From positions 1 through 64,000 of the forward strand of contig NZ_JSEH01000013.1 of NCBI RefSeq assembly GCF_000801335.2: 64,000 nt of DNA, in the 5' to 3' direction. The position numbers and the translations under genes are program-made. The notes under the pieces were generated by a model. That model saw nothing but the letters and a program-made list of their open reading frames with translations, did not search any database and was not told the origin of the DNA. Positions 1-64,000 of the stretch are shown piece after piece. Source of the stretch: Desulfovibrio sp. TomC. Its GTDB lineage: Bacteria; Desulfobacterota; Desulfovibrionia; Desulfovibrionales; Desulfovibrionaceae. Each line of letters begins with the position of its first letter. The first letter of the stretch is position 1.

Positions 1-141
1 CACAGTGACAAGTCATGGTTGGATTTGCTGCATTTATTTGAAGGAAGTGCTTGTAAGTAGCTCCCTGAACGTTGGTGCCACGTGTGCCAGGACTGTTTTG
101 AAGTGTCTTTGTCCGCGAAATTATATACGAAGAGGGTCGGT

Positions 142-2448
142 ATGAATGGTGCCGCGAAAACACGAAATATTTCTAGTGGTGAACATCTCAATCTAGAGGG
201 TGAACACGATTCTGTTGTTGAAAAAAACAATGATACCTGTCCGCCTCGGTCCTGCCCTATTGGTGGCTGGCGTGACGCTTCATTAGATGAAGTCTTGCGT
301 AAAACGAAAAGAGCTGTTCGTGCGTTTAGTGCTTCATCAGCTTTAATTGCGAAAGTAACGGAAGAAGAAGATCTTTTGAACCGCGTTTGTCGTCTGATGG
401 TTGATGATGTTGGTTATCGTATGGCGTGGATCGGTGTAGCTGCCAATGATCAACAGAAATCCGTTAAGCCCATTGCCCAGTATGGTTTTGAAGATGGGTA
501 TTTGGAAAAGATTCATATCTCCTGGGATGATAATGAAAAAGGCCGGGGGCCGACTGGAATGGCTGCGCGCACGGAAACTCCCGTAGCTTGCCATAACATG
601 TTGACGGACCCCAGACTCATTCCTTGGCGCGATGAAGCAGGCCGACGGGGCTATGCCTCTTCGATTGCACTTCCTTTGATGGTCAATGGCAGCTCTTTGG
701 GTGTGCTCACAATCTATGCGAGTGAACCAGATGCTTTTGAAGGCGACGAATTTGATCTTCTGGTTGAGTTATCCAACACTCTTGCCTTGGGTCTGTCTTC
801 TTTGAGAGCGCGCGTCGAAAAACTAAAAGTTGAACAATTGTTGCATCAAAATGAAGAGAACCTTCGCTCATTATACTCTTCTATGAATGATGGGCTATGT
901 ATCCATGAGATTGTTTACGATGAAAGCGAACAGCCTGTCGATTATCGGATTCTGGAAGTCAACCCTAAGTATGAATCAATTCTTGGGATTAGCCGAAGCG
1001 AAGCTATTTATGCATTAGCTACATCTCTTTACCGTGTTGAAAAACCGCCGTATCTTGATATTTATGAACGTGTTGCCAGGACTGGTGAACCGACTGCTTT
1101 TGAAACGTATTTTTCTCCTTTAAATAGATATTTTTGGATTTCAGTCTTTTCTCCTCGAAAAGGTCGATTTGCAGTGCTGTTTAATGACATTACTGAGCGT
1201 AAATGCACAGAGGAGAAACTATATCAGCTAAATATAACACTTGAACAACAAGTTTTAGACCAGACTAAAGAGCTTAGGATAGCCAAAGAGGAAGCAGAGG
1301 CGGCCAACAGAGCTAAAAGCGAATTCTTGGCCAACATGAGTCATGAGATCAGAACTCCCATGAACGGGATATTAGGCATGACTCAATTAGCTCTGAAACG
1401 TGAATTACCTGATGAAATTAGGGAATATCTTGAGCTAGTCAAACAATCTGGGCATTCGCTGCTGGCCATCATAAATGACATCCTTGACCTCTCCAAGATC
1501 GAGGCTGGAAAGGTCGTGCTTGAAAAAAGCAACTTCGACCTCATCGAGATGGTCCAGGCTTCCTTGAAGCCACTGGGGGTGATTGCCAAGGACAAAGGAC
1601 TCGCATTCCGTTATTTCATCGCGCACGACGTTCCGGCCAACGTCGGGGGCGACAGTGGACGGCTCCGGCAGATTCTGACCAACATCGTGGGCAATGCCAT
1701 CAAATTCACCCGATGCGGCAGTGTTGAAGTTACGGTGCATACGAGTGAAACCAAGGATCCGACAAAGCCACGCCTACTGTTTCAAGTCAGGGACGAGGGT
1801 ATCGGCATCTCCCAAGATCAAGTTCACGCCATCTTCGACAAATTCGAACAAATACCTTCCTCGGCGCACATCCAGTATGGCGGGACTGGACTCGGACTGG
1901 CAATTTCCAAAGCCCTTGTGGAGATGATGGGTGGTTCCATCTGGGTTGAGAGCGAAATCAACAAGGGGAGTACTTTTTCCTTTATTGTTGAGTTCGATCA
2001 AGCCATTGAGACTGATTCGCCACCTCAGGACACCCCAGCACCTATACCCGACTATTTCTCCCCCCTGAAGATACTTCTCGTCGAGGATAATGAAGTTAAT
2101 AGATTGTTTACAAGCTATATGATTAAAAGCTGGGGCCATAACGTTAAAGTTGCCGTAAACGGACAACTCGCCATAGAAAAATTACAGGTCGAAAAGTTCG
2201 ATCTCGTGCTCATGGACGCTCTCATGCCCGAGATGGATGGAATAGAAGCCACGAAACTCATCCGTTCCGGCCAAGCAGGCTCCCCAGATATCCCTATTGT
2301 GGCCCAGACTGCCTACGCTCTCCAGGGTGATAAAGAACGATTTCTAGCCGCCGGAATGGACGACTATATATCTAAACCGATAGACCTGGAGGAATTGCAA
2401 AATGTTTTGGGAAAGATTATGAAGAAAAAGAATTGTAAGACAGCTTGA
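142..2448 (+). CDS. Hybrid sensor histidine kinase (GAF-PAS-HisKA-HATPase-REC)
   Basis: This is a soluble hybrid kinase that would sense a signal through its N-terminal domains and relay phosphate to its own receiver domain. Counting from the upstream GTG at 82, a GAF domain spans about 75-240, a PAS-like domain about 260-375, and a short coiled coil (about 375-415) leads into HisKA with the phospho-acceptor H421 in an MSHEIRTPMNG motif. HATPase_c (about 515-640) has the N box and GTGLGL motif, and a receiver domain (about 661-785) has E668/D669, phospho-acceptor D712 and K765. I prefer the ATG at 142 because AGAGGG precedes it; the GTG at 82 has no ribosome site. No membrane segment is visible. 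The 5' half (to about 1480) is clearly more AT-rich than the 3' half. The output partner is not in the window. Confidence 0.9.
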   Translation: MNGAAKTRNISSGEHLNLEGEHDSVVEKNNDTCPPRSCPIGGWRDASLDEVLRKTKRAVRAFSASSALIAKVTEEEDLLNRVCRLMVDDVGYRMAWIGVAANDQQKSVKPIAQYGFEDGYLEKIHISWDDNEKGRGPTGMAARTETPVACHNMLTDPRLIPWRDEAGRRGYASSIALPLMVNGSSLGVLTIYASEPDAFEGDEFDLLVELSNTLALGLSSLRARVEKLKVEQLLHQNEENLRSLYSSMNDGLCIHEIVYDESEQPVDYRILEVNPKYESILGISRSEAIYALATSLYRVEKPPYLDIYERVARTGEPTAFETYFSPLNRYFWISVFSPRKGRFAVLFNDITERKCTEEKLYQLNITLEQQVLDQTKELRIAKEEAEAANRAKSEFLANMSHEIRTPMNGILGMTQLALKRELPDEIREYLELVKQSGHSLLAIINDILDLSKIEAGKVVLEKSNFDLIEMVQASLKPLGVIAKDKGLAFRYFIAHDVPANVGGDSGRLRQILTNIVGNAIKFTRCGSVEVTVHTSETKDPTKPRLLFQVRDEGIGISQDQVHAIFDKFEQIPSSAHIQYGGTGLGLAISKALVEMMGGSIWVESEINKGSTFSFIVEFDQAIETDSPPQDTPAPIPDYFSPLKILLVEDNEVNRLFTSYMIKSWGHNVKVAVNGQLAIEKLQVEKFDLVLMDALMPEMDGIEATKLIRSGQAGSPDIPIVAQTAYALQGDKERFLAAGMDDYISKPIDLEELQNVLGKIMKKKNCKTA

Positions 2449-2762
2449 TCATGTTGTGTGTAGACGAAGTCCGGGACTTTAAAGATCATTTGGTGCTTGA
2501 TAAGGTGAGCCTCCGTCTCCAGAGATCCCCCCTTCCCAATCTACATTGCTTCCGTTTCCCTACAATTTGTTCCACTCGGCAGTCCCGACGATGCCTTTGA
2601 ATCCACCGATCACCTTCGGTTCCTTCTCCTTTTTCCCACTTTTCCGATTTGCGCAGGTTCCTGCACTTTTTTATCATACTGTTATCATAGTATTCTTTTG
2701 ATAACGGCTGTGCCACCGTAGGAGAGGGACTCTGTGTGTCAGGGATTTCCTACTGGATAACA

Positions 2763-2838
2763 CTGAAATAGGTTCTCCAGCCCTGAAGAACCGGCATTTT
2801 GGATAAACTCTGGAGAACCGGAAATGTCCCAGCGGGGA
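2763..2838. repeat. Dispersed repeat R1 with inner inverted repeat
   Basis: A 76-bp element whose arms GGTTCTCCAG (2771-2780) and CTGGAGAACC (2810-2819) are perfectly complementary. A second copy, roughly 80% identical by eye, lies at 62887-62963 just upstream of an IS5-family transposase remnant. It may be an insertion-sequence end or a small non-coding mobile element; the identity is not established. Confidence 0.6.
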
Positions 2839-2913
2839 TCGATTTTGTCCAAGGGGCGGTAGTTGTTATTCTGAAAAATTAAATGATTTCAGTATATTAA
2901 AAATTCAGTCGCG

Positions 2914-2960
2914 GCCTTCTAAGCAGACGGCCACAGGTTCGAATCCTGTCGGACGCACCA
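2914..2960 (+). tRNA. 3' half of tRNA-Arg(UCU), attachment-site relic (copy 1)
   Basis: The sequence begins at the anticodon loop CTTCTAA (anticodon TCT) and runs through the variable region, a T arm with ACAGG/CCTGT stem and TTCGAAT loop, the acceptor strand and an encoded CCA. It resembles the 3' half of E. coli argU. The upstream 5' half (acceptor, D arm, 5' anticodon stem) is absent, so this cannot be a functional tRNA. Such 3' halves are the usual footprint of integration by tyrosine recombinases at tRNA genes. Confidence 0.8.
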
Positions 2961-2972
2961 CAAGTATTTCAA

Positions 2973-3004
2973 GGGGTTAGGTCGTTTTCGGCCTGACCCC
3001 TTTT
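2973..3004 (+). terminator. Intrinsic terminator carried with tRNA-Arg fragment
   Basis: A 12-bp stem (2973-2984 with 2989-3000, including G-U pairs), a TTTT loop and four T's afterwards. The same hairpin follows the tRNA-Arg fragments at 13282 and 28282 and a decayed copy at 33139, so it is probably the original tRNA terminator duplicated with the attachment site. Confidence 0.75.
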
Positions 3005-3085
3005 GTCATGTGGATAACCGGGGTGGATAACATCTTGGCCAACCCTACGGGATAACGCGGGAATTTTGGATAACATTCGGGCAGA
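3005..3085 (+). repeat. GGATAAC module, copy 1
   Basis: Four GGATAAC heptamers start at 3012, 3025, 3050 and 3068 (spacing 13, 25, 18). The same arrangement follows the tRNA-Arg fragments at 13.3 and 28.3 kb. Confidence 0.7.
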
Positions 3086-3601
3086 TGCTATCCTGCGTAT
3101 GGGCAGACGGCTGGGGAGGCGGCCCGGAATTACGGATTTTTCTAATCGGACTGTGTTGCGCGGGCACTTTGCGGGACCGCTGTTGGCCAACGGCGCGGGG
3201 CTTGATGCCGCCGCACGGGGCCTTGCGGTTTGTATCGTCTGCGGAGCACTTTTGTTGTGCTGCCAGCAATTGAGGCCTACCAGTTTCAGAAAATGTAGTA
3301 AATAATCAAGGGATGCCAGGGGTGCTGACAATGTCCAGGTGCCCCTGGCCAGAGGGCTATGTCTTCCTCCTATGCCGGATAAGGGACCTGTCCGGGCAGA
3401 TGCTGTTCCGTGTTGAGGCAGACTGGCACGAGTGTCGCTGAATATGAGATTCCAGGTGTCCATGGTGCTGCTCTTCCTCCTGAATTTTGGGGAGATCCAG
3501 GTGGAAGGAGCAGCCGGGGCAGGATCACGGGCACGACGAGGCCCTGGAAATCGGACTTTTAGGCCGGGGGCTTCCTGCGTTTATGAAGGGGAGGGGGTGC
3601 G

Positions 3602-6600
3602 TTATGCATCCAAATGTGACGTCGGCGTCCCACATGCGCTCCCGCAGCCGATATGAATCTTGACGGCGTGCTCACGGTGGTCGTCAAGAAGCGGGACGGA
3701 TTTGTCCGTCTGCTCAACACCATCCGCGATCACACGCATAGGCCCGCTCTCGCCATCGGCTTTCATAACCACGATGTGGTAGACGGTTTCCAGATAGCGG
3801 TAGTGCATGGTGAACCCTTCCCAATGCTGTGGCAGACACAGCTCAAACCGCAATCTGTCCCCTTCCAGCCTGACCCCCAGCAAAGACTCCACGATCAGCC
3901 GGTACATCCAGGCGGCGGACCCCGTGTACCAGGACCAGCCGCCGCGTCCGACATGGGGGGCGGAGGCGTAGACGTCGGCGGCAACCACGTATGGTTCCAC
4001 CTTGTACAGGGCCGTTTCCGCCTCAGAGCGGCCATGGTTGATCGGGTTTATGAGGGCAAAGAGTTCCCAGGCGCGGCGCGCGTCGCCCATTTGGGCAAAG
4101 GCCATGGCCGCCCAGATGGCTGCATGGGTGTATTGTCCGCCGTTTTCCCGTACCCCGGGGACGTAGCCCTTGATGTAACCGGGTTGCAGGGACGAAGTGT
4201 CGAAAGGCGGCGTCAGCAGCTTGATCAGACCGTGTTCGCGGTCGACAAGCAGCGCCTCCAACGCTTCCATCGCTTGGTGCGAACGGCCGGCGTCCCCCCC
4301 CCCGGAAAGGACGGACCAACTCTGGGCAATGGAATCAATCCGGCATTCGGGGTTGTTCGAAGAACCAAGTGGCGTGCCGTCGTCGAAATAGGCCCGGCGG
4401 TACCACTGGCCGTCCCATCCATGGACGTCGAGATTGCGGCGAAGCTCTCCAGCGTGCGTCTGACAACGTTGCGCAAAGGCCATATCGCCGCGTTTGGCGG
4501 CCAGCGGCTCGAACTGCCTGAGCACCTCAAACAGGAAGAACCCGAGCCAGACGCTTTCACCTGCACCCTTTTCCCCCACCAGATTCATGCCGTCGTTCCA
4601 GTCGCCGGAGCCCATGAGCGGCAGGCCGTGGGCGCCGAACCGAAGGCCGTTGGCGATGGCCCGTGTGCAGTGCTCGTAAAGGCTCGCCGTCAGCTCCGAG
4701 CGACCGGGCAGATCGTAGGAGGATTCTTCCTCCTCGCCAAGCGTGCGGCCCAGGAGAAAATGGACGGGTTCGTCCAGCACGCCAATGTCGCCGGTAGCCT
4801 GGACGTAGCGGCAGGCGGCCAGCGGCAGCCAGAGGTAATCGTCGCTGCAACGCGTGCGTACTCCGCGTCCTACAGGCGGATGCCACCAATGCTGGACATC
4901 GCCTTCCTCAAATTGGTGCGCCGCGCACAGCAGCAGGTGCTCACGCACCAGATGCGGTCTGGCGTGGATCAGCGCCATCACGTCCTGCAACTGGTCGCGG
5001 AAACCAAATGCGCCCCCGGATTGGTAGGTGGCGCTGCGCGCCCAGAGGCGGCAGGCCAGGGTCTGGTAGAGAAGCCAGCCGTTGGCCAGCACATTAAGGG
5101 CCGGGTCAGGGGTTTCCACATGCACGGCGCCCAGGGTGTGCGTCCAGTGCTGCCAGGCCACGTCCAGGGCGTTTCGGGCGGCAGTTGAGCCTCGAAAGCG
5201 CAGGACCAGGGCTCTGGCCTCGTCGGCATCGCGCCCGACGCCGAGCCGAAAGACGATTTCCCGTTCTTGTCCGGCAGCCAGATCAAAGGCTACTTGGAGA
5301 GCGCCGCAGGGGTCGAGGGCCGGTCCCACCCGACCGGAAAGGTGTCTGCGGGTCATGGCGGCCGGGGCGCGCAGGGTTCCGTTGCGACCCAGAAATTCCA
5401 GGCGGTCGCCGCTGACGGTGCGCATGGTTTCGTCTACGTCGAAAAAGGCCGTGCGGTTGCGAAACTCGGTGTTGTAGGGATTTCGGGCGAAAAGCGCGCC
5501 GGTTTCCGAGTCGATGTCCGTGACGACATGCATGGCCGTTTTCGACCGCAGGTCGCCAAGCACCCATTCGGCGTAGCCGGTGGCGGAAATCCGGCGGGAG
5601 CGGCCCGAATCGTTGCGGACCTTGAGCACCGAAAACTTGATGGCCGCGTCCATGGCCACATACACCCACAGTTCCGAGCGGATGCCGCGTTCTGTGTGTT
5701 CAAAAACGCTGTAGCCGAAGCCGTGGCGGGTGACATACGGCGTGGCCCCGCGGCAGGGCAGAGGCGTTGGCGACCAGTAATGGCCCCGTTCCTCGTCGCG
5801 AAGGTAGAAGGCCTCGCCTTCGCCGTCGCTCACGGGGTCGTTGCCCCAGGGCGTGAGTCGGAACTCGTGTGCGTTTTCGCTCCAGGTATAGGCCGAGCCG
5901 CTTTCTGAAATAACCGTCCCGAAATTGGGGTTGGCCAGGACATTGACCCAGGGCGCAGGCGTTAACTGCCGACTGGCGGTGGTGATGACGTATTCCCGGC
6001 CGTCCGGGGTAAAGCCGCCCAGCCCGTTGTAAAACGTCAGGTCATGGCGCGGCAGGGGCGCAACCGGCACAGGCTCGCTCCGATTGGTCCGAGTCGGGAT
6101 CAGAGGGAGTACGCCAACGCCCGGCATGGGGCGGCCGTCGGCCTGATCCGATAACGTCCCCCGGCTGTCGGTAAGGATGGCGCGGGCCACCGTCTGGAAC
6201 AGCACCCGGTCCTCGGTTGCGATTTGGTCGATGGAGCGGACAAAAATACCGCCAGGCCGGTCAGCCAGGTCGGCCTCGATGCCGGCGGCGATCAGACTCA
6301 TGATCTGGTCGGTAAGCAGTTGCCGGTACCCGGCGTGGTCCATGTTCCAGATCACCAGATCCACGGCCAGTCCCTTGAGCCGCCAGTAGGCGTGGGCCTG
6401 GACAAGCTGGCGCACCAGATCAAGGTTGGCCGGATCTTCGATTTGCAGCAGCACGATGGGCAAATCCCCGGAAATGGAATAGCCCCAAAGCCCGGATTGT
6501 CCCTGGGTGTTTTGCAGCAATGCCGGCTCGGCGCGCAAAGAGGCATTGGCATAGAGGATCGAGCCGGCGATGCGGCAATAGAGCTGGGCATCGGCCTGGG

Positions 6601-9600
6601 TGGCGTTGATCTGGCGCAGGAGCACCTGGCTGTGCGTCCAGGCCAGATCGAAGACGCGATCAGCCAGCCGGCGGTCCTGGTATTTTTCCACCAGGTCCAA
6701 GGCGACATCCCGGTTTTCGCCAACGCCGGACACGATGTTTATAGTGGCTGATTGTTCCGGCTCGATGGTGATCCGGTAGCGGATGGCGACAATGGGGTCG
6801 AGCACCGACCCCTGGCTGTCCGAGAGCGGCCCTGGCGCGTCGCTTACGGCCTGGGGATCGGCCACGGTGTTGCCCCGCCCGATAAAGCGCATTCGGTCGG
6901 TCTCGTAGGAGATACTCCCCACGGTGGCCTCATGGGCGGCCATCAGGTGCAGCAGGCAGGGCGACGGCTCGCCAAGGGACCGGGGGCGGCGGGTGCAGAG
7001 TATCGCCCGCTGTTCCGGGATGATCTCGGTCTGGACAAAGAGATTGCTAAACGCTGGATGGAGCGCGTCGGCGGCCGGCGGGGCCAGGACCACTTCGGCA
7101 TAGCTCGTGACGTCAATAATTCTGCGACGGCGGGAGCGGTTGGTGATGGTGATGCGCCGCACTTCGATATCGTCTTCGGGCGACACCACGACTTCGGTAT
7201 AGGCGTCAAGGTCGTTGTGGCGACAACGGAATTCGGCCCGGCCTTCCGAAAAAATCGTTTCAAATTCCTTGGAACGCCGCCGCGTCGGCTGGTAGGTCGT
7301 GGACCAGAAGCTGCCATTGTCCACGTCTTGGATATAGCAAAACGATCCCCAGTTGTCGCAGGCGCCGTCCTCGCGCCATCGGGTGACGGCCAGATCCTTC
7401 CAGCGGCTTGAGCCGCCGCCGGCATTGGTGAGCATGACGTGGTAGCGACCGTTGGAGAGCAGTTGCACTTCGGGAAACGGGGTGTCCGGGCTGGGGAAAA
7501 CCCGCATGGGCATATCCGTGCCGCCGCCCGGCCCCAGTTCGGCCAGTTCGGTGGTGTGGGCGAGAACAGCCGTCGTCTTGGGCACCCGTTCCTGGAGCAA
7601 CAGCATCGTGGCTTGAAACTGCGGCTGGGCGGCGAACCGTTGCTGCATGGGGCGGCCAAGGAGCTGGTAGCTCAGGGAGAGCAGGCTCATGCCCTGGTGG
7701 TGGGCCATAAACGAGCGGACCACGGCGCTGGTTTGCCCATGGGGCAGGCGCGAGGCCGTGTAGTCCACGGCTTCGTAGAAGCCGTACGGCCCTTCAAAAC
7801 CCGCTGCGGCCAGCTGTTCCAGGTTGGCGCAGGCCTGTTGCGGCGCAACCATCAGCGCCAAGGCCGTGGCATAGGGCGCAATCACCAAATCCTCGGACAG
7901 GCCGCGCTTGAGGCCAAGGCCCGGGACGCCAAAGGCCCGGTACTGATAGTTCTGGTGCACGTCGATGGCGTTGTAGCCGCATTCCGAGATGCCCCAGGGC
8001 GTCCCGACCTGCTTTCCATACTCGATCTGGCTGGCCACGGCCGCCCGGCAGGTCTGGTCGAGCAACGTGTTCTCGTACATCGGCATGACCAAAAGCGGCA
8101 TGAGGTACTCAAACATCGACCCGCTCCACGACAACAGGATCGGCTCGCCGCCTGTGGTGGTGAACAGCCGGCCCAAGGCGAACCAGCTCTCCTGGGGCAA
8201 TTCTCCTTGGGCAATGGCCACAAAGCTGGAAAATCGCGCTTCCGAGGCGAGCAGATCGTAGTAGCTGGCGTCCTGGCGATGATCGCTGACATTGTACCCG
8301 ATGGACAGGAGTTGGCGGGGCTTGTCAAAGAGGAAGCCGTATTCCATCCGGGCCAAGGCATCCGCTTGGCCGGCCAGAGTTTCCAGAAGCGCCATTCTTT
8401 CCGTGGCCCGGCGACCGGCTTTAACGAGGCAGGGGCGAAGGGCGTCAAACCAGGTCTGCAGTTGCGGCGTCGCCTCTTGGGCCAGCCGGCGTTCGAGGTC
8501 CGGCAGATAGGTTTGGGCCAGGACGGCGATCTGGCGTACGGTTGCCAGGCCGTCCAGGCCCGAAATATCCCGAGGCCGGTGCGGCGACGACAGGAGCGAC
8601 GTCCACGGGGCCAGCAACGAAAGCTCGTCCAGGCCGTCGCGGCACTGCTCGATGAACGCCTGCCCCCACCAGCGCAAGGGACTCCCCACAGAGGTGTTTC
8701 CGGCTTCGATGGCCGCAGCTGTTTGCGCCGCCACGACGGCCAACCGTTCAAGCAGCGCCCGGGTCGCCTCAAGGCTTTCCGGCCAGGGACCGGCCGTGAG
8801 ATCCGGTTGCAGCCGTTCCAGCTGTTCTGCCAAATCCGGCTCGGTCTTGCGGGCGACATCCAGCAGGACACGCACGGTGTCGGCTATCCCGACAAAGAGG
8901 CGCGGACCGACGATGGGATCGTCGGCAAGGGCGCGCAGCCCTTGCCCGAGCGTCAGCAGATGGCCGGCCAGATTGCCGCTGTCCACCGATGAGATGTAGC
9001 GGGGGGACAGCGGGGTGCGCGACAGGGTGTCGTACCAGTTGTAGAAGTGGCCCCGGTAGCGTTCCAGGGAGTCCATGGCGCGAAGGCCGTGCCCGGTTCG
9101 GTCAAGGCACTTTCCGGCTGTGATGTAGCCAAAGTCGTAGGCGGTCAGGTTGGCCAGCAGGGAAAATCCCATATTGGTCGGTGAGGTGCGGTGGGCGATG
9201 ACCGGGGCGGGCTGCTCCTGAAAGTTGTCCGGCGGCAGCCAGTTCTCATCGGCGCCGACGAAGGTTTCAAAAAAGGACCAGGTTTTTCGGGCGATCTGGC
9301 GCAGAAACAGGGTCTGCCCGTCAGTGAGTCGCGCTTCGCGGCGGGTCAACGGCCGGCTGATCCACCAAGCAACCACGGGCGAGATACACCAGAGCGCCGC
9401 AACGGGCACGGCCACGGCCAGGACGTCGGGGCGCAGGAACCACAAGGTCGCGGCCACGGCTGCGGCCAGGACCGGGCCTGTCCACATGGCCCGGCACGAG
9501 CCGGCCAGACTGGTGACGACACGACGATTCGGACTTCCCGAAGGGTTCCATTCGAGCAACCGGCGGCGCGTGACCAGCAGACGCCACAGGGTGCGCAAGA

Positions 9601-12370
9601 TTGCATCCAGACTGTACGCGGCTTCGAAGGGGAGGCAGGCTACCGTGAAAAGCGCCTGGACAAGGTGGCGGCCGGTTGCCTGCATGGTCAGGCCGAGGTG
9701 TTGGGCCAGCGTCATCTCGGCGGGCTTTTGCAAAATACCCACGGCAGTCGCGAGTAATGACGGCAGCAGGATGATGCCGAGCACTGCCATGGTGGCCAAA
9801 AAGGGCGCGGGCGACAGGGTCCAGCCCAGCGCCAGCAGGAGTGTTAAGGCCGCAGGTTCGAGGCTGCGCCGTAGATTGTCAAAGATCTTCCAGCGTGAAA
9901 GTATGGTGAGCGGATTGCGATGCAGGCTTCCATCCGGGCCGGCAATGATCGGCGTCGCCCACCGTGCGATCTGCCAATCCCCGCGTATCCAGCGGCGACG
10001 GCGGCTGGCGTCCTCGGAGTAGCGCGACGGATATTCTTCATAGAGCCGCACGTCGCTTATAAGGCCCGACCGAGCGTAACACCCCTCCAGGAGATCGTGG
10101 CTGAGAATCCGGTTGTCCGGGAACCGTCCTCCCAGTGCCCGCTCGAAGACGTCGACCTCGTAGATTCCCTTGCCAATAAACGACCCTTCGCCGAACAGAT
10201 CCTGGTACACATCGGAAACCGCGCGGGTATAGGGGTCGATACCGCGTTCGCTAACGCACAGCCGGGCGTAGCGCGACTGGATGCCGGCGAGGCTGACCGC
10301 CACGCGCGGCTGCAAAATGCCGTAGCCGGCGACAACGCGTCCAAGCGTTTCATCGTAGCGGGCCCGGTTGAGGGGATGGGCCATGGTGGCCACGAACTGG
10401 CGGGCGGTATCCCTGGCCAGCAGCGTGTCCGTATCCAGGGTGATCACGTAGCGGACCGAGGGCAGGATCGCCGTTGCCCCGACCACCAGGGCGAAGCGTT
10501 CCCTGGGGTCGGCCTCGGGGCCGACGCGCAGCAGCCAGTTGAGGTCCGACAGCTTGCCGCGCTTGCGCTCGTATCCCATCCAGACGCGGTCCCGGGGATT
10601 GAACCGGCGCGGACGATGAAACAGGAAAAAGGCGTCGCCATGCGTCTCGCGGTACCGCACATTGAGGGCTTCGATGCCACGCCGGGCTTGCTCCACCAGG
10701 ATTGCGTCTTGCGGCAGTGTTTCCGTCGCCGCATCAACGAGGTCGGTCAGCAGGCCAAAGTGAAGATGGGCATCCCGGTTGGCCAGGAAACGGACTTCCA
10801 GGGCTTCAAGCAGGGACTCGATCGCCGGCGGACTCGTCAGCAACGTTGGGACCACAACCAGGGTGCGCAGCTCAGGCGGTATCCCGTGGGAGAAATCCAG
10901 GCGTGGCAGCAGGCTTGGCGTGGCCAGCACGGTGACCAGCCAGTTGACCAGGGCTACGGCCAGACGGCTGGTGCAGACCAGGGCCAGCAGGACGCTCAGG
11001 CCAAGCGGCCAGCCCGTCACCCCGCCAGCATACGCCGTGGCGGCTAGACTGGCCGTAAAGACGGCCGTCAGCAGCCAGATACCGCCGAGATAGAGGGCCC
11101 CGGGATACCTGCGGCCGGTGTCTCCAAACAGTTTCGCCAGGGACGGACGCATTCGGATTCGGTCGTTGAGCTGCGCCACGCCCTTGTCGATCAGGTAATA
11201 CCCGACATGGGCCTCGCGGTCGTCGCCGCCCTTTTTCGCGGCCGCTTCCCGGGCCAGCCCTATGGCCTGGCGGGCCACCTCGTTTTCAGGTTCCGGGCTG
11301 TTCCTGGCCGCCTGCTCCACCACATGGCGGTACCGATCCCTGGCGGCAAAATCCATCTGGCTGTATACGTCGCCCGGATCTTCCCGCAAGGTCTGCTCGA
11401 CCACGCTTAACGTCTCAACAAAGGTGCGCCAGTCCATGGCTCCCAGTGCCCGCAGGCTGCCGATGCTGTTGCTCATCGACACCTGATCGGTGGCTTGCAA
11501 CTGGTTCTCCAGGCGCACGAGTTGTTCGATGGTCTGGCCGGATTCGGACAACTGCTGTTCGATCCAGGTCAGCGCCAAGGCCAGAGCCGGTCCCTGCCCC
11601 TGCACGCGACGGGTGAACTCCGCCACAAAGGAACTGTCCATCGGGGGCTTGGACCGGGCCATGTCGGCGATGGCCAAAATCATGTCCTTGGGCGTTTTGG
11701 CCGCGACCTCGGTGATCTGGTCGGCCCACTGGCCGGCAAGGTGTCGATCAGCCTTGTGCGTGGCAATCCGGGCGGCGACTCGCCTGAGATTTTCGATCAG
11801 GGCCAGACGCAGCATGATGGGAATAGCCCAGAGTTCTCCCAATTGAAGGGTCGTCGTCGTTTGGTAGGCGGCGACGAAATTGTCCAGATTCTCCGGATCC
11901 ACCCGGCCATCGTTATGGGAGATCACCTCCAGGGCGAGATCATAAACTCGAGGCAGTCCGGCCGAGGGACCTTTTCGCAAACGGGGCAGCTCGCGGCTGT
12001 AGCCTTTGGGCAGATGCCGCTTGGCTGTGCGGATCTGTTCCTCGATCAGATAGAAGTTGTCGAGCAGCCATTCCCCAGCCGGGGTAATGCGGCGCTCGAC
12101 CTTGACGGCCTCGGTAAGGAGGTTGCGGACCCCGAGCAGAACGCGTTCATTGGCAGCCAGCCGGCTCAGCAGGCGTTCCTGGGGGCGGCCAGGGCGCAGG
12201 GTATGCGAAGCCGCCAGGGCCTTGCCGTGGAGGGCCATCTGGTCGGCGCTGAGCAACTCCGACCGCAGCGGCGGCTCGTCAGTGAGGTCTTTACGTGCGG
12301 GACCGTTTCCGGCCTGGAGCGATGGCGATCCAAGCAAAGCTCGGCGAAGCGTCGTCATGCGAAACATCAT
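3602..12370 (-). CDS. ndvB: Cyclic beta-1,2-glucan synthase (GT84 / GH94)
   Basis: A giant inner-membrane enzyme of the NdvB/ChvB family that makes cyclic beta-1,2-glucan from UDP-glucose for export to the periplasm (osmoadaptation, host interaction). Numbered from the GTG at 12391 it is 2929 residues, the family's usual size. After a long cytoplasmic N-terminal region, membrane segments occur at about 430-495. The GT84 synthase domain (about 500-830) has a TLDTDT motif at 651-656 and RRRRWIRGDW at 797-806. More membrane segments follow (about 840-1060), then a glucoamylase-like region, and the C-terminal half is GH94 with the GDWNDGMN catalytic-type motif that controls chain length. The ATG at 12370 has an AAAGGA site about 10 nt upstream; the GTG at 12391 has none. 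No ndvA-type exporter is adjacent. It stands alone between two tRNA-Arg relics. Confidence 0.92.
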   Translation of the reverse strand: MMFRMTTLRRALLGSPSLQAGNGPARKDLTDEPPLRSELLSADQMALHGKALAASHTLRPGRPQERLLSRLAANERVLLGVRNLLTEAVKVERRITPAGEWLLDNFYLIEEQIRTAKRHLPKGYSRELPRLRKGPSAGLPRVYDLALEVISHNDGRVDPENLDNFVAAYQTTTTLQLGELWAIPIMLRLALIENLRRVAARIATHKADRHLAGQWADQITEVAAKTPKDMILAIADMARSKPPMDSSFVAEFTRRVQGQGPALALALTWIEQQLSESGQTIEQLVRLENQLQATDQVSMSNSIGSLRALGAMDWRTFVETLSVVEQTLREDPGDVYSQMDFAARDRYRHVVEQAARNSPEPENEVARQAIGLAREAAAKKGGDDREAHVGYYLIDKGVAQLNDRIRMRPSLAKLFGDTGRRYPGALYLGGIWLLTAVFTASLAATAYAGGVTGWPLGLSVLLALVCTSRLAVALVNWLVTVLATPSLLPRLDFSHGIPPELRTLVVVPTLLTSPPAIESLLEALEVRFLANRDAHLHFGLLTDLVDAATETLPQDAILVEQARRGIEALNVRYRETHGDAFFLFHRPRRFNPRDRVWMGYERKRGKLSDLNWLLRVGPEADPRERFALVVGATAILPSVRYVITLDTDTLLARDTARQFVATMAHPLNRARYDETLGRVVAGYGILQPRVAVSLAGIQSRYARLCVSERGIDPYTRAVSDVYQDLFGEGSFIGKGIYEVDVFERALGGRFPDNRILSHDLLEGCYARSGLISDVRLYEEYPSRYSEDASRRRRWIRGDWQIARWATPIIAGPDGSLHRNPLTILSRWKIFDNLRRSLEPAALTLLLALGWTLSPAPFLATMAVLGIILLPSLLATAVGILQKPAEMTLAQHLGLTMQATGRHLVQALFTVACLPFEAAYSLDAILRTLWRLLVTRRRLLEWNPSGSPNRRVVTSLAGSCRAMWTGPVLAAAVAATLWFLRPDVLAVAVPVAALWCISPVVAWWISRPLTRREARLTDGQTLFLRQIARKTWSFFETFVGADENWLPPDNFQEQPAPVIAHRTSPTNMGFSLLANLTAYDFGYITAGKCLDRTGHGLRAMDSLERYRGHFYNWYDTLSRTPLSPRYISSVDSGNLAGHLLTLGQGLRALADDPIVGPRLFVGIADTVRVLLDVARKTEPDLAEQLERLQPDLTAGPWPESLEATRALLERLAVVAAQTAAAIEAGNTSVGSPLRWWGQAFIEQCRDGLDELSLLAPWTSLLSSPHRPRDISGLDGLATVRQIAVLAQTYLPDLERRLAQEATPQLQTWFDALRPCLVKAGRRATERMALLETLAGQADALARMEYGFLFDKPRQLLSIGYNVSDHRQDASYYDLLASEARFSSFVAIAQGELPQESWFALGRLFTTTGGEPILLSWSGSMFEYLMPLLVMPMYENTLLDQTCRAAVASQIEYGKQVGTPWGISECGYNAIDVHQNYQYRAFGVPGLGLKRGLSEDLVIAPYATALALMVAPQQACANLEQLAAAGFEGPYGFYEAVDYTASRLPHGQTSAVVRSFMAHHQGMSLLSLSYQLLGRPMQQRFAAQPQFQATMLLLQERVPKTTAVLAHTTELAELGPGGGTDMPMRVFPSPDTPFPEVQLLSNGRYHVMLTNAGGGSSRWKDLAVTRWREDGACDNWGSFCYIQDVDNGSFWSTTYQPTRRRSKEFETIFSEGRAEFRCRHNDLDAYTEVVVSPEDDIEVRRITITNRSRRRRIIDVTSYAEVVLAPPAADALHPAFSNLFVQTEIIPEQRAILCTRRPRSLGEPSPCLLHLMAAHEATVGSISYETDRMRFIGRGNTVADPQAVSDAPGPLSDSQGSVLDPIVAIRYRITIEPEQSATINIVSGVGENRDVALDLVEKYQDRRLADRVFDLAWTHSQVLLRQINATQADAQLYCRIAGSILYANASLRAEPALLQNTQGQSGLWGYSISGDLPIVLLQIEDPANLDLVRQLVQAHAYWRLKGLAVDLVIWNMDHAGYRQLLTDQIMSLIAAGIEADLADRPGGIFVRSIDQIATEDRVLFQTVARAILTDSRGTLSDQADGRPMPGVGVLPLIPTRTNRSEPVPVAPLPRHDLTFYNGLGGFTPDGREYVITTASRQLTPAPWVNVLANPNFGTVISESGSAYTWSENAHEFRLTPWGNDPVSDGEGEAFYLRDEERGHYWSPTPLPCRGATPYVTRHGFGYSVFEHTERGIRSELWVYVAMDAAIKFSVLKVRNDSGRSRRISATGYAEWVLGDLRSKTAMHVVTDIDSETGALFARNPYNTEFRNRTAFFDVDETMRTVSGDRLEFLGRNGTLRAPAAMTRRHLSGRVGPALDPCGALQVAFDLAAGQEREIVFRLGVGRDADEARALVLRFRGSTAARNALDVAWQHWTHTLGAVHVETPDPALNVLANGWLLYQTLACRLWARSATYQSGGAFGFRDQLQDVMALIHARPHLVREHLLLCAAHQFEEGDVQHWWHPPVGRGVRTRCSDDYLWLPLAACRYVQATGDIGVLDEPVHFLLGRTLGEEEESSYDLPGRSELTASLYEHCTRAIANGLRFGAHGLPLMGSGDWNDGMNLVGEKGAGESVWLGFFLFEVLRQFEPLAAKRGDMAFAQRCQTHAGELRRNLDVHGWDGQWYRRAYFDDGTPLGSSNNPECRIDSIAQSWSVLSGGGDAGRSHQAMEALEALLVDREHGLIKLLTPPFDTSSLQPGYIKGYVPGVRENGGQYTHAAIWAAMAFAQMGDARRAWELFALINPINHGRSEAETALYKVEPYVVAADVYASAPHVGRGGWSWYTGSAAWMYRLIVESLLGVRLEGDRLRFELCLPQHWEGFTMHYRYLETVYHIVVMKADGESGPMRVIADGVEQTDKSVPLLDDHREHAVKIHIGCGSACGTPTSHLDA

Positions 12371-12815
12371 AAGCGAGGAATCCTTTGCCACTGCGCGGAA
12401 AAACCAGAAGAGGCAAGAAGTCTGGATGGTTATGAGAATATCGGCAGCGCGTCAGCGCAACTGCCGGCTCCAATGCTGGTCCTCTCTCGGCAGCAGGGGG
12501 GTGGCCAACGTGATCTGACTGCTAAAGGACAGGAGAAGGTGTTTTCGTGGATGCCTCTCGTAGCAAAGGCACTGGAATAAGCGGCATTGAAACAAGTAAA
12601 GCACTGGAATATAGATATAAACTTCGATGCGATGCCGCAGTGGCTCTGCAAAATCGAAGTGATAACTACAAAATAATATCCAATATAAAACACATTTTCA
12701 GCGAAGATATGTCAAGGATATTTTTAAAAATAAAACAAGGTTCGATGAGTTGTTTCGTGATAAAGTGATATAATATATGGTGTTAAGTCGATTGTGTCCT
12801 GGGTCGCTGTGACGG
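12371..12815. other. AT-rich intergenic stretch
   Basis: About 440 bp upstream of the glucan synthase. The part from 12540 to 12790 is strikingly AT-rich compared with the flanks. The ndvB promoter should lie here. I see no convincing gene. Confidence 0.4.
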
Positions 12816-13088
12816 TTGGTTGAGGATTACGATTTTCCCCGGTCGAGGCTCTCTCACCCGATCAGCACTCAGGATGTCCCCGGTTTGGATGCCGGCGGCA
12901 TGCATGAAATCGCCGCTTGCCCGAACATAAAAAGTAGCCGCCGGGTTGCTGATGAGCAGTTCGTTGAGGTCAAAGAAGAAGCAAAAGAGATGGATGACCT
13001 GGTTGGTAAGGCCCTAAAACTTGTTGACCAAAAGCTCGAAGATTTCGCGAAAGCCAACAGTCTGGCTCCCTCAAAATACGAAAAATGA
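12816..13088 (+). CDS. Hypothetical protein, possibly the 3' end of an island gene
   Basis: A 90-residue frame from a TTG. Only the C-terminal half looks protein-like: an acidic/basic helical stretch with EEAKEMDDLVGKALKLVDQ, ending in KYEK just before the direct repeats that precede the tRNA-Arg fragment. The matching position upstream of the 28.2-kb copy shows a related DNA tail, so this may be the decayed 3' end of a gene native to the integrating element. I recognise no family, no ribosome site supports the start, and it may not be expressed. Confidence 0.25.
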   Translation: MVEDYDFPRSRLSHPISTQDVPGLDAGGMHEIAACPNIKSSRRVADEQFVEVKEEAKEMDDLVGKALKLVDQKLEDFAKANSLAPSKYEK

Positions 13089-13094
13089 CCGCGC

Positions 13095-13222
13095 TTTTGG
13101 TCTATTTTTGGTCTAGTGACGATGGAAAAGGACGGGATAAGCGGGGCAGCGGTGGGCAAGTAATAGACTAAAATGACGAGGATTTTTTAAAAAAGTACAA
13201 GGATTGCGAGGGCTTTTCGACC
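13095..13222 (+). repeat. Arm-like repeat region, copy 1 (upstream of tRNA-Arg relic)
   Basis: Starts with two tandem TTTTGGTCTA-type units (13095-13116) and continues to the tRNA fragment. It aligns along its whole length with 28097-28222, with only scattered differences. The paired short repeats next to a tRNA 3' end look like arm-type recombinase sites; that role is inferred. Confidence 0.6.
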
Positions 13223-13269
13223 GCCTTCTAAGCAGACGGCCACAGGTTCGAATCCTGTCGGGCGCACCA
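13223..13269 (+). tRNA. 3' half of tRNA-Arg(UCU), attachment-site relic (copy 2)
   Basis: Same structure as copy 1: anticodon loop CTTCTAA, T arm ACAGG/CCTGT, acceptor strand CGGGCGC and CCA. No 5' half is present. It marks the end of the ndvB block and the start of the NHL block. Confidence 0.8.
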
Positions 13270-13281
13270 GAATAAAATCAA

Positions 13282-13313
13282 GGGGTTAGGTCGTTTTCGG
13301 CCTGACCCCTTTT
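13282..13313 (+). terminator. Intrinsic terminator after tRNA-Arg relic, copy 2
   Basis: A 12-bp stem (13282-13293 with 13298-13309), TTTT loop and a T run. Identical in design to the one at 2973. Confidence 0.75.
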
Positions 13314-13395
13314 GTCATGTGGATAACCGGGCTGGATAACATCTTGGTCAACCATACGGGATGACGCGGGAATTTTGGATAACATTCGGGCAGAC
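13314..13395 (+). repeat. GGATAAC module, copy 2
   Basis: GGATAAC (third copy GGATGAC) at 13321, 13334, 13359 and 13377, with the same 13/25/18 spacing as copies 1 and 3. Confidence 0.7.
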
Positions 13396-13800
13396 GTTGG
13401 CCGTGCTTGGGCAGGCGGCAGGAACGTCGGATCCCGAAAATTTCTCTACGCCTTCGGAATTGCGCGCGTTCGCCAACCTGAGAGACGGTTGACCGGCCGG
13501 TCGCCTCTCTTGCCTGGCCTGCCCCGTCCAGGCGGCACGCATCCTCCCTCCCGTTGCCGGTGCAACGCTTTTCCCATCCCGAGCGACGCTGGGCTGTCCC
13601 TGAATTCCCTTACGCAAGATCACGGATTTTACTGACAGCTTTTCAACACATGTTGGTGTTAACGATCCCAGAGAATAACGATGCCATCAGGAAAATCGGG
13701 GGAGGGATAACTGCCGGTTCTTCCCGCACGCCGCTGCGGCCTTGTCGACGGCACGCCGCTTATGCTTTCTTCGCATGCAAACTCTGAAGAGGTACAAGCC

Positions 13801-15600
13801 ATGAAAAACAATGGAAGGCACAGCTTGCTTTGCGTCTCGATGCTCCTTGCTTTCATCCTGTGGACAGCCGTGCCCAGTGCTGCAAAACCACTGAGTTTTT
13901 CAAGGGCAGCGCCCGTCAATACCAGCCAGTTCACCTACGGCGTGGGAACGGCCAAAAACGCCGTCGTCAAAAGCGACGGCACGATGTACATTCTCAATGT
14001 AACGTATAACGAAATAGAGAAACGCGATAGCGCAGGAAACTGGACAACCATCGCCGGCCCAGACACAAGTATCGGTGTCATGGAAAATATGATCGCCGTT
14101 GATTCTTCAGGAACGATATACTCGCCTGACAGTACCAACAGTCGCATTCTCGTCAGGGACGGCAACGGCAACTGGACCACGATTGGCTCCAGCGGCTCGG
14201 GACTCGGTGCGTTTTCCACCCCGCACGGCATCGCGGTGGACAGCGCCGGACAACTCTACGTCGCCGACAGCGGCAACAACCGCATCCAGGTCCGCGACAC
14301 CTCCAATCAATGGACGTCCTACGGCTCCTATGGCACGACCACCGGCAAATTCAGTTTTCCATGCGGCGTCACCGTGGACGGCTCCGGCAACATCTACGTG
14401 GCCGACACCAGCAACAATCGCATCCAGATCCGTGACGCCTCGACCGGGACGTGGTCGACGTTCGGCTCTTCTGGCTCTGGCACGGGACAGTTCTATTGGC
14501 CGGAAAGCATCGCCGTGGACGGATCGGGCAACATCTACGTCTCCGACAACTACAATGGCCGCATTCAAGTCCGCGACACATCCGGTTCTTGGACCGCCAC
14601 CGCCTACAGCACCTTTCCGAACCTCTATAGTCTGGCCCTGGACAGTTCCGGGAACATCCTCGTCGCCAGCAATGACAGTGTGTTTGTCGGCACCATGGCG
14701 ACGGAAGGCGTCTGGCCGATACTGTGGGGCAGCACAAGCAGCGCGGTAGGTTATTTTTCCAACCCCGCCGGTCTGGCCACGGATACTTCCGGCAACCTCT
14801 ATCTCGCCGACATGCTCCACCACCGCATTCAAATACGGGATACCACCGGCAACTGGACGGCCACCGGCAGCGAGGGCTACGGCCTCGGAGAATTTCTCGC
14901 CCCCAATGGCGTCGCCGTGGACACCGCCGGCAATGTCTACGTAGCCGATACCGTCAACAACCGCCTCCAGATCCGCGACGCCTCAGGTATCTGGTCGAGC
15001 ATCGGCGAAAATGGCACCGGTCTCGGACAGTTCTTTCACCCCACCGGCATTACCGTGGATACTTCCGGCAACCTGTATGTCGCCGACGCGGGGAACAACC
15101 GCCTCCAGGTTCGCGACACGAACGGCACCTGGACGGCCATCACCACCCCCGGCTCGGACCTCGGGAGTTTCTCCTCGCCAAACAGCCTGACGCTGCGCGC
15201 CGGCAAACTCTACGTCACGGACAAGTACAACAACCGTGTCCTGGTCCGTGACGTCGCAGGCAATTGGACGGCCATCGGGTCGGAAGGCACGGCGCTTGGC
15301 CAGTTCAAATCACCCTCCGGCGTGGCCGTGGACGCCGCCGGCAACCTCTATGTCGCCGACTCGGACAACAATCGCCTCCAGGTCCGCGACGTCTCGGGCA
15401 ACTGGACACGCTACGGCGGCGGCGATTCCGGTTCGGCCGCCGGCAGGGACGACGGGCAATTCCATACTCCGGTAGGCCTTGCCATCAGCAATGCCGGCGT
15501 ATTGTACGTGGCCGACTCCGATAACAACCGCATCGAAGCGGCCGAGATCGCCAAGCCGACGACATCCGTTGCCCCTATGCTTATGTTGTTGTTGCAGTAG
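13801..15600 (+). CDS. Exported NHL-repeat protein
   Basis: A predicted secreted beta-propeller protein of 599 residues. A signal peptide (positive MKNNGRH, hydrophobic core, cleavage near AVPSAAK) is followed almost entirely by NHL repeats of about 48-50 residues. Each has the pattern G-x-G-x-F-x-x-P-x-G-[IV]-A-V-D-x-[SA]-G-N-[IL]-Y-V-A-D-[ST]-x-N-N-R-[IL]-Q-[VI]-R-D. I count roughly ten, enough for one six-blade propeller and part of another. The ATG at 13801 has a GAAGAGG site 7 nt upstream, so I reject the upstream in-frame start at 13762. NHL propellers usually bind proteins, carbohydrate or RNA; the ligand is not predictable here. The C-terminus ends in a short hydrophobic tail (MLMLLLQ). 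It is monocistronic, alone in its block. Confidence 0.85.
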   Translation: MKNNGRHSLLCVSMLLAFILWTAVPSAAKPLSFSRAAPVNTSQFTYGVGTAKNAVVKSDGTMYILNVTYNEIEKRDSAGNWTTIAGPDTSIGVMENMIAVDSSGTIYSPDSTNSRILVRDGNGNWTTIGSSGSGLGAFSTPHGIAVDSAGQLYVADSGNNRIQVRDTSNQWTSYGSYGTTTGKFSFPCGVTVDGSGNIYVADTSNNRIQIRDASTGTWSTFGSSGSGTGQFYWPESIAVDGSGNIYVSDNYNGRIQVRDTSGSWTATAYSTFPNLYSLALDSSGNILVASNDSVFVGTMATEGVWPILWGSTSSAVGYFSNPAGLATDTSGNLYLADMLHHRIQIRDTTGNWTATGSEGYGLGEFLAPNGVAVDTAGNVYVADTVNNRLQIRDASGIWSSIGENGTGLGQFFHPTGITVDTSGNLYVADAGNNRLQVRDTNGTWTAITTPGSDLGSFSSPNSLTLRAGKLYVTDKYNNRVLVRDVAGNWTAIGSEGTALGQFKSPSGVAVDAAGNLYVADSDNNRLQVRDVSGNWTRYGGGDSGSAAGRDDGQFHTPVGLAISNAGVLYVADSDNNRIEAAEIAKPTTSVAPMLMLLLQ

Positions 15601-16018
15601 CTGCCGCCGTAGGAAATGGGCTTCCGTTTCACAGGGAAGATCCCACCCCCGTGCACTTCCGTCGGGATTGTCTCGCCGTTGACGCGGTAATCCGGTGTTG
15701 CAGCCCGGTAGCTGCCATTTGGGCCGGCTGCGGGAGGCCGTAGACGTCCTTAGGAAGACCGGACCGTCTCGCCAGCAGATGGCTGCGAGCGACTGGAAAA
15801 CTTTCTGGCATGGCGACACGGACCCCGGCAGTCTTCACGCTGGCCCTCGGGGGCGCGCTTGACCACAAATGGATGTTCTGAAGAGTAGAATTCTCTCGTT
15901 AACCCGGTGGGCCTGGCCCATTTTTCGTGTGGATAACCGGGGTGGATACCATTTTGGCCGGGCCGACGAAAAAGCGAGGAATTTCAAGGGGGCTTGGGAT
16001 GGATAACAGGGGGCACAT
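15601..16018. other. Intergenic region with decayed repeat module
   Basis: No gene I can support. On the minus strand around 15600-15720 one frame has protein-like composition (contains NGETIPTEVHGGG) but is interrupted upstream, so it may be a remnant. The right part is the decayed GGATAAC module. Confidence 0.4.
15897..16012 (+). repeat. Decayed tRNA-terminator/GGATAAC module
   Basis: A hairpin-like TGGGCCTGGCCCA plus T run is followed by GGATAAC at 15931 and GGATACC at 15944 (the same 13-nt spacing), then divergent sequence with another GGATAAC near 16001. It aligns with the region just downstream of the tRNA-Arg relics. No tRNA part remains. Confidence 0.5.
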
Positions 16019-17260
16019 TCAGGTGTAACCCTCCCTTAAAATGTCTGCTGGTCGCATCCTTGTGGCAACTTTTCCCAGCAGAAAAGCTGCAACGAGGCCT
16101 GTGACAATCGAGCAGGCCAGGGCTGCGGTCACCAATTTCCACGAAAGCTGAATCGGCAGCTGGATTGCCTGGTTGGCCAACGCTCCGATCTTCACCGACG
16201 CAGGGACTGGGTTGAGTTCCCAGGCCGTATTCATCGGAATGGAAAGTGTCCCGATGCAATAGGCTCCGAGATACCCGAGCCCTATGCCGATCAGCCCTCC
16301 GAGCAGACATTGGACCATGGCTTCCCCCAGAAGCTGCCCCTGAACATCCTTCCCTGTCCACCCGACCGCCTTGAGCACCCCGATTTCAGGAAGACGCTCC
16401 CCAAGACTGGCCAGCATGGATTTGAGGATGAGCAGGATCGCGCCCACCAAGGCGATCAGCGAGGCCACGACGGAGAACTTGCCGGTGATCACCGAAACGC
16501 CGCCCATCAGTTCCAGAAAGCTGTCGGAACTGCTGGCCGACAAGCCTGGAAACGCGGCCAGGACTTTCTGTTGTACAGCTCCTTGCATGGCGGGATCACG
16601 CAGCCGTAAGTAAACCACGTTGATCGGGGCCTGCGCCTCGGGAAGCAGCGACTGGGCATCGGCAAGCCGCAGGTAAATATTGGCCGCAGCAACCTGTGCG
16701 CCTTCGCGTATCTCCAGCATGCCGACGACGGCAAAAGGCTTGCCCCCAATCTCCAGGGAATCACCCAGGTGGATGCCGCGAAACTTGGCGAAGTGTTTTT
16801 CCACCAGGGCCTCGCCGGCCTGCTGCGGCGCATGGCCTTGGCTTGTCCACTGCGTCAGGTGCACAGGCCCAAGGTCGGGCTGTGCGGTATCCAACCCCAT
16901 GATCGTTCGGAATCCTCCCGAGACAAACTCCCAGAGCAAAAGGGAGCCGGAAGCGGCGGCAACACCATCCACGCGGCTCAAGGCGTCAAACTCCTCAACG
17001 GATATGACCTGATTGGAAAAAGGCAGTTTGATGCCCCGCATGGACAGGGTCCCTTGGCCGAGCTGCCGGTTCTTTTCAGCGCGCTGCACGACCAGATCAG
17101 CACCCAGATTTTCGAAGGGGAGGCTGACCGCTTTCTGGTAACCGGCAGAAACCGCGTTGATGGACACAAAGAGCCCGACCCCGACGGCTATGCCCAGGAT
17201 GTTGAGAAGCGTTCGGTGCGACCTGTGCCGCAATTCATGTACAATGTAGGAATAGCGCAT
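16019..17260 (-). CDS. MacB/LolE-type ABC exporter permease
   Basis: A 413-residue inner-membrane permease with an N-terminal membrane helix (about 15-38), a large periplasmic MacB_PCD-like domain (about 40-250) and a C-terminal FtsX domain with three helices (about 265-290, 315-350, 375-400). Its N-terminus closely resembles that of the permease at 18335-19585 (both MR[YF]SY, then GADL or GADI), so the two are paralogues and may form a LolC/LolE-like heterodimer driven by the ATPase at 17677-18342. It is the last gene of the ten-gene operon. Substrate unknown; such exporters move lipoproteins, peptides or drugs. Confidence 0.85.
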   Translation of the reverse strand: MRYSYIVHELRHRSHRTLLNILGIAVGVGLFVSINAVSAGYQKAVSLPFENLGADLVVQRAEKNRQLGQGTLSMRGIKLPFSNQVISVEEFDALSRVDGVAAASGSLLLWEFVSGGFRTIMGLDTAQPDLGPVHLTQWTSQGHAPQQAGEALVEKHFAKFRGIHLGDSLEIGGKPFAVVGMLEIREGAQVAAANIYLRLADAQSLLPEAQAPINVVYLRLRDPAMQGAVQQKVLAAFPGLSASSSDSFLELMGGVSVITGKFSVVASLIALVGAILLILKSMLASLGERLPEIGVLKAVGWTGKDVQGQLLGEAMVQCLLGGLIGIGLGYLGAYCIGTLSIPMNTAWELNPVPASVKIGALANQAIQLPIQLSWKLVTAALACSIVTGLVAAFLLGKVATRMRPADILREGYT

Positions 17261-17275
17261 GCCGATGGCCCCGCT

Positions 17276-17680
17276 TCAATTTTGCTTCGTGACCATATCA
17301 AGCGCCTTGGTCAGGAGTTCAAGCGTCCACTTCCCCTGAAACATGGCTGGCCCAGCTCCACTGGGGAAACCGGAAAAGGTGCACGGTGCGCCGTCAATTT
17401 CCATGGTTTCCTTGCCGTTGATCCAGATCACAAGAGGGACATGGCGCGTGACACCCATTTTGGCCATGAAATCCTCTCCTTCTCGACTTTCAAAATCATG
17501 CCAGCGGACAGTGAGCCTGTCGTCATAAGTGGCCAAGAGATCTTTCATATTGTTGAGTGTCGGTCGCAGGGGACCATGATTCATGAAAAGGACATCGATC
17601 ACCGCCGGGCCAGAGGCCTTGGCCAGCCCAGGCAACACCAGGGACAGCACCATGGCCGCAATGACAACGACTTTGTTCAT
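17276..17680 (-). CDS. Exported thioredoxin-fold-like small protein without CxxC
   Basis: 134 residues with a signal peptide (MNKVVVIAAMVLSLVLPGLA, cleavage after AKA). The mature part looks like a thioredoxin fold: a beta strand VIDVLFMN, then at the active-site position HGPLRP instead of CxxC, a helix, TVRWHDFES, and HVPLVIWING, which recalls the cis-Pro strand. Only one cysteine (GAPC) remains in the mature protein, so disulfide exchange is unlikely. The ATG overlaps the stop codon of the upstream ATPase gene, and the permease gene follows 15 bp downstream, so it is probably an accessory subunit of this exporter. I do not recognise a named family; the fold call is inference from pattern. 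Confidence 0.65.
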   Translation of the reverse strand: MNKVVVIAAMVLSLVLPGLAKASGPAVIDVLFMNHGPLRPTLNNMKDLLATYDDRLTVRWHDFESREGEDFMAKMGVTRHVPLVIWINGKETMEIDGAPCTFSGFPSGAGPAMFQGKWTLELLTKALDMVTKQN

Positions 17681-18342
17681 GACAGCATCTCTCCATCCTG
17701 CATGCGAAGCACGCGGTCGGCTGTTTGGGATAATTCCAGATCATGGGTGACCATCAGGATGGTCATCCCGTGTTCCTTATGGAGCGTTCCCAGTATCCGC
17801 ATTATGGCTTCACCCGTTTGTGAATCCAGGTTGCCGGTCGGTTCGTCGGCGAAAATGATCTTGGGATTGTTGACAAGGGCGCGGGCTATGGCCACCCGCT
17901 GCTTCTCGCCTCCTGATAAAGCCCCGGGCAGATGGTCCTGGCGATGCTCTAGCTGCATTTGCTGCAGGAGGGATATTGCCCGCTCCCGGCGCTCCTCCTC
18001 CGCCATCTTGACAGGGAAAAGGGGGACGGCCACGTTTTCCCAGGCAGAAAGCGTCGGAATCAACTGGAACGATTGGAAGATGAACCCAATATTGGCCCGT
18101 CGGAAAAGAGCCAATTCGTTTTCCGAGGCGGTGACGATATCCTTGCCGCAAAGGGTGACCTGCCCCGAGGTCGGGTGATCCAACCCGGAGATCAAGGACA
18201 GGAGCGTTGTCTTTCCGCTGCCTGATTTTCCGACCAGACTCACGAACTCCCCAGCTTTCAAGACAAGGGATACGCCTTTTACCACCTCGACGGGTCCGAA
18301 GGTCTTCTTGATATCCGTAGCAGACAGGATGTGATCATTCAT
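17677..18342 (-). CDS. ABC exporter ATPase (LolD/MacB type)
   Basis: 221 residues with all ABC motifs: Walker A GKSGSGKT at 38-45, signature LSGGEKQRVAIARAL near 142, Walker B IIFADEPTGNLD near 165, and a switch histidine in MVTHD. The length and GNLD sequence are typical of the LolD/MacB/FtsE group that partners FtsX-like permeases. It overlaps the upstream permease gene by 8 bp and the downstream thioredoxin-fold gene by 4 bp, indicating translational coupling. It probably energises the permeases encoded on either side. Confidence 0.9.
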   Translation of the reverse strand: MNDHILSATDIKKTFGPVEVVKGVSLVLKAGEFVSLVGKSGSGKTTLLSLISGLDHPTSGQVTLCGKDIVTASENELALFRRANIGFIFQSFQLIPTLSAWENVAVPLFPVKMAEEERRERAISLLQQMQLEHRQDHLPGALSGGEKQRVAIARALVNNPKIIFADEPTGNLDSQTGEAIMRILGTLHKEHGMTILMVTHDLELSQTADRVLRMQDGEMLS

Positions 18343-19585
18343 GGCGAAGAACCTCTGAAGGTTTGATCCGGGTTATGCGCCCGATGCACAGAATGCTGGT
18401 GATGGCGCCGACCAGGAGGGAAAGGACCAGAGCGAAAACGGCAATGGACCAGGAGAGGTTGGCAGGCAGCGCCACGGTTTTAAACACCGGTTCCCCGCCT
18501 CCGGGGAGAAAATGCGGCGTGGGGCTCATCTCCCAGGGGATAGGGATATTGACCTGCTGAAATCCCAAGACGAAGCATACAACCCAGGCGATACCAAGGC
18601 CAAGGAGACCAGCCAGAAAGCATTGGGTCATCGACTCCGCCAAAAGCTGCCCGATGATGTCCCCGTTGGTCCAGCCCAGGCATTTGAGCACGCCGATCTC
18701 CCGGGCTCGTTCCTGAATGCCGCCGGCGATCGTTTTGAAAACCATCAGAAAGGCCACGACCATCACGATCAGCGAGGTCGCCGCAGCGAACTTGTCGGAC
18801 AGGGCGAAGAGATTGCCAAGCTGTCGCAAGAACGACTCCGGGGTCGCGACTGCGGTCTTATCCCCCAGGAGTTGTTTAAGTGCGGCGGCCAGATCGGGAA
18901 TCACTTCCTGATCCGCTGTGACGAAAACAAGATTCACATCCTCGGCGTCAAACGGAGAGACACCCTGGACCTGGGGCGAAGCCTTCGCCATCATTTGCGC
19001 TTGCGCCAGGGGCAGATAGACGTTGGCCACGGCAATCTTGGAGGCGCGCGAAGCATCGACCAGCCCAACGATCGGATAGGGCTTATTTAGGATCGTCACC
19101 ACGCCGCCGACGTCGAGTTGCCGGTCCCGGGCATAGGTTGCATCCACCAGAGTCTGGGGAGCGTTCCCTTCAAGGAACCGACCTTTGGTGACAAAATTTC
19201 GAAGCTTTCCAGGTCCCAAGGGATTTGTCGGATCAAGCCCCATCACCATGGCGAACTGATCCTTGTCAAAGACCCACATCAAAAGCGCCTGCCCAACGGC
19301 ACGGACTCCAGGCATCTGGCGGATTTGCTCCACTTCCTGGCGCCGGATGGTCACGGCCGAGCAGGGAAATACCGCTCCTTGCAGTTCTTGGGGGACATCG
19401 CCGGATCGCTGGATGCTGATGTCGGCTCCGATTTCCTGAAGCGGCATCCGCGCCGCTTCTTTGTACGCCCCGGCCAGGACCTGGAGACCGACCAGAAGGG
19501 CCACTCCCACGCTCAGTCCGAAAATTGCGGTGAGATGCCGTCTCCTTCGCAAGGAAATTTCCCGCCAGACATAGGAAAATCGCAT
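18335..19585 (-). CDS. MacB/LolC-type ABC exporter permease
   Basis: A 416-residue FtsX-family permease: N-terminal helix (about 17-40), periplasmic domain, and three C-terminal helices (about 270-295, 320-350, 380-405). It is a paralogue of the permease at 16019-17260. Its stop overlaps the ATPase start by 8 bp. Together the three genes look like a LolCDE-type complex with two different permease subunits. Confidence 0.87.
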   Translation of the reverse strand: MRFSYVWREISLRRRRHLTAIFGLSVGVALLVGLQVLAGAYKEAARMPLQEIGADISIQRSGDVPQELQGAVFPCSAVTIRRQEVEQIRQMPGVRAVGQALLMWVFDKDQFAMVMGLDPTNPLGPGKLRNFVTKGRFLEGNAPQTLVDATYARDRQLDVGGVVTILNKPYPIVGLVDASRASKIAVANVYLPLAQAQMMAKASPQVQGVSPFDAEDVNLVFVTADQEVIPDLAAALKQLLGDKTAVATPESFLRQLGNLFALSDKFAAATSLIVMVVAFLMVFKTIAGGIQERAREIGVLKCLGWTNGDIIGQLLAESMTQCFLAGLLGLGIAWVVCFVLGFQQVNIPIPWEMSPTPHFLPGGGEPVFKTVALPANLSWSIAVFALVLSLLVGAITSILCIGRITRIKPSEVLRHE

Positions 19586-19606
19586 GGTTGATGGCCTCCA
19601 GGCCGT

Positions 19607-20077
19607 TTATTGGCTACAGGGAAGGTTTTGCTGGATGAAACTTCGGCGCATCACCTGGAAAAATTGCTTCTTTTGATCCTGGTTCAGTATTTGTTTCATT
19701 TGCAGAATATGGTCGAAAACCATTTGCTGCATCGTGGATTGAAGCTCCAAAATACCTTGCCGGACTTGATTGGCTTTGGACATATCCACGTTATCCTGTT
19801 CCATCAGAGACATCATGATGTCACGCTTCCCGTGGATTTCAGTTGATAGCGCGCCAATCTTTTCATGAAACTTTTGCGCCAGGGGTGTTATGGAGGCGAG
19901 CTGGTCGGGAGAGAGACCAAGTAATGCATACAAACGATCATCGTTCGAAACAAGGGGACATCCGTTTGGAGGGGTCACACCTCTTGTCTGAATAAATCTC
20001 AGGCCGAACATGGCGGCAACACCCAAATTCATGGCCAGGGAAGCCGCCAAAACAGAAATCAATATTTTGTTTTTCAT
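19607..20077 (-). CDS. Spy/CpxP-like periplasmic protein
   Basis: 156 residues: a signal-anchor helix (MKNKILISVLAASLAMNLGV), then an all-helical domain with two LTxxQ-like motifs, LSPDQLASI near 54 and LNQDQKKQF near 133, as in Spy, CpxP and CnrX-like periplasmic stress or metal sensors. The helix without an obvious cleavage site suggests it stays membrane-anchored like CnrX. It overlaps the anti-sigma gene by 4 bp, which fits a role as a periplasmic sensor acting on that anti-sigma factor. Metal binding is not demonstrated: there are few histidines. Confidence 0.7.
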   Translation of the reverse strand: MKNKILISVLAASLAMNLGVAAMFGLRFIQTRGVTPPNGCPLVSNDDRLYALLGLSPDQLASITPLAQKFHEKIGALSTEIHGKRDIMMSLMEQDNVDMSKANQVRQGILELQSTMQQMVFDHILQMKQILNQDQKKQFFQVMRRSFIQQNLPCSQ

Positions 20078-20601
20078 TGTTTCACCTGCGTAACTTCACT
20101 TACCAGCACGAAATAACCCTGGGCCAGAGAGCCTCTCGGCGTTGGCGCAAAAACATCCAGCGCGTCCAGGGTCACCGCCTGCTCTTGCGATGTCGCTCCT
20201 GTAGCCAATGGTCCAATCCCCTCTTGCCAAAGACTCCGTCCCATCCAGCCCCCCATCATGAGCCCGAACAGGACCATGGCGGCTATAGCGGCGGGAGCGG
20301 GAAACATATTCGCCAAGGCATTTCGCCAATCGCGATGGCTCGATGGGGATTGCTCGGTGATTTTTCGCATAACCTCCCGAGCGAATTCCGGTCTTGGTTG
20401 CACCGAAATCGAATCGTCCAGGTCCTGCCAGAGTTGCCGCAACTCCACCAAGGCCAGACGGCAGTCCGGGCACTCCTTGAGATGCGCTTCTATTGCCAGA
20501 AACCAATCAAACGATACTTCGCCGTCTGCAAAGGCTGACAGCTTCCTGCGAACCGAGGCGCAGTCTTTTTTTGAGGCTGTTGGCTTGTTCATACCGTTCA
20601 C
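20074..20601 (-). CDS. Zinc-finger anti-sigma factor (zf-HC2)
   Basis: 175 residues. The cytoplasmic N-terminus has the anti-sigma zinc motif: an upstream C (KKDCASVR) and H-x3-C-x2-C (HLKECPDC near 44-51). One membrane helix lies at about 106-125 and a periplasmic tail follows. This architecture sequesters an ECF sigma factor at the membrane until a periplasmic signal arrives. The presumed partner sigma factor is the first gene of the same operon (23837-24430), separated from it by three transporter genes, an unusual spacing. Confidence 0.82.
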   Translation of the reverse strand: MNGMNKPTASKKDCASVRRKLSAFADGEVSFDWFLAIEAHLKECPDCRLALVELRQLWQDLDDSISVQPRPEFAREVMRKITEQSPSSHRDWRNALANMFPAPAAIAAMVLFGLMMGGWMGRSLWQEGIGPLATGATSQEQAVTLDALDVFAPTPRGSLAQGYFVLVSEVTQVKQ

Positions 20602-20619
20602 TCCGTTTGTCGGGGCTGC

Positions 20620-21309
20620 TCAATGCACTTCATGGGTGATCCGGCCATCACGAACTTCAAATATTCTGTCGAACCCCTCGACCATGCGGTGGTCATGGGT
20701 AACAACCAGGATGGCTGATCGGTTTTCCACAGCCAATTTTTTAAGGAGCGCCATGACGTTGTGGCCGTTTTCTGTGTCTAGGGCGGCGGTTGGTTCGTCA
20801 GCCAGGATCACCTTGGGCCGGTTGGCCAGCGCCCGGGCGATGGCAACGCGTTGCGACTCACCGCCAGAAAGGGCGGTTGGGTAGTTGTTCAGCCGATGTC
20901 CCAGATTCAGTGCTGACAGCAATTCTGCCGCCCGCTCCTTGGCTTCCTTACGGGGGATGTGATTGATTTCGAGCGCAACCATCACGTTTTCCATGGCGGT
21001 CAAAAAAGGGATAAGGTTGTGCGATTGAAAGATGAATCCAAGTTTCTCCCGCCGGATGCGTTTGAGATCCTGGCCCGGCGTCCAACCATTCGCGGCAACG
21101 ACTGTCCCGTCAATGACCACCCGGCCACAGGTGGGTTCATTGATAAGCCCGATGGCGGTCAGAAGCGTCGTTTTCCCAGAGCCGGACGGACCGAGAATGG
21201 CCACCAGTTCTCCAGGCGCGACCTGGAACGTGGCGTCCGCGATAGCCGTCACCTCTGTCTCGCCCTTGCCGTAGATTTTCGTCAGACTTTCGATCTCGAC
21301 CGCGTACAT
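20620..21309 (-). CDS. ABC exporter ATPase (DevA/MacB type)
   Basis: 229 residues with Walker A GPSGSGKT (about 39-46), signature LSGGESQRVAIARAL, Walker B VILADEPTAALD and switch VVTHD. It follows the DevC-like permease gene by 3 bp, so adaptor, permease and ATPase form a DevBCA-like tripartite exporter. Such systems export glycolipids, peptides or other compounds through a TolC-type channel, which is not encoded here. Confidence 0.9.
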   Translation of the reverse strand: MYAVEIESLTKIYGKGETEVTAIADATFQVAPGELVAILGPSGSGKTTLLTAIGLINEPTCGRVVIDGTVVAANGWTPGQDLKRIRREKLGFIFQSHNLIPFLTAMENVMVALEINHIPRKEAKERAAELLSALNLGHRLNNYPTALSGGESQRVAIARALANRPKVILADEPTAALDTENGHNVMALLKKLAVENRSAILVVTHDHRMVEGFDRIFEVRDGRITHEVH

Positions 21310-21312
21310 GGA

Positions 21313-22515
21313 CTAGCCTCCCAGGGCTTCCGCCGGTTCGACCCGCATGGCCTTGCGGATGCCGACCAAGCTTGAAATGGTGCAAATGGCCAGGATGAGG
21401 ACAAAGAGTCCTTGGAGGTCAGAAGCCTCCAGAACGATGCGGCGCGGGAATTTTTCATAGGTCAAGGTGATCAGGGCATAGCCGATGCCGTAGGCCAGTA
21501 CCCCCATGAGCAAGGACTGCTCCAGGATCATACCCACAATCACCCCATTGGGAGAACCAATGAGCTTGAGTGTGGCGATGACCCGAATCTTGTCGATGGT
21601 CGAGGTGTAGATAATAAGCGAAATGATGACCGCCGAGATAACCAGCAGGATAATCCGAAAGAGACCCAGCTGCATTCGCGCCTTTTCGATCAGGCCCATC
21701 GTCAGGATGCGGGTTTGTTCGGCTTCGGACATGGCCCGGTAGTGATTCCAGCGACTGATCCGTTCCTGCACGGCTTCCAGATCCGCCCCCGGGGCGAGCC
21801 GGGCCACCACGGTGTTCACCACGTGGGTCGATCCGGTGATGCCGGAAATAACCGAGGCCATGGCTGCAGCCTGGGGAGGAGAAAGTGTCTTAATGTCGCT
21901 TAGGGTCGCAGCATTCCTTGCCCGATCATTGCGAATGGCATTATTGTCTTTCTTGAATTGAATATCCTGGGCATCAGACAAGCTCACGTAAGCAAGGGGA
22001 TCTCCACCGGAAGAGACCATTTTCCCGGTTATGCCGACCACCGTATAGTCATGCAGGCCGAGATGGATTGTCTCGCCAAGCTTCATCTGCATCCCCTGAG
22101 CAACCACCATCTCGTAATGCTTCTGTCGAATGCCCCGGCCAGCCAGGATAGCCGGAGGGCCGCCAAGGCCTTGCAAGTCGTAGCCGACCAGGAAGAACCG
22201 GAACAACTTGCCTTGGCGATCAACCTGAATGGTCTGGAAGGATAAAGGCGAGGCCTCGGCCACGCCGGGAACGGCGGCAATGCGGTATTTCAGGTCTTCT
22301 GGTACGCGGGAATTTTCAGCGAACGGGCCATTGGTGTCCTGCTGCACCACCCAGATGTCCGCTGCTGTGGCCTCGCTGATGGACATGGCGTCGGCAAACA
22401 GGCCGCGATAGATGCCGCCCATGCTCATCACCACGCCGATGAGCAACCCGAGGCCCAGGGAAGTCAGGATGAAACGCCCTTTATTGTAACGGATATCGCG
22501 TACGGCCAGATTCAT
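21313..22515 (-). CDS. DevC-like ABC exporter permease
   Basis: A 400-residue FtsX-superfamily permease: N-terminal helix (about 17-37), periplasmic domain, and C-terminal helices near 285-310, 330-355 and 365-390. It resembles the DevC subfamily in order and context (adaptor gene upstream overlapping by 4 bp, ATPase gene 3 bp downstream). It differs clearly from the two other permeases in the operon, so it forms a separate exporter. Confidence 0.85.
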   Translation of the reverse strand: MNLAVRDIRYNKGRFILTSLGLGLLIGVVMSMGGIYRGLFADAMSISEATAADIWVVQQDTNGPFAENSRVPEDLKYRIAAVPGVAEASPLSFQTIQVDRQGKLFRFFLVGYDLQGLGGPPAILAGRGIRQKHYEMVVAQGMQMKLGETIHLGLHDYTVVGITGKMVSSGGDPLAYVSLSDAQDIQFKKDNNAIRNDRARNAATLSDIKTLSPPQAAAMASVISGITGSTHVVNTVVARLAPGADLEAVQERISRWNHYRAMSEAEQTRILTMGLIEKARMQLGLFRIILLVISAVIISLIIYTSTIDKIRVIATLKLIGSPNGVIVGMILEQSLLMGVLAYGIGYALITLTYEKFPRRIVLEASDLQGLFVLILAICTISSLVGIRKAMRVEPAEALGG

Positions 22516-23669
22516 TGCAACACCTTGGCCCGCTGTCCATCTGCAAACGCACTCATGGCCTGCGTTGGAGCGACCACGATCTGCTCGCCCTCCTCAAGGC
22601 CGCTTCGCACCTCCACGAAATCTCGCCGGTCCTCAATGCCTATGTCCACGGCCTTGAAACCAAGCCGACCGTCCTTGAGAACCCATACCCCGCGTGTCTT
22701 ACCGCGTGAGGCAATCGCTACGGAGGGAAGCGACGGGACGCTGTTTTTCGCACCGGTCACAAGGAACACGTCGGCCTGCTCTCCCAACCGGAAGTGTTCA
22801 ATGGGTGGTTCAAATATCACATCCACTTCGGATTCCTCGGTGACCCGGTCGCTTTGCCGGCCAATCCGGGCAACCCGCCCTGGAAACTGCTCGCCAGGGG
22901 CGCTCCGCAACGTGATGATAGCGGCGTTTCCGACCCGCACCCCAGCCATGTGCGATTCGTCGACATTGGCTTTGATCCATACCGTCCTGGGGTCCGTGAA
23001 CTGAAAGATGGTCTGTCCCGGAGTCACGATGGCCCCCTGTTCCAAGTCCCTGGACAGGATCAATCCATCACTGGGGGCGTATATCCGGGCATCTGCGAGT
23101 TTCGCTTGAGCAAACCTCTGGCTGGCTGTACCCAGTTTCTCGTCCATCCGGGCCGATTCAAGGGCGGCATGAGCCCGACTGACTTCTTCTTTCGCTACCT
23201 GGAAAGCAACTTGAAGCTCTTCTGTATCTTTTTTGGGAACATAATCCTTCTCCAGCAGACGTTCGAAGCGTTCGGCGTTTTTTTTCGCCAAATCCACATT
23301 GGCCAGGGCCTTTTGCAAAGTGGCTGCTTCAACGTTTTGGGCTGCCTGGGCCTTAAGCACAGAAGCCTCGGCTTGGCGCACCTGCTCGGACAAATCGTCG
23401 TTTTCCAACCGGGCCAGCAGCGAGCCCTGCTTGACCAGGTCTCCTTGGTCTGCCTGGAGTTCGACAATCTTCCCCGTGATCTTGCTGGAAATCCCCACGA
23501 CAATCTTGGCCTCGACCGTTCCATTGCCATAAACCTGTGCCGTCAGATCCCGGCTGACGAGCTTGGTGACCTTAACGGAAACGGGCGCAAAAATGGTTGT
23601 CTTCACCAAAACAGCCGTTGCCACAAGAGCGGCCGCCGCAATCCAATACTTTTTGCCGGGTCGTTGCAT
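22512..23669 (-). CDS. HlyD/DevB-type periplasmic adaptor
   Basis: 385 residues: N-terminal membrane anchor (about 10-30), a lipoyl-like half (about 60-95), a helical hairpin (about 100-185, rich in A, K, E and Q), the second lipoyl half with SDGLILSRDLEQGAIVTPG, a beta-barrel domain and a C-terminal membrane-proximal domain. It would link the DevC-like permease to an outer-membrane channel. It is the only adaptor in the operon. Confidence 0.88.
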   Translation of the reverse strand: MQRPGKKYWIAAAALVATAVLVKTTIFAPVSVKVTKLVSRDLTAQVYGNGTVEAKIVVGISSKITGKIVELQADQGDLVKQGSLLARLENDDLSEQVRQAEASVLKAQAAQNVEAATLQKALANVDLAKKNAERFERLLEKDYVPKKDTEELQVAFQVAKEEVSRAHAALESARMDEKLGTASQRFAQAKLADARIYAPSDGLILSRDLEQGAIVTPGQTIFQFTDPRTVWIKANVDESHMAGVRVGNAAIITLRSAPGEQFPGRVARIGRQSDRVTEESEVDVIFEPPIEHFRLGEQADVFLVTGAKNSVPSLPSVAIASRGKTRGVWVLKDGRLGFKAVDIGIEDRRDFVEVRSGLEEGEQIVVAPTQAMSAFADGQRAKVLQ

Positions 23670-23836
23670 GGGTACGATTCCTCAAACCGGTTGGTCAGGC
23701 AGCAGCCTGAACGCCAAGGACAGAAAGGGGCATGACCGCGCCAAGCCCGATGCCAAAGGAGCCACTACCATTGGCCGGGACTGACTTTTGGCCGCTCCTC
23801 AAAAGTGGAACCGGCGAAAGAGAAAAAACCTGCGGT

Positions 23837-24430
23837 TTATTTGTGGTGGGCGGCCAATTTTTTTAAAAGACTGGCTTTGGCCCTGGCCAGGAGGGCATCC
23901 ACGGCAGGGACCGAGCAGTCCAGAATGGCCGCAATTTCCTGGTAGGACAATTCTTCATACCGCCTAAGCACCAGGGCCAGCCGCTGGTTGTTGGGCAATG
24001 ACCGGATGGCGGCCAGGACCAGCTGACTTTGCTCCGCCTGGAGGAGCGCGTCTTCTGGCGAGGATGTGGGGACGATGGGTTCGGGGAATTCCGGAGCGGC
24101 AGCGTCACCGGCAGTCCAGAATGATCCGATGAGCCGGATATGACGTCGCCACAGCGATTGCGCTTCGCTACGGCAACAGTTTGCGGTCACCGTGTACAGC
24201 CATGTGGTGAATTTGGCTGTCGGGACGTAGTTCCCGCAATGACGCCAAACTCGCAGAAAGACTTCCTGGGCCAGATCATTGGCCACGTCTTCTTTTCCGA
24301 AAAATCGATAGATGATTCTGAAAACGGAGGCCTCATGGCGACGGATCAGGCAGGTGAAGGCCATCCTGTCGCCATCCTGCACCAAAGACATGAGTTCTTC
24401 GCTGGACAGGCCAGTGCAATCTTTTTTCAC
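23837..24430 (-). CDS. ECF-family RNA polymerase sigma factor
   Basis: 197 residues. Sigma region 2 (about 20-90) includes DVANDLAQEVFLRVWR, a linker follows, and region 4 (about 125-190) has the helix-turn-helix RYEELSYQEIAAILDCSVPAVDALLARAK. There are no region 1 or 3 domains, as expected for ECF sigma factors. It is the first complete gene of the operon and probably directs transcription of the operon itself; its cognate anti-sigma is likely the zf-HC2 protein at 20074-20601. A 167-bp gap separates it from the adaptor gene. Confidence 0.92.
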   Translation of the reverse strand: MKKDCTGLSSEELMSLVQDGDRMAFTCLIRRHEASVFRIIYRFFGKEDVANDLAQEVFLRVWRHCGNYVPTAKFTTWLYTVTANCCRSEAQSLWRRHIRLIGSFWTAGDAAAPEFPEPIVPTSSPEDALLQAEQSQLVLAAIRSLPNNQRLALVLRRYEELSYQEIAAILDCSVPAVDALLARAKASLLKKLAAHHK

Positions 24431-24472
24431 GATGTTCTACATGTGCTCGCATCGCTGCAGAACATCAATGGC

Positions 24473-24664
24473 TCAAAATAGGACCAGGGACAGGCCCATT
24501 CCGGTCAAGACCACCCAAAGCACGTCGACATTGCGCCGCAGGGCCGCAAACGCGGCTGCACCGAGCAAGGCGGCAGGACTGTCCAGGGGACGACAAGGCA
24601 CCGTGTACCGGTGATGGCGGCCATCAGTCCTGCCCGCGTAGCTAATCGGCACGGTGGCCAGGCT
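24473..24664 (-). pseudogene. C-terminal remnant of a membrane protein, chromate-transporter-like
   Basis: On the minus strand one frame reads without a stop through roughly 60 codons and ends in RRNVDVLWVVLTGMGLSLVLF, a terminal hydrophobic helix. The position and composition resemble the C-terminal end of ChrA-family chromate transporters. No start codon or ribosome site is present and the rest of the gene is missing; the DNA upstream is AT-rich and unrelated. It ends 43 bp before the ECF sigma gene. Family assignment is tentative. Confidence 0.35.
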
Positions 24665-24816
24665 CGCTGACGGCGTTTTTTTTCAGGATGCATCTGACAT
24701 ATCCAAATGTCCAACCAGGAACTTTTTGAACAAAAAATATAAATATTACAATGAATTGCGGCAATGCCCCCCCCTCGCCAAGGAGCAAAAATCGTTCTTG
24801 GCCAGCCATCTTAGTG

Positions 24817-24853
24817 CAAAAAACGAAAGGCCCCGACTGTAGAAGCCGGGGCC
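24817..24853 (-). terminator. Intrinsic terminator (minus strand)
   Basis: GGCCCCG (24829-24835) pairs with CGGGGCC (24847-24853). Read on the minus strand the stem is followed by a T-rich run (24817-24828). No intact gene ends just upstream on that strand, so it may terminate a lost gene or a small RNA. A short minus-strand frame ending at about 24880 (…STLLVEAATTTH) may be the tail of such a lost gene. Confidence 0.55.
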
Positions 24854-25197
24854 AGTAAAGTTGCGATGTAAAAATGACTAATGGGTTGTTGTGGCGGCCT
24901 CGACTAAGAGTGTAGAGCTCGTGTTTACCACACGTGGAGTTTGCCAGATTGTATTTGTTGCTGGCCTCTAAGTGCTCTACTGCGAGGGAGACTGTCCGAC
25001 ATTTAATTCACCCAATGGCATTCCCTCCGTTAAGATTGCAGACAACCTTCACAAAGGACACGACTAAGATATAGGGCCGGGCCGCAACTCTGTCTAGTGC
25101 TTTTTTTGAGGTGGATTCAAAAGAATCACCGTGAATTCAGGCAGTCTGGGAAAAGCTCAATAAGTTCGCTGAGAAATTTGTGCGCATTCCCTGCCGA

Positions 25198-25390
25198 CAG
25201 GCCAAGCCCACGGGAAATTGTGCTTTCAGCCTAGGGGGTCCATCCTGGAGCGGGGATGGGACCGGGGGCAAAGGCCCCAGGGCCAGGAAAACGGTCCAGG
25301 AAGGGGGCGTAGGTTGCGAATTCAGGGGGGGGGCGGCCGGGGCGGCGCTGGGGGAGAGGACGAGCTGGTCCAGGAAGACCAATGGGGCCG
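25198..25390 (+). repeat. G-rich dispersed repeat, copy A
   Basis: Aligns with 27329-27510. Shared blocks include GCTTTCAGCC, a 24-nt identical block starting CTGGAGCGGGGATGGGACCG (25244-25267), and AGGAAGGGGGCGTAGG. Both copies have the same orientation. Long open frames here are composition artefacts. Confidence 0.65.
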
Positions 25391-25537
25391 GGTAAATTCC
25401 CAGCCACTTTGAATCGCTCCGGCTGTTCCTGCGTCAAACACTGCATCAGGGTCAGTCTTCGATGCCCGTGCCAATGAACCAAATTGTTAAAGTAAGGCTC
25501 AGATCATTTAAAAACCGAGATGAAAAACCCTAACCTT

Positions 25538-25999
25538 TTATCTTGCTATCAATGGAAGAGAACGATCCTTGACAACGTTTTTCATTACGAGAGTCGATGT
25601 AAGTCGCTGAACGCTTGGCAGGGTAGAAAGGTGTTCGTCGTAAAGCCGTTGAAAAGAAGGGAGGTCACAAGTTACAATATTCAGGAGATAGTCGAGGTCT
25701 CCAAAGAGACGCTGTGCGTCAATCACTTCCGGAACTTTCATGACTGCATCTTCGAACGATTCGACGGCTTGGCGATTACCCTCACGCAAAGTAACAAAAA
25801 CGAGGGCGGAAAAATTCAGACCTAGCGCACCGGGGTCAAGATGTGCGCGATACCCTTTTATCACACCTGACTGCTCAAGCGCGCGTATGCGGCGATGGCA
25901 TGGAGAAAGGCTTAGCCCAACCCTGTCGGCCAACTCAGTGACTGAGAGGCGACCGTCGAGCTGAATCTCCGCAAGAATTTTTCTATCAATCTCGTCCAT
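25538..25999 (-). CDS. Lrp/AsnC-family transcriptional regulator
   Basis: 153 residues from the ATG at 25999, which has a GGAAGGA site 8-9 nt upstream; the longer frame to 26050 adds an unlikely leader. The N-terminal helix-turn-helix reads MDEIDRKILAEIQLDGRLSVTELADRVGLS, followed by PCHRRIRALEQSGVI, and a C-terminal RAM ligand domain contains GDLDYLL. Such proteins sense amino acids and often control a neighbouring divergent amino-acid exporter. Here a LysE-family exporter gene starts 117 bp away in the opposite direction, so the 26000-26115 gap probably holds the operator. Confidence 0.9.
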   Translation of the reverse strand: MDEIDRKILAEIQLDGRLSVTELADRVGLSLSPCHRRIRALEQSGVIKGYRAHLDPGALGLNFSALVFVTLREGNRQAVESFEDAVMKVPEVIDAQRLFGDLDYLLNIVTCDLPSFQRLYDEHLSTLPSVQRLTSTLVMKNVVKDRSLPLIAR

Positions 26000-26115
26000 T
26001 CGAATAATCCTTCCAAAATTTTCTCCATTAAAGGGAAAAATTGCAAGCACATTCTAATTAAATCAGCATATCCTTTGGCCAGTTTACGACTCCATTACAG
26101 CATAGGAGTTCAGAC

Positions 26116-26739
26116 ATGGCTATAGGAATTCTCGCGGCATTCTGGGCTGTTTCATTTCTGCTGGTGATATCACCAGGGATGGATTGGGCATACACAATCT
26201 CAGCTGGGATGCGCGGTCGGATGGTTTTACCAGCCGTGATCGGGTTATTAATCGGCTATTTGATCATTACAGCAATCATCGCAGTTGGCTTTGGAGTGTT
26301 AATTTCGCAGAATGTTATTATCATGACAAGTATAACGGCTTTAGGAACTATATATCTGCTATGGCTTGGAATAAATACGCTGCGTCATCCTTCTGTCCCT
26401 CAAGTTGGTGAGGCGCAAGAATCCGATTCATGGTCACGCTGGGCAATAAGGGGCGTTGGTGTGAGCGGCCTAAACCCCAAAGGGTTCATACTATTCTTCG
26501 CACTTCTTCCACAGTTCACCGATCCAGCAGCCTCTTGGCCTATCGCTGCTCAGATCATGGCACTAGGAATTGTTCACATTATCAGCTGCGGCGTCATTTA
26601 TTTACTTGTCGGCTATTGTTCAAAAGCAGTTCTACAAACGAGTCCTCGCGCTGCACGAATAGTGAGTCAATTTTCTGGGGCTTCGATGACTGCTATCGCA
26701 CTATTGCTATTTGCTGATCAAATCTTGCGTCACTCTTGA
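26116..26739 (+). CDS. LysE/RhtB-family amino-acid exporter
   Basis: 207 residues with about six membrane helices. The N-terminus (AFWAVSFLLVISPGMDWAYTISAGMRG) carries the family's P-G-P-like SPGMD motif, and the middle has SGLNPKGFILFFALLPQF, typical of RhtB/LysE proteins. It would export an amino acid under control of the divergent Lrp-type regulator. A GGAGTT site precedes the start. The gene is AT-rich relative to the flanks, consistent with acquisition by transfer. Confidence 0.9.
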   Translation: MAIGILAAFWAVSFLLVISPGMDWAYTISAGMRGRMVLPAVIGLLIGYLIITAIIAVGFGVLISQNVIIMTSITALGTIYLLWLGINTLRHPSVPQVGEAQESDSWSRWAIRGVGVSGLNPKGFILFFALLPQFTDPAASWPIAAQIMALGIVHIISCGVIYLLVGYCSKAVLQTSPRAARIVSQFSGASMTAIALLLFADQILRHS

Positions 26740-26777
26740 CCTCTTGATTAACTTCAGAACTAAACGAAGGAGGAAAC

Positions 26778-27095
26778 ATGATCGTTAAATCAGAGGATGC
26801 GCAACAGAGGAGCTTTCTCGGCGTTGACTTTGTTTTGCTATCACACGGATCCGAGTCCATGGTAGCCAAAATGCTCTATAAAGCAGGGGATAACGTTCCT
26901 TTTCATAAACATCCAAACGAGCAAAGCGGCTATATAATTTCAGGAAAATATCGCATCATCTTCAACGATCAAGACCAAGAGATAGGCCCAGGAGATTCTT
27001 ATACTATTCCTAGGAATGTCGAACATCGCATCGAAATCATATCTCCAGGCGAAGTTCTAGACGTTTTTAGTCCGCCTAGGGCAGATTATATATGA
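26778..27095 (+). CDS. Cupin-domain protein
   Basis: 105 residues forming one small cupin barrel: motif 1 has HKHPNEQSGYIISGKYRI and motif 2 PGDSYTIPRNVEHRIE, with likely metal ligands in the HxH, E and C-terminal H positions. A clear AAGGAGG site precedes the ATG. It follows the exporter gene by 38 bp on the same strand and probably shares its transcript. Substrate unknown. Confidence 0.85.
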   Translation: MIVKSEDAQQRSFLGVDFVLLSHGSESMVAKMLYKAGDNVPFHKHPNEQSGYIISGKYRIIFNDQDQEIGPGDSYTIPRNVEHRIEIISPGEVLDVFSPPRADYI

Positions 27096-27328
27096 CCAAT
27101 GAAGTTTCCAGGCACTGCGGCTGCTGTTCATTCACGAGTGCGCGTAAAACAAGTCAACCACTAGGATTGTCAGAACAATTTCGGAAGTAAAAGGAGAAGG
27201 TCAGCGAAGGGTTCTTGCTGGCCTTCTTTATTGGAATGGGATGTTTGCCGGGGGAAATGAACAAGGTTGATGTTTCCACCCAAGCAAATTTTCAGCGGAT
27301 GCATCCGAAATATCCAAAAGTCCAACCC

Positions 27329-27510
27329 GGTGCGAACCCAAAGGAAATCGGGCTTTCAGCCGAGGAAGCACACCCTGGAGCGGGGATGGGACCGGGGGGA
27401 TAAAACTCCAGCCCCAGAGGAACGGCCCAGGAAGGGGGCGTAGGGCGCGAATCCAGGGGGTGTCCGGGCTGGCGGCCGGGGAGCTGGACAGGAGGAGCCC
27501 AGTGTTCGGG
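27329..27510 (+). repeat. G-rich dispersed repeat, copy B
   Basis: Direct copy of the element at 25198-25390, in the same orientation. Together the two copies bracket the AT-rich Lrp-LysE-cupin cassette. Confidence 0.65.
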
Positions 27511-27891
27511 AAAAGAGATTTTCATCAGGGCCGAACTTGCGCAACCACGCACTCGAAATGTCCTAATGTCCATCGTCAGGTCGCAGCCGACAGAAATATT
27601 CTGCGAAAACAGAACAATAGCCGCATGCAAACGAAACCCAGCGACGCGTAGGTGCGTTCTTGCCGCTGGGCACCGTGACGCCGTTCATTTTCCGCCGCCA
27701 ACGCATCGGAAATGGCCAAACGTCCAAATCAAGACAGGGAATTTGGGGGACTGTTGGAATTTTTTCCAGGTAACCTCTTGAAAATTTTCAAGAGGTCGCC
27801 CCCGGGGTGGGGAGGGAAGCGAGTCAGCCGGCCGGGGCCTGGGCTGTCAGAGCCAACAGGAACGTTGGCGGTGAGTTGGCACGGGGCCAAA

Positions 27892-27923
27892 GAAAAAGGG
27901 GTTACCGATTTCTCGGTAACCCC
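27892..27923 (-). terminator. Terminator carried with tRNA-Ala fragment
   Basis: A perfect 11-bp stem (27898-27908 with 27913-27923) and a 4-nt loop. On the minus strand it is followed by CTTTTTCT. It lies just downstream of the tRNA-Ala fragment and is probably the original tRNA terminator. Confidence 0.75.
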
Positions 27924-27936
27924 TTGGCATGCTTCG

Positions 27937-27985
27937 TGGTGGAGCTGGAGGGAATCGAACCCACGACCTCTTGAATGCCATTCAA
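27937..27985 (-). tRNA. 3' half of tRNA-Ala(GGC), attachment-site relic
   Basis: On the minus strand the fragment starts in the 5' side of the anticodon stem (TTGA), includes the loop ATGGCAT with anticodon GGC, the stem TCAAG, variable region, T loop TTCGATT and acceptor strand ending in an encoded CCA. The 5' half is missing, so it is not functional. It looks like a second kind of integration footprint, in opposite orientation to the tRNA-Arg relics. Confidence 0.75.
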
Positions 27986-28096
27986 AATCCTCCCGAATTC
28001 CGATCAACCCCTCAACCATTTATAATTCCTGGAGAATTAGGAATCACTCCGGAACCCTGGGATTTGTTTGTTTCACCCGCTATAAAATGACACAGA

Positions 28097-28222
28097 TTTT
28101 GGTCTATTTTTGGTCTAGCAATCACGGAAAGGGACGGGAAAAGCGGGGTAGCGGTGGACAAGTAATAGACAAAATGACGAGGATTTTTAAAAAAGTACAA
28201 GAATTGCAGGGTCTTTTCGACC
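28097..28222 (+). repeat. Arm-like repeat region, copy 2
   Basis: Two tandem TTTTGGTCTA-type units at 28097-28118, then sequence matching 13117-13222 up to the tRNA-Arg fragment. Inferred to be the end of a second, related integrated element. Confidence 0.6.
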
Positions 28223-28269
28223 GCCTTCTAAGCAGACGGCCGCAGGTTCGAATCCTGCCGGGCGCACCA
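28223..28269 (+). tRNA. 3' half of tRNA-Arg(UCU), attachment-site relic (copy 3)
   Basis: Same as copies 1 and 2, with GCAGG/CCTGC in the T stem (compensated change on both sides, so the pairing is kept). No 5' half. Confidence 0.8.
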
Positions 28270-28281
28270 GAATAAAATCAA

Positions 28282-28313
28282 GGGGTTAGGCCATGTTTGG
28301 CCTGACCCCTTTT
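28282..28313 (+). terminator. Intrinsic terminator after tRNA-Arg relic, copy 3
   Basis: An 11-bp stem (28282-28292 with 28299-28309) and a T run. The loop differs from copies 1 and 2, but the stem is preserved. Confidence 0.7.
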
Positions 28314-28395
28314 ATCATGTGGATAACCGGGTTGGATAACATCCTGGTCAACCATACGGGATAACGAGGAAATTTTGGATAACATCCAGGCAGAC
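28314..28395 (+). repeat. GGATAAC module, copy 3
   Basis: GGATAAC at 28321, 28334, 28359 and 28377, with the same spacing as the other copies. Confidence 0.7.
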
Positions 28396-28515
28396 GTTGT
28401 CCTGCGTAGAGGCAGACGGTGGGGGAGATGGGAATGCGGGGCTGGATACCATGGGGCAGAAAGAGGCAACCGGCCAAGGCCATTTTCCCAGAGCCCGCAC
28501 TGCCTCCAGACAACC

Positions 28516-29856
28516 TCAAGGGCATGAACCGGTGGCGCGTGGCAACACAGCCATGGCCTTAAGGCCTCGGCCTCCTTCTCTATTTTCCAGAACAAGACCA
28601 CCTCCCATTTGCTGCAGCACTGCCTCGACGATTGCGAGCCCCAGCCCGCACCCTGTGGGGGGCTGCCGTTTGCCGCGAAAAAAGCGTTGTGTCGCCAGGG
28701 GAAGTTCGTCAGGGGCCAGGCCAGGCCCTTCGTCCTCGATGATCACGCCCTGTCCGTTCGGCATGACATCCCAGGTGATCGCGCCACCTTCCGGCGTATG
28801 CTGCACGGCATTTTCATGGAGATTGCGCAAGGCGATGCCGAGCGTTTCCCGGTTCGCCGTGACTATGAAGTCTCGCAGGGCGGGAGCGATGCGGACCGTG
28901 ACGATCCTTGCCGCCGGCTGCGCCGGTTTGCTGATCTCCTCGATCACGACGCCGACGCATACGCACTCGGCTTGAATGGATTCCAGTCCGCTATCGAGCT
29001 TGGCCAGGGTCAGCAGCTGGCGCACCAGGCGTGTGGCGCGGTCAACAGAAAGCAGGATATGCCGCAGGGCTCCTTGCCTGACGCTTGGATCGTCGGCTGC
29101 CATGGCGATTTGCGCCTGCGTCTTCAATCCGGCCAAGGGCGTGCGCAGCTCATGAGCGGCGAAGGCCGTGACGTCCCGTTCGTGGCGTCGGGCCGTCTCC
29201 ACCTTGGCGAAGAGGCTGTTTAAGGCCTCGGCCAGAGGGCGCAGCTCGACCGGGGCGTGTTGTGCCGGTAGAGGCCGCATGTCGTCGGCTTCCCGGGACT
29301 TGAGTTCCCCGGCCATGTCGAGCAGTGGCCGCAGTCCGCGTCCCAGGCTCAACCAGATGAGCAGGCTGAGCACGGGAAGCATGAGGAGCGCGGGGATGGA
29401 AAGGCCCTTGACCAGATCGGCCACAAGCTGGTCGCGTTGGCCGAGGCGGTCGCCGATCATCACGCGCACGCCCTTGGCGGGATTTTCGATGGTATACACC
29501 CGCCAGTTCTCGCCGAGGATGCGGCGATCAGAGAAACCGGTCGCCTTGTCAGTCATGGAGACGTCCGGCGCGCTGCCGGACCGGGCGATGAGGCGTCCGT
29601 CCAGGGACCATATCTGGCAGGAAAGCTGGCGTTCGTAGTGTTCCGGCATTGCGGCGGCGCTTGCTGCGGCGGCAAGGGAGGGCTCGCTTTTGGCCACGAG
29701 GGAATCGACCATCCGTGCCGCCTCCTGAAGGCGGGTGTCGAGCACATGTTCGAGTTCCGCCTTGGCCCCCACGAAAAGCCAGAGGATGCCGCACAGCCAT
29801 ATGACGCCCGTGGCAGCGACCAGGATGGTAAAAAGACGCCGACGCAGAGACGTCAT
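28516..29856 (-). CDS. Sensor histidine kinase
   Basis: A 446-residue membrane kinase: helix 1 (about 8-30), a periplasmic sensor domain (about 31-150), helix 2 (about 151-173), HAMP-like linker, HisKA with phospho-acceptor H235 in AAHELRTPLAG, and HATPase_c (about 325-435) with EDEGPGLAPDEL and GLGLAIVEAV. It overlaps its response-regulator gene by 4 bp. The architecture resembles QseC/PmrB-type kinases. Because dsbD and dsbA-like genes are divergently transcribed, it may control them in response to envelope thiol or metal stress; that is inference. Confidence 0.9.
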   Translation of the reverse strand: MTSLRRRLFTILVAATGVIWLCGILWLFVGAKAELEHVLDTRLQEAARMVDSLVAKSEPSLAAAASAAAMPEHYERQLSCQIWSLDGRLIARSGSAPDVSMTDKATGFSDRRILGENWRVYTIENPAKGVRVMIGDRLGQRDQLVADLVKGLSIPALLMLPVLSLLIWLSLGRGLRPLLDMAGELKSREADDMRPLPAQHAPVELRPLAEALNSLFAKVETARRHERDVTAFAAHELRTPLAGLKTQAQIAMAADDPSVRQGALRHILLSVDRATRLVRQLLTLAKLDSGLESIQAECVCVGVVIEEISKPAQPAARIVTVRIAPALRDFIVTANRETLGIALRNLHENAVQHTPEGGAITWDVMPNGQGVIIEDEGPGLAPDELPLATQRFFRGKRQPPTGCGLGLAIVEAVLQQMGGGLVLENREGGRGLKAMAVLPRATGSCP

Positions 29857-30515
29857 GGGGCGACCCGCATCCGGTAGCCGAGTCCGCGCACCGTTTCTAT
29901 TTTTTCCCGGCCTACCTTGGCCCGCAAATGATGCACATGCACCTCCACTGCGTTGCTTTCCACTTCCTCGCCCCAGCCGTAGAGGCGATCCTCGATTTCA
30001 CCTTTGGAGCGGATCGCGCCGGGATGCTCCATGAGGAGCGCCAGGACCGCGAATTCCCGCCGGGACAGCATGAGGGGCTGGCCATCCAGGGAGGCGGCCA
30101 AGGTTGACGGGTCAAGCTCGACGCCGGCGGACCTCAGGGAAGGGGCTGCACGGCCGGCGCCACGCCGTCCGATGGCCCGGATGCGCGCGGCCAGTTCGTC
30201 CAGATCAAAAGGCTTGCCGAGGTAGTCGTCGGCGCCGAGGTCGAGTCCTTTGATCCGATTCGAAATTTCATCAAGGGCGGTGAGCAGAAGTATCGGGGTG
30301 CGATCTTCCCGTTGGCGCATGCCCTTGAGCACATCAAGCCCGGAACCGTCCGGCAACATCAGGTCGAGCACCATGGCGTCGAAGGCCGTCGTGGCCAGTG
30401 CCTCACGGGCTTGAGCGCAGGTGCCGACCAGGTCCACGGTCATTCCGGCCAAGCCAAGTCCCACCTTGAGCCCGTCGGCAAGGACCTGATCGTCTTCGAC
30501 AATAAGAATCCGCAT
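29853..30515 (-). CDS. OmpR-family response regulator
   Basis: 220 residues: receiver domain with EDD near the N-terminus (MRILIVEDDQ), phospho-acceptor Asp in MVLDLMLPDG and Lys in GKPFD, then a winged-helix DNA-binding domain (about 125-220). The ATG at 30515 has a GGAGGA site 7 nt upstream, better than the in-frame start at 30530. It lies 100 bp from the divergent dsbD, so the shared gap (30516-30615) is the likely target promoter region. Confidence 0.92.
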   Translation of the reverse strand: MRILIVEDDQVLADGLKVGLGLAGMTVDLVGTCAQAREALATTAFDAMVLDLMLPDGSGLDVLKGMRQREDRTPILLLTALDEISNRIKGLDLGADDYLGKPFDLDELAARIRAIGRRGAGRAAPSLRSAGVELDPSTLAASLDGQPLMLSRREFAVLALLMEHPGAIRSKGEIEDRLYGWGEEVESNAVEVHVHHLRAKVGREKIETVRGLGYRMRVAP

Positions 30516-30615
30516 GTCCGTTTCCTCCACCCGCCCCGGTTTCCTTTTTGCGCCTTAAGGCTGGCTTAAGGTGGGCAGTGAAACTGAGGGAAACTTCATT
30601 CAAGGAAGGAGCAGC

Positions 30616-32391
30616 ATGTCAAGAGCATTTCCGTGGACGTACAGCCTGGCCTTTTTTGTCGCGCTGATCCTGCTTCCCGCCGTAGTGTCCGCCAAGACGC
30701 CGCCGCCAGCCGATGCGGTATTCCGACTGAGCGTCGTGCGAGGCGGCGACAAGGCCCTCATCTGCACCTGGGACATCGCCCCAGGGCATTATCTGTATCA
30801 GGACCGGATCGATGTGAGGACCGACGACGGCAAAGCCGTGTCCCTCATGCTGCCCGCCGGGGTGGAAAAAGACGATCCAACCTTCGGGACCGTACGCATT
30901 TATCATGATCGCGTGGAGGCGCCCATTGCCCGGGCGACCCTGCCTTCCTCGGGCGCGATCCATGTGACCTACCAAGGTTGCGCTGCACATGGCGTGTGCT
31001 ACCCCCCCGTGCGCCAGAGAATCGATCTGTCCACGCTTTCGGTGACTCCGGAAGCAAAGGGTTTTGCACCGGAACCAGTCCGGTCCGCCGGGCCGGGGCA
31101 AACCGCGCAAGGCAAGACGGATGGGGTGTTTGCGTCCAAACTTTCCGGCGGCATGCCCTCTCTGCTGCTCAGCTTTTTGGGCTTCGGCCTGCTTTTGGCC
31201 TTCACGCCCTGTGTCTTCCCCATGGTGCCGATCCTTTCCGGCATGCTGGCCCGGTCCGGCCAGGAGCTTTCGGCCCGGAAAGGACTTGTCCTTTCCGCCG
31301 CCTACGTGCTGGCCATGGCCCTGGCGTATGCGGCCCTTGGCGTTGTGGCTGCCTGGTCGGGTCAAAATCTTCAGGTTTGGCTGCAAAGGCCCGTGGCGAT
31401 CGTCGTGATGGGCCTTGTATTCGTGGTCCTCTCGCTTTCCATGTTCGGCCTGTACGATCTGGCCTTGCCGGCATCCCTCACTGCGCGCCTGTCACGGGCC
31501 ACGGGTGGAGGCGGGGGCTCCGTCGGCGGCGCAGCGCTGCTCGGTTTCGGATCGGCTCTCATCGTCGGCCCCTGTGTGACGCCACCGCTGGCCGCGGCGC
31601 TTTTGTACGTGGCGCAAACAGGCGATGTCGCCAGGGGCGCGACGGCCTTGTTTGCCTTGGGCCTTGGCATGGGGATGCCGCTCCTTGCCTTCGGCGCATT
31701 TGGCGGCAGGTTGCTGCCCAAATCCGGGGCTTGGCTTGTCATGGTCAAGCAGGTTTTCGGTTTTCTCTTCCTGGGGTTGGCGATCTGGATGCTGGGGCGG
31801 GCGCTGCCTGGGCAGGTGACCCAAGGATTATGGGGGCTATTGGCGATCACGGCCGGGTTGTGGTTCGGCCTGCTGCGAAGCCATGGGCACGGGATGCGTC
31901 TGGCCGGCGGCGGGGTTGCCCTTTTCGGGACATTCCTGCTTGCGGCCAGTTTGGGCATTTTCCCTCTTTCTTGCCCGCTTGCGGCCTGCGTTGATGCGCC
32001 GGCGGCCTCCATGGGCACGGCGGGCGGTTTCTTCCGCAAGGTGAGCACTACCGAGGGGTTTAATATGGCCATGGCCGAGGCCCGAGCCAAGGGCCAGCCT
32101 ATCCTGGTCGATTTTTCCGCCGACTGGTGCGTTGCCTGTCGGGAGATCGACCAGGAGGTCATGGCCGATTCGGCCGTTCACTCCCGCCTGCTCAATGTCT
32201 CCATCATCCGCGTTGACGTAACGGCGGACACTCCGGAGAGCCGCGCGCTCATGCAGCGTTTCAACGTCATAGGACCGCCTACCATGCTGTTTTTCAATGC
32301 CCATACCGGCCTGGAGATGGACAACAGCCGGTCTGTCGGCGCGGTTTCCGTCGAACAGTTTCGCCAAGCCCTTGAACAGGTCGGTGCATAA
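30616..32391 (+). CDS. dsbD: Thiol:disulfide interchange protein DsbD
   Basis: A 591-residue membrane protein that moves reducing power from cytoplasmic thioredoxin to periplasmic thiol proteins. The three DsbD parts are complete: signal peptide plus periplasmic alpha domain with the cysteine pair in CAAHGVCYPP (about 115-124); an eight-helix membrane domain with FTPCVFPMVP and VGPCVTPP cysteines; and a C-terminal thioredoxin domain with ADWCVACRE. The start at 30616 has AAGGAAGGAG upstream. The next gene, a DsbA-family protein, begins 38 bp downstream, so the pair probably works as donor and substrate. Confidence 0.93.
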   Translation: MSRAFPWTYSLAFFVALILLPAVVSAKTPPPADAVFRLSVVRGGDKALICTWDIAPGHYLYQDRIDVRTDDGKAVSLMLPAGVEKDDPTFGTVRIYHDRVEAPIARATLPSSGAIHVTYQGCAAHGVCYPPVRQRIDLSTLSVTPEAKGFAPEPVRSAGPGQTAQGKTDGVFASKLSGGMPSLLLSFLGFGLLLAFTPCVFPMVPILSGMLARSGQELSARKGLVLSAAYVLAMALAYAALGVVAAWSGQNLQVWLQRPVAIVVMGLVFVVLSLSMFGLYDLALPASLTARLSRATGGGGGSVGGAALLGFGSALIVGPCVTPPLAAALLYVAQTGDVARGATALFALGLGMGMPLLAFGAFGGRLLPKSGAWLVMVKQVFGFLFLGLAIWMLGRALPGQVTQGLWGLLAITAGLWFGLLRSHGHGMRLAGGGVALFGTFLLAASLGIFPLSCPLAACVDAPAASMGTAGGFFRKVSTTEGFNMAMAEARAKGQPILVDFSADWCVACREIDQEVMADSAVHSRLLNVSIIRVDVTADTPESRALMQRFNVIGPPTMLFFNAHTGLEMDNSRSVGAVSVEQFRQALEQVGA

Positions 32392-32429
32392 GCCGGCTTC
32401 CCGTAAACCACGAAAGAAAGGATGCACAC

Positions 32430-33065
32430 ATGAAATCGACTGGTTTGTTGGCACTTCTCGTCTGTTTGGCCCTAGTCGCCGCCATCACGCCGTTGCGGCA
32501 TGCCGTCGCAACGCAACAACCTGTGGATGCCGCCGCCATAATCGACGATCCATCCGCCCCTGTCACCGGCAATCCCAAAGGTGATATCACCATCGTCGAG
32601 TTTTCCGACTATAATTGTCCCTTTTGCAAGCAATCTGCTGCGGCTCTTGAAGAATTGATCAAGTCAGATGGCAAAATTCGTGTTGTCCACAAGGATTGGC
32701 CTGTGCTGACGGATGCCTCGGCCTATGGGGCGCGACTGGCCCTGGCCGCAGGTTATCAGGGGAAATATGCCGAGGCCAATGCGGCGTTGATGCGCATCCC
32801 GGGTATGCGTATTTCCAAGGAACGGATGTTGGAAGCCGTCAAGGCCTCGGGTGTGGATATGGACCGTCTGGAAAGCGATCTCAACACCCATGCAAAGGAG
32901 ATCGTCGCCCTGTTGGAACGCAATTCCGAACAGGCCGAAACGCTGGGTCTGCAAGGGACGCCGGCATTTCTCGTCGGCCCCTACCTTGTCCCCTCCGCTC
33001 TTGGCTACGACAGTTTCAAGCAGGTCGTCGCCGATGCGCGGACGAAAATGAAAGGCGACAAGTAA
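32430..33065 (+). CDS. DsbA-family thiol oxidoreductase/isomerase
   Basis: 211 residues with signal peptide (cleavage near AVATQ). The thioredoxin domain has the redox centre CPFC in SDYNCPFCKQ, an inserted helical domain and a cis-proline loop GTPAF. The family includes DsbA, ScsC and Com1-like periplasmic proteins. Placement directly after dsbD suggests it is kept reduced and acts as an isomerase or reductase, as in ScsB-ScsC pairs. An AAAGGA site precedes the ATG. Confidence 0.9.
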   Translation: MKSTGLLALLVCLALVAAITPLRHAVATQQPVDAAAIIDDPSAPVTGNPKGDITIVEFSDYNCPFCKQSAAALEELIKSDGKIRVVHKDWPVLTDASAYGARLALAAGYQGKYAEANAALMRIPGMRISKERMLEAVKASGVDMDRLESDLNTHAKEIVALLERNSEQAETLGLQGTPAFLVGPYLVPSALGYDSFKQVVADARTKMKGDK

Positions 33066-33082
33066 AGAGACTTTCTGGGGTT

Positions 33083-33265
33083 GCTCCTTGCAGACGGTCC
33101 AGGTTCGAGTTCTGGCAGGAGCACTACAGGCATTTAAAGGGGTTAGGTCGTTTTGGCCTAGCCCCGTCGGCTTTTGGGATAACCTCTCGGGGTAATATCT
33201 TGGCCAACCTGAGTTCCGTTCGGCCAACTGGAGTCGGGGAATTTTTTGCCTAACCCCTATTCTAG
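33083..33265 (+). repeat. Decayed tRNA-like/terminator/GGATAAC module
   Basis: GCAGACGG and a T-arm-like CCAGG/TCTGG with TTCGAGT loop are followed by AGGAGCA, then the terminator-like hairpin at 33139-33165 and sequence related to the GGATAAC module (GGGATAAC near 33176, CTTGGCCAACC). It matches the 2.9/13.2/28.2-kb modules in order of parts but is much diverged. Confidence 0.55.
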
Positions 33266-33327
33266 AAATGTATGCCAGACAGGCTTCGAACCCCGGGCCG
33301 GGCCGTCCGCGTCAGGCGGAGGCGTCG

Positions 33328-34083
33328 TCAGTTCGGGAAGATGTTGTTGATCTTGCAGGCCGCGCAAGCTGCGCCGAAACCGTTGTCGATGTTGACCACG
33401 GTCACGCCGCTGGCGCAGGAAGTGAGCATGCCAAGCAGCGCGGAGAGTCCTGAGAAGCAAGCCCCGTAGCCCACCGAGGTGGGCACCGCCACGATGGGTT
33501 GGGACAGCAGCCCTCCAACGACGCTGGCCAGCGCTCCTTCCATGCCAGCCACCACGACGAGCACCCGGGCCTTGCGAAGCTCGTCGAGCTTGCCCAGGAG
33601 CCGGTGGATGCCGGCCACGCCCACGTCGGAGATGACAAAGGCCCGACTGCCGAGCATTTCACAGGTTACGCGGGCTTCTTCGGCTACCGGGAGGTCGGAG
33701 GTCCCGGCGGTGATGATGCCGATCTCCCCCGCCCGGTAAACGATATCTCCCCGGACAGCGGTCAAGGTGCGCCCAAGGGGGTTGTACCGGACTTCCGGAC
33801 AGACGGATTGCACATGCGCGGCCATTTCGGGCGAAACCCGGGTGGCCAGGACGTTTGCGTGCTCACGCATGCGAACGAATATGTCGCCCACCTGTTCCGG
33901 GGTCTTGCCCTCGCCGTAGATCACTTCGGGGAAGCCGTTTCGCAGCGCGCGGTGCAGGTCGATCTTGGTGTGGCCGATGTCCAGGAAGGGGAGATCGCGC
34001 AGTTGCTCCATCCCCTGTTCCACATCGAGGCTGCCGTTTTGGATGCCGGTCAGCAATTGCTTCAACGTTTCCTGTGTGTTCAT
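33328..34083 (-). CDS. larB: LarB: pyridinium-3,5-biscarboxylic acid mononucleotide synthase
   Basis: 251 residues. LarB carboxylates and hydrolyses nicotinic acid adenine dinucleotide as the first step to the nickel-pincer nucleotide (NPN) cofactor of LarA enzymes. The sequence has the family's FPEVIYGEGKTPEQV motif in the N-terminal part and a PurE-like C-terminal domain with ITAGTSDLPVAEEA, VAGMEGALASVVGGL and PTSVGYGA. Length is normal. The ATG at 34083 is preferred to the upstream TTG. It is the last gene of the long operon that begins at the LacI-type regulator. Unlike LarC and LarE it looks intact. Confidence 0.9.
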   Translation of the reverse strand: MNTQETLKQLLTGIQNGSLDVEQGMEQLRDLPFLDIGHTKIDLHRALRNGFPEVIYGEGKTPEQVGDIFVRMREHANVLATRVSPEMAAHVQSVCPEVRYNPLGRTLTAVRGDIVYRAGEIGIITAGTSDLPVAEEARVTCEMLGSRAFVISDVGVAGIHRLLGKLDELRKARVLVVVAGMEGALASVVGGLLSQPIVAVPTSVGYGACFSGLSALLGMLTSCASGVTVVNIDNGFGAACAACKINNIFPN

Positions 34084-34104
34084 GGTCTTCAATCTTGTTT
34101 TCGC

Positions 34105-34677
34105 TTACGCGGTCTTTTCGTTAAGGCTGCCCATGCGGTAGCCGGCGAGATCCACGGTCACATAACGGTAGCCCAGCGCCTTGAGTCGGGCGTCGATCCC
34201 ATGACGCCTGTCCGCTTCGACCATCCCGGCGACCCGGTCGTGCGGCACTTCAATGCGAGCGAGATCGCCATGGCTTCGCAGCCGCACCGCAGTCAATCCC
34301 AGATTTTTCAGGAGGGCTTCGGCCTGGTCGATGCGCCGCAGCTCCACGGACTCGATGCGTGTGTCGTGGGGAATGCGCGAGAGAAGACACGCCCCGGAGG
34401 GCTTGTCCCAGACAAGGCCATGTTCCCTGGAAAGATCCCGGTGGCGGACGTTTACGGCCTGAGCCGTGCGTTTGGCCTCCTCGACCTCCGATTCCGGCGT
34501 GTAGTCGGCGGCGATGGTGACGGCCAACACGTCGTCAGCCAGGGCTTGCCTGGCGGCATGCAGCAAAAAAGTACTGTCCAATCCACCCGAGAACGCGACC
34601 ACGACCTTTTGCATGGAGCGCAGTTCGCAAAGCAGGTTCCGGTACTTTTGGTCTTTTGGCGGCAGAGAGGGCGTCAT
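34105..34677 (-). CDS. larE: LarE, internally deleted (sulfur transferase for NPN cofactor)
   Basis: 190 residues from the ATG at 34677, against about 270 for typical LarE. The family's PP-loop (VVAFSGGLDSTFLL) and C-terminal part (WDKPSGACLLSRI, AVRLRSHGDLARIEV, GYRYVTVDLAGYRMGSLN) are present. The segment that should join them, about 75 residues after NVRHRDLS including the region around the second half of the ATPase domain, is absent without a frameshift. LarE normally adenylates the cofactor precursor and donates sulfur from a cysteine; the cysteine in the GACLLSR motif is kept. The protein is probably impaired or non-functional unless another copy exists. The longer frame to 34983 overlaps larC and is not real. 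Confidence 0.82.
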   Translation of the reverse strand: MTPSLPPKDQKYRNLLCELRSMQKVVVAFSGGLDSTFLLHAARQALADDVLAVTIAADYTPESEVEEAKRTAQAVNVRHRDLSREHGLVWDKPSGACLLSRIPHDTRIESVELRRIDQAEALLKNLGLTAVRLRSHGDLARIEVPHDRVAGMVEADRRHGIDARLKALGYRYVTVDLAGYRMGSLNEKTA

Positions 34678-34682
34678 GTCCT

Positions 34683-35624
34683 TCACCCCTTTCCAGGCCT
34701 GTCGACCTCGGCCAGGTGGACCCGCAGGATATTGGGAATGTCCATGTCTCGGTGGCCGATGCCGTAAGCGGTCTTTTCCGTCACCATCGTTGGGGTTAAG
34801 GTGAAGGTGTCCACCAGGGTCGCCAGGATAGCCGCGCCCGTCGGTGTTGCGGTTTCCTGTTTCACCGCGCCTCGGGTGGTCGGGATGCCGTGCAGGATCT
34901 CCATCGTGGCCGGCGCGGGGACCGGGATGCAGCCGTGGGCGCAATGGACAAAACCGCCCCCCAGTTCCACCGGGGACGCCCACACCGCGTCCACGCCCAA
35001 CTGGTGGAAACAGATGGCCGCGCCCACGATGTCCACGATGGAGTCGGTGGCTCCCACTTCATGGAAATGGACTTCGTCGACAGTCTTCCCGTGGACGCGG
35101 GCCTCGGCCGCAGCCACTTTGCGAAAGATGCGCAGACTCGTGGCCTTGATCGCATCATCCAAGGCGCTCCCCTGGATAATGGCCTCGATATTGGCGAGAT
35201 TCCGGTTCGGGCCATGTGCGTGACGGTGTCCCCGGTGCGCCTGGCCATGTTCGTGCCCGTGCCCGTGCTCGTACTGGTGCGCTTGGCCATGTTCGTGCTC
35301 GTGCGCCTGACCATGTTCGTGCTCGTGCCCGTGCTCGTGCGTATGCACGTGGTCCCCATGGTGGTGGTCATGGGTATGCTCGTGCATGGCGGCGGCGTGT
35401 CCGTGATCATGGCCCGCCGCCTCATGCGTGAGCACAACGTCCACCCTGGTGCCGACAATCCCGTGGCGGGCGTCGGTGGCGACGCGCAGCGCGAATTCAT
35501 GATCCAGCCCGAGTTTGGAGAGCTCGGTCCGCAGAGACTCGGGATCAACGCCGAGGCCGATCATGGCGGCCAAATTCATGTCGCCGCTAATCCCGGCAAA
35601 GCAGTCGTAAAAGAGTATTTTCAT
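34683..35624 (-). CDS. larC: LarC N-terminal (LarC1-type) nickel insertase with His-rich insert
   Basis: 313 residues from the ATG at 35624 (MKILFYDCFAGISGDMNLAA), typical LarC start. LarC inserts nickel into the pincer nucleotide. A strikingly His-rich stretch (about residues 75-145, dozens of His with Asp, Glu and Gly) probably stores or funnels nickel. After the conserved HFHEVGATDSIVDIVGAA and PTGAAILATLVD motifs the protein ends at NILRVHLAEVDRPGKG. The C-terminal LarC2 domain (about 130 residues, which binds CTP in the characterised protein) is missing, and the larE start follows within a few bases, leaving no room for a frameshifted extension. The upstream start at 35720 is less likely. 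Confidence 0.85.
   Translation of the reverse strand: MKILFYDCFAGISGDMNLAAMIGLGVDPESLRTELSKLGLDHEFALRVATDARHGIVGTRVDVVLTHEAAGHDHGHAAAMHEHTHDHHHGDHVHTHEHGHEHEHGQAHEHEHGQAHQYEHGHGHEHGQAHRGHRHAHGPNRNLANIEAIIQGSALDDAIKATSLRIFRKVAAAEARVHGKTVDEVHFHEVGATDSIVDIVGAAICFHQLGVDAVWASPVELGGGFVHCAHGCIPVPAPATMEILHGIPTTRGAVKQETATPTGAAILATLVDTFTLTPTMVTEKTAYGIGHRDMDIPNILRVHLAEVDRPGKG
35225..35400. repeat. Degenerate tandem repeat coding the His-rich stretch
   Basis: Short imperfect repeats of the type CATGTTCGTGCTCGTG, read on the minus strand as His-Glu-His-Gly runs within larC. Such repeats are prone to slippage and length variation. Confidence 0.7.
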
Positions 35625-35771
35625 CGTTCGAGGCATTCCCTGGCGTTGGGACCGTGGTTTGTTGATCGGGGAGCATATGACGAAGGGGGCGAGGGAACCC
35701 TGTGGCGGCAAAAGAGGCACGGGGGCATCCTGCGTCCCTCTTGCCGCACAGGTCTGTTGGCGGAGAACGTT

Positions 35772-37199
35772 CTACTTCTTCAGATGCAGATGCACGCCCA
35801 TACCGCCGGTGAAGCAGTCCGGCGTGCAGAGAATGCGGGGGGTCTTGCCCACGTGGCGCTGGGCCATGGCCATGGCCTCCTTGAAGGTTGCCGTGGGGGT
35901 GAAACCCATGCCCCGGGCGTATCCGGGAGCCTTGGCTCCGGCAATGTACACAGCCGAGGTCCGCTGGGCGGGCACGCTGCCGCCGCTGATCATGGACATG
36001 GCATGGTAGGGGTGGTAGGTGTTGTAATTGGAATAGGAGTAGCAATATTCGGGGTTGGCGGAGAGGGCGTCGGCGTCCTTCGAAGTCAGGAATTCCGCCG
36101 GGGTGCAATACTTCTGCAACGCCTCGTAGGTTTCCGCGTAGGATGGGAACCATTTGGGATTGAACCAGCCGTCGCACACGGCCGCGGCGATGATGACCCC
36201 GCCTTCCCGGAAGGCGCCCCAGCAGCGCGAGAGCTGGCCGCCGATGGCCAGGCTCATGAGAATGGGGTTGGAGCCCATGCCCGGGCCGTAGTGGAAATTG
36301 CGGGGCAGGCCCATGATGAGCACGTCGGCCGGTTCGGCGGCGTCGAGGGCGTAGTTCGTGCGCTTGTCGGCCAGCGGCCAGGTGGCTTTTTCGATCTCGC
36401 CGAGCAGGCCGGCCTGCACGTCGAGCACTTGCGCCTTCTTGCCGATCACGGCGTCCACGCCGAAGATCATTTTGCCGATGCCTTTTTCGATGGCTTCGCC
36501 GATGGAGCGGAACTGGTGGCGCTGGTGCGAGTGGGGGGTCGCGCCCAGCCAGTCGTCGCGGTGCATGGTCTTGGGGCAGTGGTGGGAGCTGATGCAGCGC
36601 CAGGTGGTATGGCCGGTCACGAGCATCTTGTAGCCGCCGGAATAGCCGCCGTAGGGGTTGCCGGAGCAGTGTCCGACCACGATGGGCAGGTCGGCCTCGG
36701 CCAGGAGGCGGCTGACCTGCACGATGTTGCCCATTTCGTCTTGGCCGAGGTCCACGATGTCCGGGGATTCGGCGTCGTGGTTCAGGAGCCTTCCCGGCCA
36801 GAACATGTCCACGATCTCTTTGCCCAGGTACCAGTACCATTCTTCCAGCGTGTTGTGCCGGTGCAGGCCCGGGGCGCACAGCAGCGTGATGTCTTCCAGG
36901 CGCACCCCGGCGGCGAGCAGCTCCTCCACGATGATGGGGATGGCCACCCGGCGGTGGCACTGCGGCCCGGCTCCGCCTTTGACGCGGTCGGGGAAGCCGA
37001 TGACCACCTTTTGGCCGGGCTTGGCCAGTTCGCGCAAGGGCGGCGTGCCCAGGGGATTGGCCAGGGCCCGACGGGTGGCCGCGGCCGGATCAACGGCCGG
37101 CGGGTCGGTGTCCACTTCGGCCAGCCGCAGCACGTTCGCGCTGTCGGGCAGTTCCACGCGCATCTTCGTATCGCCGTAATCCAACAAAACGTCTTGCAT
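35772..37199 (-). CDS. larA: LarA-family nickel-pincer racemase/epimerase
   Basis: 475 residues (DUF2088/LarA family). Numbered from the GTG at 37208, candidate cofactor and metal ligands match L. plantarum LarA: H116 in APGLHRH (H108 there), H180 in VVGH (H174), K194 in GGYKMLV (K184, covalent NPN attachment) and H210 in SSHH (H200, nickel ligand). The K-to-H distance of 16 is the same. The flanking sequence differs from lactate racemase, so the substrate is probably another alpha-hydroxyacid; the family is now known to include several racemases and epimerases. The ATG at 37199 has AAGG 8 nt upstream. larC, larE and larB follow for cofactor synthesis, and an ABC importer precedes it. Confidence 0.85.
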   Translation of the reverse strand: MQDVLLDYGDTKMRVELPDSANVLRLAEVDTDPPAVDPAAATRRALANPLGTPPLRELAKPGQKVVIGFPDRVKGGAGPQCHRRVAIPIIVEELLAAGVRLEDITLLCAPGLHRHNTLEEWYWYLGKEIVDMFWPGRLLNHDAESPDIVDLGQDEMGNIVQVSRLLAEADLPIVVGHCSGNPYGGYSGGYKMLVTGHTTWRCISSHHCPKTMHRDDWLGATPHSHQRHQFRSIGEAIEKGIGKMIFGVDAVIGKKAQVLDVQAGLLGEIEKATWPLADKRTNYALDAAEPADVLIMGLPRNFHYGPGMGSNPILMSLAIGGQLSRCWGAFREGGVIIAAAVCDGWFNPKWFPSYAETYEALQKYCTPAEFLTSKDADALSANPEYCYSYSNYNTYHPYHAMSMISGGSVPAQRTSAVYIAGAKAPGYARGMGFTPTATFKEAMAMAQRHVGKTPRILCTPDCFTGGMGVHLHLKK

Positions 37200-37268
37200 G
37201 ACTGTCACCTTGGTTTGCGTTGTCCGGCAGGAGGCCTGTCGGAGCCAATAAAGCGCGGGAAGTCCCCG

Positions 37269-38021
37269 CTACCACCACTTGATTTTTTCCGTCACGGCAT
37301 TGCGGATGGCGACGAATTTGGGATCGTCGAAACGTCGCGGCCTTGGCAGGTCGACGATCACCTCTTCCTTGATGGTTGTCGGCTTGGTGGAGAGGATGAG
37401 GATGCGTTGCGCCATGTAGACGGCTTCCTCGATGTTGTGGGTGATAAAGACCACGGTGGTCCCCAGCTCCTGCCACAGGCGGATGACCTCGTCCTCCAGG
37501 AAAAACCGCAGCTTGACATCCATTTGCCCATAGGGCTCGTCCATGAGGAGCAGATCCGGATTCATGGCGAAGGCCCGGCCGATGATGATGCGCTGCTCGG
37601 AGCTGACCGAGAGTTGATGGGGATAGCTGTTGCGCAGCTCCTGGAGACCGAGCATCTTGATGATCATTTCCGTGCGTTCGTCGATGACGTCCTTGGGCAG
37701 CTTCTTGATCTCCAGGCCAAAGCGCAGGTTTTTTTCCACGGTGAGCCAGGGAAACGCCGACGGCTCCTGGAACACGAAGGCCAGGTTGTGTTTCTTCGGA
37801 TCGGCGGATTCGCCGTCGATGAAGAGGTCGCCGCGCGTGGGGCTGTAAATGCGGGTCAGGAGGTTTAAAAAGGTGGTCTTGCCGCAGCCGGTGGGGCCGA
37901 CCACGCAGACGAATTCCCCTTTCTTGATGTTGAAAGAGATGTCGTCGAGGACGTGCAGGTTGCCGAAGTATTTGGTCAGGTTCTTGACCTCGACCTTGAT
38001 CTCGTCGGGTTGCGTCGTCAT
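37269..38021 (-). CDS. ABC importer ATPase (SsuB/TauB type), second copy
   Basis: 250 residues. Walker A GPTGCGKTTFL, a signature region reading LSVSSEQRIIIGRAF (LSGGQ is degenerate: SVSSE), Walker B LLLMDEPYGQMD and switch VVFITHN. It belongs to the nitrate/sulfonate/taurine importer group. ATG at 38021 has GGAG upstream. The degenerate signature, compared with the normal LSGGMKQR of its neighbour at 38117, suggests a heterodimeric ATPase pair in which one site is weakened. Confidence 0.85.
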   Translation of the reverse strand: MTTQPDEIKVEVKNLTKYFGNLHVLDDISFNIKKGEFVCVVGPTGCGKTTFLNLLTRIYSPTRGDLFIDGESADPKKHNLAFVFQEPSAFPWLTVEKNLRFGLEIKKLPKDVIDERTEMIIKMLGLQELRNSYPHQLSVSSEQRIIIGRAFAMNPDLLLMDEPYGQMDVKLRFFLEDEVIRLWQELGTTVVFITHNIEEAVYMAQRILILSTKPTTIKEEVIVDLPRPRRFDDPKFVAIRNAVTEKIKWW

Positions 38022-38116
38022 TTCGCGCTCCATGGAAGGCCGCGCGAGTCCGCGGGCCCGTGGTCCGAGGGGTGAAGGGCTTTTCGGAGCATGATGCCGT
38101 CGTGTCCTTGGGCGGC

Positions 38117-38878
38117 CTAAAGGGCCAAATCCATGTTGTCCGCGATTTCCTTGCGGATGGCCAAAAAAGCCGGGTCCGTCATGTTGCGCGGACGGGGCAG
38201 GGAAATGTCATAGATGTGCTTGATGCTCGCCGGACTGTTGGAGAGCAGAACAATGCGGTCGCCGAGATAGACGGCTTCCTCAATGTTGTTGGTCACGAAA
38301 AGCACGGTGCGTTTTTCCTGCTGCCAGATGCGCTGGATCTCGTCTTCCATGGCGTAGCGCGTCTGGGCGTCGAGCTGCCCGAAGGGCTCGTCCATGAGCA
38401 GGATTTCCGGATTGCCCGTATAGGCGCGGGCAATGCCGACGCGCTGCTTCATGCCGCCGGAAAGCTCGAAGGGGTAGCATTTCTCGAACCCCTGCAACCC
38501 GACCAGATCGATGTACTTCTGCGCGTTCTCCCGCCAGACGGCCTTGGCTATGCCGGCGATCTGCGGGCCGAAGGCCACGTTGTCGAGAACGGTTTTCCAG
38601 GGCATGAGCGCCAGTTTCTGGAAGACCATGGCGATGCGGGGATCGCTGCCCACGATGCGGTTGCCGTCGAGGAAGACCTCGCCGTCGATGGGTTGTTCCA
38701 GGCCGCCGATGATGTTGAGCAGCACGGACTTACCGCACTGGCCCGGCCCCAGGATGACGAGGAACTCGTTGTCGTAGACGTCGAGGGAGACGTTCACGAT
38801 GGCGTCGCGCACTTCGTTGTTGACGACGTAACTCTGGGAAATGTGCCGCAAGCTCAGCTTGAGGATTTTTTCATCCAT
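38117..38878 (-). CDS. ABC importer ATPase (SsuB/TauB type), first copy
   Basis: 253 residues from the ATG at 38878 ([10 protein letters not shown]). Walker [12 protein letters not shown], intact signature [15 protein letters not shown], Walker [13 protein letters not shown] and switch [11 protein letters not shown], where the usual histidine is replaced by asparagine. The much longer frame running to 39706 is the permease gene in another frame and is not real. Start overlaps the upstream permease gene by 25 bp. Confidence 0.88.
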
Positions 38879-39666
38879 GGACACAGTATCAACTCCGTAA
38901 GTTGGGTGACCACCGCAAGAAGGGCTCCGACCAGTCCGATGAAGATCATGGAGAGCAGCACCAGCGGCATGTCCAGGGAGTCCATTCCCCGGATGATGAG
39001 AAAGCCCACGCCCGATTTGCCGCCGAGCATCTCGGCCGCGAGCACCACCATCCAGGCCGCGCTGGTGGAGGTGCGGATGCCGGCGAAAATGGCGTCCAGG
39101 GACGAAGGAATGGCGATCTTGTAGAGCTTCTGGCGGGCGTTGGCGTTGAAGATGGTGCCCACGTCCAGGTAGATTTTCTGGACGTAGCGCATGCCGGCGT
39201 GGGTGTTGACCACGATGGCCGGGATGGCGCCGATGAAGACCAGCAGGATTTTGGGAAATTCCCCCAGTCCGAACCAGATGGTGATCAGCGGAATCCAGGC
39301 CAGGGGCGGTATCGACCGGAAGGCGGTGAAAAGCGGCGTGAGCAGGGAGTCGCTTTTCCGGTACCAGCCGGTCAGGATGCCAAAGCCGATGCCGAACACC
39401 CAGGCGCAGACCAGGGCGATGCACACCCGTTGCAGGCTGGCCCAGACATGGCCGAAGATGTTGAGTCCCTTGATGGGATGCTCCATGATCAGCACGAAGC
39501 GGTCCCAGGTGGCTGTGGGCGAGGGGAATCTGGCGTGTTCGCCGTGGGAGACAAAGACCCACAAGGCCAGCAGCAGGGCGACGGACACGAAGGGCAGCAC
39601 CATGCGGATGCGTTGCCACCTGAGCTCGTGCCGCTCCATTTTGCTCATGATAACTGGTGTTTTCAT
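38854..39666 (-). CDS. ABC importer permease (SsuC/TauC type), second copy
   Basis: 270 residues with about six helices and the BPD_transp_1 EAA-like loop ([27 protein letters not shown] split as …[13 protein letters not shown]). ATG at 39666 overlaps the stop of the previous permease gene (ATGA). Paired with it as the two halves of a transmembrane channel, as two permeases and two ATPases are encoded. Confidence 0.88.
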
Positions 39667-40505
39667 TGCTTTTTCCACCCCAGGACCCTGTTTTCCACCA
39701 GATCAAGCAGCGCCACGAACAAGGTACCGATGACGCCGATGACCGCGATGCCCAAGATGACGATGTCGGCCCGGGCGAACTGGCGGCCCATGATGATCAT
39801 GTAGCCAAGCCCGCTGTCCGCCGCGAGCATCTCGGCCGCGACCAAGGTCGCCCAGGAGTTGCCGAGAGCCACGCGGATGCCGGCGAAGACCATGGTCATG
39901 GCCGAGGGACAGCCCACTTTCAGGAAGATGGTGAAGTTGGACGCGCCGCAGGTCTTGGCCACGTTGATAAGCGCCGGGTTCGTCTGGCGGATGCCCGTGT
40001 AGGAATTGATGAGGCAGGGCACGAACGCGGCGAAGAACACGATGAAGGCCTTGGCCTGGAGGTCGATGCCGAGCCAGACGATGGTCAGGGGAATCCAGGA
40101 CACGGGCGGGATGGGCCGGATGATCTCGAAGATCGGGCGCATGAAGCTGTCGAAGGCCTTGTACCAGCCCATGAGCAGCCCCAGGGGAACCCCGATGACG
40201 ATGGCCAGCCCAAAACCCGTCAGGGCCACGGTGAGGCTCGACAGGATGTTGACGCCAAGGACGGCGCCGTCCGGACTCGGATCGACAAGCTTCACGAAAA
40301 ACAAGCGGACGATCTCAATGGGCGAAGCCAGGAAACGTTCCGACAGCAATCCGGACGCCGCAATGGCCTGCCAGATGAGCAAAAACCCCAGGATGCCCAG
40401 GACAGACAGCGCGATGGCGGTTTGTTTGTCCTTTTGTTTCTGGCGCTTCACCAGTGCGACGCGTTCGGCCTCGCTGAGCCGGGCCGCGGACGGTGGTTGT
40501 GTCAT
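39663..40505 (-). CDS. ABC importer permease (SsuC/TauC type), first copy
   Basis: 280 residues. Cytoplasmic N-terminus, about six helices, and the conserved loop [22 protein letters not shown]. Related in sequence to the next permease; together they suggest a heterodimeric channel for a small organic anion. Confidence 0.88.
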
Positions 40506-40622
40506 AGCCGTATTGTCCCCCTGTTCCGTCGCCCAAGCATCGACGGGAGATTATCCGTATTTTCTCCAAACTCGCCGGTGCGGACCGAGGGGGCCCAAGC
40601 CCCCTCGGCGGTCCGCGTGCGC

Positions 40623-41768
40623 TTACTGCGCGGCAAGGCCCTGCGCCTGCATCACCTGCTTCGCCGCTTCGGCGATGGCCGGATCAATCAGGTGCTCCTT
40701 GATGATTTTTTCCTTGTCCTGGGCGCTGTACTTGTTTTGGGAGATGAAGAAATCCATGCCGGAGAAGATCTCGCGCTGGGCCTGGGTGAGGGGAATCCCC
40801 GTGTAGAGGCCGCTGGTGTCCGTGGTGGCCACGGTCATGGTGTCGATGGCCTGCTTGAGCGGCTGTCCGGCGAACCACTCCATGACGCGCTGGGCGATGG
40901 TCGGCGTGCAGGCGATGCCTTCCTCCTCGCAGTTTTCCTGGAAGTAGTGGGCCGCCTTCTTGAGGTTGGCGTCGTTGGCCTTGATCCACTGGCAGGTGAG
41001 GTGGAAGACGAGGTAGGCGGTGGTGAGCAGTTCCTTTTTCTCCTTGAGGGACTGCTCGGTGGCCAGGGTGGCGCAGGGGGCCATGACGTCGAGGCTGCGG
41101 GCGTCGGCGATGCGCACGAAGCCCTTGTCGTCGGCGGTGAAGGCGATGGCGTTCCACACGCCCAGGCCGTCGCCCTGCTTGCCCGTGAAGCCCGTCAGGG
41201 CGCTGGCCACGTCCATGTTGACGGACTTGACGTCCGAAAGCCCGAGCCCGACATTTTTGAGCGCCGCCACGAGGGTGGCCTGGGCCGTGGTGCCCAAGGG
41301 ATAGAGCCAGGTGGTACCCTTCCAGTTGTCCGGATTTTTCGCGTCCTTGGCCAGGGGGCTGTCGGGGCGCACGAACAGGGCCAGGTTCTTTTCGTAATCA
41401 GAGATGCCGATGACCCGCAGGTTGTAGCCGACCATGCCGGCCAGCATGCCGCCCAGGCCGCAACCGCCGATGTCCCAGTTGGCGTTGGCCTCCATCATGG
41501 CTGGTCCGTTGGTGAACGTTTCGTACTTCAGTTCGATGTTGAGTTCCTTGAAAAAGCCTTCCTTGTCGGCGATGTAGAAGGGGATGGACAAGGGGGAGCC
41601 GGCAAAAAAACCTACCCGCAGCACCTGTTTTTTCTCATAGGGCTTGAGGCCGAAGGTTGTTTTGGCGCCACTGGCGGCGGGGTCGGCGGCAAAGGCGGGG
41701 GCGCTGGCGCAGGCCAACACCAGCATGCCGCAAAAAATGATGGCCAAGAAACGGTGTGCTCTGTGCAT
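40623..41768 (-). CDS. Periplasmic substrate-binding protein (nitrate/sulfonate/taurine type)
   Basis: 381 residues from the ATG at 41768, which has AGGAGG 7 nt upstream. Signal peptide MHRAHRFLAIIFCGMLVLA with cleavage near AFAADP. The mature part has the NMT1/SsuA-like pattern VGFFAGSPLSIPFYIADKEGFF, followed by the GGCGLGGMLAGM region. It would capture the ligand for the two permeases downstream. The ligand is not predictable from sequence; relatives bind sulfonates, taurine, nitrate or aromatic acids. Confidence 0.88.
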   Translation of the reverse strand: MHRAHRFLAIIFCGMLVLACASAPAFAADPAASGAKTTFGLKPYEKKQVLRVGFFAGSPLSIPFYIADKEGFFKELNIELKYETFTNGPAMMEANANWDIGGCGLGGMLAGMVGYNLRVIGISDYEKNLALFVRPDSPLAKDAKNPDNWKGTTWLYPLGTTAQATLVAALKNVGLGLSDVKSVNMDVASALTGFTGKQGDGLGVWNAIAFTADDKGFVRIADARSLDVMAPCATLATEQSLKEKKELLTTAYLVFHLTCQWIKANDANLKKAAHYFQENCEEEGIACTPTIAQRVMEWFAGQPLKQAIDTMTVATTDTSGLYTGIPLTQAQREIFSGMDFFISQNKYSAQDKEKIIKEHLIDPAIAEAAKQVMQAQGLAAQ

Positions 41769-41885
41769 GGTAGCCTCCTGTGTTTGGAATACGCACATCG
41801 TAACGGCGCTAGACCAAGACGACCCACTGCCGGGGAATGCGCCGTTTATTGCTGATAACCTCTGGCAACGTCCTGCCCGCGCCCC

Positions 41886-43841
41886 TTATTCGGGGCCGGA
41901 CGCGACGGCCGCGCCCATGACGTTGCCCTCGCAGTCCTTGGGCTGCGGCACGCCGAGCAGGGCGGCCACGGTAGGCGCGATGTCGATGATGTTGGCCGGA
42001 ATGTCGCGTTCGACGGCGGCCACGCCGGGACCGTGCATGACGAGCAGGCAGTGCATGTCCGGTTCGTGGGGGAGGGCGGTGTGCACGCCCGTGAAATGGC
42101 GTCCGAGAACGGCCGGTTCGAACATCTCCGGGCTTTCGATGACGCGCTCGGTGCCGTCACGGTATTTGACGGCCGCGCGGTAGACGAAGGGGCAGTTCAT
42201 GTACCGGCGGCGGATGGCGAACAGCACGTCGCCCACGCGCTCGAATCCCTGGCGCTCGTACACGCCGAACTGGGAGGCCAACTGTCGCGGCAGGGCGACC
42301 TCCACGACGCGTTCGCCGGTTTCCGGATCGCGCCAGGCGAGCAGGGCGTCGATGATCTCGTTTTGCACCTTTTCGTAGTCAGCCGGATCGACGCAGCCAT
42401 GCGGATCGCGGCCGCGTAGGTTGACAAAGAGATGGGCGTGGCAGGGTTCCAGGGGGAAGCACTTGGTCTTGCTCCAGTCGATGACCATCTCTCCGGTGGC
42501 GGGATCGATGGTATAGGCGAGCAGCCCGGCTTCCTTGAGGAATTTTTTCATGTAGGGACTTGAGGCCAGGGCGGAAAAGCCATGGTCGGACACCAGGACC
42601 ACAAGGGTTTCGTCCAGGTCGACGTCCTTGAGGATGCGGCCGACGGCATTGTCCACCTGGACGTAGCCCTGGCGCAGTATATCCGTCCAATATTCCACCC
42701 GTTGCGGATCGTAATGGGGCGAGGAGGGATCGAGCGCCCCGTACATGACGTGCTGCAGGTGGTCCACGGTGCCGACCCAGGTGTAGACCGAGTCGATGTC
42801 CTCGCGCTGCAAGGCGTACTTCGTGGCCCCGCCCCACCAGTCGGCCAGTTGGCGCAGCTGGTCCATGTAGGTGGGCAGTTCCAGCCAGCCGTCCATGAAG
42901 GACCAGGGGTCGTCCACCTCGATGTAGGGGCCGGCCGCGGCCTCGACCTCGGGGGTGATGGACGGGGGCAGGGTATAGGACTCGGCGGTGTTGACCGCGC
43001 TGTGGAAGAGATGGAAGGCCGTGGCGTCGGCCGACAGGGCGGCCAGGTGGAGGCGGAAGCGGCCCCGGCGGGGCTTGCCGTCCTTGTCCGTGAAATCCTC
43101 TTCGATCCAGTCGCTCCAGCCGCCCGGGGACAGCACGGCCACGGCCTTGGCCGCATCCTTGGACGGGGCGATGGTCATGGCGTCGTAGCCGGCCGCGCCG
43201 CTGGCGGTGATCACGACGTGGTAGCGCGGCCCCTTGGCGTAGACCGGCGGGACGTCGATGGTGAATTCCAGGGGCGGCAGGGCGCTTGCGGGGAGATTTT
43301 TCCAGTCCGTCGCCGGCGTCGGGGCGACCGGCACGGCCCGGCCGGGAACCTGGTCGCAGGGGAGCTTTTCCGGCGCGAAGACCGCGCTGCCGGCCACGTC
43401 CCAAAGGGGCATGTAAAAATAGCGGAAGGGAGGGTTGAGCGAGGCGGCGATCTGGATGCCGTGCTCCTCGGGGAGCTCCATGGGCCAGGTGACGGGCCAG
43501 TTGATCAGGGCCACCCGGCGGCCGACCCTGTTTTCGCTTTCCCAGAGGGTCTCGGCCATCAGCAGGCGTTTGTCGAAGGAGGTTTGCCAGGAGTTGAGCT
43601 CCTCGCCGGGCATGCGCACCATGAGGCTGGGGATGCCGCAGGTGCCGGGGCCGGCTCCGGTGACGATGGCGCACCAGGCCGCCGCGGTGAGCGGCGGGAA
43701 GGTGGGGATGACGCGGGTGCTGAATCCGCCTTGCATGAGGCGGGCGATGTTGGGCAGGCTCCCTTCCGCGGCGAACCGCTTGACGTAATCCGGCAAGGCG
43801 GCGTCAACGCCAAGCATGAGCAGTTTTTTCGCTTTTGCCAT
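41886..43841 (-). CDS. Alkaline-phosphatase-superfamily hydrolase (type I phosphodiesterase-like)
   Basis: 651 residues, no signal peptide, so probably cytoplasmic. Metal ligands and nucleophile of the superfamily are visible: D13 in MLGVDAALPD, T52 in FPPLTAAAW as likely nucleophile, TVDHLQHVMYG (DH pair) and LVSDHGFSAL (DHG). The C-terminal region has GTERVIESPEMFEPAVLGRHFTGVH and a last metal-type histidine in HGPGVAAVE. Family members cleave phospho-mono/diesters, phosphonates or sulfate esters. In this operon it may release the hydroxyacid from an ester. Start has GGAGGG upstream and the gene begins 1 bp after the dehydrogenase stop. Confidence 0.87.
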   Translation of the reverse strand: MAKAKKLLMLGVDAALPDYVKRFAAEGSLPNIARLMQGGFSTRVIPTFPPLTAAAWCAIVTGAGPGTCGIPSLMVRMPGEELNSWQTSFDKRLLMAETLWESENRVGRRVALINWPVTWPMELPEEHGIQIAASLNPPFRYFYMPLWDVAGSAVFAPEKLPCDQVPGRAVPVAPTPATDWKNLPASALPPLEFTIDVPPVYAKGPRYHVVITASGAAGYDAMTIAPSKDAAKAVAVLSPGGWSDWIEEDFTDKDGKPRRGRFRLHLAALSADATAFHLFHSAVNTAESYTLPPSITPEVEAAAGPYIEVDDPWSFMDGWLELPTYMDQLRQLADWWGGATKYALQREDIDSVYTWVGTVDHLQHVMYGALDPSSPHYDPQRVEYWTDILRQGYVQVDNAVGRILKDVDLDETLVVLVSDHGFSALASSPYMKKFLKEAGLLAYTIDPATGEMVIDWSKTKCFPLEPCHAHLFVNLRGRDPHGCVDPADYEKVQNEIIDALLAWRDPETGERVVEVALPRQLASQFGVYERQGFERVGDVLFAIRRRYMNCPFVYRAAVKYRDGTERVIESPEMFEPAVLGRHFTGVHTALPHEPDMHCLLVMHGPGVAAVERDIPANIIDIAPTVAALLGVPQPKDCEGNVMGAAVASGPE

Positions 43842-43842
43842 G

Positions 43843-44727
43843 TTAGTGCCCTCCCTTCCAGAGATTGCCCAGGCATTTCCACATGACGGAGGTGTCCTCG
43901 TCGCCGTAGCCCTGGGCGCAGGACGTCCGGTTGAGGAAATCCACGGTGCGGCCGAGAAGCGGCGGCGCGCCGGCTTGTTCGGCCATATCCACGCCCAGGC
44001 GCACGTCCTTGGCCAAAAGGGCCACGGTGAAGGTGGGGTCGCCGTAGCGTTCGTCGCTCACGCGCTGGCCGAGTTCGCGAAAGAGATTGCTGACGGTGCC
44101 GGCCTGGCTGGCGGTGATGACGTCGTAGAGTTGTCCCGGCTCGATGCCGACCTTCTGCGCCACGGCCATCATCTCGGCGGTCATGCCGTTGATGGCCCCG
44201 AACATCATCTGGTTGAGCAGCTTGACCTTGTGGCCGGCGCCGCTGTCGCCCATATGCACGACATGGGCGGCGATCAGGCGCAGCAGCGGTTCGACCCGCC
44301 GGCAGGCTTCGATGTCGCCGCCGACCGGCAAGGCCCATTTGCCGACGGTGGCCGGCCGGCCGAGGACCGGGGCGTCCAGGTAGTCCACGCCCTTTTGCTT
44401 GGCCGCTTTGGCCATGTCCCGGGTGGTGTGCGGCGCGCTCGTGCACATGTCGATGATGACCGTTCCCGGCGCGGCCGAGTCCAGCAGCCCCTCCGGGCCG
44501 CTCACGCAAGCGGCGATCTCCGTCGGGCCCGGCAGGAACAGGATGATGCGGTCCGTGGCCCGGGCCAGTTCGCCCAAGCTCCCGTGCATGGCGATGCCCA
44601 TGTCCCGGCCCTTTTCCCGGCACGAGGCGAAGGCGTCGTAGCCGTGGACAGACAAGCCATGCTCCAGAAAAGCGGCGCCAACGGTCCGCCCCATGACACC
44701 GGTTCCGACAATGCCTACCGTTTCCAT
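43843..44727 (-). CDS. NAD(P)-dependent beta-hydroxyacid dehydrogenase (HIBADH family)
   Basis: 294 residues from METVGIVGTGVMG. The Rossmann motif GxGxMG is at 8-13, a substrate-loop MCTSAPHTT replaces the usual STISP, and the catalytic lysine K169 lies in GAGHKVKLLNQ with N172. The family oxidises 3-hydroxyisobutyrate, tartronate semialdehyde, 6-phosphogluconate or sulfolactaldehyde (YihU). The frame to 44919 overlaps the upstream regulator and is not real. It is the first structural gene after the LacI-type regulator. Confidence 0.9.
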   Translation of the reverse strand: METVGIVGTGVMGRTVGAAFLEHGLSVHGYDAFASCREKGRDMGIAMHGSLGELARATDRIILFLPGPTEIAACVSGPEGLLDSAAPGTVIIDMCTSAPHTTRDMAKAAKQKGVDYLDAPVLGRPATVGKWALPVGGDIEACRRVEPLLRLIAAHVVHMGDSGAGHKVKLLNQMMFGAINGMTAEMMAVAQKVGIEPGQLYDVITASQAGTVSNLFRELGQRVSDERYGDPTFTVALLAKDVRLGVDMAEQAGAPPLLGRTVDFLNRTSCAQGYGDEDTSVMWKCLGNLWKGGH

Positions 44728-44819
44728 AGTAACCTCTGTACTCCATCGTTTCCGGCCCATGCGCCGGCTGTCGCCAGATGCCCTTTCCGCCAGAGAGGTC
44801 TCCCTTGCGCCGCGCGGAT

Positions 44820-45833
44820 CTAGATCGGCCGGCAGGACTTGCGCAGCATGAGCTGCGTGTCCAGGCAGAGCCTGCGGGGCACGCCGTCGCCGGATTCGAT
44901 GAAGTCCATGAGCAGGCATACGGCGAGATGGCCGATATCCCAGCTCGGGACGTGCACCGTGGACAGCGGCGGGGAGGTGTAATTGGTGAATTCGATGTCG
45001 TCGAAGCCCATCAGGGAAATGTCTTCAGGCACCCGCAGTCCGAACTCGCGGATGGCCGCCAGGGCGCCGATGGCCAGAAAGTCGCTGGCGGCGAACACGG
45101 CCGTGGGGGGATTGGGCTGGTGGAGCAGGCGGCCCATGGCCTCCTTGCCGTTGAGCATGGTGGGCCGGCATTCGATGATGGAGGCGGGATCGCAGGGGAT
45201 GCCGTGGGCCTCCATGGCCGCCACGAAGCCGTCGTAACGCCTCTTGGCCCGCAAGATGCCCGAGCGCGGCCCCACGATCAGCCCAATGCGACGATGGCCC
45301 AGGCCCAGAAGATACTCCGTAGCCTTGAAGGCCGCCTGAAAGTTGTCAATGCCCACATAGCTCAGCGGCACCGACTCGGGGAGGATTTCCCAGGCCACCA
45401 GGCAGGGCAGGCCCTTTTCGGCCAAGGAGAGGATGAGCGACTCGTTGGCCTGGCAGTAACCGGTGAGGATCACGCCGGCCAGACGGCGTTCCAAGCATTT
45501 GTGCAGCAGCACCTCTTCGATATCGGGATCGTAGCGGGTGTTGCTGACCATGACGGGGAAGCCCCGCTCGTAGGCGTATTCCTCGATGGCCCCAACGGTG
45601 CTGGCGAAGACGGTGCCGCCGGTGGTGGGAATGAACACGCCCAGGACCGAGGATTTCCTGCGGGAGAGATCCGCGGCGCCGGCATTGTATATGTAATTGT
45701 TTTCGCGAATGATGCGTTCGATGTTCTCGCGGGTCGCCTTGCTGACGAGATGGGGGGAATGTAGGGCCCGCGACACCGTGGCCGGCGATACTCCGGCCAA
45801 TTGGGCAACGTCCTGGATGGTGATCTGCGCCAT
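44820..45833 (-). CDS. LacI-family transcriptional regulator
   Basis: 337 residues. N-terminal helix-turn-helix ITIQDVAQLAGVSPATVSRALHS, hinge region, and a periplasmic-binding-protein-like effector domain (about 60-330). Start has AGGAAA upstream. It is probably a repressor of the catabolic operon and of the divergent TauE-type gene, with the palindrome at 45933-45950 as operator. The effector is likely the substrate of the operon. Confidence 0.92.
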   Translation of the reverse strand: MAQITIQDVAQLAGVSPATVSRALHSPHLVSKATRENIERIIRENNYIYNAGAADLSRRKSSVLGVFIPTTGGTVFASTVGAIEEYAYERGFPVMVSNTRYDPDIEEVLLHKCLERRLAGVILTGYCQANESLILSLAEKGLPCLVAWEILPESVPLSYVGIDNFQAAFKATEYLLGLGHRRIGLIVGPRSGILRAKRRYDGFVAAMEAHGIPCDPASIIECRPTMLNGKEAMGRLLHQPNPPTAVFAASDFLAIGALAAIREFGLRVPEDISLMGFDDIEFTNYTSPPLSTVHVPSWDIGHLAVCLLMDFIESGDGVPRRLCLDTQLMLRKSCRPI

Positions 45834-46259
45834 GTGATTTCCTGGTGCTTGATGCCAATGCGGGATCGCCTGCGGTCTTTGGACTGGGCCTTCACCTGCC
45901 GCGCCTCGGGGGGGAACGGGAGTGAGGTAGCCAATGAAAGCGTTTTCATTCAGCAGCCTGTTTTTGTCAACAGAAAGCCATAATAGGGCTTCGTTTTTAT
46001 TATCGTACGAATCGTACCTTATTCATGCTATGTTTTAAATTCTTTTATATCATAATTAGCAATTATTTTTACTTCGTGTTATATTTTGCTATGATTCTCC
46101 AATTGCGATGCGGGAGAAACCAGCTAGAAGGCTTGGTCGGGCCGCTGCAAAGAAATGAGCCTTATATCCTTGACAATTTGGCGGTCATGCGGCGATGCAA
46201 ACGTTTACACCGTGATGGCGGCCCAGCCATGGCGGGGAGCCAGCCTGGGAGGCGGTGCT
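45834..46259. other. Divergent control region
   Basis: The AT-rich gap between the regulator and the TauE-type exporter. It holds the LacI-type palindrome; AT-rich sequence at 45960-46100 fits promoters for both directions. Confidence 0.5.
45933..45950. promoter_or_regulatory. LacI-family operator-like palindrome
   Basis: AATGAAAGCGTTTTCATT, near-perfect dyad with a central CG, fits the TGAAA-x-CG-x-TTTCA type of site bound by LacI-family proteins. It lies 100 bp upstream of the regulator gene. Confidence 0.7.
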
Positions 46260-47009
46260 ATGGTGGCTTTGGCCGTGACCGTGTTTGTCGTCGGCGTGTT
46301 GACCGGCTTTACGGGTGTGGGCGGCGTCCTGGTCATTCCGGCTCTGCAGGCCGCCGCCGGCCTCCCCGTGCAGACCGCCATGGCCACCGCCATGTGCAGC
46401 TTCTTCGTCGTGGGGGGGCTGGCCGTTTGGCTCCAGCAACGACGCCATGCCATCGACTGGGCCCCGGCCCGGCCCTTGGCCCTGGCCGCCGCCGTATCGA
46501 GCCTGCTTGGGGCCGTGGTCAACTCCCGCGCTCCGGTCGAGCTCCTCAACCTGAGCCTGTCGTTGCTCATCATTTTTGCCGGGGCATCGGCGCTGTTTCC
46601 GTTTCGGCGCGGCACCCTCGTCCGTTACGACGGCCGCCTGGCGCGTCACAAGGCGATCATGGCCGGCATCGGTGCCGGCGTGGGGTTTTTTTCGGGTCTG
46701 ACCGGGGCGGGCGGCCCCGTCCTGTCCATACCGATCATGGTGGCCTTGGGCTTCCCGCCGTTACTCTCCATCGCTGCCGGACAGGTGCTGCAAGTGGCGG
46801 TGGCCGGCAGCGGCACGCTGGGTAATCTTCTTTGCGGGTCCATAGATTTCACGGTGGCGGCCTGGATATCGGTCTTGCAGTCCGCCGGGCTTGTCATTGG
46901 CATCCGCCTGTCGCATCGCGTCGCGCCCCATCGTCTCCGGCAGATCGTCGCCAGCGTTTGCTTGCTTGTGGGGCTGTACGGTTTCATGCGGCACCTTGCG
47001 TTGTTTTGA
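46260..47009 (+). CDS. TauE/SafE-family exporter
   Basis: 249 residues from the ATG at 46260 with GGAGG 7 nt upstream; the frame from 46155 adds an unlikely leader. About eight helices in two repeats, each beginning with a G-x-x-T-G-x-G-G type motif (GVLTGFTGVGGVLVIPAL and GFFSGLTGAGGPVLSIPI). Members export sulfite, sulfoacetate or other organic anions. Divergent placement from the LacI regulator suggests a link to the sulfonate-type importer cluster. Confidence 0.87.
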   Translation: MVALAVTVFVVGVLTGFTGVGGVLVIPALQAAAGLPVQTAMATAMCSFFVVGGLAVWLQQRRHAIDWAPARPLALAAAVSSLLGAVVNSRAPVELLNLSLSLLIIFAGASALFPFRRGTLVRYDGRLARHKAIMAGIGAGVGFFSGLTGAGGPVLSIPIMVALGFPPLLSIAAGQVLQVAVAGSGTLGNLLCGSIDFTVAAWISVLQSAGLVIGIRLSHRVAPHRLRQIVASVCLLVGLYGFMRHLALF

Positions 47010-47183
47010 GTAGCGCGGCAGGGCCTCGTCGCGTTTTCCCAGTCAACGTCGCTCCCTGACCTACGTTTTGACCGAAACGGTCGTCTTGAGTCCCCCGGCC
47101 AGGGGGCTTTCGGATGGTGGGGCGAAGTGTCTGCCGCCCTGCGCCTTCACCTGTCCAATCTCCAACCGGGGAAACCGTAGGCA

Positions 47184-47480
47184 TTACGGTTGCTGCCATG
47201 TATCGCCCGGAAGGTCCGTTTCCCAGCCGTATTCTCTGAGGGCGGCTGCAATCCCGTCTGGACGAAAGCCAATAACGGTCTTGTCACCAATGATGATGGT
47301 GGGAAATGTCAGCTCCGGGTTGAGTCTGCGTATGGTGTCGAGGGCCTGGGTGCGCTCGTCGCCGACCGTCAAATCCACGCTGACGCTGTCATAGGGAACC
47401 TTCCGCGCTTCGAGGTACTCTTTGGCCTGGGTGCAGTGCGAGCAGGTGGAGAGGGTAAATATTTTGACATGGGGAAGCAT
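47184..47480 (-). CDS. Glutaredoxin-like protein
   Basis: 98 residues from MLPHVKIFTLSTCSHCTQAKEYL, with an AAGGAG site upstream. The redox centre is CSHC (about 13-16), followed by the glutaredoxin elements TFPTIIIGDKTVIGF (cis-Pro T-F-P) and a C-terminal helix. It would reduce disulfides or glutathione-type adducts, or serve Fe-S handling. The much longer in-frame extension to 48461 runs through the TetR gene on the other strand and is not one gene. Confidence 0.88.
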   Translation of the reverse strand: MLPHVKIFTLSTCSHCTQAKEYLEARKVPYDSVSVDLTVGDERTQALDTIRRLNPELTFPTIIIGDKTVIGFRPDGIAAALREYGWETDLPGDTWQQP

Positions 47481-47972
47481 AGAGGCTCCTTGAGCGTGAC
47501 GGACACGTTGTGGTGCGATGCGATACTTTCGTATCTCTGTTTCAAGGCGCAGGGTCAAGGACAGCTGGCGGCTTCGAGCTCCCTTCCGTGTTGTCCGGCC
47601 GGGGATGGTAGGGAAATTTATCAGCTCAAAAATGTCGGTGAATTTCATTGAATCCGGCACTGCATTAAATATTCTTTCGGCTAGCTCCTGTCCTATGTCG
47701 TCGAGCCGTAGATTTTTGTTGTTCTCTTTCGCCCATGTCCGGGAATCCTGATGGCCGAACTGGGGTACGGACGGTTCTCCTGGAAGCGTAACGCTGGCGG
47801 AATCGTCGCCGAACTTCACCGTATATACTTTAAAACATTGTAAATTTATGCTGTCAATCAGCGGGGAAAAATGGTCTTGACTTGTAAAATGATAAATTAT
47901 AAAAATCATCATTAAATTTGAATCAAGATTTAGCCTCGGTCCTAAAGGGGCCATATCCAGAGAGGGCGACAC
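47481..47972. other. Intergenic stretch with an open minus-strand frame
   Basis: The minus strand stays open in the glutaredoxin frame through the whole stretch and has protein-like composition at 47530-47760. No ribosome site or family is recognised. The right part (47810-47960) is AT-rich and should hold the tetR promoter. Confidence 0.35.
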
Positions 47973-48596
47973 ATGGGACGTAAAAAAACTTCCGAGCTCG
48001 ATGCCGTAGCGACCAAGCAGAGCATTGTTGCCACGGCCGAGCGGCTTTTCCGGGATATAGGATACGCCAAGACCACCGTGGCTGACATTGCCAAAGCCCT
48101 GGGCATGAGCCCGGCCAATGTCTATCGCTATTTCCCCACCAAGGCAGCCATAAACGAAGCGATCTGCGACCGGCTGGTGCACAGTATCGAAGCCGAAAGC
48201 TGGGAATCGCTTGGTGAAGAGGGAACGGCGACGGAGAGGCTGACCCGCTTTATCGTCGCCTACCATACCATCATCAAGCGCAGCATTATCAAGGAGAAAA
48301 AGCTCTACGATATGGTTGCCGTGGCCATGGACGAACATTGGGATGTCGTACAACAACACAGTTACCGTATGTGCAATTATATCAGTATCATTCTTGAGCA
48401 AGGAATGGCCGCCGGAGAATTCCGAAGAATGGACGGCTATAAAATGGCAATCGCCCTCCATGAAGCTCTGACAGTTTTCCTGTATCCATCACTGCTTGAA
48501 CATCGGGTGAATGAAAGCGACGGTGGCAGCAGTATGCTGGAGGAGCTTGAACAACTCCTTGATCTCCTTTTTTACGGCCTCAGCGCCAAAGCCTGA
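47973..48596 (+). CDS. TetR-family transcriptional regulator
   Basis: 207 residues. N-terminal TetR helix-turn-helix: RLFRDIGYAKTTVADIAKALGMSPANVYRYFPTKAAI split over about 27-64. The C-terminal domain would bind a ligand. It is followed 24 bp later by the RND adaptor and pump genes and probably represses them. GAGAGGGCGA precedes the start. Confidence 0.92.
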   Translation: MGRKKTSELDAVATKQSIVATAERLFRDIGYAKTTVADIAKALGMSPANVYRYFPTKAAINEAICDRLVHSIEAESWESLGEEGTATERLTRFIVAYHTIIKRSIIKEKKLYDMVAVAMDEHWDVVQQHSYRMCNYISIILEQGMAAGEFRRMDGYKMAIALHEALTVFLYPSLLEHRVNESDGGSSMLEELEQLLDLLFYGLSAKA

Positions 48597-48620
48597 TTTT
48601 TTTTTCACCTTCCAACCTGG

Positions 48621-49760
48621 ATGGCGTCTGCTATGCCTTTGTGCACCAAATTTCTGTCGCCCCAATCCACAGTGGCAACCCGTTGGGCGAGATTTCTCCC
48701 CCTTGTGTTTTGCCTCTTGCTGCCCGGCTGCCAGGAAGCCGACGGCAACCGTCCGACTGTTCCTGTGGTCAGGACCATGCGGGTCAGTCTGGATTCGGGC
48801 GTTGAAAACCGTACCTATTCCGGCGTGATCGTGGCGCGCCATGAGGTGGAGGAGTCCTTCCGGGTGGGGGGGCGAATCGAAAAACGTCTCGTGGATGTTG
48901 GAGACCGCGTCCAGGCCGGGCAGATGCTGGCCGGCCTCGATGAAAAGGACCTGCGGTTGGCTACGGAAAGCACCCTGGCGGAATGGAAGGCCGCGATTTC
49001 CAATCAGGAGCAGGCCGCCACCGAGGAACGGCGCTATACCACGCTGCTGGCCCGGCATGTGGTCAGCCAGTCCGAATACGATCTGAAACACCTTGCCGGC
49101 GATGAGGCCCGGGCGCGTCTGGAGAAGGCGGAGCGAACCCACAAGCTGGCCGTGAGCCAGCTGGGCTACGCCAAGCTCCTGGCCAGCACGGACGGGGTGG
49201 TCACCAAGGTGAGCGCCGAGGCCGGGCAGGTCGTGTCCATGGGTCAGAGCGTTGTGGCCGTAGCCAAGGACGGTGCGCTGGAAGTCCAGGCAGACATTCC
49301 CGAACGGCGGCTGCAGGACATTAAGAATACCACAGCGGAAATCACGCTCTGGTCGAACCGGGACGTACACTACCGGGCTGTGCTGCGGGAAACCGCTCCG
49401 GCCGCTGATCCGGCCACCCGGACCTATGCCGTACGCTATTCGCTGCCGGACACCGACGGCGCGGTACGACTGGGCATGACGGCGACCCTGCGTCTGGCAG
49501 CTCCCGCCAGCGGACGTATCTTCCGCATTCCGACCAGCGCCCTTTTTAACCAGGGCGGCGGCCCTGGCGTGTGGATTGTCGAACCGCAGACCGGGCGACT
49601 GGCGCTTCGGCCGGTGACGATTGACCACTACTCCGACAGGGATGCCTTCGTACTCGGGCAGCTTGCCAACGGCGAGGCCATTGTCACCTCCGGCGTCCAG
49701 AAGCTCGATGCCGGCATGACCGTCCGTCTGGCCGACGCGCCGAAGGAGGGCGACAAGTAA
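48621..49760 (+). CDS. RND efflux periplasmic adaptor (lipoprotein)
   Basis: 379 residues. A lipoprotein signal ends in the lipobox LLPGC (Cys about 35). Lipoyl domain VARHEVEESFRVGGRIEKRLVDVGDRVQAGQ, a helical hairpin (about 115-175), second lipoyl half (ASTDGVVTKVSAEAGQVV), beta-barrel and membrane-proximal domains. It overlaps the pump gene by 1 bp. Partner of the RND pump that follows. Confidence 0.9.
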   Translation: MASAMPLCTKFLSPQSTVATRWARFLPLVFCLLLPGCQEADGNRPTVPVVRTMRVSLDSGVENRTYSGVIVARHEVEESFRVGGRIEKRLVDVGDRVQAGQMLAGLDEKDLRLATESTLAEWKAAISNQEQAATEERRYTTLLARHVVSQSEYDLKHLAGDEARARLEKAERTHKLAVSQLGYAKLLASTDGVVTKVSAEAGQVVSMGQSVVAVAKDGALEVQADIPERRLQDIKNTTAEITLWSNRDVHYRAVLRETAPAADPATRTYAVRYSLPDTDGAVRLGMTATLRLAAPASGRIFRIPTSALFNQGGGPGVWIVEPQTGRLALRPVTIDHYSDRDAFVLGQLANGEAIVTSGVQKLDAGMTVRLADAPKEGDK

Positions 49761-52700
49761 TGCGCGTAAACCTGTCGGAGTGGGCCGTCACCCACCGTCC
49801 GCTCACGCTCTTTCTCATCCTTGTTGTATCCCTGGCCGGCATCTGGTCCTATCGGCAGCTCGGGCGGGCCGAGGATCCCGAGTTCACTGTCAAGTCGATG
49901 ATCATCAGCGCCAACTGGCCCGGGGCCACGGCTGACGAGATGCAGCGTCTGGTGGCCGATCCCATCGAGAAAAAGCTCCAGGAAGTCCCGTATTTCGACA
50001 AGGTGAAAACCTATTGCCGGCCGGACAGCGTGGTCATGCAGCTGCTCCTGCGGGACAGCGCGCCGGCAACGGCAGTGGGCGAGAGCTGGTACCAGGCCCG
50101 AAAACGTGTGGGCGACATCAAGGACACTTTGCCCTCGGGCGTGCTCGGTCCGTTTTTTAACGACGAGTTTGGCGATGTGGACTCTGTGCTGTATCTGCTG
50201 ACGGGCGACGGCTTCACCATGCGTGAACTCAAGGACGAGGCCGAGGACATCCGCCAGGCCTTGCTGCGCGTGCCGTCCGTGACCAAGGTCCGCTTTTACG
50301 GGGAACAGGCCGAGTGCATTTTCGTCGAACTGAACCACGCCAAGCTGGCCACCCTCGGACTGACGGCCCAGACCGTCTTCAACTCCATCGCACGGCAGAA
50401 TGCCGTGACACCGGCCGGGAATCTGGACACGGATACGGACACCGTCCATCTGCGCGTGGACGGCGCGCTGACCGGTATCCAAGCCCTGGCGGAAGTGCCC
50501 ATCCAACATGCCGGCAAGGTGTTCCGGCTCGGGGACATCGCCGCCTTGCGCCGGGACGCCCAGGACCCGCCGACATTTGTCGTTCGGCATGAGGGCAAGC
50601 CAGCCATCGCCCTGGGCGTGGTCATGGCCAAGGGCGGCAATATCCTGGAGCTTGGCCAGCACCTCAACCAGGCCATTGAGCTCATCCGCAAAGACCTGCC
50701 CCTGGGCTTTGCAATCAGCACGGTGGCGGATCAGGCGGAAGTGGTCGATGCCTCGGTGTCCGAATTCCTCCGCTCGTTTCTTGAGGCCCTGGTCATCGTC
50801 CTGGCCGTGAGTTTCCTGTCGCTGGGCTGGCGCACAGGCATTGTCGTGGCCCTGGCCGTGCCGCTGGTGCTGTCCATGGTTCTGGCGATCATGGCCGCGC
50901 TTGGCATGAGCCTTGAACGAATATCGCTTGGTGCGCTCATCATCGCTCTGGGCCTGCTGGTGGATGATGCCATCATTTCGGTCGAGATGATGGTGGTGAA
51001 GATGGAACAGGGATTTGACCGGATCAAGGCGGCCACCTTCGCCTGGAACGCCACGGCCTTTCCCATGCTGACCGGCACGCTGGTCACGGCCGCCGGCTTT
51101 CTTCCCGTCGGGCTGGCTAAGTCCTCCTCAGGGGAATACGCGGGCGGCATTTTTTGGGTGGTGACCATCGCCCTGCTCTCGTCCTGGCTCGTGGCCGTGG
51201 TCTTCACGCCGTACCTTGGCTACAAGCTGTTGCCGCAGTTTCACGGCGCAGCCCATCAGGTTGGCGAGGCCATTTACGAAACCCCGACATACCAACGGCT
51301 GCGCACCTGCATCACCTGGTGCGTCATGCACCGAAACGTCGTGGTTGGCGCGACCCTGGCGTTTTTTCTCCTGGCCTGCGTCGGCGCAGCCTTTCTGTCG
51401 CTTCAGTTCTTCCCGGCCTCTTCGCGTCCGGAACTGCTGGTGGAAATACGTATGCCGGAAGGCTCGTCCTTCAAGGCCACGGCCGCTGCGATAGAAACCA
51501 TGGAGACATTCCTCAAGGACGATGCTGCCATCAAGACCGCCACCAGCTATATCGGCTCCGGTCCGCCGCGCTGGTTCCTGCCCATGGCCCCGGAGCTGCC
51601 CAATGCCAGCTACGGTGTCGTCGTCTTAAATACCAGGGATGCCGAGGCTCGGGACCAACTGAAAAGCCGCGTCGAGGCCTTCGTCGCCAAGGGTGGTCTC
51701 TCCCAGGCCCGGGTGCGGGTGACGACGCTCTTTTTGGGGCCGCCGGTGGGATTTCCCGTGCAATTTCGTGTCATCGGGCCAGACCCGCTCAAGGTTCGGG
51801 CCATTGCTTACGAGGTCCGCGAGGTCATGCGGGCCAATCCCAAGGTCTATGACGTCAATCTGGACTGGAACGAGCAGGCCAAAGCCATCCGGCTGGTGGT
51901 GGACCAGGACCGGGCCAGGGTTCTCGGCCTGACCCCGCAGGATATCGCCGAGGCCCTCCAGATGCTCCTGTCCGGGGTCACCATCTCCCAGGTCCGGGAC
52001 GGCACCGAATTGGTCAATATCGTAGCCCGGGCCGTTCCCGAGGAACGACTGCGCCCGGAACTTCTCGCCGATCTGACGATCAGCGCCCGCAACGGCCAGC
52101 CCATTCCCCTCTCCCAGGTGGCCAAAATGCAGTATATCGCCGAGGAACCCATCCTATGGCGGCAAAACCGCGACCTCAATATCACCGTCCGGGCGGAGGT
52201 CATCGACGGGGTGCAGCCGCCGGACGTCTCCATGGAACTCCTACCCCGGTTACAGCCCATCGAAAAGACGCTCCCGCCGGGCTACCGTATCGAAACCGGC
52301 GGGGCACTCGAGGAAAGCAGCAAGGCCAATGCCGCCATCGTGGTGCTGTTGCCGCTGATGGCCGGGGTCATGCTCGTGCTGTTGATGTTTCAGTTGCAAA
52401 GCTTCCCGAGTTTGTTTCTCGTCGTGTCCACGGCTCCCCTGGGTCTGATCGGGGCGGTTGGCGCGTTGCTCGCCTTCAACCAACCCTTCGGTTTTGTGGC
52501 CATGCTCGGTGTCCTCTCCCTGGCCGGCATGATCATGCGCAACACCGTCATCCTCGTGGATCAGATCTCCCAGGACAGGCGGGACGCGATTGCGCCCTGG
52601 GAGGCCGTCATTGGCGCCACCCTGCGACGGAGCCGGCCGGTGGTGTTGACGGCGCTGGCGGCGATCCTGGCCATGATTCCCCTCACGCGAAACGTTTTTT

Positions 52701-52816
52701 GGGGACCCATGGCCTTTGCCATCATGGGGGGGCTTTTGGTGGCGACCCTTTTGACCCTGCTTTTTACGCCGGCCCTCTATGCCATGGTCTTTCGCATCCA
52801 GAGACCGACTAAATAG
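49760..52816 (+). CDS. RND-family efflux pump (HAE1 type)
   Basis: 1018 residues, normal length, twelve helices in the 1+5+1+5 pattern with two large periplasmic loops. Visible marks include the N-terminal AVTHRPLTLFLILVVSLAG helix, GLLVDDAIISVEMMV in helix 4 with the proton-relay aspartate pair, and FGFVAMLGVLSLAGMIMRNTVILVDQ in the second half. It belongs with the AcrB/MdtB/TriC proteins. No outer-membrane channel gene follows, so a TolC homologue elsewhere must complete the pump. Start overlaps the adaptor stop. Confidence 0.93.
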   Translation: MRVNLSEWAVTHRPLTLFLILVVSLAGIWSYRQLGRAEDPEFTVKSMIISANWPGATADEMQRLVADPIEKKLQEVPYFDKVKTYCRPDSVVMQLLLRDSAPATAVGESWYQARKRVGDIKDTLPSGVLGPFFNDEFGDVDSVLYLLTGDGFTMRELKDEAEDIRQALLRVPSVTKVRFYGEQAECIFVELNHAKLATLGLTAQTVFNSIARQNAVTPAGNLDTDTDTVHLRVDGALTGIQALAEVPIQHAGKVFRLGDIAALRRDAQDPPTFVVRHEGKPAIALGVVMAKGGNILELGQHLNQAIELIRKDLPLGFAISTVADQAEVVDASVSEFLRSFLEALVIVLAVSFLSLGWRTGIVVALAVPLVLSMVLAIMAALGMSLERISLGALIIALGLLVDDAIISVEMMVVKMEQGFDRIKAATFAWNATAFPMLTGTLVTAAGFLPVGLAKSSSGEYAGGIFWVVTIALLSSWLVAVVFTPYLGYKLLPQFHGAAHQVGEAIYETPTYQRLRTCITWCVMHRNVVVGATLAFFLLACVGAAFLSLQFFPASSRPELLVEIRMPEGSSFKATAAAIETMETFLKDDAAIKTATSYIGSGPPRWFLPMAPELPNASYGVVVLNTRDAEARDQLKSRVEAFVAKGGLSQARVRVTTLFLGPPVGFPVQFRVIGPDPLKVRAIAYEVREVMRANPKVYDVNLDWNEQAKAIRLVVDQDRARVLGLTPQDIAEALQMLLSGVTISQVRDGTELVNIVARAVPEERLRPELLADLTISARNGQPIPLSQVAKMQYIAEEPILWRQNRDLNITVRAEVIDGVQPPDVSMELLPRLQPIEKTLPPGYRIETGGALEESSKANAAIVVLLPLMAGVMLVLLMFQLQSFPSLFLVVSTAPLGLIGAVGALLAFNQPFGFVAMLGVLSLAGMIMRNTVILVDQISQDRRDAIAPWEAVIGATLRRSRPVVLTALAAILAMIPLTRNVFWGPMAFAIMGGLLVATLLTLLFTPALYAMVFRIQRPTK

Positions 52817-53060
52817 GGCCATACCCGGCCTGCTCCGGAATGCTCCCGGCCGCCGTGTGTATCGTGAGGCCCCGGGCCGATCGCCGGGCAAGCCGCCTGT
52901 GCGCTCGTCTTTGAATTGGCGGGAATCGACTGTGGCTTTGCGCTCAAGCTTGGCCCAGCCCATTTCCCGGCCGCGAAGCAGCCAGAGGACAGCCTGGGTC
53001 TTATGCCGCGCCCAGGGCAGGGGCAACTCCAGCAACAGGTAGCCAAAGCGTCTGTGGCGC

Positions 53061-53081
53061 GCCTGCCAACGGTCATGTTGG
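53061..53081 (+). repeat. 21-bp direct repeat, left of MBL-fold gene
   Basis: GCCTGCCAACGG-T-CATGTTGG. It matches 54437-54457 at 20 of 21 positions. Each copy contains the short dyad CCAAC/GTTGG. Together they bracket the next gene. Confidence 0.6.
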
Positions 53082-53105
53082 CGCGTCAGTGCGATTAAAA
53101 ATAGC

Positions 53106-54389
53106 TTACGCCTTGGAGCGACCAAGGGGTTTGCCAATGCCGATCTCCATCAGGTCCTCCCCAACTATCAATTTTCCGGAGAAGTTCTCTTGGGCCAGTC
53201 TCAGGCGTGCCACTGGCGCGTTGGCCGGCGCTATGTGACTTAATACCAGGGTCTTGACGCTGCACTGTTGCGCTACTCTTCCGACATCAGCGGTGCTTGT
53301 GTGCGCGGTTATGACGTGATGGTACAACGGCCAAGCTGGCTCTCCCTTCTTGACACCCTTGAAGCTGGCCTTGATCCAGAAGTCATCGATGACCTCGTGG
53401 ACAAGAACATCAGCTCCCTTGGCCAGTTTCTGGAGGTTTCCCCTGGTGTCGGGACCGGTATCGCCCGAAATGACCAGCGATCCGTCTTCGGTATCGAACC
53501 GGAAGGCAAAGGCGGGGTAAACTTCAAAGTGATCGACGAGGATGGCCGTAACGCGCAGTCGGTCGTCCTTGTAGATTTCGAAGGGATCCATTGACGGGCA
53601 GGTGATGTTCGATGTCCACGGTTTGTTCGGATCGGGAATGACAAAGCTGGACGGCCAGGGAATCGTCGTGGGATCGCCGATTTCCTTGACGTCGATGATT
53701 TTGGGGATGTCCGGATAGCCCTCATCTTGAGCGCAATCGTTGAAGGTCTGAGCGAAGGCCTGGAGGATGTGACTGGTCATCATCTTGGTGCCAGGAGTCG
53801 GGGTGGTGAAAGGCGGATTGCAGCTTTCGGCTTGGATGACAGTGCCCTTATAGCCGGACAAGTTGTCGTCGAGCCTGCCACGGTCACCGGGGCCGATGAT
53901 CACAAGTGGCTGCTTCTCTGCGTAGCCGGCTCTGGCACCAATTTCCAAAAAGGTGGGGTAGTCGCCCAGGTGGTCCATATGGAGATGGGTGAAAAAAACC
54001 GCCCGCATGTTGGAGAGGTACGTGGACAGTTCCAGTTGTGTCCGCTGGCCGCCGATAGTTATAAAGTGCCCGAAATTGAAGGCTTCGGCGAGACGAGCGC
54101 AAGAGCCAAAACCCAGGTCAATAATGTACATGGCGTCCCCGACGAGCAGGGCCTGGGAATTACTGGCCCGGCTCGAACCCGGCCACCATGTCATGCCGCC
54201 CGTAGTGCCGAGTAGCACCAGTCGTGTATTATGACTTCCCTTGCCAATCTTGGGCTTGTCGTTTGGCTGGGATGCAAGCACATTTTTAGCGCCGAGGCCT
54301 GTCATGAGCGGTGCCAACGCCAACGCCCCCATCCCCTTGAGCAATGTCCGACGCAGCATTTTCGGCCCAAAACCTTTATGGGAATGCAT
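53106..54389 (-). CDS. Exported metallo-beta-lactamase-fold hydrolase
   Basis: 427 residues from the ATG at 54389, which has AAGGAG upstream. The N-terminus MLRRTLLKGMGALALAPLMTG is a Tat-type signal (twin Arg 13-14), so the protein is exported folded with its metals. The MBL motif HLHMDH has ligands H135, H137, D139 and H140; SGDTGPD gives the bridging Asp, and H in LVLSHIAPAN the last ligand. Overall it is like arylsulfatase/RNase-Z-type MBL proteins (H-x-H-x-D-H, long inserts). Substrate unknown. Monocistronic, bracketed by a direct repeat. Confidence 0.87.
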   Translation of the reverse strand: MHSHKGFGPKMLRRTLLKGMGALALAPLMTGLGAKNVLASQPNDKPKIGKGSHNTRLVLLGTTGGMTWWPGSSRASNSQALLVGDAMYIIDLGFGSCARLAEAFNFGHFITIGGQRTQLELSTYLSNMRAVFFTHLHMDHLGDYPTFLEIGARAGYAEKQPLVIIGPGDRGRLDDNLSGYKGTVIQAESCNPPFTTPTPGTKMMTSHILQAFAQTFNDCAQDEGYPDIPKIIDVKEIGDPTTIPWPSSFVIPDPNKPWTSNITCPSMDPFEIYKDDRLRVTAILVDHFEVYPAFAFRFDTEDGSLVISGDTGPDTRGNLQKLAKGADVLVHEVIDDFWIKASFKGVKKGEPAWPLYHHVITAHTSTADVGRVAQQCSVKTLVLSHIAPANAPVARLRLAQENFSGKLIVGEDLMEIGIGKPLGRSKA

Positions 54390-54436
54390 GCTATTCTCCT
54401 TGGTCTGGTTGGAAATGGTCAGAGGGGGCTGTGGCT

Positions 54437-54457
54437 GCCTGCCAACGGCCATGTTGG
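54437..54457 (+). repeat. 21-bp direct repeat, right of MBL-fold gene
   Basis: Second copy of the repeat at 53061-53081, same orientation, one mismatch. Confidence 0.6.
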
Positions 54458-55189
54458 ATGCGTCAAAATCCAAGAGTTGAATACGTTAGCTTCCGCTGCC
54501 ATATCGATCCGATGAGGTCCGCCATCTAACTGCATGTTAGAATGGAAAGTTGACTCATCCAAAGACGGGTTGTTGGCACATAGTGTGCAAATTTTACTTC
54601 TTTTTCAACCAAATAAGGCAGATAATCTTGTGGACAATCTCCAGTGGTTGTCTTCTGAGTCAAGTCACGAGTTGGCATTGCCCATTCCGCTCCGTGCTTT
54701 GATTGTACCCGTAAAGAGATCCTGCCGTGTTTAGGGTAAAACGGAAATTCGTCAAAGGCGTCGCACTGTCGCTCATGATAATCATCATTGATAGTCCGGA
54801 AATAGCTTGCTTTTCAACCAAATCGATCAGCATATCCGTTGGCTGTTGCTTGTTTTTATTATATCGATCTTTCCTGCCCGCCAAGTAGTCTTTTCCAAGT
54901 CTCTCCATATTTCGTATCCGCAGATAATCATTATGTTAATACTTAAGCAGCCTGGAGGAGAATACCCAGGCATGAGATGGTCAGAAGCCATAAGCGCGAA
55001 TCCAGACTTGTCAAAAGGACCGCTCATAGCGTTATTGTAATTGGATTAAATATCATAGGCTACGTAATAAGAGACTTCAGGATGGCTAAGCTGCTTGCGA
55101 ATATCTTGGTTTAGTCCGGGCAGACGGCTTTTTTGGTCTTGGGGGGAGCTTCCGTCCATGCCGAAATGCATCCAACGGTATTGTGGTCG
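54458..55189. other. AT-rich gene-poor stretch
   Basis: About 730 bp between the MBL-fold gene and the PocR kinase. It is AT-rich from about 54530 to 55090. One minus-strand frame (54660-54908, 82 codons) has no recognisable family and no ribosome site; I do not call it. Confidence 0.45.
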
Positions 55190-56860
55190 CTAGTGGGGAA
55201 GGATCAGATGGAATTCGACGCCAGGAGAACGGGACTTGCTGTCCGAACGAGACGGCGTGCGGCAGAAGATGAAGCCCTGGTGCGCTTCTACGACGAGCTT
55301 GCTGAAGGCGAGGCCGAGTCCGATCCCTCGCCGGCCCAGGCCCTCTTCGGTCTGGATCGTGAAGAATTTTTCGAAAATGGTTTCCTGGTAAGCCTCGGGG
55401 ACGCCAAAGCCGGTATCCGAAATGATGATCCAGAGATAACTCCGGCTTGGCACAACCTTTTGCCGGTACGTTCCGGGCAGGTAGGGGCTGAGCCCAAGGG
55501 TGCTGCCATTGATGACAGTGGTCGAGAGGTCAATGCCGCCGCCTATCACGTTGTAGTTGATGGCATTGGCAAGGATGTTGCTGATGGTCCTTTTTATTCG
55601 GAACAGGTCGCAATATAATTTAAGAGGCTGTCCCTGCTGTTGGAAGGAAACGGTCAGTTCCTTCTCCTCGGACAGAAGGGAATATTCTTCGATGCATTGG
55701 TTTATGATCTTGTTGATGTCGTAGTAATTTGCATGGAGTTCGAAACGGCCGCTTTCATCGCGGAAGATGTCGAGGAAGGCGTTGACCATGCTGCTCAACT
55801 GGTCGTTGGTATTGATGGCCAGCTTGAGGATTTTCTCCTGATTGCTGCTAACCGGCCCGAGGCGGCCGTTACACAGCAGCTCCAAGGCCCGGTCTATGGC
55901 CAGGATGGGATTGCGCATGTCGTGGGTGAGCATGCCAACCAAGTCTTCCTTCATCTTGGCGATACGTTTTTCCTCGGTGATATCGCGCAGGATGGCGACG
56001 TAACTGACGGCCTTGCCTGATTCGTCGTTGACGCGCGAGAGGGATATTTGAGCGGGGAAAGGTTTTTTGTGTTGCGTCAAGGCCGTCAATTCAAAGCGGT
56101 AGTTGTCCTGCACGCCCAGGTCGAGATTCTGCTTATAGGCGTTGAGGATCTTGGAATCCTGGATGAAATTGAGCAGGGACTGCCCCGTAAAGGAGCTTGG
56201 CGGGCAACCGAACACGTCCGCGCAGCGGTCGTTGTTGACGGCGATAGAGAAATCTGTGTCCACGGAGATGATGCAGTCCGAAACGCTGTTGATGAGCTTG
56301 TTCAAATATTCCTTGGATTGCAGGGTCAGCAGGATCTGCTGCAAAGCCATGTCGCTGATGGTCTGCGTGATGACCGACATGAGGTTGACGATCTTGCGAA
56401 GCCGCGAGCGTTTTACTCGGGGTATTTTTTTCAGCGCCAGCAGGTAGCCGTCCAGATCCGTGATGCCGATGCTTTTGGCGCGCAGCACGGCTTCGTCCAT
56501 GGGGATGGCTTCCTCGAGAACCTGGCCGCCATTGAGGTTCCCGATGTGCTGCCCGGCCACGATAATAGGGGTTGCGCAGTCGACCAGACCGGCATTGAGG
56601 CAATCGTAAACGTAGGGTTCCTTGTCGTTGAGCGACATCTTGCCGCCATAGGCATCGCTGGCATAGCACTTCAGCCGTCCTTCCGTGGTCGCCCGGCAGT
56701 AATCCTTGCAGAAGGTGCAGAAATTGGATTCGCTGGAAATGGGTCGGCCCTCGGTATCGGCGATGACTGAGCCGATGCCGCAGGCTTCGTTGACGGCTTG
56801 CAGGATCTCATCGAGTTTTTCTTTGGATATCAGATCCAGAAGTTGGATGGACTGCTTCAT
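55190..56860 (-). CDS. PocR-domain sensor histidine kinase
   Basis: 556 residues, soluble. The N-terminal PocR sensory domain (about 7-170) has its characteristic cysteine cluster CTFCKDYC (48-55) and GQHIGNLNGGQV. The domain is named after PocR, which senses 1,2-propanediol/glycerol. A PAS domain follows (about 185-298), then HisKA with H313 in LTHDMRNPILA, and HATPase_c (about 425-550) with the GLGLAFSKLVVEAH motif. The ATG at 56860 has AGGAG upstream. Together with the NarL-type regulator just downstream in the cluster, it probably switches on the glycerol facilitator and dehydratase genes in response to glycerol or propanediol. Confidence 0.9.
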   Translation of the reverse strand: MKQSIQLLDLISKEKLDEILQAVNEACGIGSVIADTEGRPISSESNFCTFCKDYCRATTEGRLKCYASDAYGGKMSLNDKEPYVYDCLNAGLVDCATPIIVAGQHIGNLNGGQVLEEAIPMDEAVLRAKSIGITDLDGYLLALKKIPRVKRSRLRKIVNLMSVITQTISDMALQQILLTLQSKEYLNKLINSVSDCIISVDTDFSIAVNNDRCADVFGCPPSSFTGQSLLNFIQDSKILNAYKQNLDLGVQDNYRFELTALTQHKKPFPAQISLSRVNDESGKAVSYVAILRDITEEKRIAKMKEDLVGMLTHDMRNPILAIDRALELLCNGRLGPVSSNQEKILKLAINTNDQLSSMVNAFLDIFRDESGRFELHANYYDINKIINQCIEEYSLLSEEKELTVSFQQQGQPLKLYCDLFRIKRTISNILANAINYNVIGGGIDLSTTVINGSTLGLSPYLPGTYRQKVVPSRSYLWIIISDTGFGVPEAYQETIFEKFFTIQTEEGLGRRGIGLGLAFSKLVVEAHQGFIFCRTPSRSDSKSRSPGVEFHLILPH

Positions 56861-56952
56861 GGCGTCGTGTCTCCTGGGCCTGACGCATTTCGGGCCAGTG
56901 GGGGCTGGGGATTGCGAGGATCGTTTCGGAGCCAAGCGGCATGCGGGGGCCG

Positions 56953-57612
56953 TCAATCGAGCAGCTTGGCTTCCCGGGCCGCGATCACGGCTTCGAACCG
57001 GTTGTTGACGTGGAGTTTCCTGAAAATATGCTTGATGTGCGACTTGACCGTCTCGATGCTCAAGAAAAGCACCGTCGAGATATCCTTGTTGTTTTTTCCC
57101 GCCGCGATGGACCGCAGAATCTGCAGCTCGCGATGGGTGAGCGCTTCGACGGGGTGGTCCGGCCGGGCATCTTCGGGGGTCAGATCGATGGATAGATTGA
57201 CCAGATAGGGGGAAACGATGGGCTGGCCAGCATGGAAGGCCTCGATGAGGCGCGCCAGGTTGTCGATGTCGATGGTTTTGAGCACGTAACCGTCGGCTCC
57301 GGCCTGCATGGCGTTTTTGATGTAATTGGTGTCATTGTAGGTGGAAAGGGCCAGGATCTTCATACCCGGCATGACCTTGCGCAAGACGCGAATGGCCGGG
57401 ATACCCGAGAGGCCTGGCATGTCTATGTCGATGAGGGAAACGTCGGGGGCGGTTTTCTGGACTTTCTCGATGGTGTCGAAACCGTTGTCCGATTCGCCGA
57501 CAATCGTAATGGTGTCTATGCTCTCGAAGGCCAGGCGCAGGCCGATGCGCAGCAAGGGGTGGTCATCGGCGATAAAGAGCTTGATCGGAGGCTTGCCTGA
57601 TGTCGGTCCCAT
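56953..57612 (-). CDS. NarL/FixJ-family response regulator
   Basis: 219 residues: receiver domain with ADDHPLLRIGL, phospho-acceptor D62 in SLIDIDMPG and Lys in YVLKTI, then a LuxR-type helix-turn-helix (about 150-210: LTHRELQILRSIAAGKNNKDIS). It lies directly upstream of the PocR kinase gene in the same direction and is its likely partner. Confidence 0.92.
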   Translation of the reverse strand: MGPTSGKPPIKLFIADDHPLLRIGLRLAFESIDTITIVGESDNGFDTIEKVQKTAPDVSLIDIDMPGLSGIPAIRVLRKVMPGMKILALSTYNDTNYIKNAMQAGADGYVLKTIDIDNLARLIEAFHAGQPIVSPYLVNLSIDLTPEDARPDHPVEALTHRELQILRSIAAGKNNKDISTVLFLSIETVKSHIKHIFRKLHVNNRFEAVIAAREAKLLD

Positions 57613-57888
57613 GAGCTTCCTCCCTGCCGATGTGTCTTGCCGAGGCGGCTTTCAAAGCATGCGATATCCTGCCCTGGCTGGCAAGGGTATGGCCTTGGGT
57701 CGTGTCGCGCCGGGCCATGCCTGGCAGCCAGGGGCCGGCCCTCCCGGGCCGACGCCTCGAAAGCGAAACGACGGCCCGGGGTGGCGGTTGCGGACGGCCT
57801 ACGCTGCATCCGACAACACTGCGGCAGTATTTTCAGGCGATGAAGTACCGGGTTCGGTGTGCTGTCCTCGTGGACTCAATATGCTTGT

Positions 57889-58680
57889 TCATGACTCGCA
57901 CTCCTGCGCGCCGTCTTCGCAGTAGCAGACGTCGGGATCTTTGTTGAGGGCTCCAGTGGTCCTGTCATAGATGAGCGCGCCGAGCACACCGCCGACCAGG
58001 GGGCCAAGGATGGGCACGAGCACGATGCTCGTATCCATCAGGTTGGGCTGGGTGAAGCCGGCGATCAAGGCGAAGAAACGGGGGCCGAAATCGCGGGCGG
58101 GGTTAATGGCGTAGCCATTCATGGCCCCAAGACTCATGCCGATGGCCATGACCAGCATGGCCACGGCCACGGGTCCGATCCAGGGCACTTTGTTCTTGGC
58201 CCCGAAGTCGCCGATGGAAAGGATGCCGAACAGCAGCACGGCGGTGCCGATGACCTGATCGATGAAACCGGGCCAAAAGCCGGGTACGGCCGGGAAGGTG
58301 CAGAAGACGCCGGCCGTTTTGACCAGCGCGGGGTCGGCCAGAAGCCATTTGGCCTTGAAGTCCGCAAAGACGATGGCCGCACCCAGAAAACCGCCGGCGG
58401 TCTGGGCCAGGGCGTAGGGCAGCACCTTGCCCCAGGGGAAGCGCCCCGTGGCGGCCAGAGCCAGGGTCACTGCAGGATTGATGTGCGCGCCGGAGCGCAG
58501 GCTGGCCAGCACCCCGAAAAACACGCCCAACCCCCAGCCGAAGGTGATCGTATCCCAGGAGATGTTGAGGGCATCGCCAAAAAGGACCTTCATGGCCACG
58601 CTTCCGGCTCCGAAGATGATGAGGATCATGGTCCCCAGGAATTCGGAGAACATTTCTTTGCCTAATGACGGCGCACTCAT
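57889..58680 (-). CDS. glpF: Glycerol facilitator / aquaglyceroporin (MIP family)
   Basis: 263 residues from MSAPSLGKEMFSEFLG, with AGGGAGGG upstream. Six helices and the two half-helix motifs HINPAVTLA and AINPARDFGPR. The NPARD form with aspartate is the mark of glycerol-conducting channels. It lies between the two-component system and the dehydratase genes and would bring in glycerol or 1,2-propanediol by diffusion. The longer frame to 58965 is not real. Confidence 0.92.
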   Translation of the reverse strand: MSAPSLGKEMFSEFLGTMILIIFGAGSVAMKVLFGDALNISWDTITFGWGLGVFFGVLASLRSGAHINPAVTLALAATGRFPWGKVLPYALAQTAGGFLGAAIVFADFKAKWLLADPALVKTAGVFCTFPAVPGFWPGFIDQVIGTAVLLFGILSIGDFGAKNKVPWIGPVAVAMLVMAIGMSLGAMNGYAINPARDFGPRFFALIAGFTQPNLMDTSIVLVPILGPLVGGVLGALIYDRTTGALNKDPDVCYCEDGAQECES

Positions 58681-59011
58681 GGTTCCCTCCCTTGCGGGGT
58701 TTCGGCCGTTGTCCCTTCTCCTTCGGGAGGGAAGGGGCTGTTTGCCCGGGCATTCCTTTGACACGGTGTCCGCCTGCCGGGTTTTCGGCCCTGCTGCCCG
58801 GAAAGGCGGCATCCGGCGACGGACAGGCACAGTGCTCCTCGTTTGCACGACGGGTCCTGTTCCCGTCGCCTTTCCCAGCCTGCTCCCGCCCGACCGGGGC
58901 AGCTTCCACGGCATGACGCAGGCCTTTGAGGTCAAGAGACGGCCGCCGCGACTACACGGCGTCAAGACGTACCGTCATTCCCCGGCGCGCAGCGCGGCGG
59001 GATTCCCGCGG

Positions 59012-59980
59012 TCAACCACCGATGGTGACCGCGATGGGAAAGGGCTTAAGCGACGCCGTGAGCCGCTCCACCGCCTCGCGGTCGTGGGGGGCGAGTCCGT
59101 GCAGGGCGTAGTCCAGGCCCAATTGCCGCCATTTCGGTTCGCCCATGCGGTGGTATGGCAGGATATCCAGGGCGACCAGATGCTTGAGTTCGGCCGCCAG
59201 GGCGGCGGTCCGGCCCAGGTTGTCCGGCGAATCATTGCGTCCGGGTATCAGCGGCAGACGCAGGCGCGTCGGGATGCCCATGGCGTCGATGGCGCGAAGA
59301 TTGGCCAGGATGCGCGTGTTGGTCGATCCCGTGAGCTCCTTGTGGACCGCCGCGTCCATGTGCTTGATGTCGAAAAGGACCAGGTCCATGTGGCGCAGGC
59401 CCGGCTCCATGGCCTGCCAATCGGCCTGGCCGCAGGTTTCGACGGCCGTGTGCAGTCCCCGGGCTTTGGCTTCCCGGGCCAGTGCGGCCAGAAAGCGGGG
59501 CTGGGCAAAGGGTTCGCCCCCTGAAAAGGTCACGCCGCCGTCGGAGCGGTCGTAAAATTCCCGGTCGAGCTCCACCTCTTCCATGACCTCGGACACGCTC
59601 AGGTAGCGGCCGCAGACCGTTAAGGCGTTGGCGTAGCACACGCGCTGGCATTGCCCGCATTCCGGCAGGGCGCAATGCTCCCGGTCAAGGACGATGCCCG
59701 CATCCGGCGTGGCCGTGAGACAGTGGTTGGGGCAGGCGTCCACGCACTTGCCGCAGCGGATGCAGTTGGCGGCGATGTACATGAGTTGGGGGGCGGACCG
59801 GATGTTTTCCGGGTTCTGGCACCACAGGCAATGGAGCGGGCACCCCTTGAGGAAGACGATGGTCCGGATGCCGGGGCCGTCGTGAATGGAAAAACGCTGG
59901 AAGTCGCTGACCACGCCGGTCGTGTGGTCGGCGTCGACGTCCCGAGGGGAGAAAAGCTGAAATTTCTTGCGCAAGGTCAT
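59012..59980 (-). CDS. Glycyl-radical enzyme activating enzyme (radical SAM)
   Basis: 322 residues from MTLRKKFQLF. Radical-SAM motif C47-x3-C51-x2-C54 (GCPLHCLWC) is followed by a ferredoxin-like insert with two four-Cys groups (C73, C76, C79, C83 and C103/C108/C111/C115), as in activases of glycerol dehydratase and related enzymes. It cleaves S-adenosylmethionine to generate the glycyl radical on the neighbouring dehydratase. It lies about 130 bp downstream of the dehydratase gene in the same operon. An ATG at 59998 is a possible alternative start. Confidence 0.92.
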   Translation of the reverse strand: MTLRKKFQLFSPRDVDADHTTGVVSDFQRFSIHDGPGIRTIVFLKGCPLHCLWCQNPENIRSAPQLMYIAANCIRCGKCVDACPNHCLTATPDAGIVLDREHCALPECGQCQRVCYANALTVCGRYLSVSEVMEEVELDREFYDRSDGGVTFSGGEPFAQPRFLAALAREAKARGLHTAVETCGQADWQAMEPGLRHMDLVLFDIKHMDAAVHKELTGSTNTRILANLRAIDAMGIPTRLRLPLIPGRNDSPDNLGRTAALAAELKHLVALDILPYHRMGEPKWRQLGLDYALHGLAPHDREAVERLTASLKPFPIAVTIGG

Positions 59981-60110
59981 GGTGGCTCCGTTTGCCATGC
60001 CGGGCCGGCCGGACCGGACATGGGCATCACCCTGTGGCCGGTTTTCGGGCGTCTGGGGAGCCGCCGCCTCCCAGGCGAGGCGGCGGCTTTCGGTTTCCGG
60101 TTGCGGACGG

Positions 60111-62525
60111 CTAGAACATCTGCTCGGTACGCGAGATGATGTCGTCCTGGATGGAGCGGTCAAGGGAGGTGAAAAACGCGCTGTAGCCGGCGACGCGCAC
60201 GACCAGGCCCCGGTAGTTGTCGGGGTGCATTTGCGCGTCGGTGAGCGTGTCCTTGCTGATGACGTTGTACTGGATGTGCGTGCCGCCGCCGTTAAAGAGC
60301 GTCTCGGTCACGGCGATGAGGTTGGAGATGCCCTGGCCGTCCTTGAGGGCGCTCGGGTGGAACTTCATGTTGAGCAGGGTGCCGTTGGAGGCGATGACGT
60401 GGTCGAGCTTGGTGACGGACTTGACCGAGGCCGTGGGGCCGGAGTGGTCCATGCCCGAGACCGGCGAGACGCCGTCGGCCAGGGGCGTGCCGGCCTTGCG
60501 TCCGTCCGGGGTGGCCCCGACGACGGTGCCCAGGGGCACGTTGGCCGAGACCGGGTACAGGCCGGGCTGGAAGCGCCCGCCCCGGGGGTTGGCGTATTTC
60601 TCGACTTCCTTGCAATAGATCAGGGCGCCTTCGTGGGCGATTTCGTCGGCATAGGGCTCGTCGTTACCGTACTTGGGCGCGCGGTTGACAAGCATCTGGC
60701 GCAGGCTTTCCCCCTCGACGCCGGCGAAGTCCGAGGCCAGGGCCGCCTTGAGCTCACCGAGGCTGAGGGCCTTGTCCTCGTAGACGAGCTTGCGCAGGGC
60801 GGCCAGGGAGTCGGCCACGTTGGCCACGCCGACGCCCTGGGGGCCGGTGAAGTTGTAATGCGCGCCGCCTTCCTGGAGGGACTTGCCCTTGGCGATGCAG
60901 TCGTCGACCAGGGAGGACAGGAAGGGCAGCGGGGCGCGCTGGCCGTGGGCCACGTCCACGGCGTTGTCGCTGACCACGAGCAGCCTGACGCTGTATTCCA
61001 TCTGCTTGCGGTAGGCGGCCATGAGGTCGTCGTAGGTGGCAAAGGTGGTCAGGTCGCCGGTTGCCGGGCCGAGGCGCTCGCCGGAAAGTGGGTCGACGCC
61101 GTTGTTGAGCGTCAGTTCGAGAACCTTGGCAATGTTGAAAAAGGCGGCGTCGTGCCAGCCCTCGGTCTTGCCGCCGACCTGGGGTTCGACGCAGCCGATG
61201 ATGCCGTAGTCCCGGGCGTCTTCGCGGGTCAGCCCCCGGCTGAGCAGACCCGGGATGATGAAGCGGTCATTGTAGTAGGCCGGCATGCCAAGCCCCAGGC
61301 GCGTCACTTCGGCCGCTTTCTCGTACAGGGCCCGGGGCGTTTCACTGTGCACCCGGATGGAGATGGAGGGCTGGTAGAGCCGGGTGTTGGCCGTGGCCTG
61401 GAGGCACATGTAGGACAGGGGGTTGGTGGCGTCTTCGCCTTCCCGGTCCACGCCACCGACGATGAGGTTTTGGAACATGGGGTAGCCGCCGAAGGCCTTG
61501 GTCGAGCCTTCGTCGCGCACCTTGTTGATTTCGTTGAACTTGATGAAGAGCAGGTCCAGCAACTCCTGGGCTTTTTCAATGCCGAGGTCCTTGTCCCGCA
61601 ACAGATAGGGGAACAGGTACTGGTCGAAGCGCATGGGCGAGATGGAGTGGCCGTTGGATTCGATCTGCAAGACGAGCTGGATGAACCAGAAGGACTGGAG
61701 CGCCTCGGCAAAGGTTTGGGCCGGTGAGGCCGGCACCGCGGCGCAGACCCGGGCGATCTCCAGCAGTTCGGCCTTGCGGGTCGGGTCGGCTTCCTTGGCA
61801 GCCATCCCGGCGGCCAGATCGGAAAAGCGCTTGGCAAAGGCGATGACTGCCTGGTTGGCGATGATCACGGCGTCAAGGAAGGTGATCTTGGCCAGGTGCT
61901 CGGGATTGGTCATGTCCAGGCCGGCCAGTTCGGACCGGGCCTCGGCGATGATGCCGTCGAGGCCCTTGTCCAGGACCTTGGCATAGTCGACGGAGATGTG
62001 GCCTACGCCGTTGAAATAGTAATTGCCGACAGTGAACACGCCGTATTTCTGGGCTTCCTTGGCGGCTTGGGGCATAAGCGCCGTGGCCAGTTCGTTGGTC
62101 GTCTTGCCGTTCCAGTAGGGAAAGAGTGCGCGCAGGGTGGCTTTCTTGGCCTCGGAGATCAAAAAGACGTCCCCGGTGCGTTTTTCCAGGCGATCGAGTT
62201 CGTCCTCCAGCCATTTGCAGGAGAATTCGGGGAAGACCGGCGCGGCGCGGGGCTTGGTGCACTGGTTGCCGACGATGATTTCGTCGGGCTGGATGAAGAT
62301 GGTCATCTGGCCGAGGATTTTCTCCAGGGCTTTGGCCCGGCGGATGTGGATGGGCTGGTCCTCGGTCTCCTTATACGATTCGGTGATGTATTGGGCCCGT
62401 TCCACGCAGATTTCGGGAGTCAGGGAGATGAAGCGTTCCCGTATGGCCTCGACACGGGGCGTCGGACCGGGCAAATGCAGCACATCGATCCTGCTCAACA
62501 ATTGTTTCTCAATACTGCTGGTCAT
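60111..62525 (-). CDS. Glycyl-radical glycerol/1,2-propanediol dehydratase (B12-independent)
   Basis: 804 residues. The glycyl radical site is G780 in RVAGYSAFF, 25 residues from the end, as in the C. butyricum enzyme (G763 of 787). Active-site residues known for that glycerol dehydratase all appear with a constant offset of 12: H176 (H164), S294 (S282), C445 (C433), E447 (E435) and D459 (D447), in VGHISV, NGHSIS, GCVEPQ and TEGWHD. This set argues against isethionate or DHPS sulfite-lyase and points to elimination of water from a vicinal diol. The neighbouring GlpF and PocR kinase support glycerol or 1,2-propanediol. No aldehyde or alcohol dehydrogenase and no microcompartment genes are in the window. 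Choline lyase is a less likely alternative. Confidence 0.9.
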   Translation of the reverse strand: MTSSIEKQLLSRIDVLHLPGPTPRVEAIRERFISLTPEICVERAQYITESYKETEDQPIHIRRAKALEKILGQMTIFIQPDEIIVGNQCTKPRAAPVFPEFSCKWLEDELDRLEKRTGDVFLISEAKKATLRALFPYWNGKTTNELATALMPQAAKEAQKYGVFTVGNYYFNGVGHISVDYAKVLDKGLDGIIAEARSELAGLDMTNPEHLAKITFLDAVIIANQAVIAFAKRFSDLAAGMAAKEADPTRKAELLEIARVCAAVPASPAQTFAEALQSFWFIQLVLQIESNGHSISPMRFDQYLFPYLLRDKDLGIEKAQELLDLLFIKFNEINKVRDEGSTKAFGGYPMFQNLIVGGVDREGEDATNPLSYMCLQATANTRLYQPSISIRVHSETPRALYEKAAEVTRLGLGMPAYYNDRFIIPGLLSRGLTREDARDYGIIGCVEPQVGGKTEGWHDAAFFNIAKVLELTLNNGVDPLSGERLGPATGDLTTFATYDDLMAAYRKQMEYSVRLLVVSDNAVDVAHGQRAPLPFLSSLVDDCIAKGKSLQEGGAHYNFTGPQGVGVANVADSLAALRKLVYEDKALSLGELKAALASDFAGVEGESLRQMLVNRAPKYGNDEPYADEIAHEGALIYCKEVEKYANPRGGRFQPGLYPVSANVPLGTVVGATPDGRKAGTPLADGVSPVSGMDHSGPTASVKSVTKLDHVIASNGTLLNMKFHPSALKDGQGISNLIAVTETLFNGGGTHIQYNVISKDTLTDAQMHPDNYRGLVVRVAGYSAFFTSLDRSIQDDIISRTEQMF

Positions 62526-62722
62526 GACGCAATCCTCCTGGCAGTTGAGGTTGGCGAAGCGGCCCAGGCTTCATAGCAATGCTACATGCGTATTTTCTCT
62601 TTGCTTCCAGTCAAAAATGTTCGTATCGTTGCGCCGTCGCGTTGGTGCATCCCTGCCTTCCCCTGGACCGGATCCTTCTTCTCCATTTTCTTATAAAAGC
62701 GTGACCTAAAAAGTCTCCCCTT

Positions 62723-62771
62723 GCCTATCCCCCGAAAGGGGGATTTGTTCCCCCCCTTTCGGGGGATAGGC
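62723..62771. terminator. Large perfect hairpin, possible bidirectional terminator
   Basis: A 20-bp perfect inverted repeat (62723-62742 with 62752-62771) and a 9-nt loop. Each arm also contains its own dyad (CCCCCGAAAGGGGG and complement), so it can fold as one long stem or two small hairpins. No T run directly follows, so it may instead be a REP-like element. Confidence 0.5.
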
Positions 62772-62886
62772 CGGCGTCAGGCGCGTCGGCAGGCGTAAGG
62801 TCCGTTCCGCCATACACCCGAGGATGGGCTCCCTCTCTCCCACTGGGGCAGAGGGGGCTGGCGCCAAAACTCCCTGCCGGGGAGCT

Positions 62887-62963
62887 CTGAAATAGATTCT
62901 CCAGCCCAGGAAAACCGGGATTTGGGATAGACTCTGGCGAACCGGAAATGTCCTGACGGGGAG
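62887..62963. repeat. Dispersed repeat R2 (copy of R1 at 2763)
   Basis: Aligns with 2763-2838; the inner inverted repeat is less perfect here (ATTCTCCAG / CTGGCGAAC). It lies 40 bp upstream of the transposase remnant. Confidence 0.55.
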
Positions 62964-63003
62964 GGATGTTGCAGCGCCGGCAAACAAGATTGCCGAGCCG
63001 GTC

Positions 63004-63243
63004 ATGGAGTCCGAGTCCGAAAAATTATGTGCTGAGGCTGGATACACGGGAGAAGCTCTCCGCAACGGAATTCTCGCGGCCGGATACGAGCCGCCTGTGC
63101 GCTCTCGCAGCGAAGAACAACGGAAGAAGGTGGAAAATGCTTCTTACAACCCATGCCGGTGGGTCGTTGAGGCCGGCCATTCTTGGTTTCACCGGTTCCG
63201 CAAGCTGACTCGTCGGTATGAAAAGCTTGGGGCAACCCAGTGA
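63004..63243 (+). pseudogene. IS5-family transposase, C-terminal remnant
   Basis: About 79 codons resembling the end of IS5-group DDE transposases: CAEAGYTGEALR, then a spacer with RSRSEEQRKK, and NPCRWVVEAGHSWFHRFRKL followed by TRRYEK, the usual C-terminal block with the catalytic Glu context. The N-terminal two thirds and the first catalytic aspartates are missing. It is a dead fragment. Confidence 0.8.
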
Positions 63244-63392
63244 GCCTTGATCCCCTTGGCGGCGGCAATCATTGCATTCCGGAAGATAAAAACCAAAATT
63301 ATGTATGGATACGTTCTTTATGCGGTGTTGTGGTACAAATGGGGGGGCAAAATCTGTCATGATCCCCGCATGGCGGGATCTGGTGCTCTCTT

Positions 63393-63842
63393 TTAGATGC
63401 TGTACTGCGGAATTTGTGCGCCCAGACGGGCTTCTTCCCGGTCGACCATTTCTTTGAGGTTCTTGGTGTCATAGACGCGCTCCAGAGCTTCGCGTGCTTC
63501 GTCCCAGAGGCCCATGAACGCGCAATTGCCTTTGAGTGTGCAGGTGAAATGGGGTTTGTCCAACTGGCAGTCCACAGGGGTCAGAGGACCGTCAATGAAG
63601 CGGATGATTTCGCCCACGGTGATGGTCTGGGCCGGGCGGCTGAGAAAAAAACCGCCTTCCTTGCCACGCTGGGAATCCACGAAACCGCCTTGTCGCAACT
63701 GGTGGAGGATGACTTCCAGGAAGCGTTTGGGAATGGCCTGGTTCGTGGCGATGTCGATGGACCGGACAGGCCCCTCGCCCTGGCGTTTGGCCAGTTCAAA
63801 CAACGCGCGCAAGGCATACTGGCATTTTTGCGTGACCCACAT
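63393..63842 (-). CDS. Rrf2/IscR-family transcriptional regulator
   Basis: 149 residues: winged helix-turn-helix (about 1-60, QYALRALFELAKRQGEGPVRSIDIA split) and a dimerisation helix. Three cysteines C92, C101 and C107 match the Fe-S ligand positions of IscR (C92, C98, C104), so it probably binds an iron-sulfur cluster and senses iron, redox or NO. It is transcribed away from the right edge; its target is not visible. Confidence 0.9.
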   Translation of the reverse strand: MWVTQKCQYALRALFELAKRQGEGPVRSIDIATNQAIPKRFLEVILHQLRQGGFVDSQRGKEGGFFLSRPAQTITVGEIIRFIDGPLTPVDCQLDKPHFTCTLKGNCAFMGLWDEAREALERVYDTKNLKEMVDREEARLGAQIPQYSI

Positions 63843-63937
63843 CCAGGTTTCTGCTCCCTTTACACTTGGCCTAGTGTTGTCTTTGGTAATTGCCGGTATA
63901 GTTTGCCAAGCACCAACACGTTGAACTTATTCTATTT

Positions 63938-63970
63938 GTTCACAAAAAACATAGATGTTTTTTTGTGAAC
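63938..63970. promoter_or_regulatory. Palindrome upstream of the Rrf2 gene
   Basis: GTTCACA…TGTGAAC with A/T-rich inner arms (about 14 bp, one bulge). It could be an operator for the Rrf2-type regulator or the terminator of a gene beyond the window. Confidence 0.45.
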
Positions 63971-64000
63971 GCCACACGAGCCGGAGAGGACCCGCCAGGG

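Follow-up and report, generated by a model that had tools for sequence, protein, structure and literature searches.

A low-GC Lrp-LysE-cupin gene set as the probable present occupant of an acquisition hotspot between tRNA-Ala(GGC) and a predicted small-RNA gene in Solidesulfovibrio

Small gene sets lying between repeats are familiar from integron gene cassettes. Genomic islands that target tRNA genes are recognised differently, since the insertion is marked by a 3' tRNA fragment, and such islands can occur in tandem arrays; in both respects they resemble the locus described here, and the Islander report names Desulfovibrio magneticus RS-1, which is related to this organism, as the genome with most islands (19) in that catalogue (PMC4383910). 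The ssrA islands of Dehalococcoides come similarly close, displaying tandem direct repeats of an RNA-gene 3' end with variable cargo between them and units without integration genes, for which accretion has been proposed (PMC3146451). We herein describe how a pair of G-rich repeats around three low-GC genes compares with these systems.

The window (bases 1-64000 of contig C13, i.e. the whole 64,000-nt stretch analysed, from a genome of 5.07 Mb in 84 contigs) contains two copies of a G-rich repeat in the same orientation: the proximal copy C (25207..25365, + strand), which adjoins the modules B and A introduced below, and the distal copy C' (27337..27498, + strand), which adjoins a tRNA fragment. 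The two are 76.8% identical over 164 columns including gaps and score 113 bits against each other, while the best score among 60 dinucleotide-type shuffles of C' was 30 bits. Between them lie the genes of an Lrp/AsnC-type regulator (25538..26050, − strand; Pfam HTH_24, HTH_AsnC-type and AsnC_trans_reg), a LysE-type exporter divergent from it (26116..26739, + strand; Pfam LysE, 85 bits) and a small Cupin_2 protein (26778..27095, + strand; Pfam Cupin_2), all three of which exceed the Pfam cut-offs. The genes have GC contents of 48, 47 and 42%, respectively, against 59.4% for the window; the cargo lies 13-14 points under window GC, and equally low values were found in 0.8% of 625 same-size windows. 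A further stretch of similar GC lies where the sequence begins on the left (window starts 1-1001), so that the cassette is not its sole low-GC stretch. The first-pass annotation had described two same-orientation G-rich repeats bracketing three low-GC genes, and coordinates, repeat identity, Pfam assignments and GC content all agree with that description. However, homology of the first repeat copy with relatives reaches leftward to about 24773 and rightward to about 25480, beyond the extent given there.

This longer homology could be resolved into an ordered element. A query spanning 24700-25520 found matches in 8 of 21 genomes, each belonging to the genus, and separated into the modules A-B-C-D, in which A is a predicted structured small RNA (24818..25067, − strand; based on alignment, covariation, covariance model and fold), B a conserved module in the C-A interval (25105..25206, + strand) and D an intergenic repeat adjoining C (25366..25480, + strand). 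A short repeat, E, is present in one copy beyond A (24686..24719, + strand) and in another adjoining C' (27291..27331, + strand), the latter being found near tRNA-Ala in relatives too. Beyond C', the last 49 nt of tRNA-Ala(GGC) form an att-like fragment (27937..27985, − strand; 100% identity over tRNA positions 28-76), accompanied by its downstream flank (27908..27936, − strand). Read outward from the tRNA, the order is tRNA-Ala fragment, C', E, cargo, D, C, B, A, E. The window thus displays a tRNA 3'-end fragment at the boundary, as expected for a tRNA-targeted island. The phage integrase domain PF00589 gave 26 matches in the genome and none in C13:1-64000, and since an integrase is absent from the window, we class the unit as an eroded slot and not as a complete island. 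Because the slot lies between a tRNA remnant and a predicted small-RNA gene, the repeats form one component of a bigger site that collects genes and are not private borders of the cassette.

We propose that the cassette is probably the present occupant of a Solidesulfovibrio acquisition hotspot between tRNA-Ala(GGC) and the predicted RNA gene A, which was built by accretion and afterwards eroded and shuffled. Integrative elements with tyrosine recombinases would have inserted repeatedly at the 3' end of tRNA-Ala, each insertion leaving behind a tRNA fragment with its flank, and the integration genes would then have been lost. Through recombination among the dispersed A, C, D and E repeats, cargo would have been shuffled or deleted until small gene sets remained between the copies. 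In the window genome, the block composed of Ala fragment, cargo and A would have entered, or become fused to, a tandem array whose units are bounded by tRNA-Arg(UCU) fragments. Two observations made in this genome stand against this model: the window is free of integrase, and the intact tRNA-Ala lies, together with two fragments, on contig C6, which is unjoined to C13. In G005 and G008, the intact tRNA-Ala is contiguous with the island.

In G005, tRNA-Ala is located at 84112 and an exact 47-bp repeat of its 3' end at 97529, shortly before which lie an HTH gene and the genes of a small and a large tyrosine recombinase; Replicase-family and ROS/MUCR genes are carried by this first island as well. 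Three further tRNA fragments follow in tandem at 120902, 135302 and 159163. The second unit again has recombinases, at 114-116 kb, and the next two units gave no match to the two tyrosine recombinase proteins. Three A-bearing blocks are found in G005 between 98 and 166 kb. We additionally observed that a small HTH-like gene with two tyrosine recombinase genes in a row constitutes a recurrent island type, located in G000 on C7 (219.9-222.4 kb), C13 (136.9-139.3 kb), C22 (66.2-68.7 kb) and C39 (15.3-17.9 kb) and in G005 on C2 (94.6-97.2 kb and 113.7-116.2 kb). Of the four G000 contigs, three carry C-core repeats, as does the first G005 island.

The unit containing the slot ends on its right in a 3' fragment of tRNA-Arg(TCT) with its flank (28184..28402, + strand). 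Sister fragments at 2914-3093, at 13184-13402 and, more weakly (74%), at 33090-33165 partition the window's left half into units measuring about 10, 15 and 5 kb, and from these positions the slot is nested at the right end of the Arg-bounded unit at 13.2-28.2 kb. On C29 the window genome has a match to the whole tRNA-Arg gene (91%), with an integrase gene following at a distance of 0.6 kb. Other genes of the 13.2-28.2 kb unit encode an NHL protein, MacB-type ABC parts, a metal-resistance protein, a zinc-finger (anti-sigma-like) protein, an HlyD-type protein and an ECF sigma factor. Among eight congeners, a match to the HlyD-type gene (22512-23669) at E 1e-30 was obtained in one (G006, 33%). 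The neighbouring 28.2-33.1 kb unit holds a kinase, a regulator, DsbD and DsbA, and is followed by a tRNA-Arg fragment in G011 and G004 too. Three side observations belong to this array. The MacB-type ABC parts, metal-resistance protein, zinc-finger protein and ECF sigma factor form a run on the − strand at 16019-24430. A 2929-aa frame with GH94 and glucoamylase-like domains (3602-12391, − strand) is flanked by two tRNA-Arg fragments. A 91-bp repeat, 85% identical between 13082-13172 and 28084-28174, stands just before two of the tRNA-Arg fragments and may be a common right end of related islands.

We compared the slot across species, in 12 congeners, among them S. aerotolerans DSM 16695 (G006). 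In six of them (G005, G006, G008, G010, G011 and G012), A and C neighbour tRNA-Ala(GGC) or fragments of it, and four of these six sites are occupied, the remaining two lacking a recognised gene. The occupants differ: MgtC lies between two D-C copies in G010, an HATPase_c_2 protein between a pair of C copies in G008, where the interval from tRNA to fragment additionally holds a hybrid kinase and a small protein, and a HAD hydrolase between tRNA and D in G012, which has a single C. In G005, one unit carries an MCP (chemoreceptor) with a small protein and another an XRE-type regulator with a kinase. Single-C sites without recognised gene are found in S. aerotolerans (L077/L120), with 1274 bp from tRNA to A, and in G011 (L081), with 983 bp. 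Five frames of 63-152 aa at the former site and the longest open frame at the latter gave no Pfam match at E 0.01, and the open frames at both sites overlap the repeats. Between species, the same flanks are hence combined with variable cargo and, in two relatives, with no recognised gene. The first-pass annotation had suggested looking for strains with one repeat and no cassette, and the two sites, in related species, are of this kind. Its term of a small exchangeable unit fits the locus, since sites with a single C and no recognised gene occur alongside sites holding unrelated cargo; as for the repeats themselves, their role as the borders of exchange is unsupported.

That one ordered set of modules recurs beside tRNA-Ala in several species, with cargo that differs between them, also weighs against another account, according to which the repeats are ordinary dispersed sequences and Lrp-LysE-cupin arrived between two of them by chance, at no special locus. 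C cores do lie elsewhere in the genome and the genus, including islands beside a ROS/MUCR gene, as this account expects, but taking the recurrence into account we regard it as quite unlikely. The acquisition hotspot remains our preferred reading, although several features of the comparison oppose it as well: cargo borders vary by genome, with the G012 cargo placed between tRNA and D at a single C; A by tRNA-Ala is missing in 6 of the 12 congeners; and A is also found at non-tRNA loci. The element query was unmatched in G001, G002, G003, G004 and G009, and in G007 A is confined to a different locus; G003 has, at a tRNA-Ala-like fragment, a copy of C unaccompanied by A.

Repeat C is a dispersed intergenic element of the genus. 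At E ≤ 0.001, C' matched 10 of 21 genomes, namely 10 of 13 Solidesulfovibrio genomes (own genome included) and none of eight genomes from other families, and a copy also lies beside the ROS/MUCR gene inside the G005 island. A strict core pattern, which misses many family members and within the window finds C' only, matched two records, both Solidesulfovibrio, in a genome-contig collection that may omit records very close to the window's genome; these two matches therefore name the genus and do not bound the family. A phage origin of the repeat was considered and rejected, C' being unmatched in the phage collection and the strict core pattern, with its many missed members, in IMG/VR. The search elsewhere in the genome that had been proposed in the first-pass annotation thus yields a repeat dispersed across genome and genus. 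According to the same annotation, the idea of an exchangeable unit would fail if the repeat were a widespread intergenic element unrelated to gene gain; this applies in part, the repeat being dispersed between genes across the genus, as the copy beside the G005 ROS/MUCR gene illustrates.

The divergence of the repeat bears on whether C, or D-C, could itself be the site of exchange, recombining homologously or site-specifically and without a tRNA-directed integrase. In favour of such a mechanism, two C copies enclose the cargo in the window, in G010, in G008 and in two G005 units, with one orientation relative to the tRNA, and sites with a single C exist in G006, G011 and G012. However, within-genome pairs of C are just 62-84% identical (five pairs), distances from repeat to gene vary, C folds are not special, and proximal and distal copies were unseparated on a tree of 18 hand-chosen C copies, for which reason we also rejected orthology within the two classes. 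Direct exchange between the repeats is, taken together, unlikely. C' is 85% identical to the S. aerotolerans copy and 76% to its own partner C, and we discarded a recent duplication on this ground; judged from these alignments, both window copies are old and divergent. The tRNA fragment is the better-supported mark of integration, and the C repeats may have had a role in shuffling.

A small gene set flanked by direct repeats would also be in line with an integron-like or transposon-borne cassette, the repeats then being attC sites, or else terminal or target duplications. In contrast to integron cassettes, though, no integron integrase (TIGR02249) exceeds the cut-off in the genome (23 sub-threshold hits, the best with 77.6 bits against 265), no attC-like fold is seen (DNA fold z of -0.75, 0.91, -1.38 and -1.24, a test of folding and not of attC core motifs), and the cargo is divergent and multi-gene. 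A composite transposon or target-site duplication calls for near-identical repeats, while those of the window are 77% identical with C' closer to another species' copy, and none of the three genes between them is a transposase. With integrase, folds and repeat divergence all contrary, we rejected integron cassette, composite transposon and target-site duplication, and consider this entire class of explanation extremely improbable.

The gene set itself is apparently foreign. In 14 relatives, LysE finds only proteins of 28-34% identity (7 of 15 genomes match at E 1e-10, self included) and one local tblastn stretch at 38%, compared with 56-58% for plasmid genes of Pantoea and Yersinia, which belong to other phyla; no LysE relative was confirmed by six peptide patterns run over the genome-contig collection. 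A Yersinia enterocolitica plasmid carries both genes in the identical divergent order, with amino-acid identities of 69% for Lrp and 56% for LysE, but no cupin is listed alongside them there, and the best plasmid match of the cupin lies in Sulfuricurvum kujiense (63%). The pair and the cupin may therefore stem from separate sources. Lrp-controlled LysE export pairs have the LysE translocator gene running divergently from that of the Lrp regulator, as is the case here, and by analogy with what is established for these families the cargo is most likely an amino-acid efflux pair, in which Lrp would sense an amino acid and control the divergent LysE gene.

At the side of the slot opposite to the tRNA, module A has the outline of a small-RNA gene. 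In the window it is preceded directly by a promoter-like TAGACA-17-TATATC and has an intrinsic-terminator-like end. Twenty congeneric copies align over ~250 nt with a mean column identity of 84% (a truncated G005 copy, at 98.3 kb, and two incomplete views of that in G010 were left out); in 19 of the 20, the conserved block opens with a promoter-like T(A/G)GACA-17-TATAT, L051 being without the spacer, and a GC-rich hairpin with T-run closes it, outside of which the sequences diverge. The single-sequence fold of the window copy has a z of -2.3, with 4 of 200 shuffles equally good, and the 20 congeneric copies alone show changes on both sides in 1 of 45 predicted pairs. At E 0.01, the covariance model matched 14 of 120 genomes of the order: six of the own genus (G004 unmatched), three of a second genus (E 1e-27 to 1e-38) and five of two further genera, the last being weak and partial (E 2.5e-5 to 0.008; 92-189 nt against 249 model positions) and excluded from membership, as was a partial opposite-strand match at L087. 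For 25 sequences from both genera, the 33 pairs were 97.9% paired against 94.0 in shuffles (0 of 500 as high), 28 cells had changed on both sides against 9.6 (0 of 500), and six pairs contained both-side changes against 3.9 (10 of 500). Further pair types were not above shuffles (20 against 18.2; 61 of 500). It should be noted that the structure was derived from the same alignment on which it was tested and that relatedness of the sequences inflates the covariation counts. No Rfam 15 covariance model matched the window at gathering score, and with E allowed to reach 10, the region 24600-25560 gave no more than five hits, all far under gathering scores, which led us to reject a known RNA family for A.

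A is therewith a predicted multicopy family of structured RNA, spread over two genera and without Rfam match. Its members comprise the window copy (24818-25067, − strand) and L082, L083-L088 and L155-L157; at least two copies are present in G000, at least four in G006 and at least five full and one truncated in G005. Four of those at non-tRNA loci (L083, L084, L085 and L087) share one gene neighbourhood. A 14-codon frame (MPLGE..., − strand, 24863-25022 region) is open in 18 of the 20 congeneric copies and has 17 codons in the remaining two, and it was not found in the five second-genus copies; the frame may be translated, but it is not proof of translation. One might go further and see in A and B-C-D a dedicated, genus-specific platform for uptake and swapping of cargo by tRNA genes, a noncoding block copied with its cargo, in which RNA A would help control acquired genes or integrating elements, but we hold this extension to be very doubtful. 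As the hotspot is bordered on one side by a predicted RNA family that Rfam does not match and of which one genome holds at least five full copies, the expression of this RNA and any link to gene uptake are directly testable.

An odd repeat pair has thus become a mapped hotspot of acquisition, occupied in some related species and free of recognised genes in others, to which RNA family A and the nested arrays add interest. The hotspot genus includes the genome with most islands in the Islander survey (PMC4383910). Among titles and abstract openings in the literature, no account of a tRNA-Ala/A hotspot or of RNA A was found. Islander requires an integrase for each island, which the window unit does not have, and the window slot differs further from Islander islands in being flanked by a predicted small-RNA gene and repeat modules (PMC4383910). 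The Dehalococcoides islands target tmRNA by means of a serine recombinase, whereas here tRNA-Ala and tRNA-Arg are the targets and the intact islands of G005 carry tyrosine recombinases (PMC3146451). The acquisition slot at the tRNA hotspot is real, and it represents a kind of locus already known from the ssrA islands of Dehalococcoides and from Islander.
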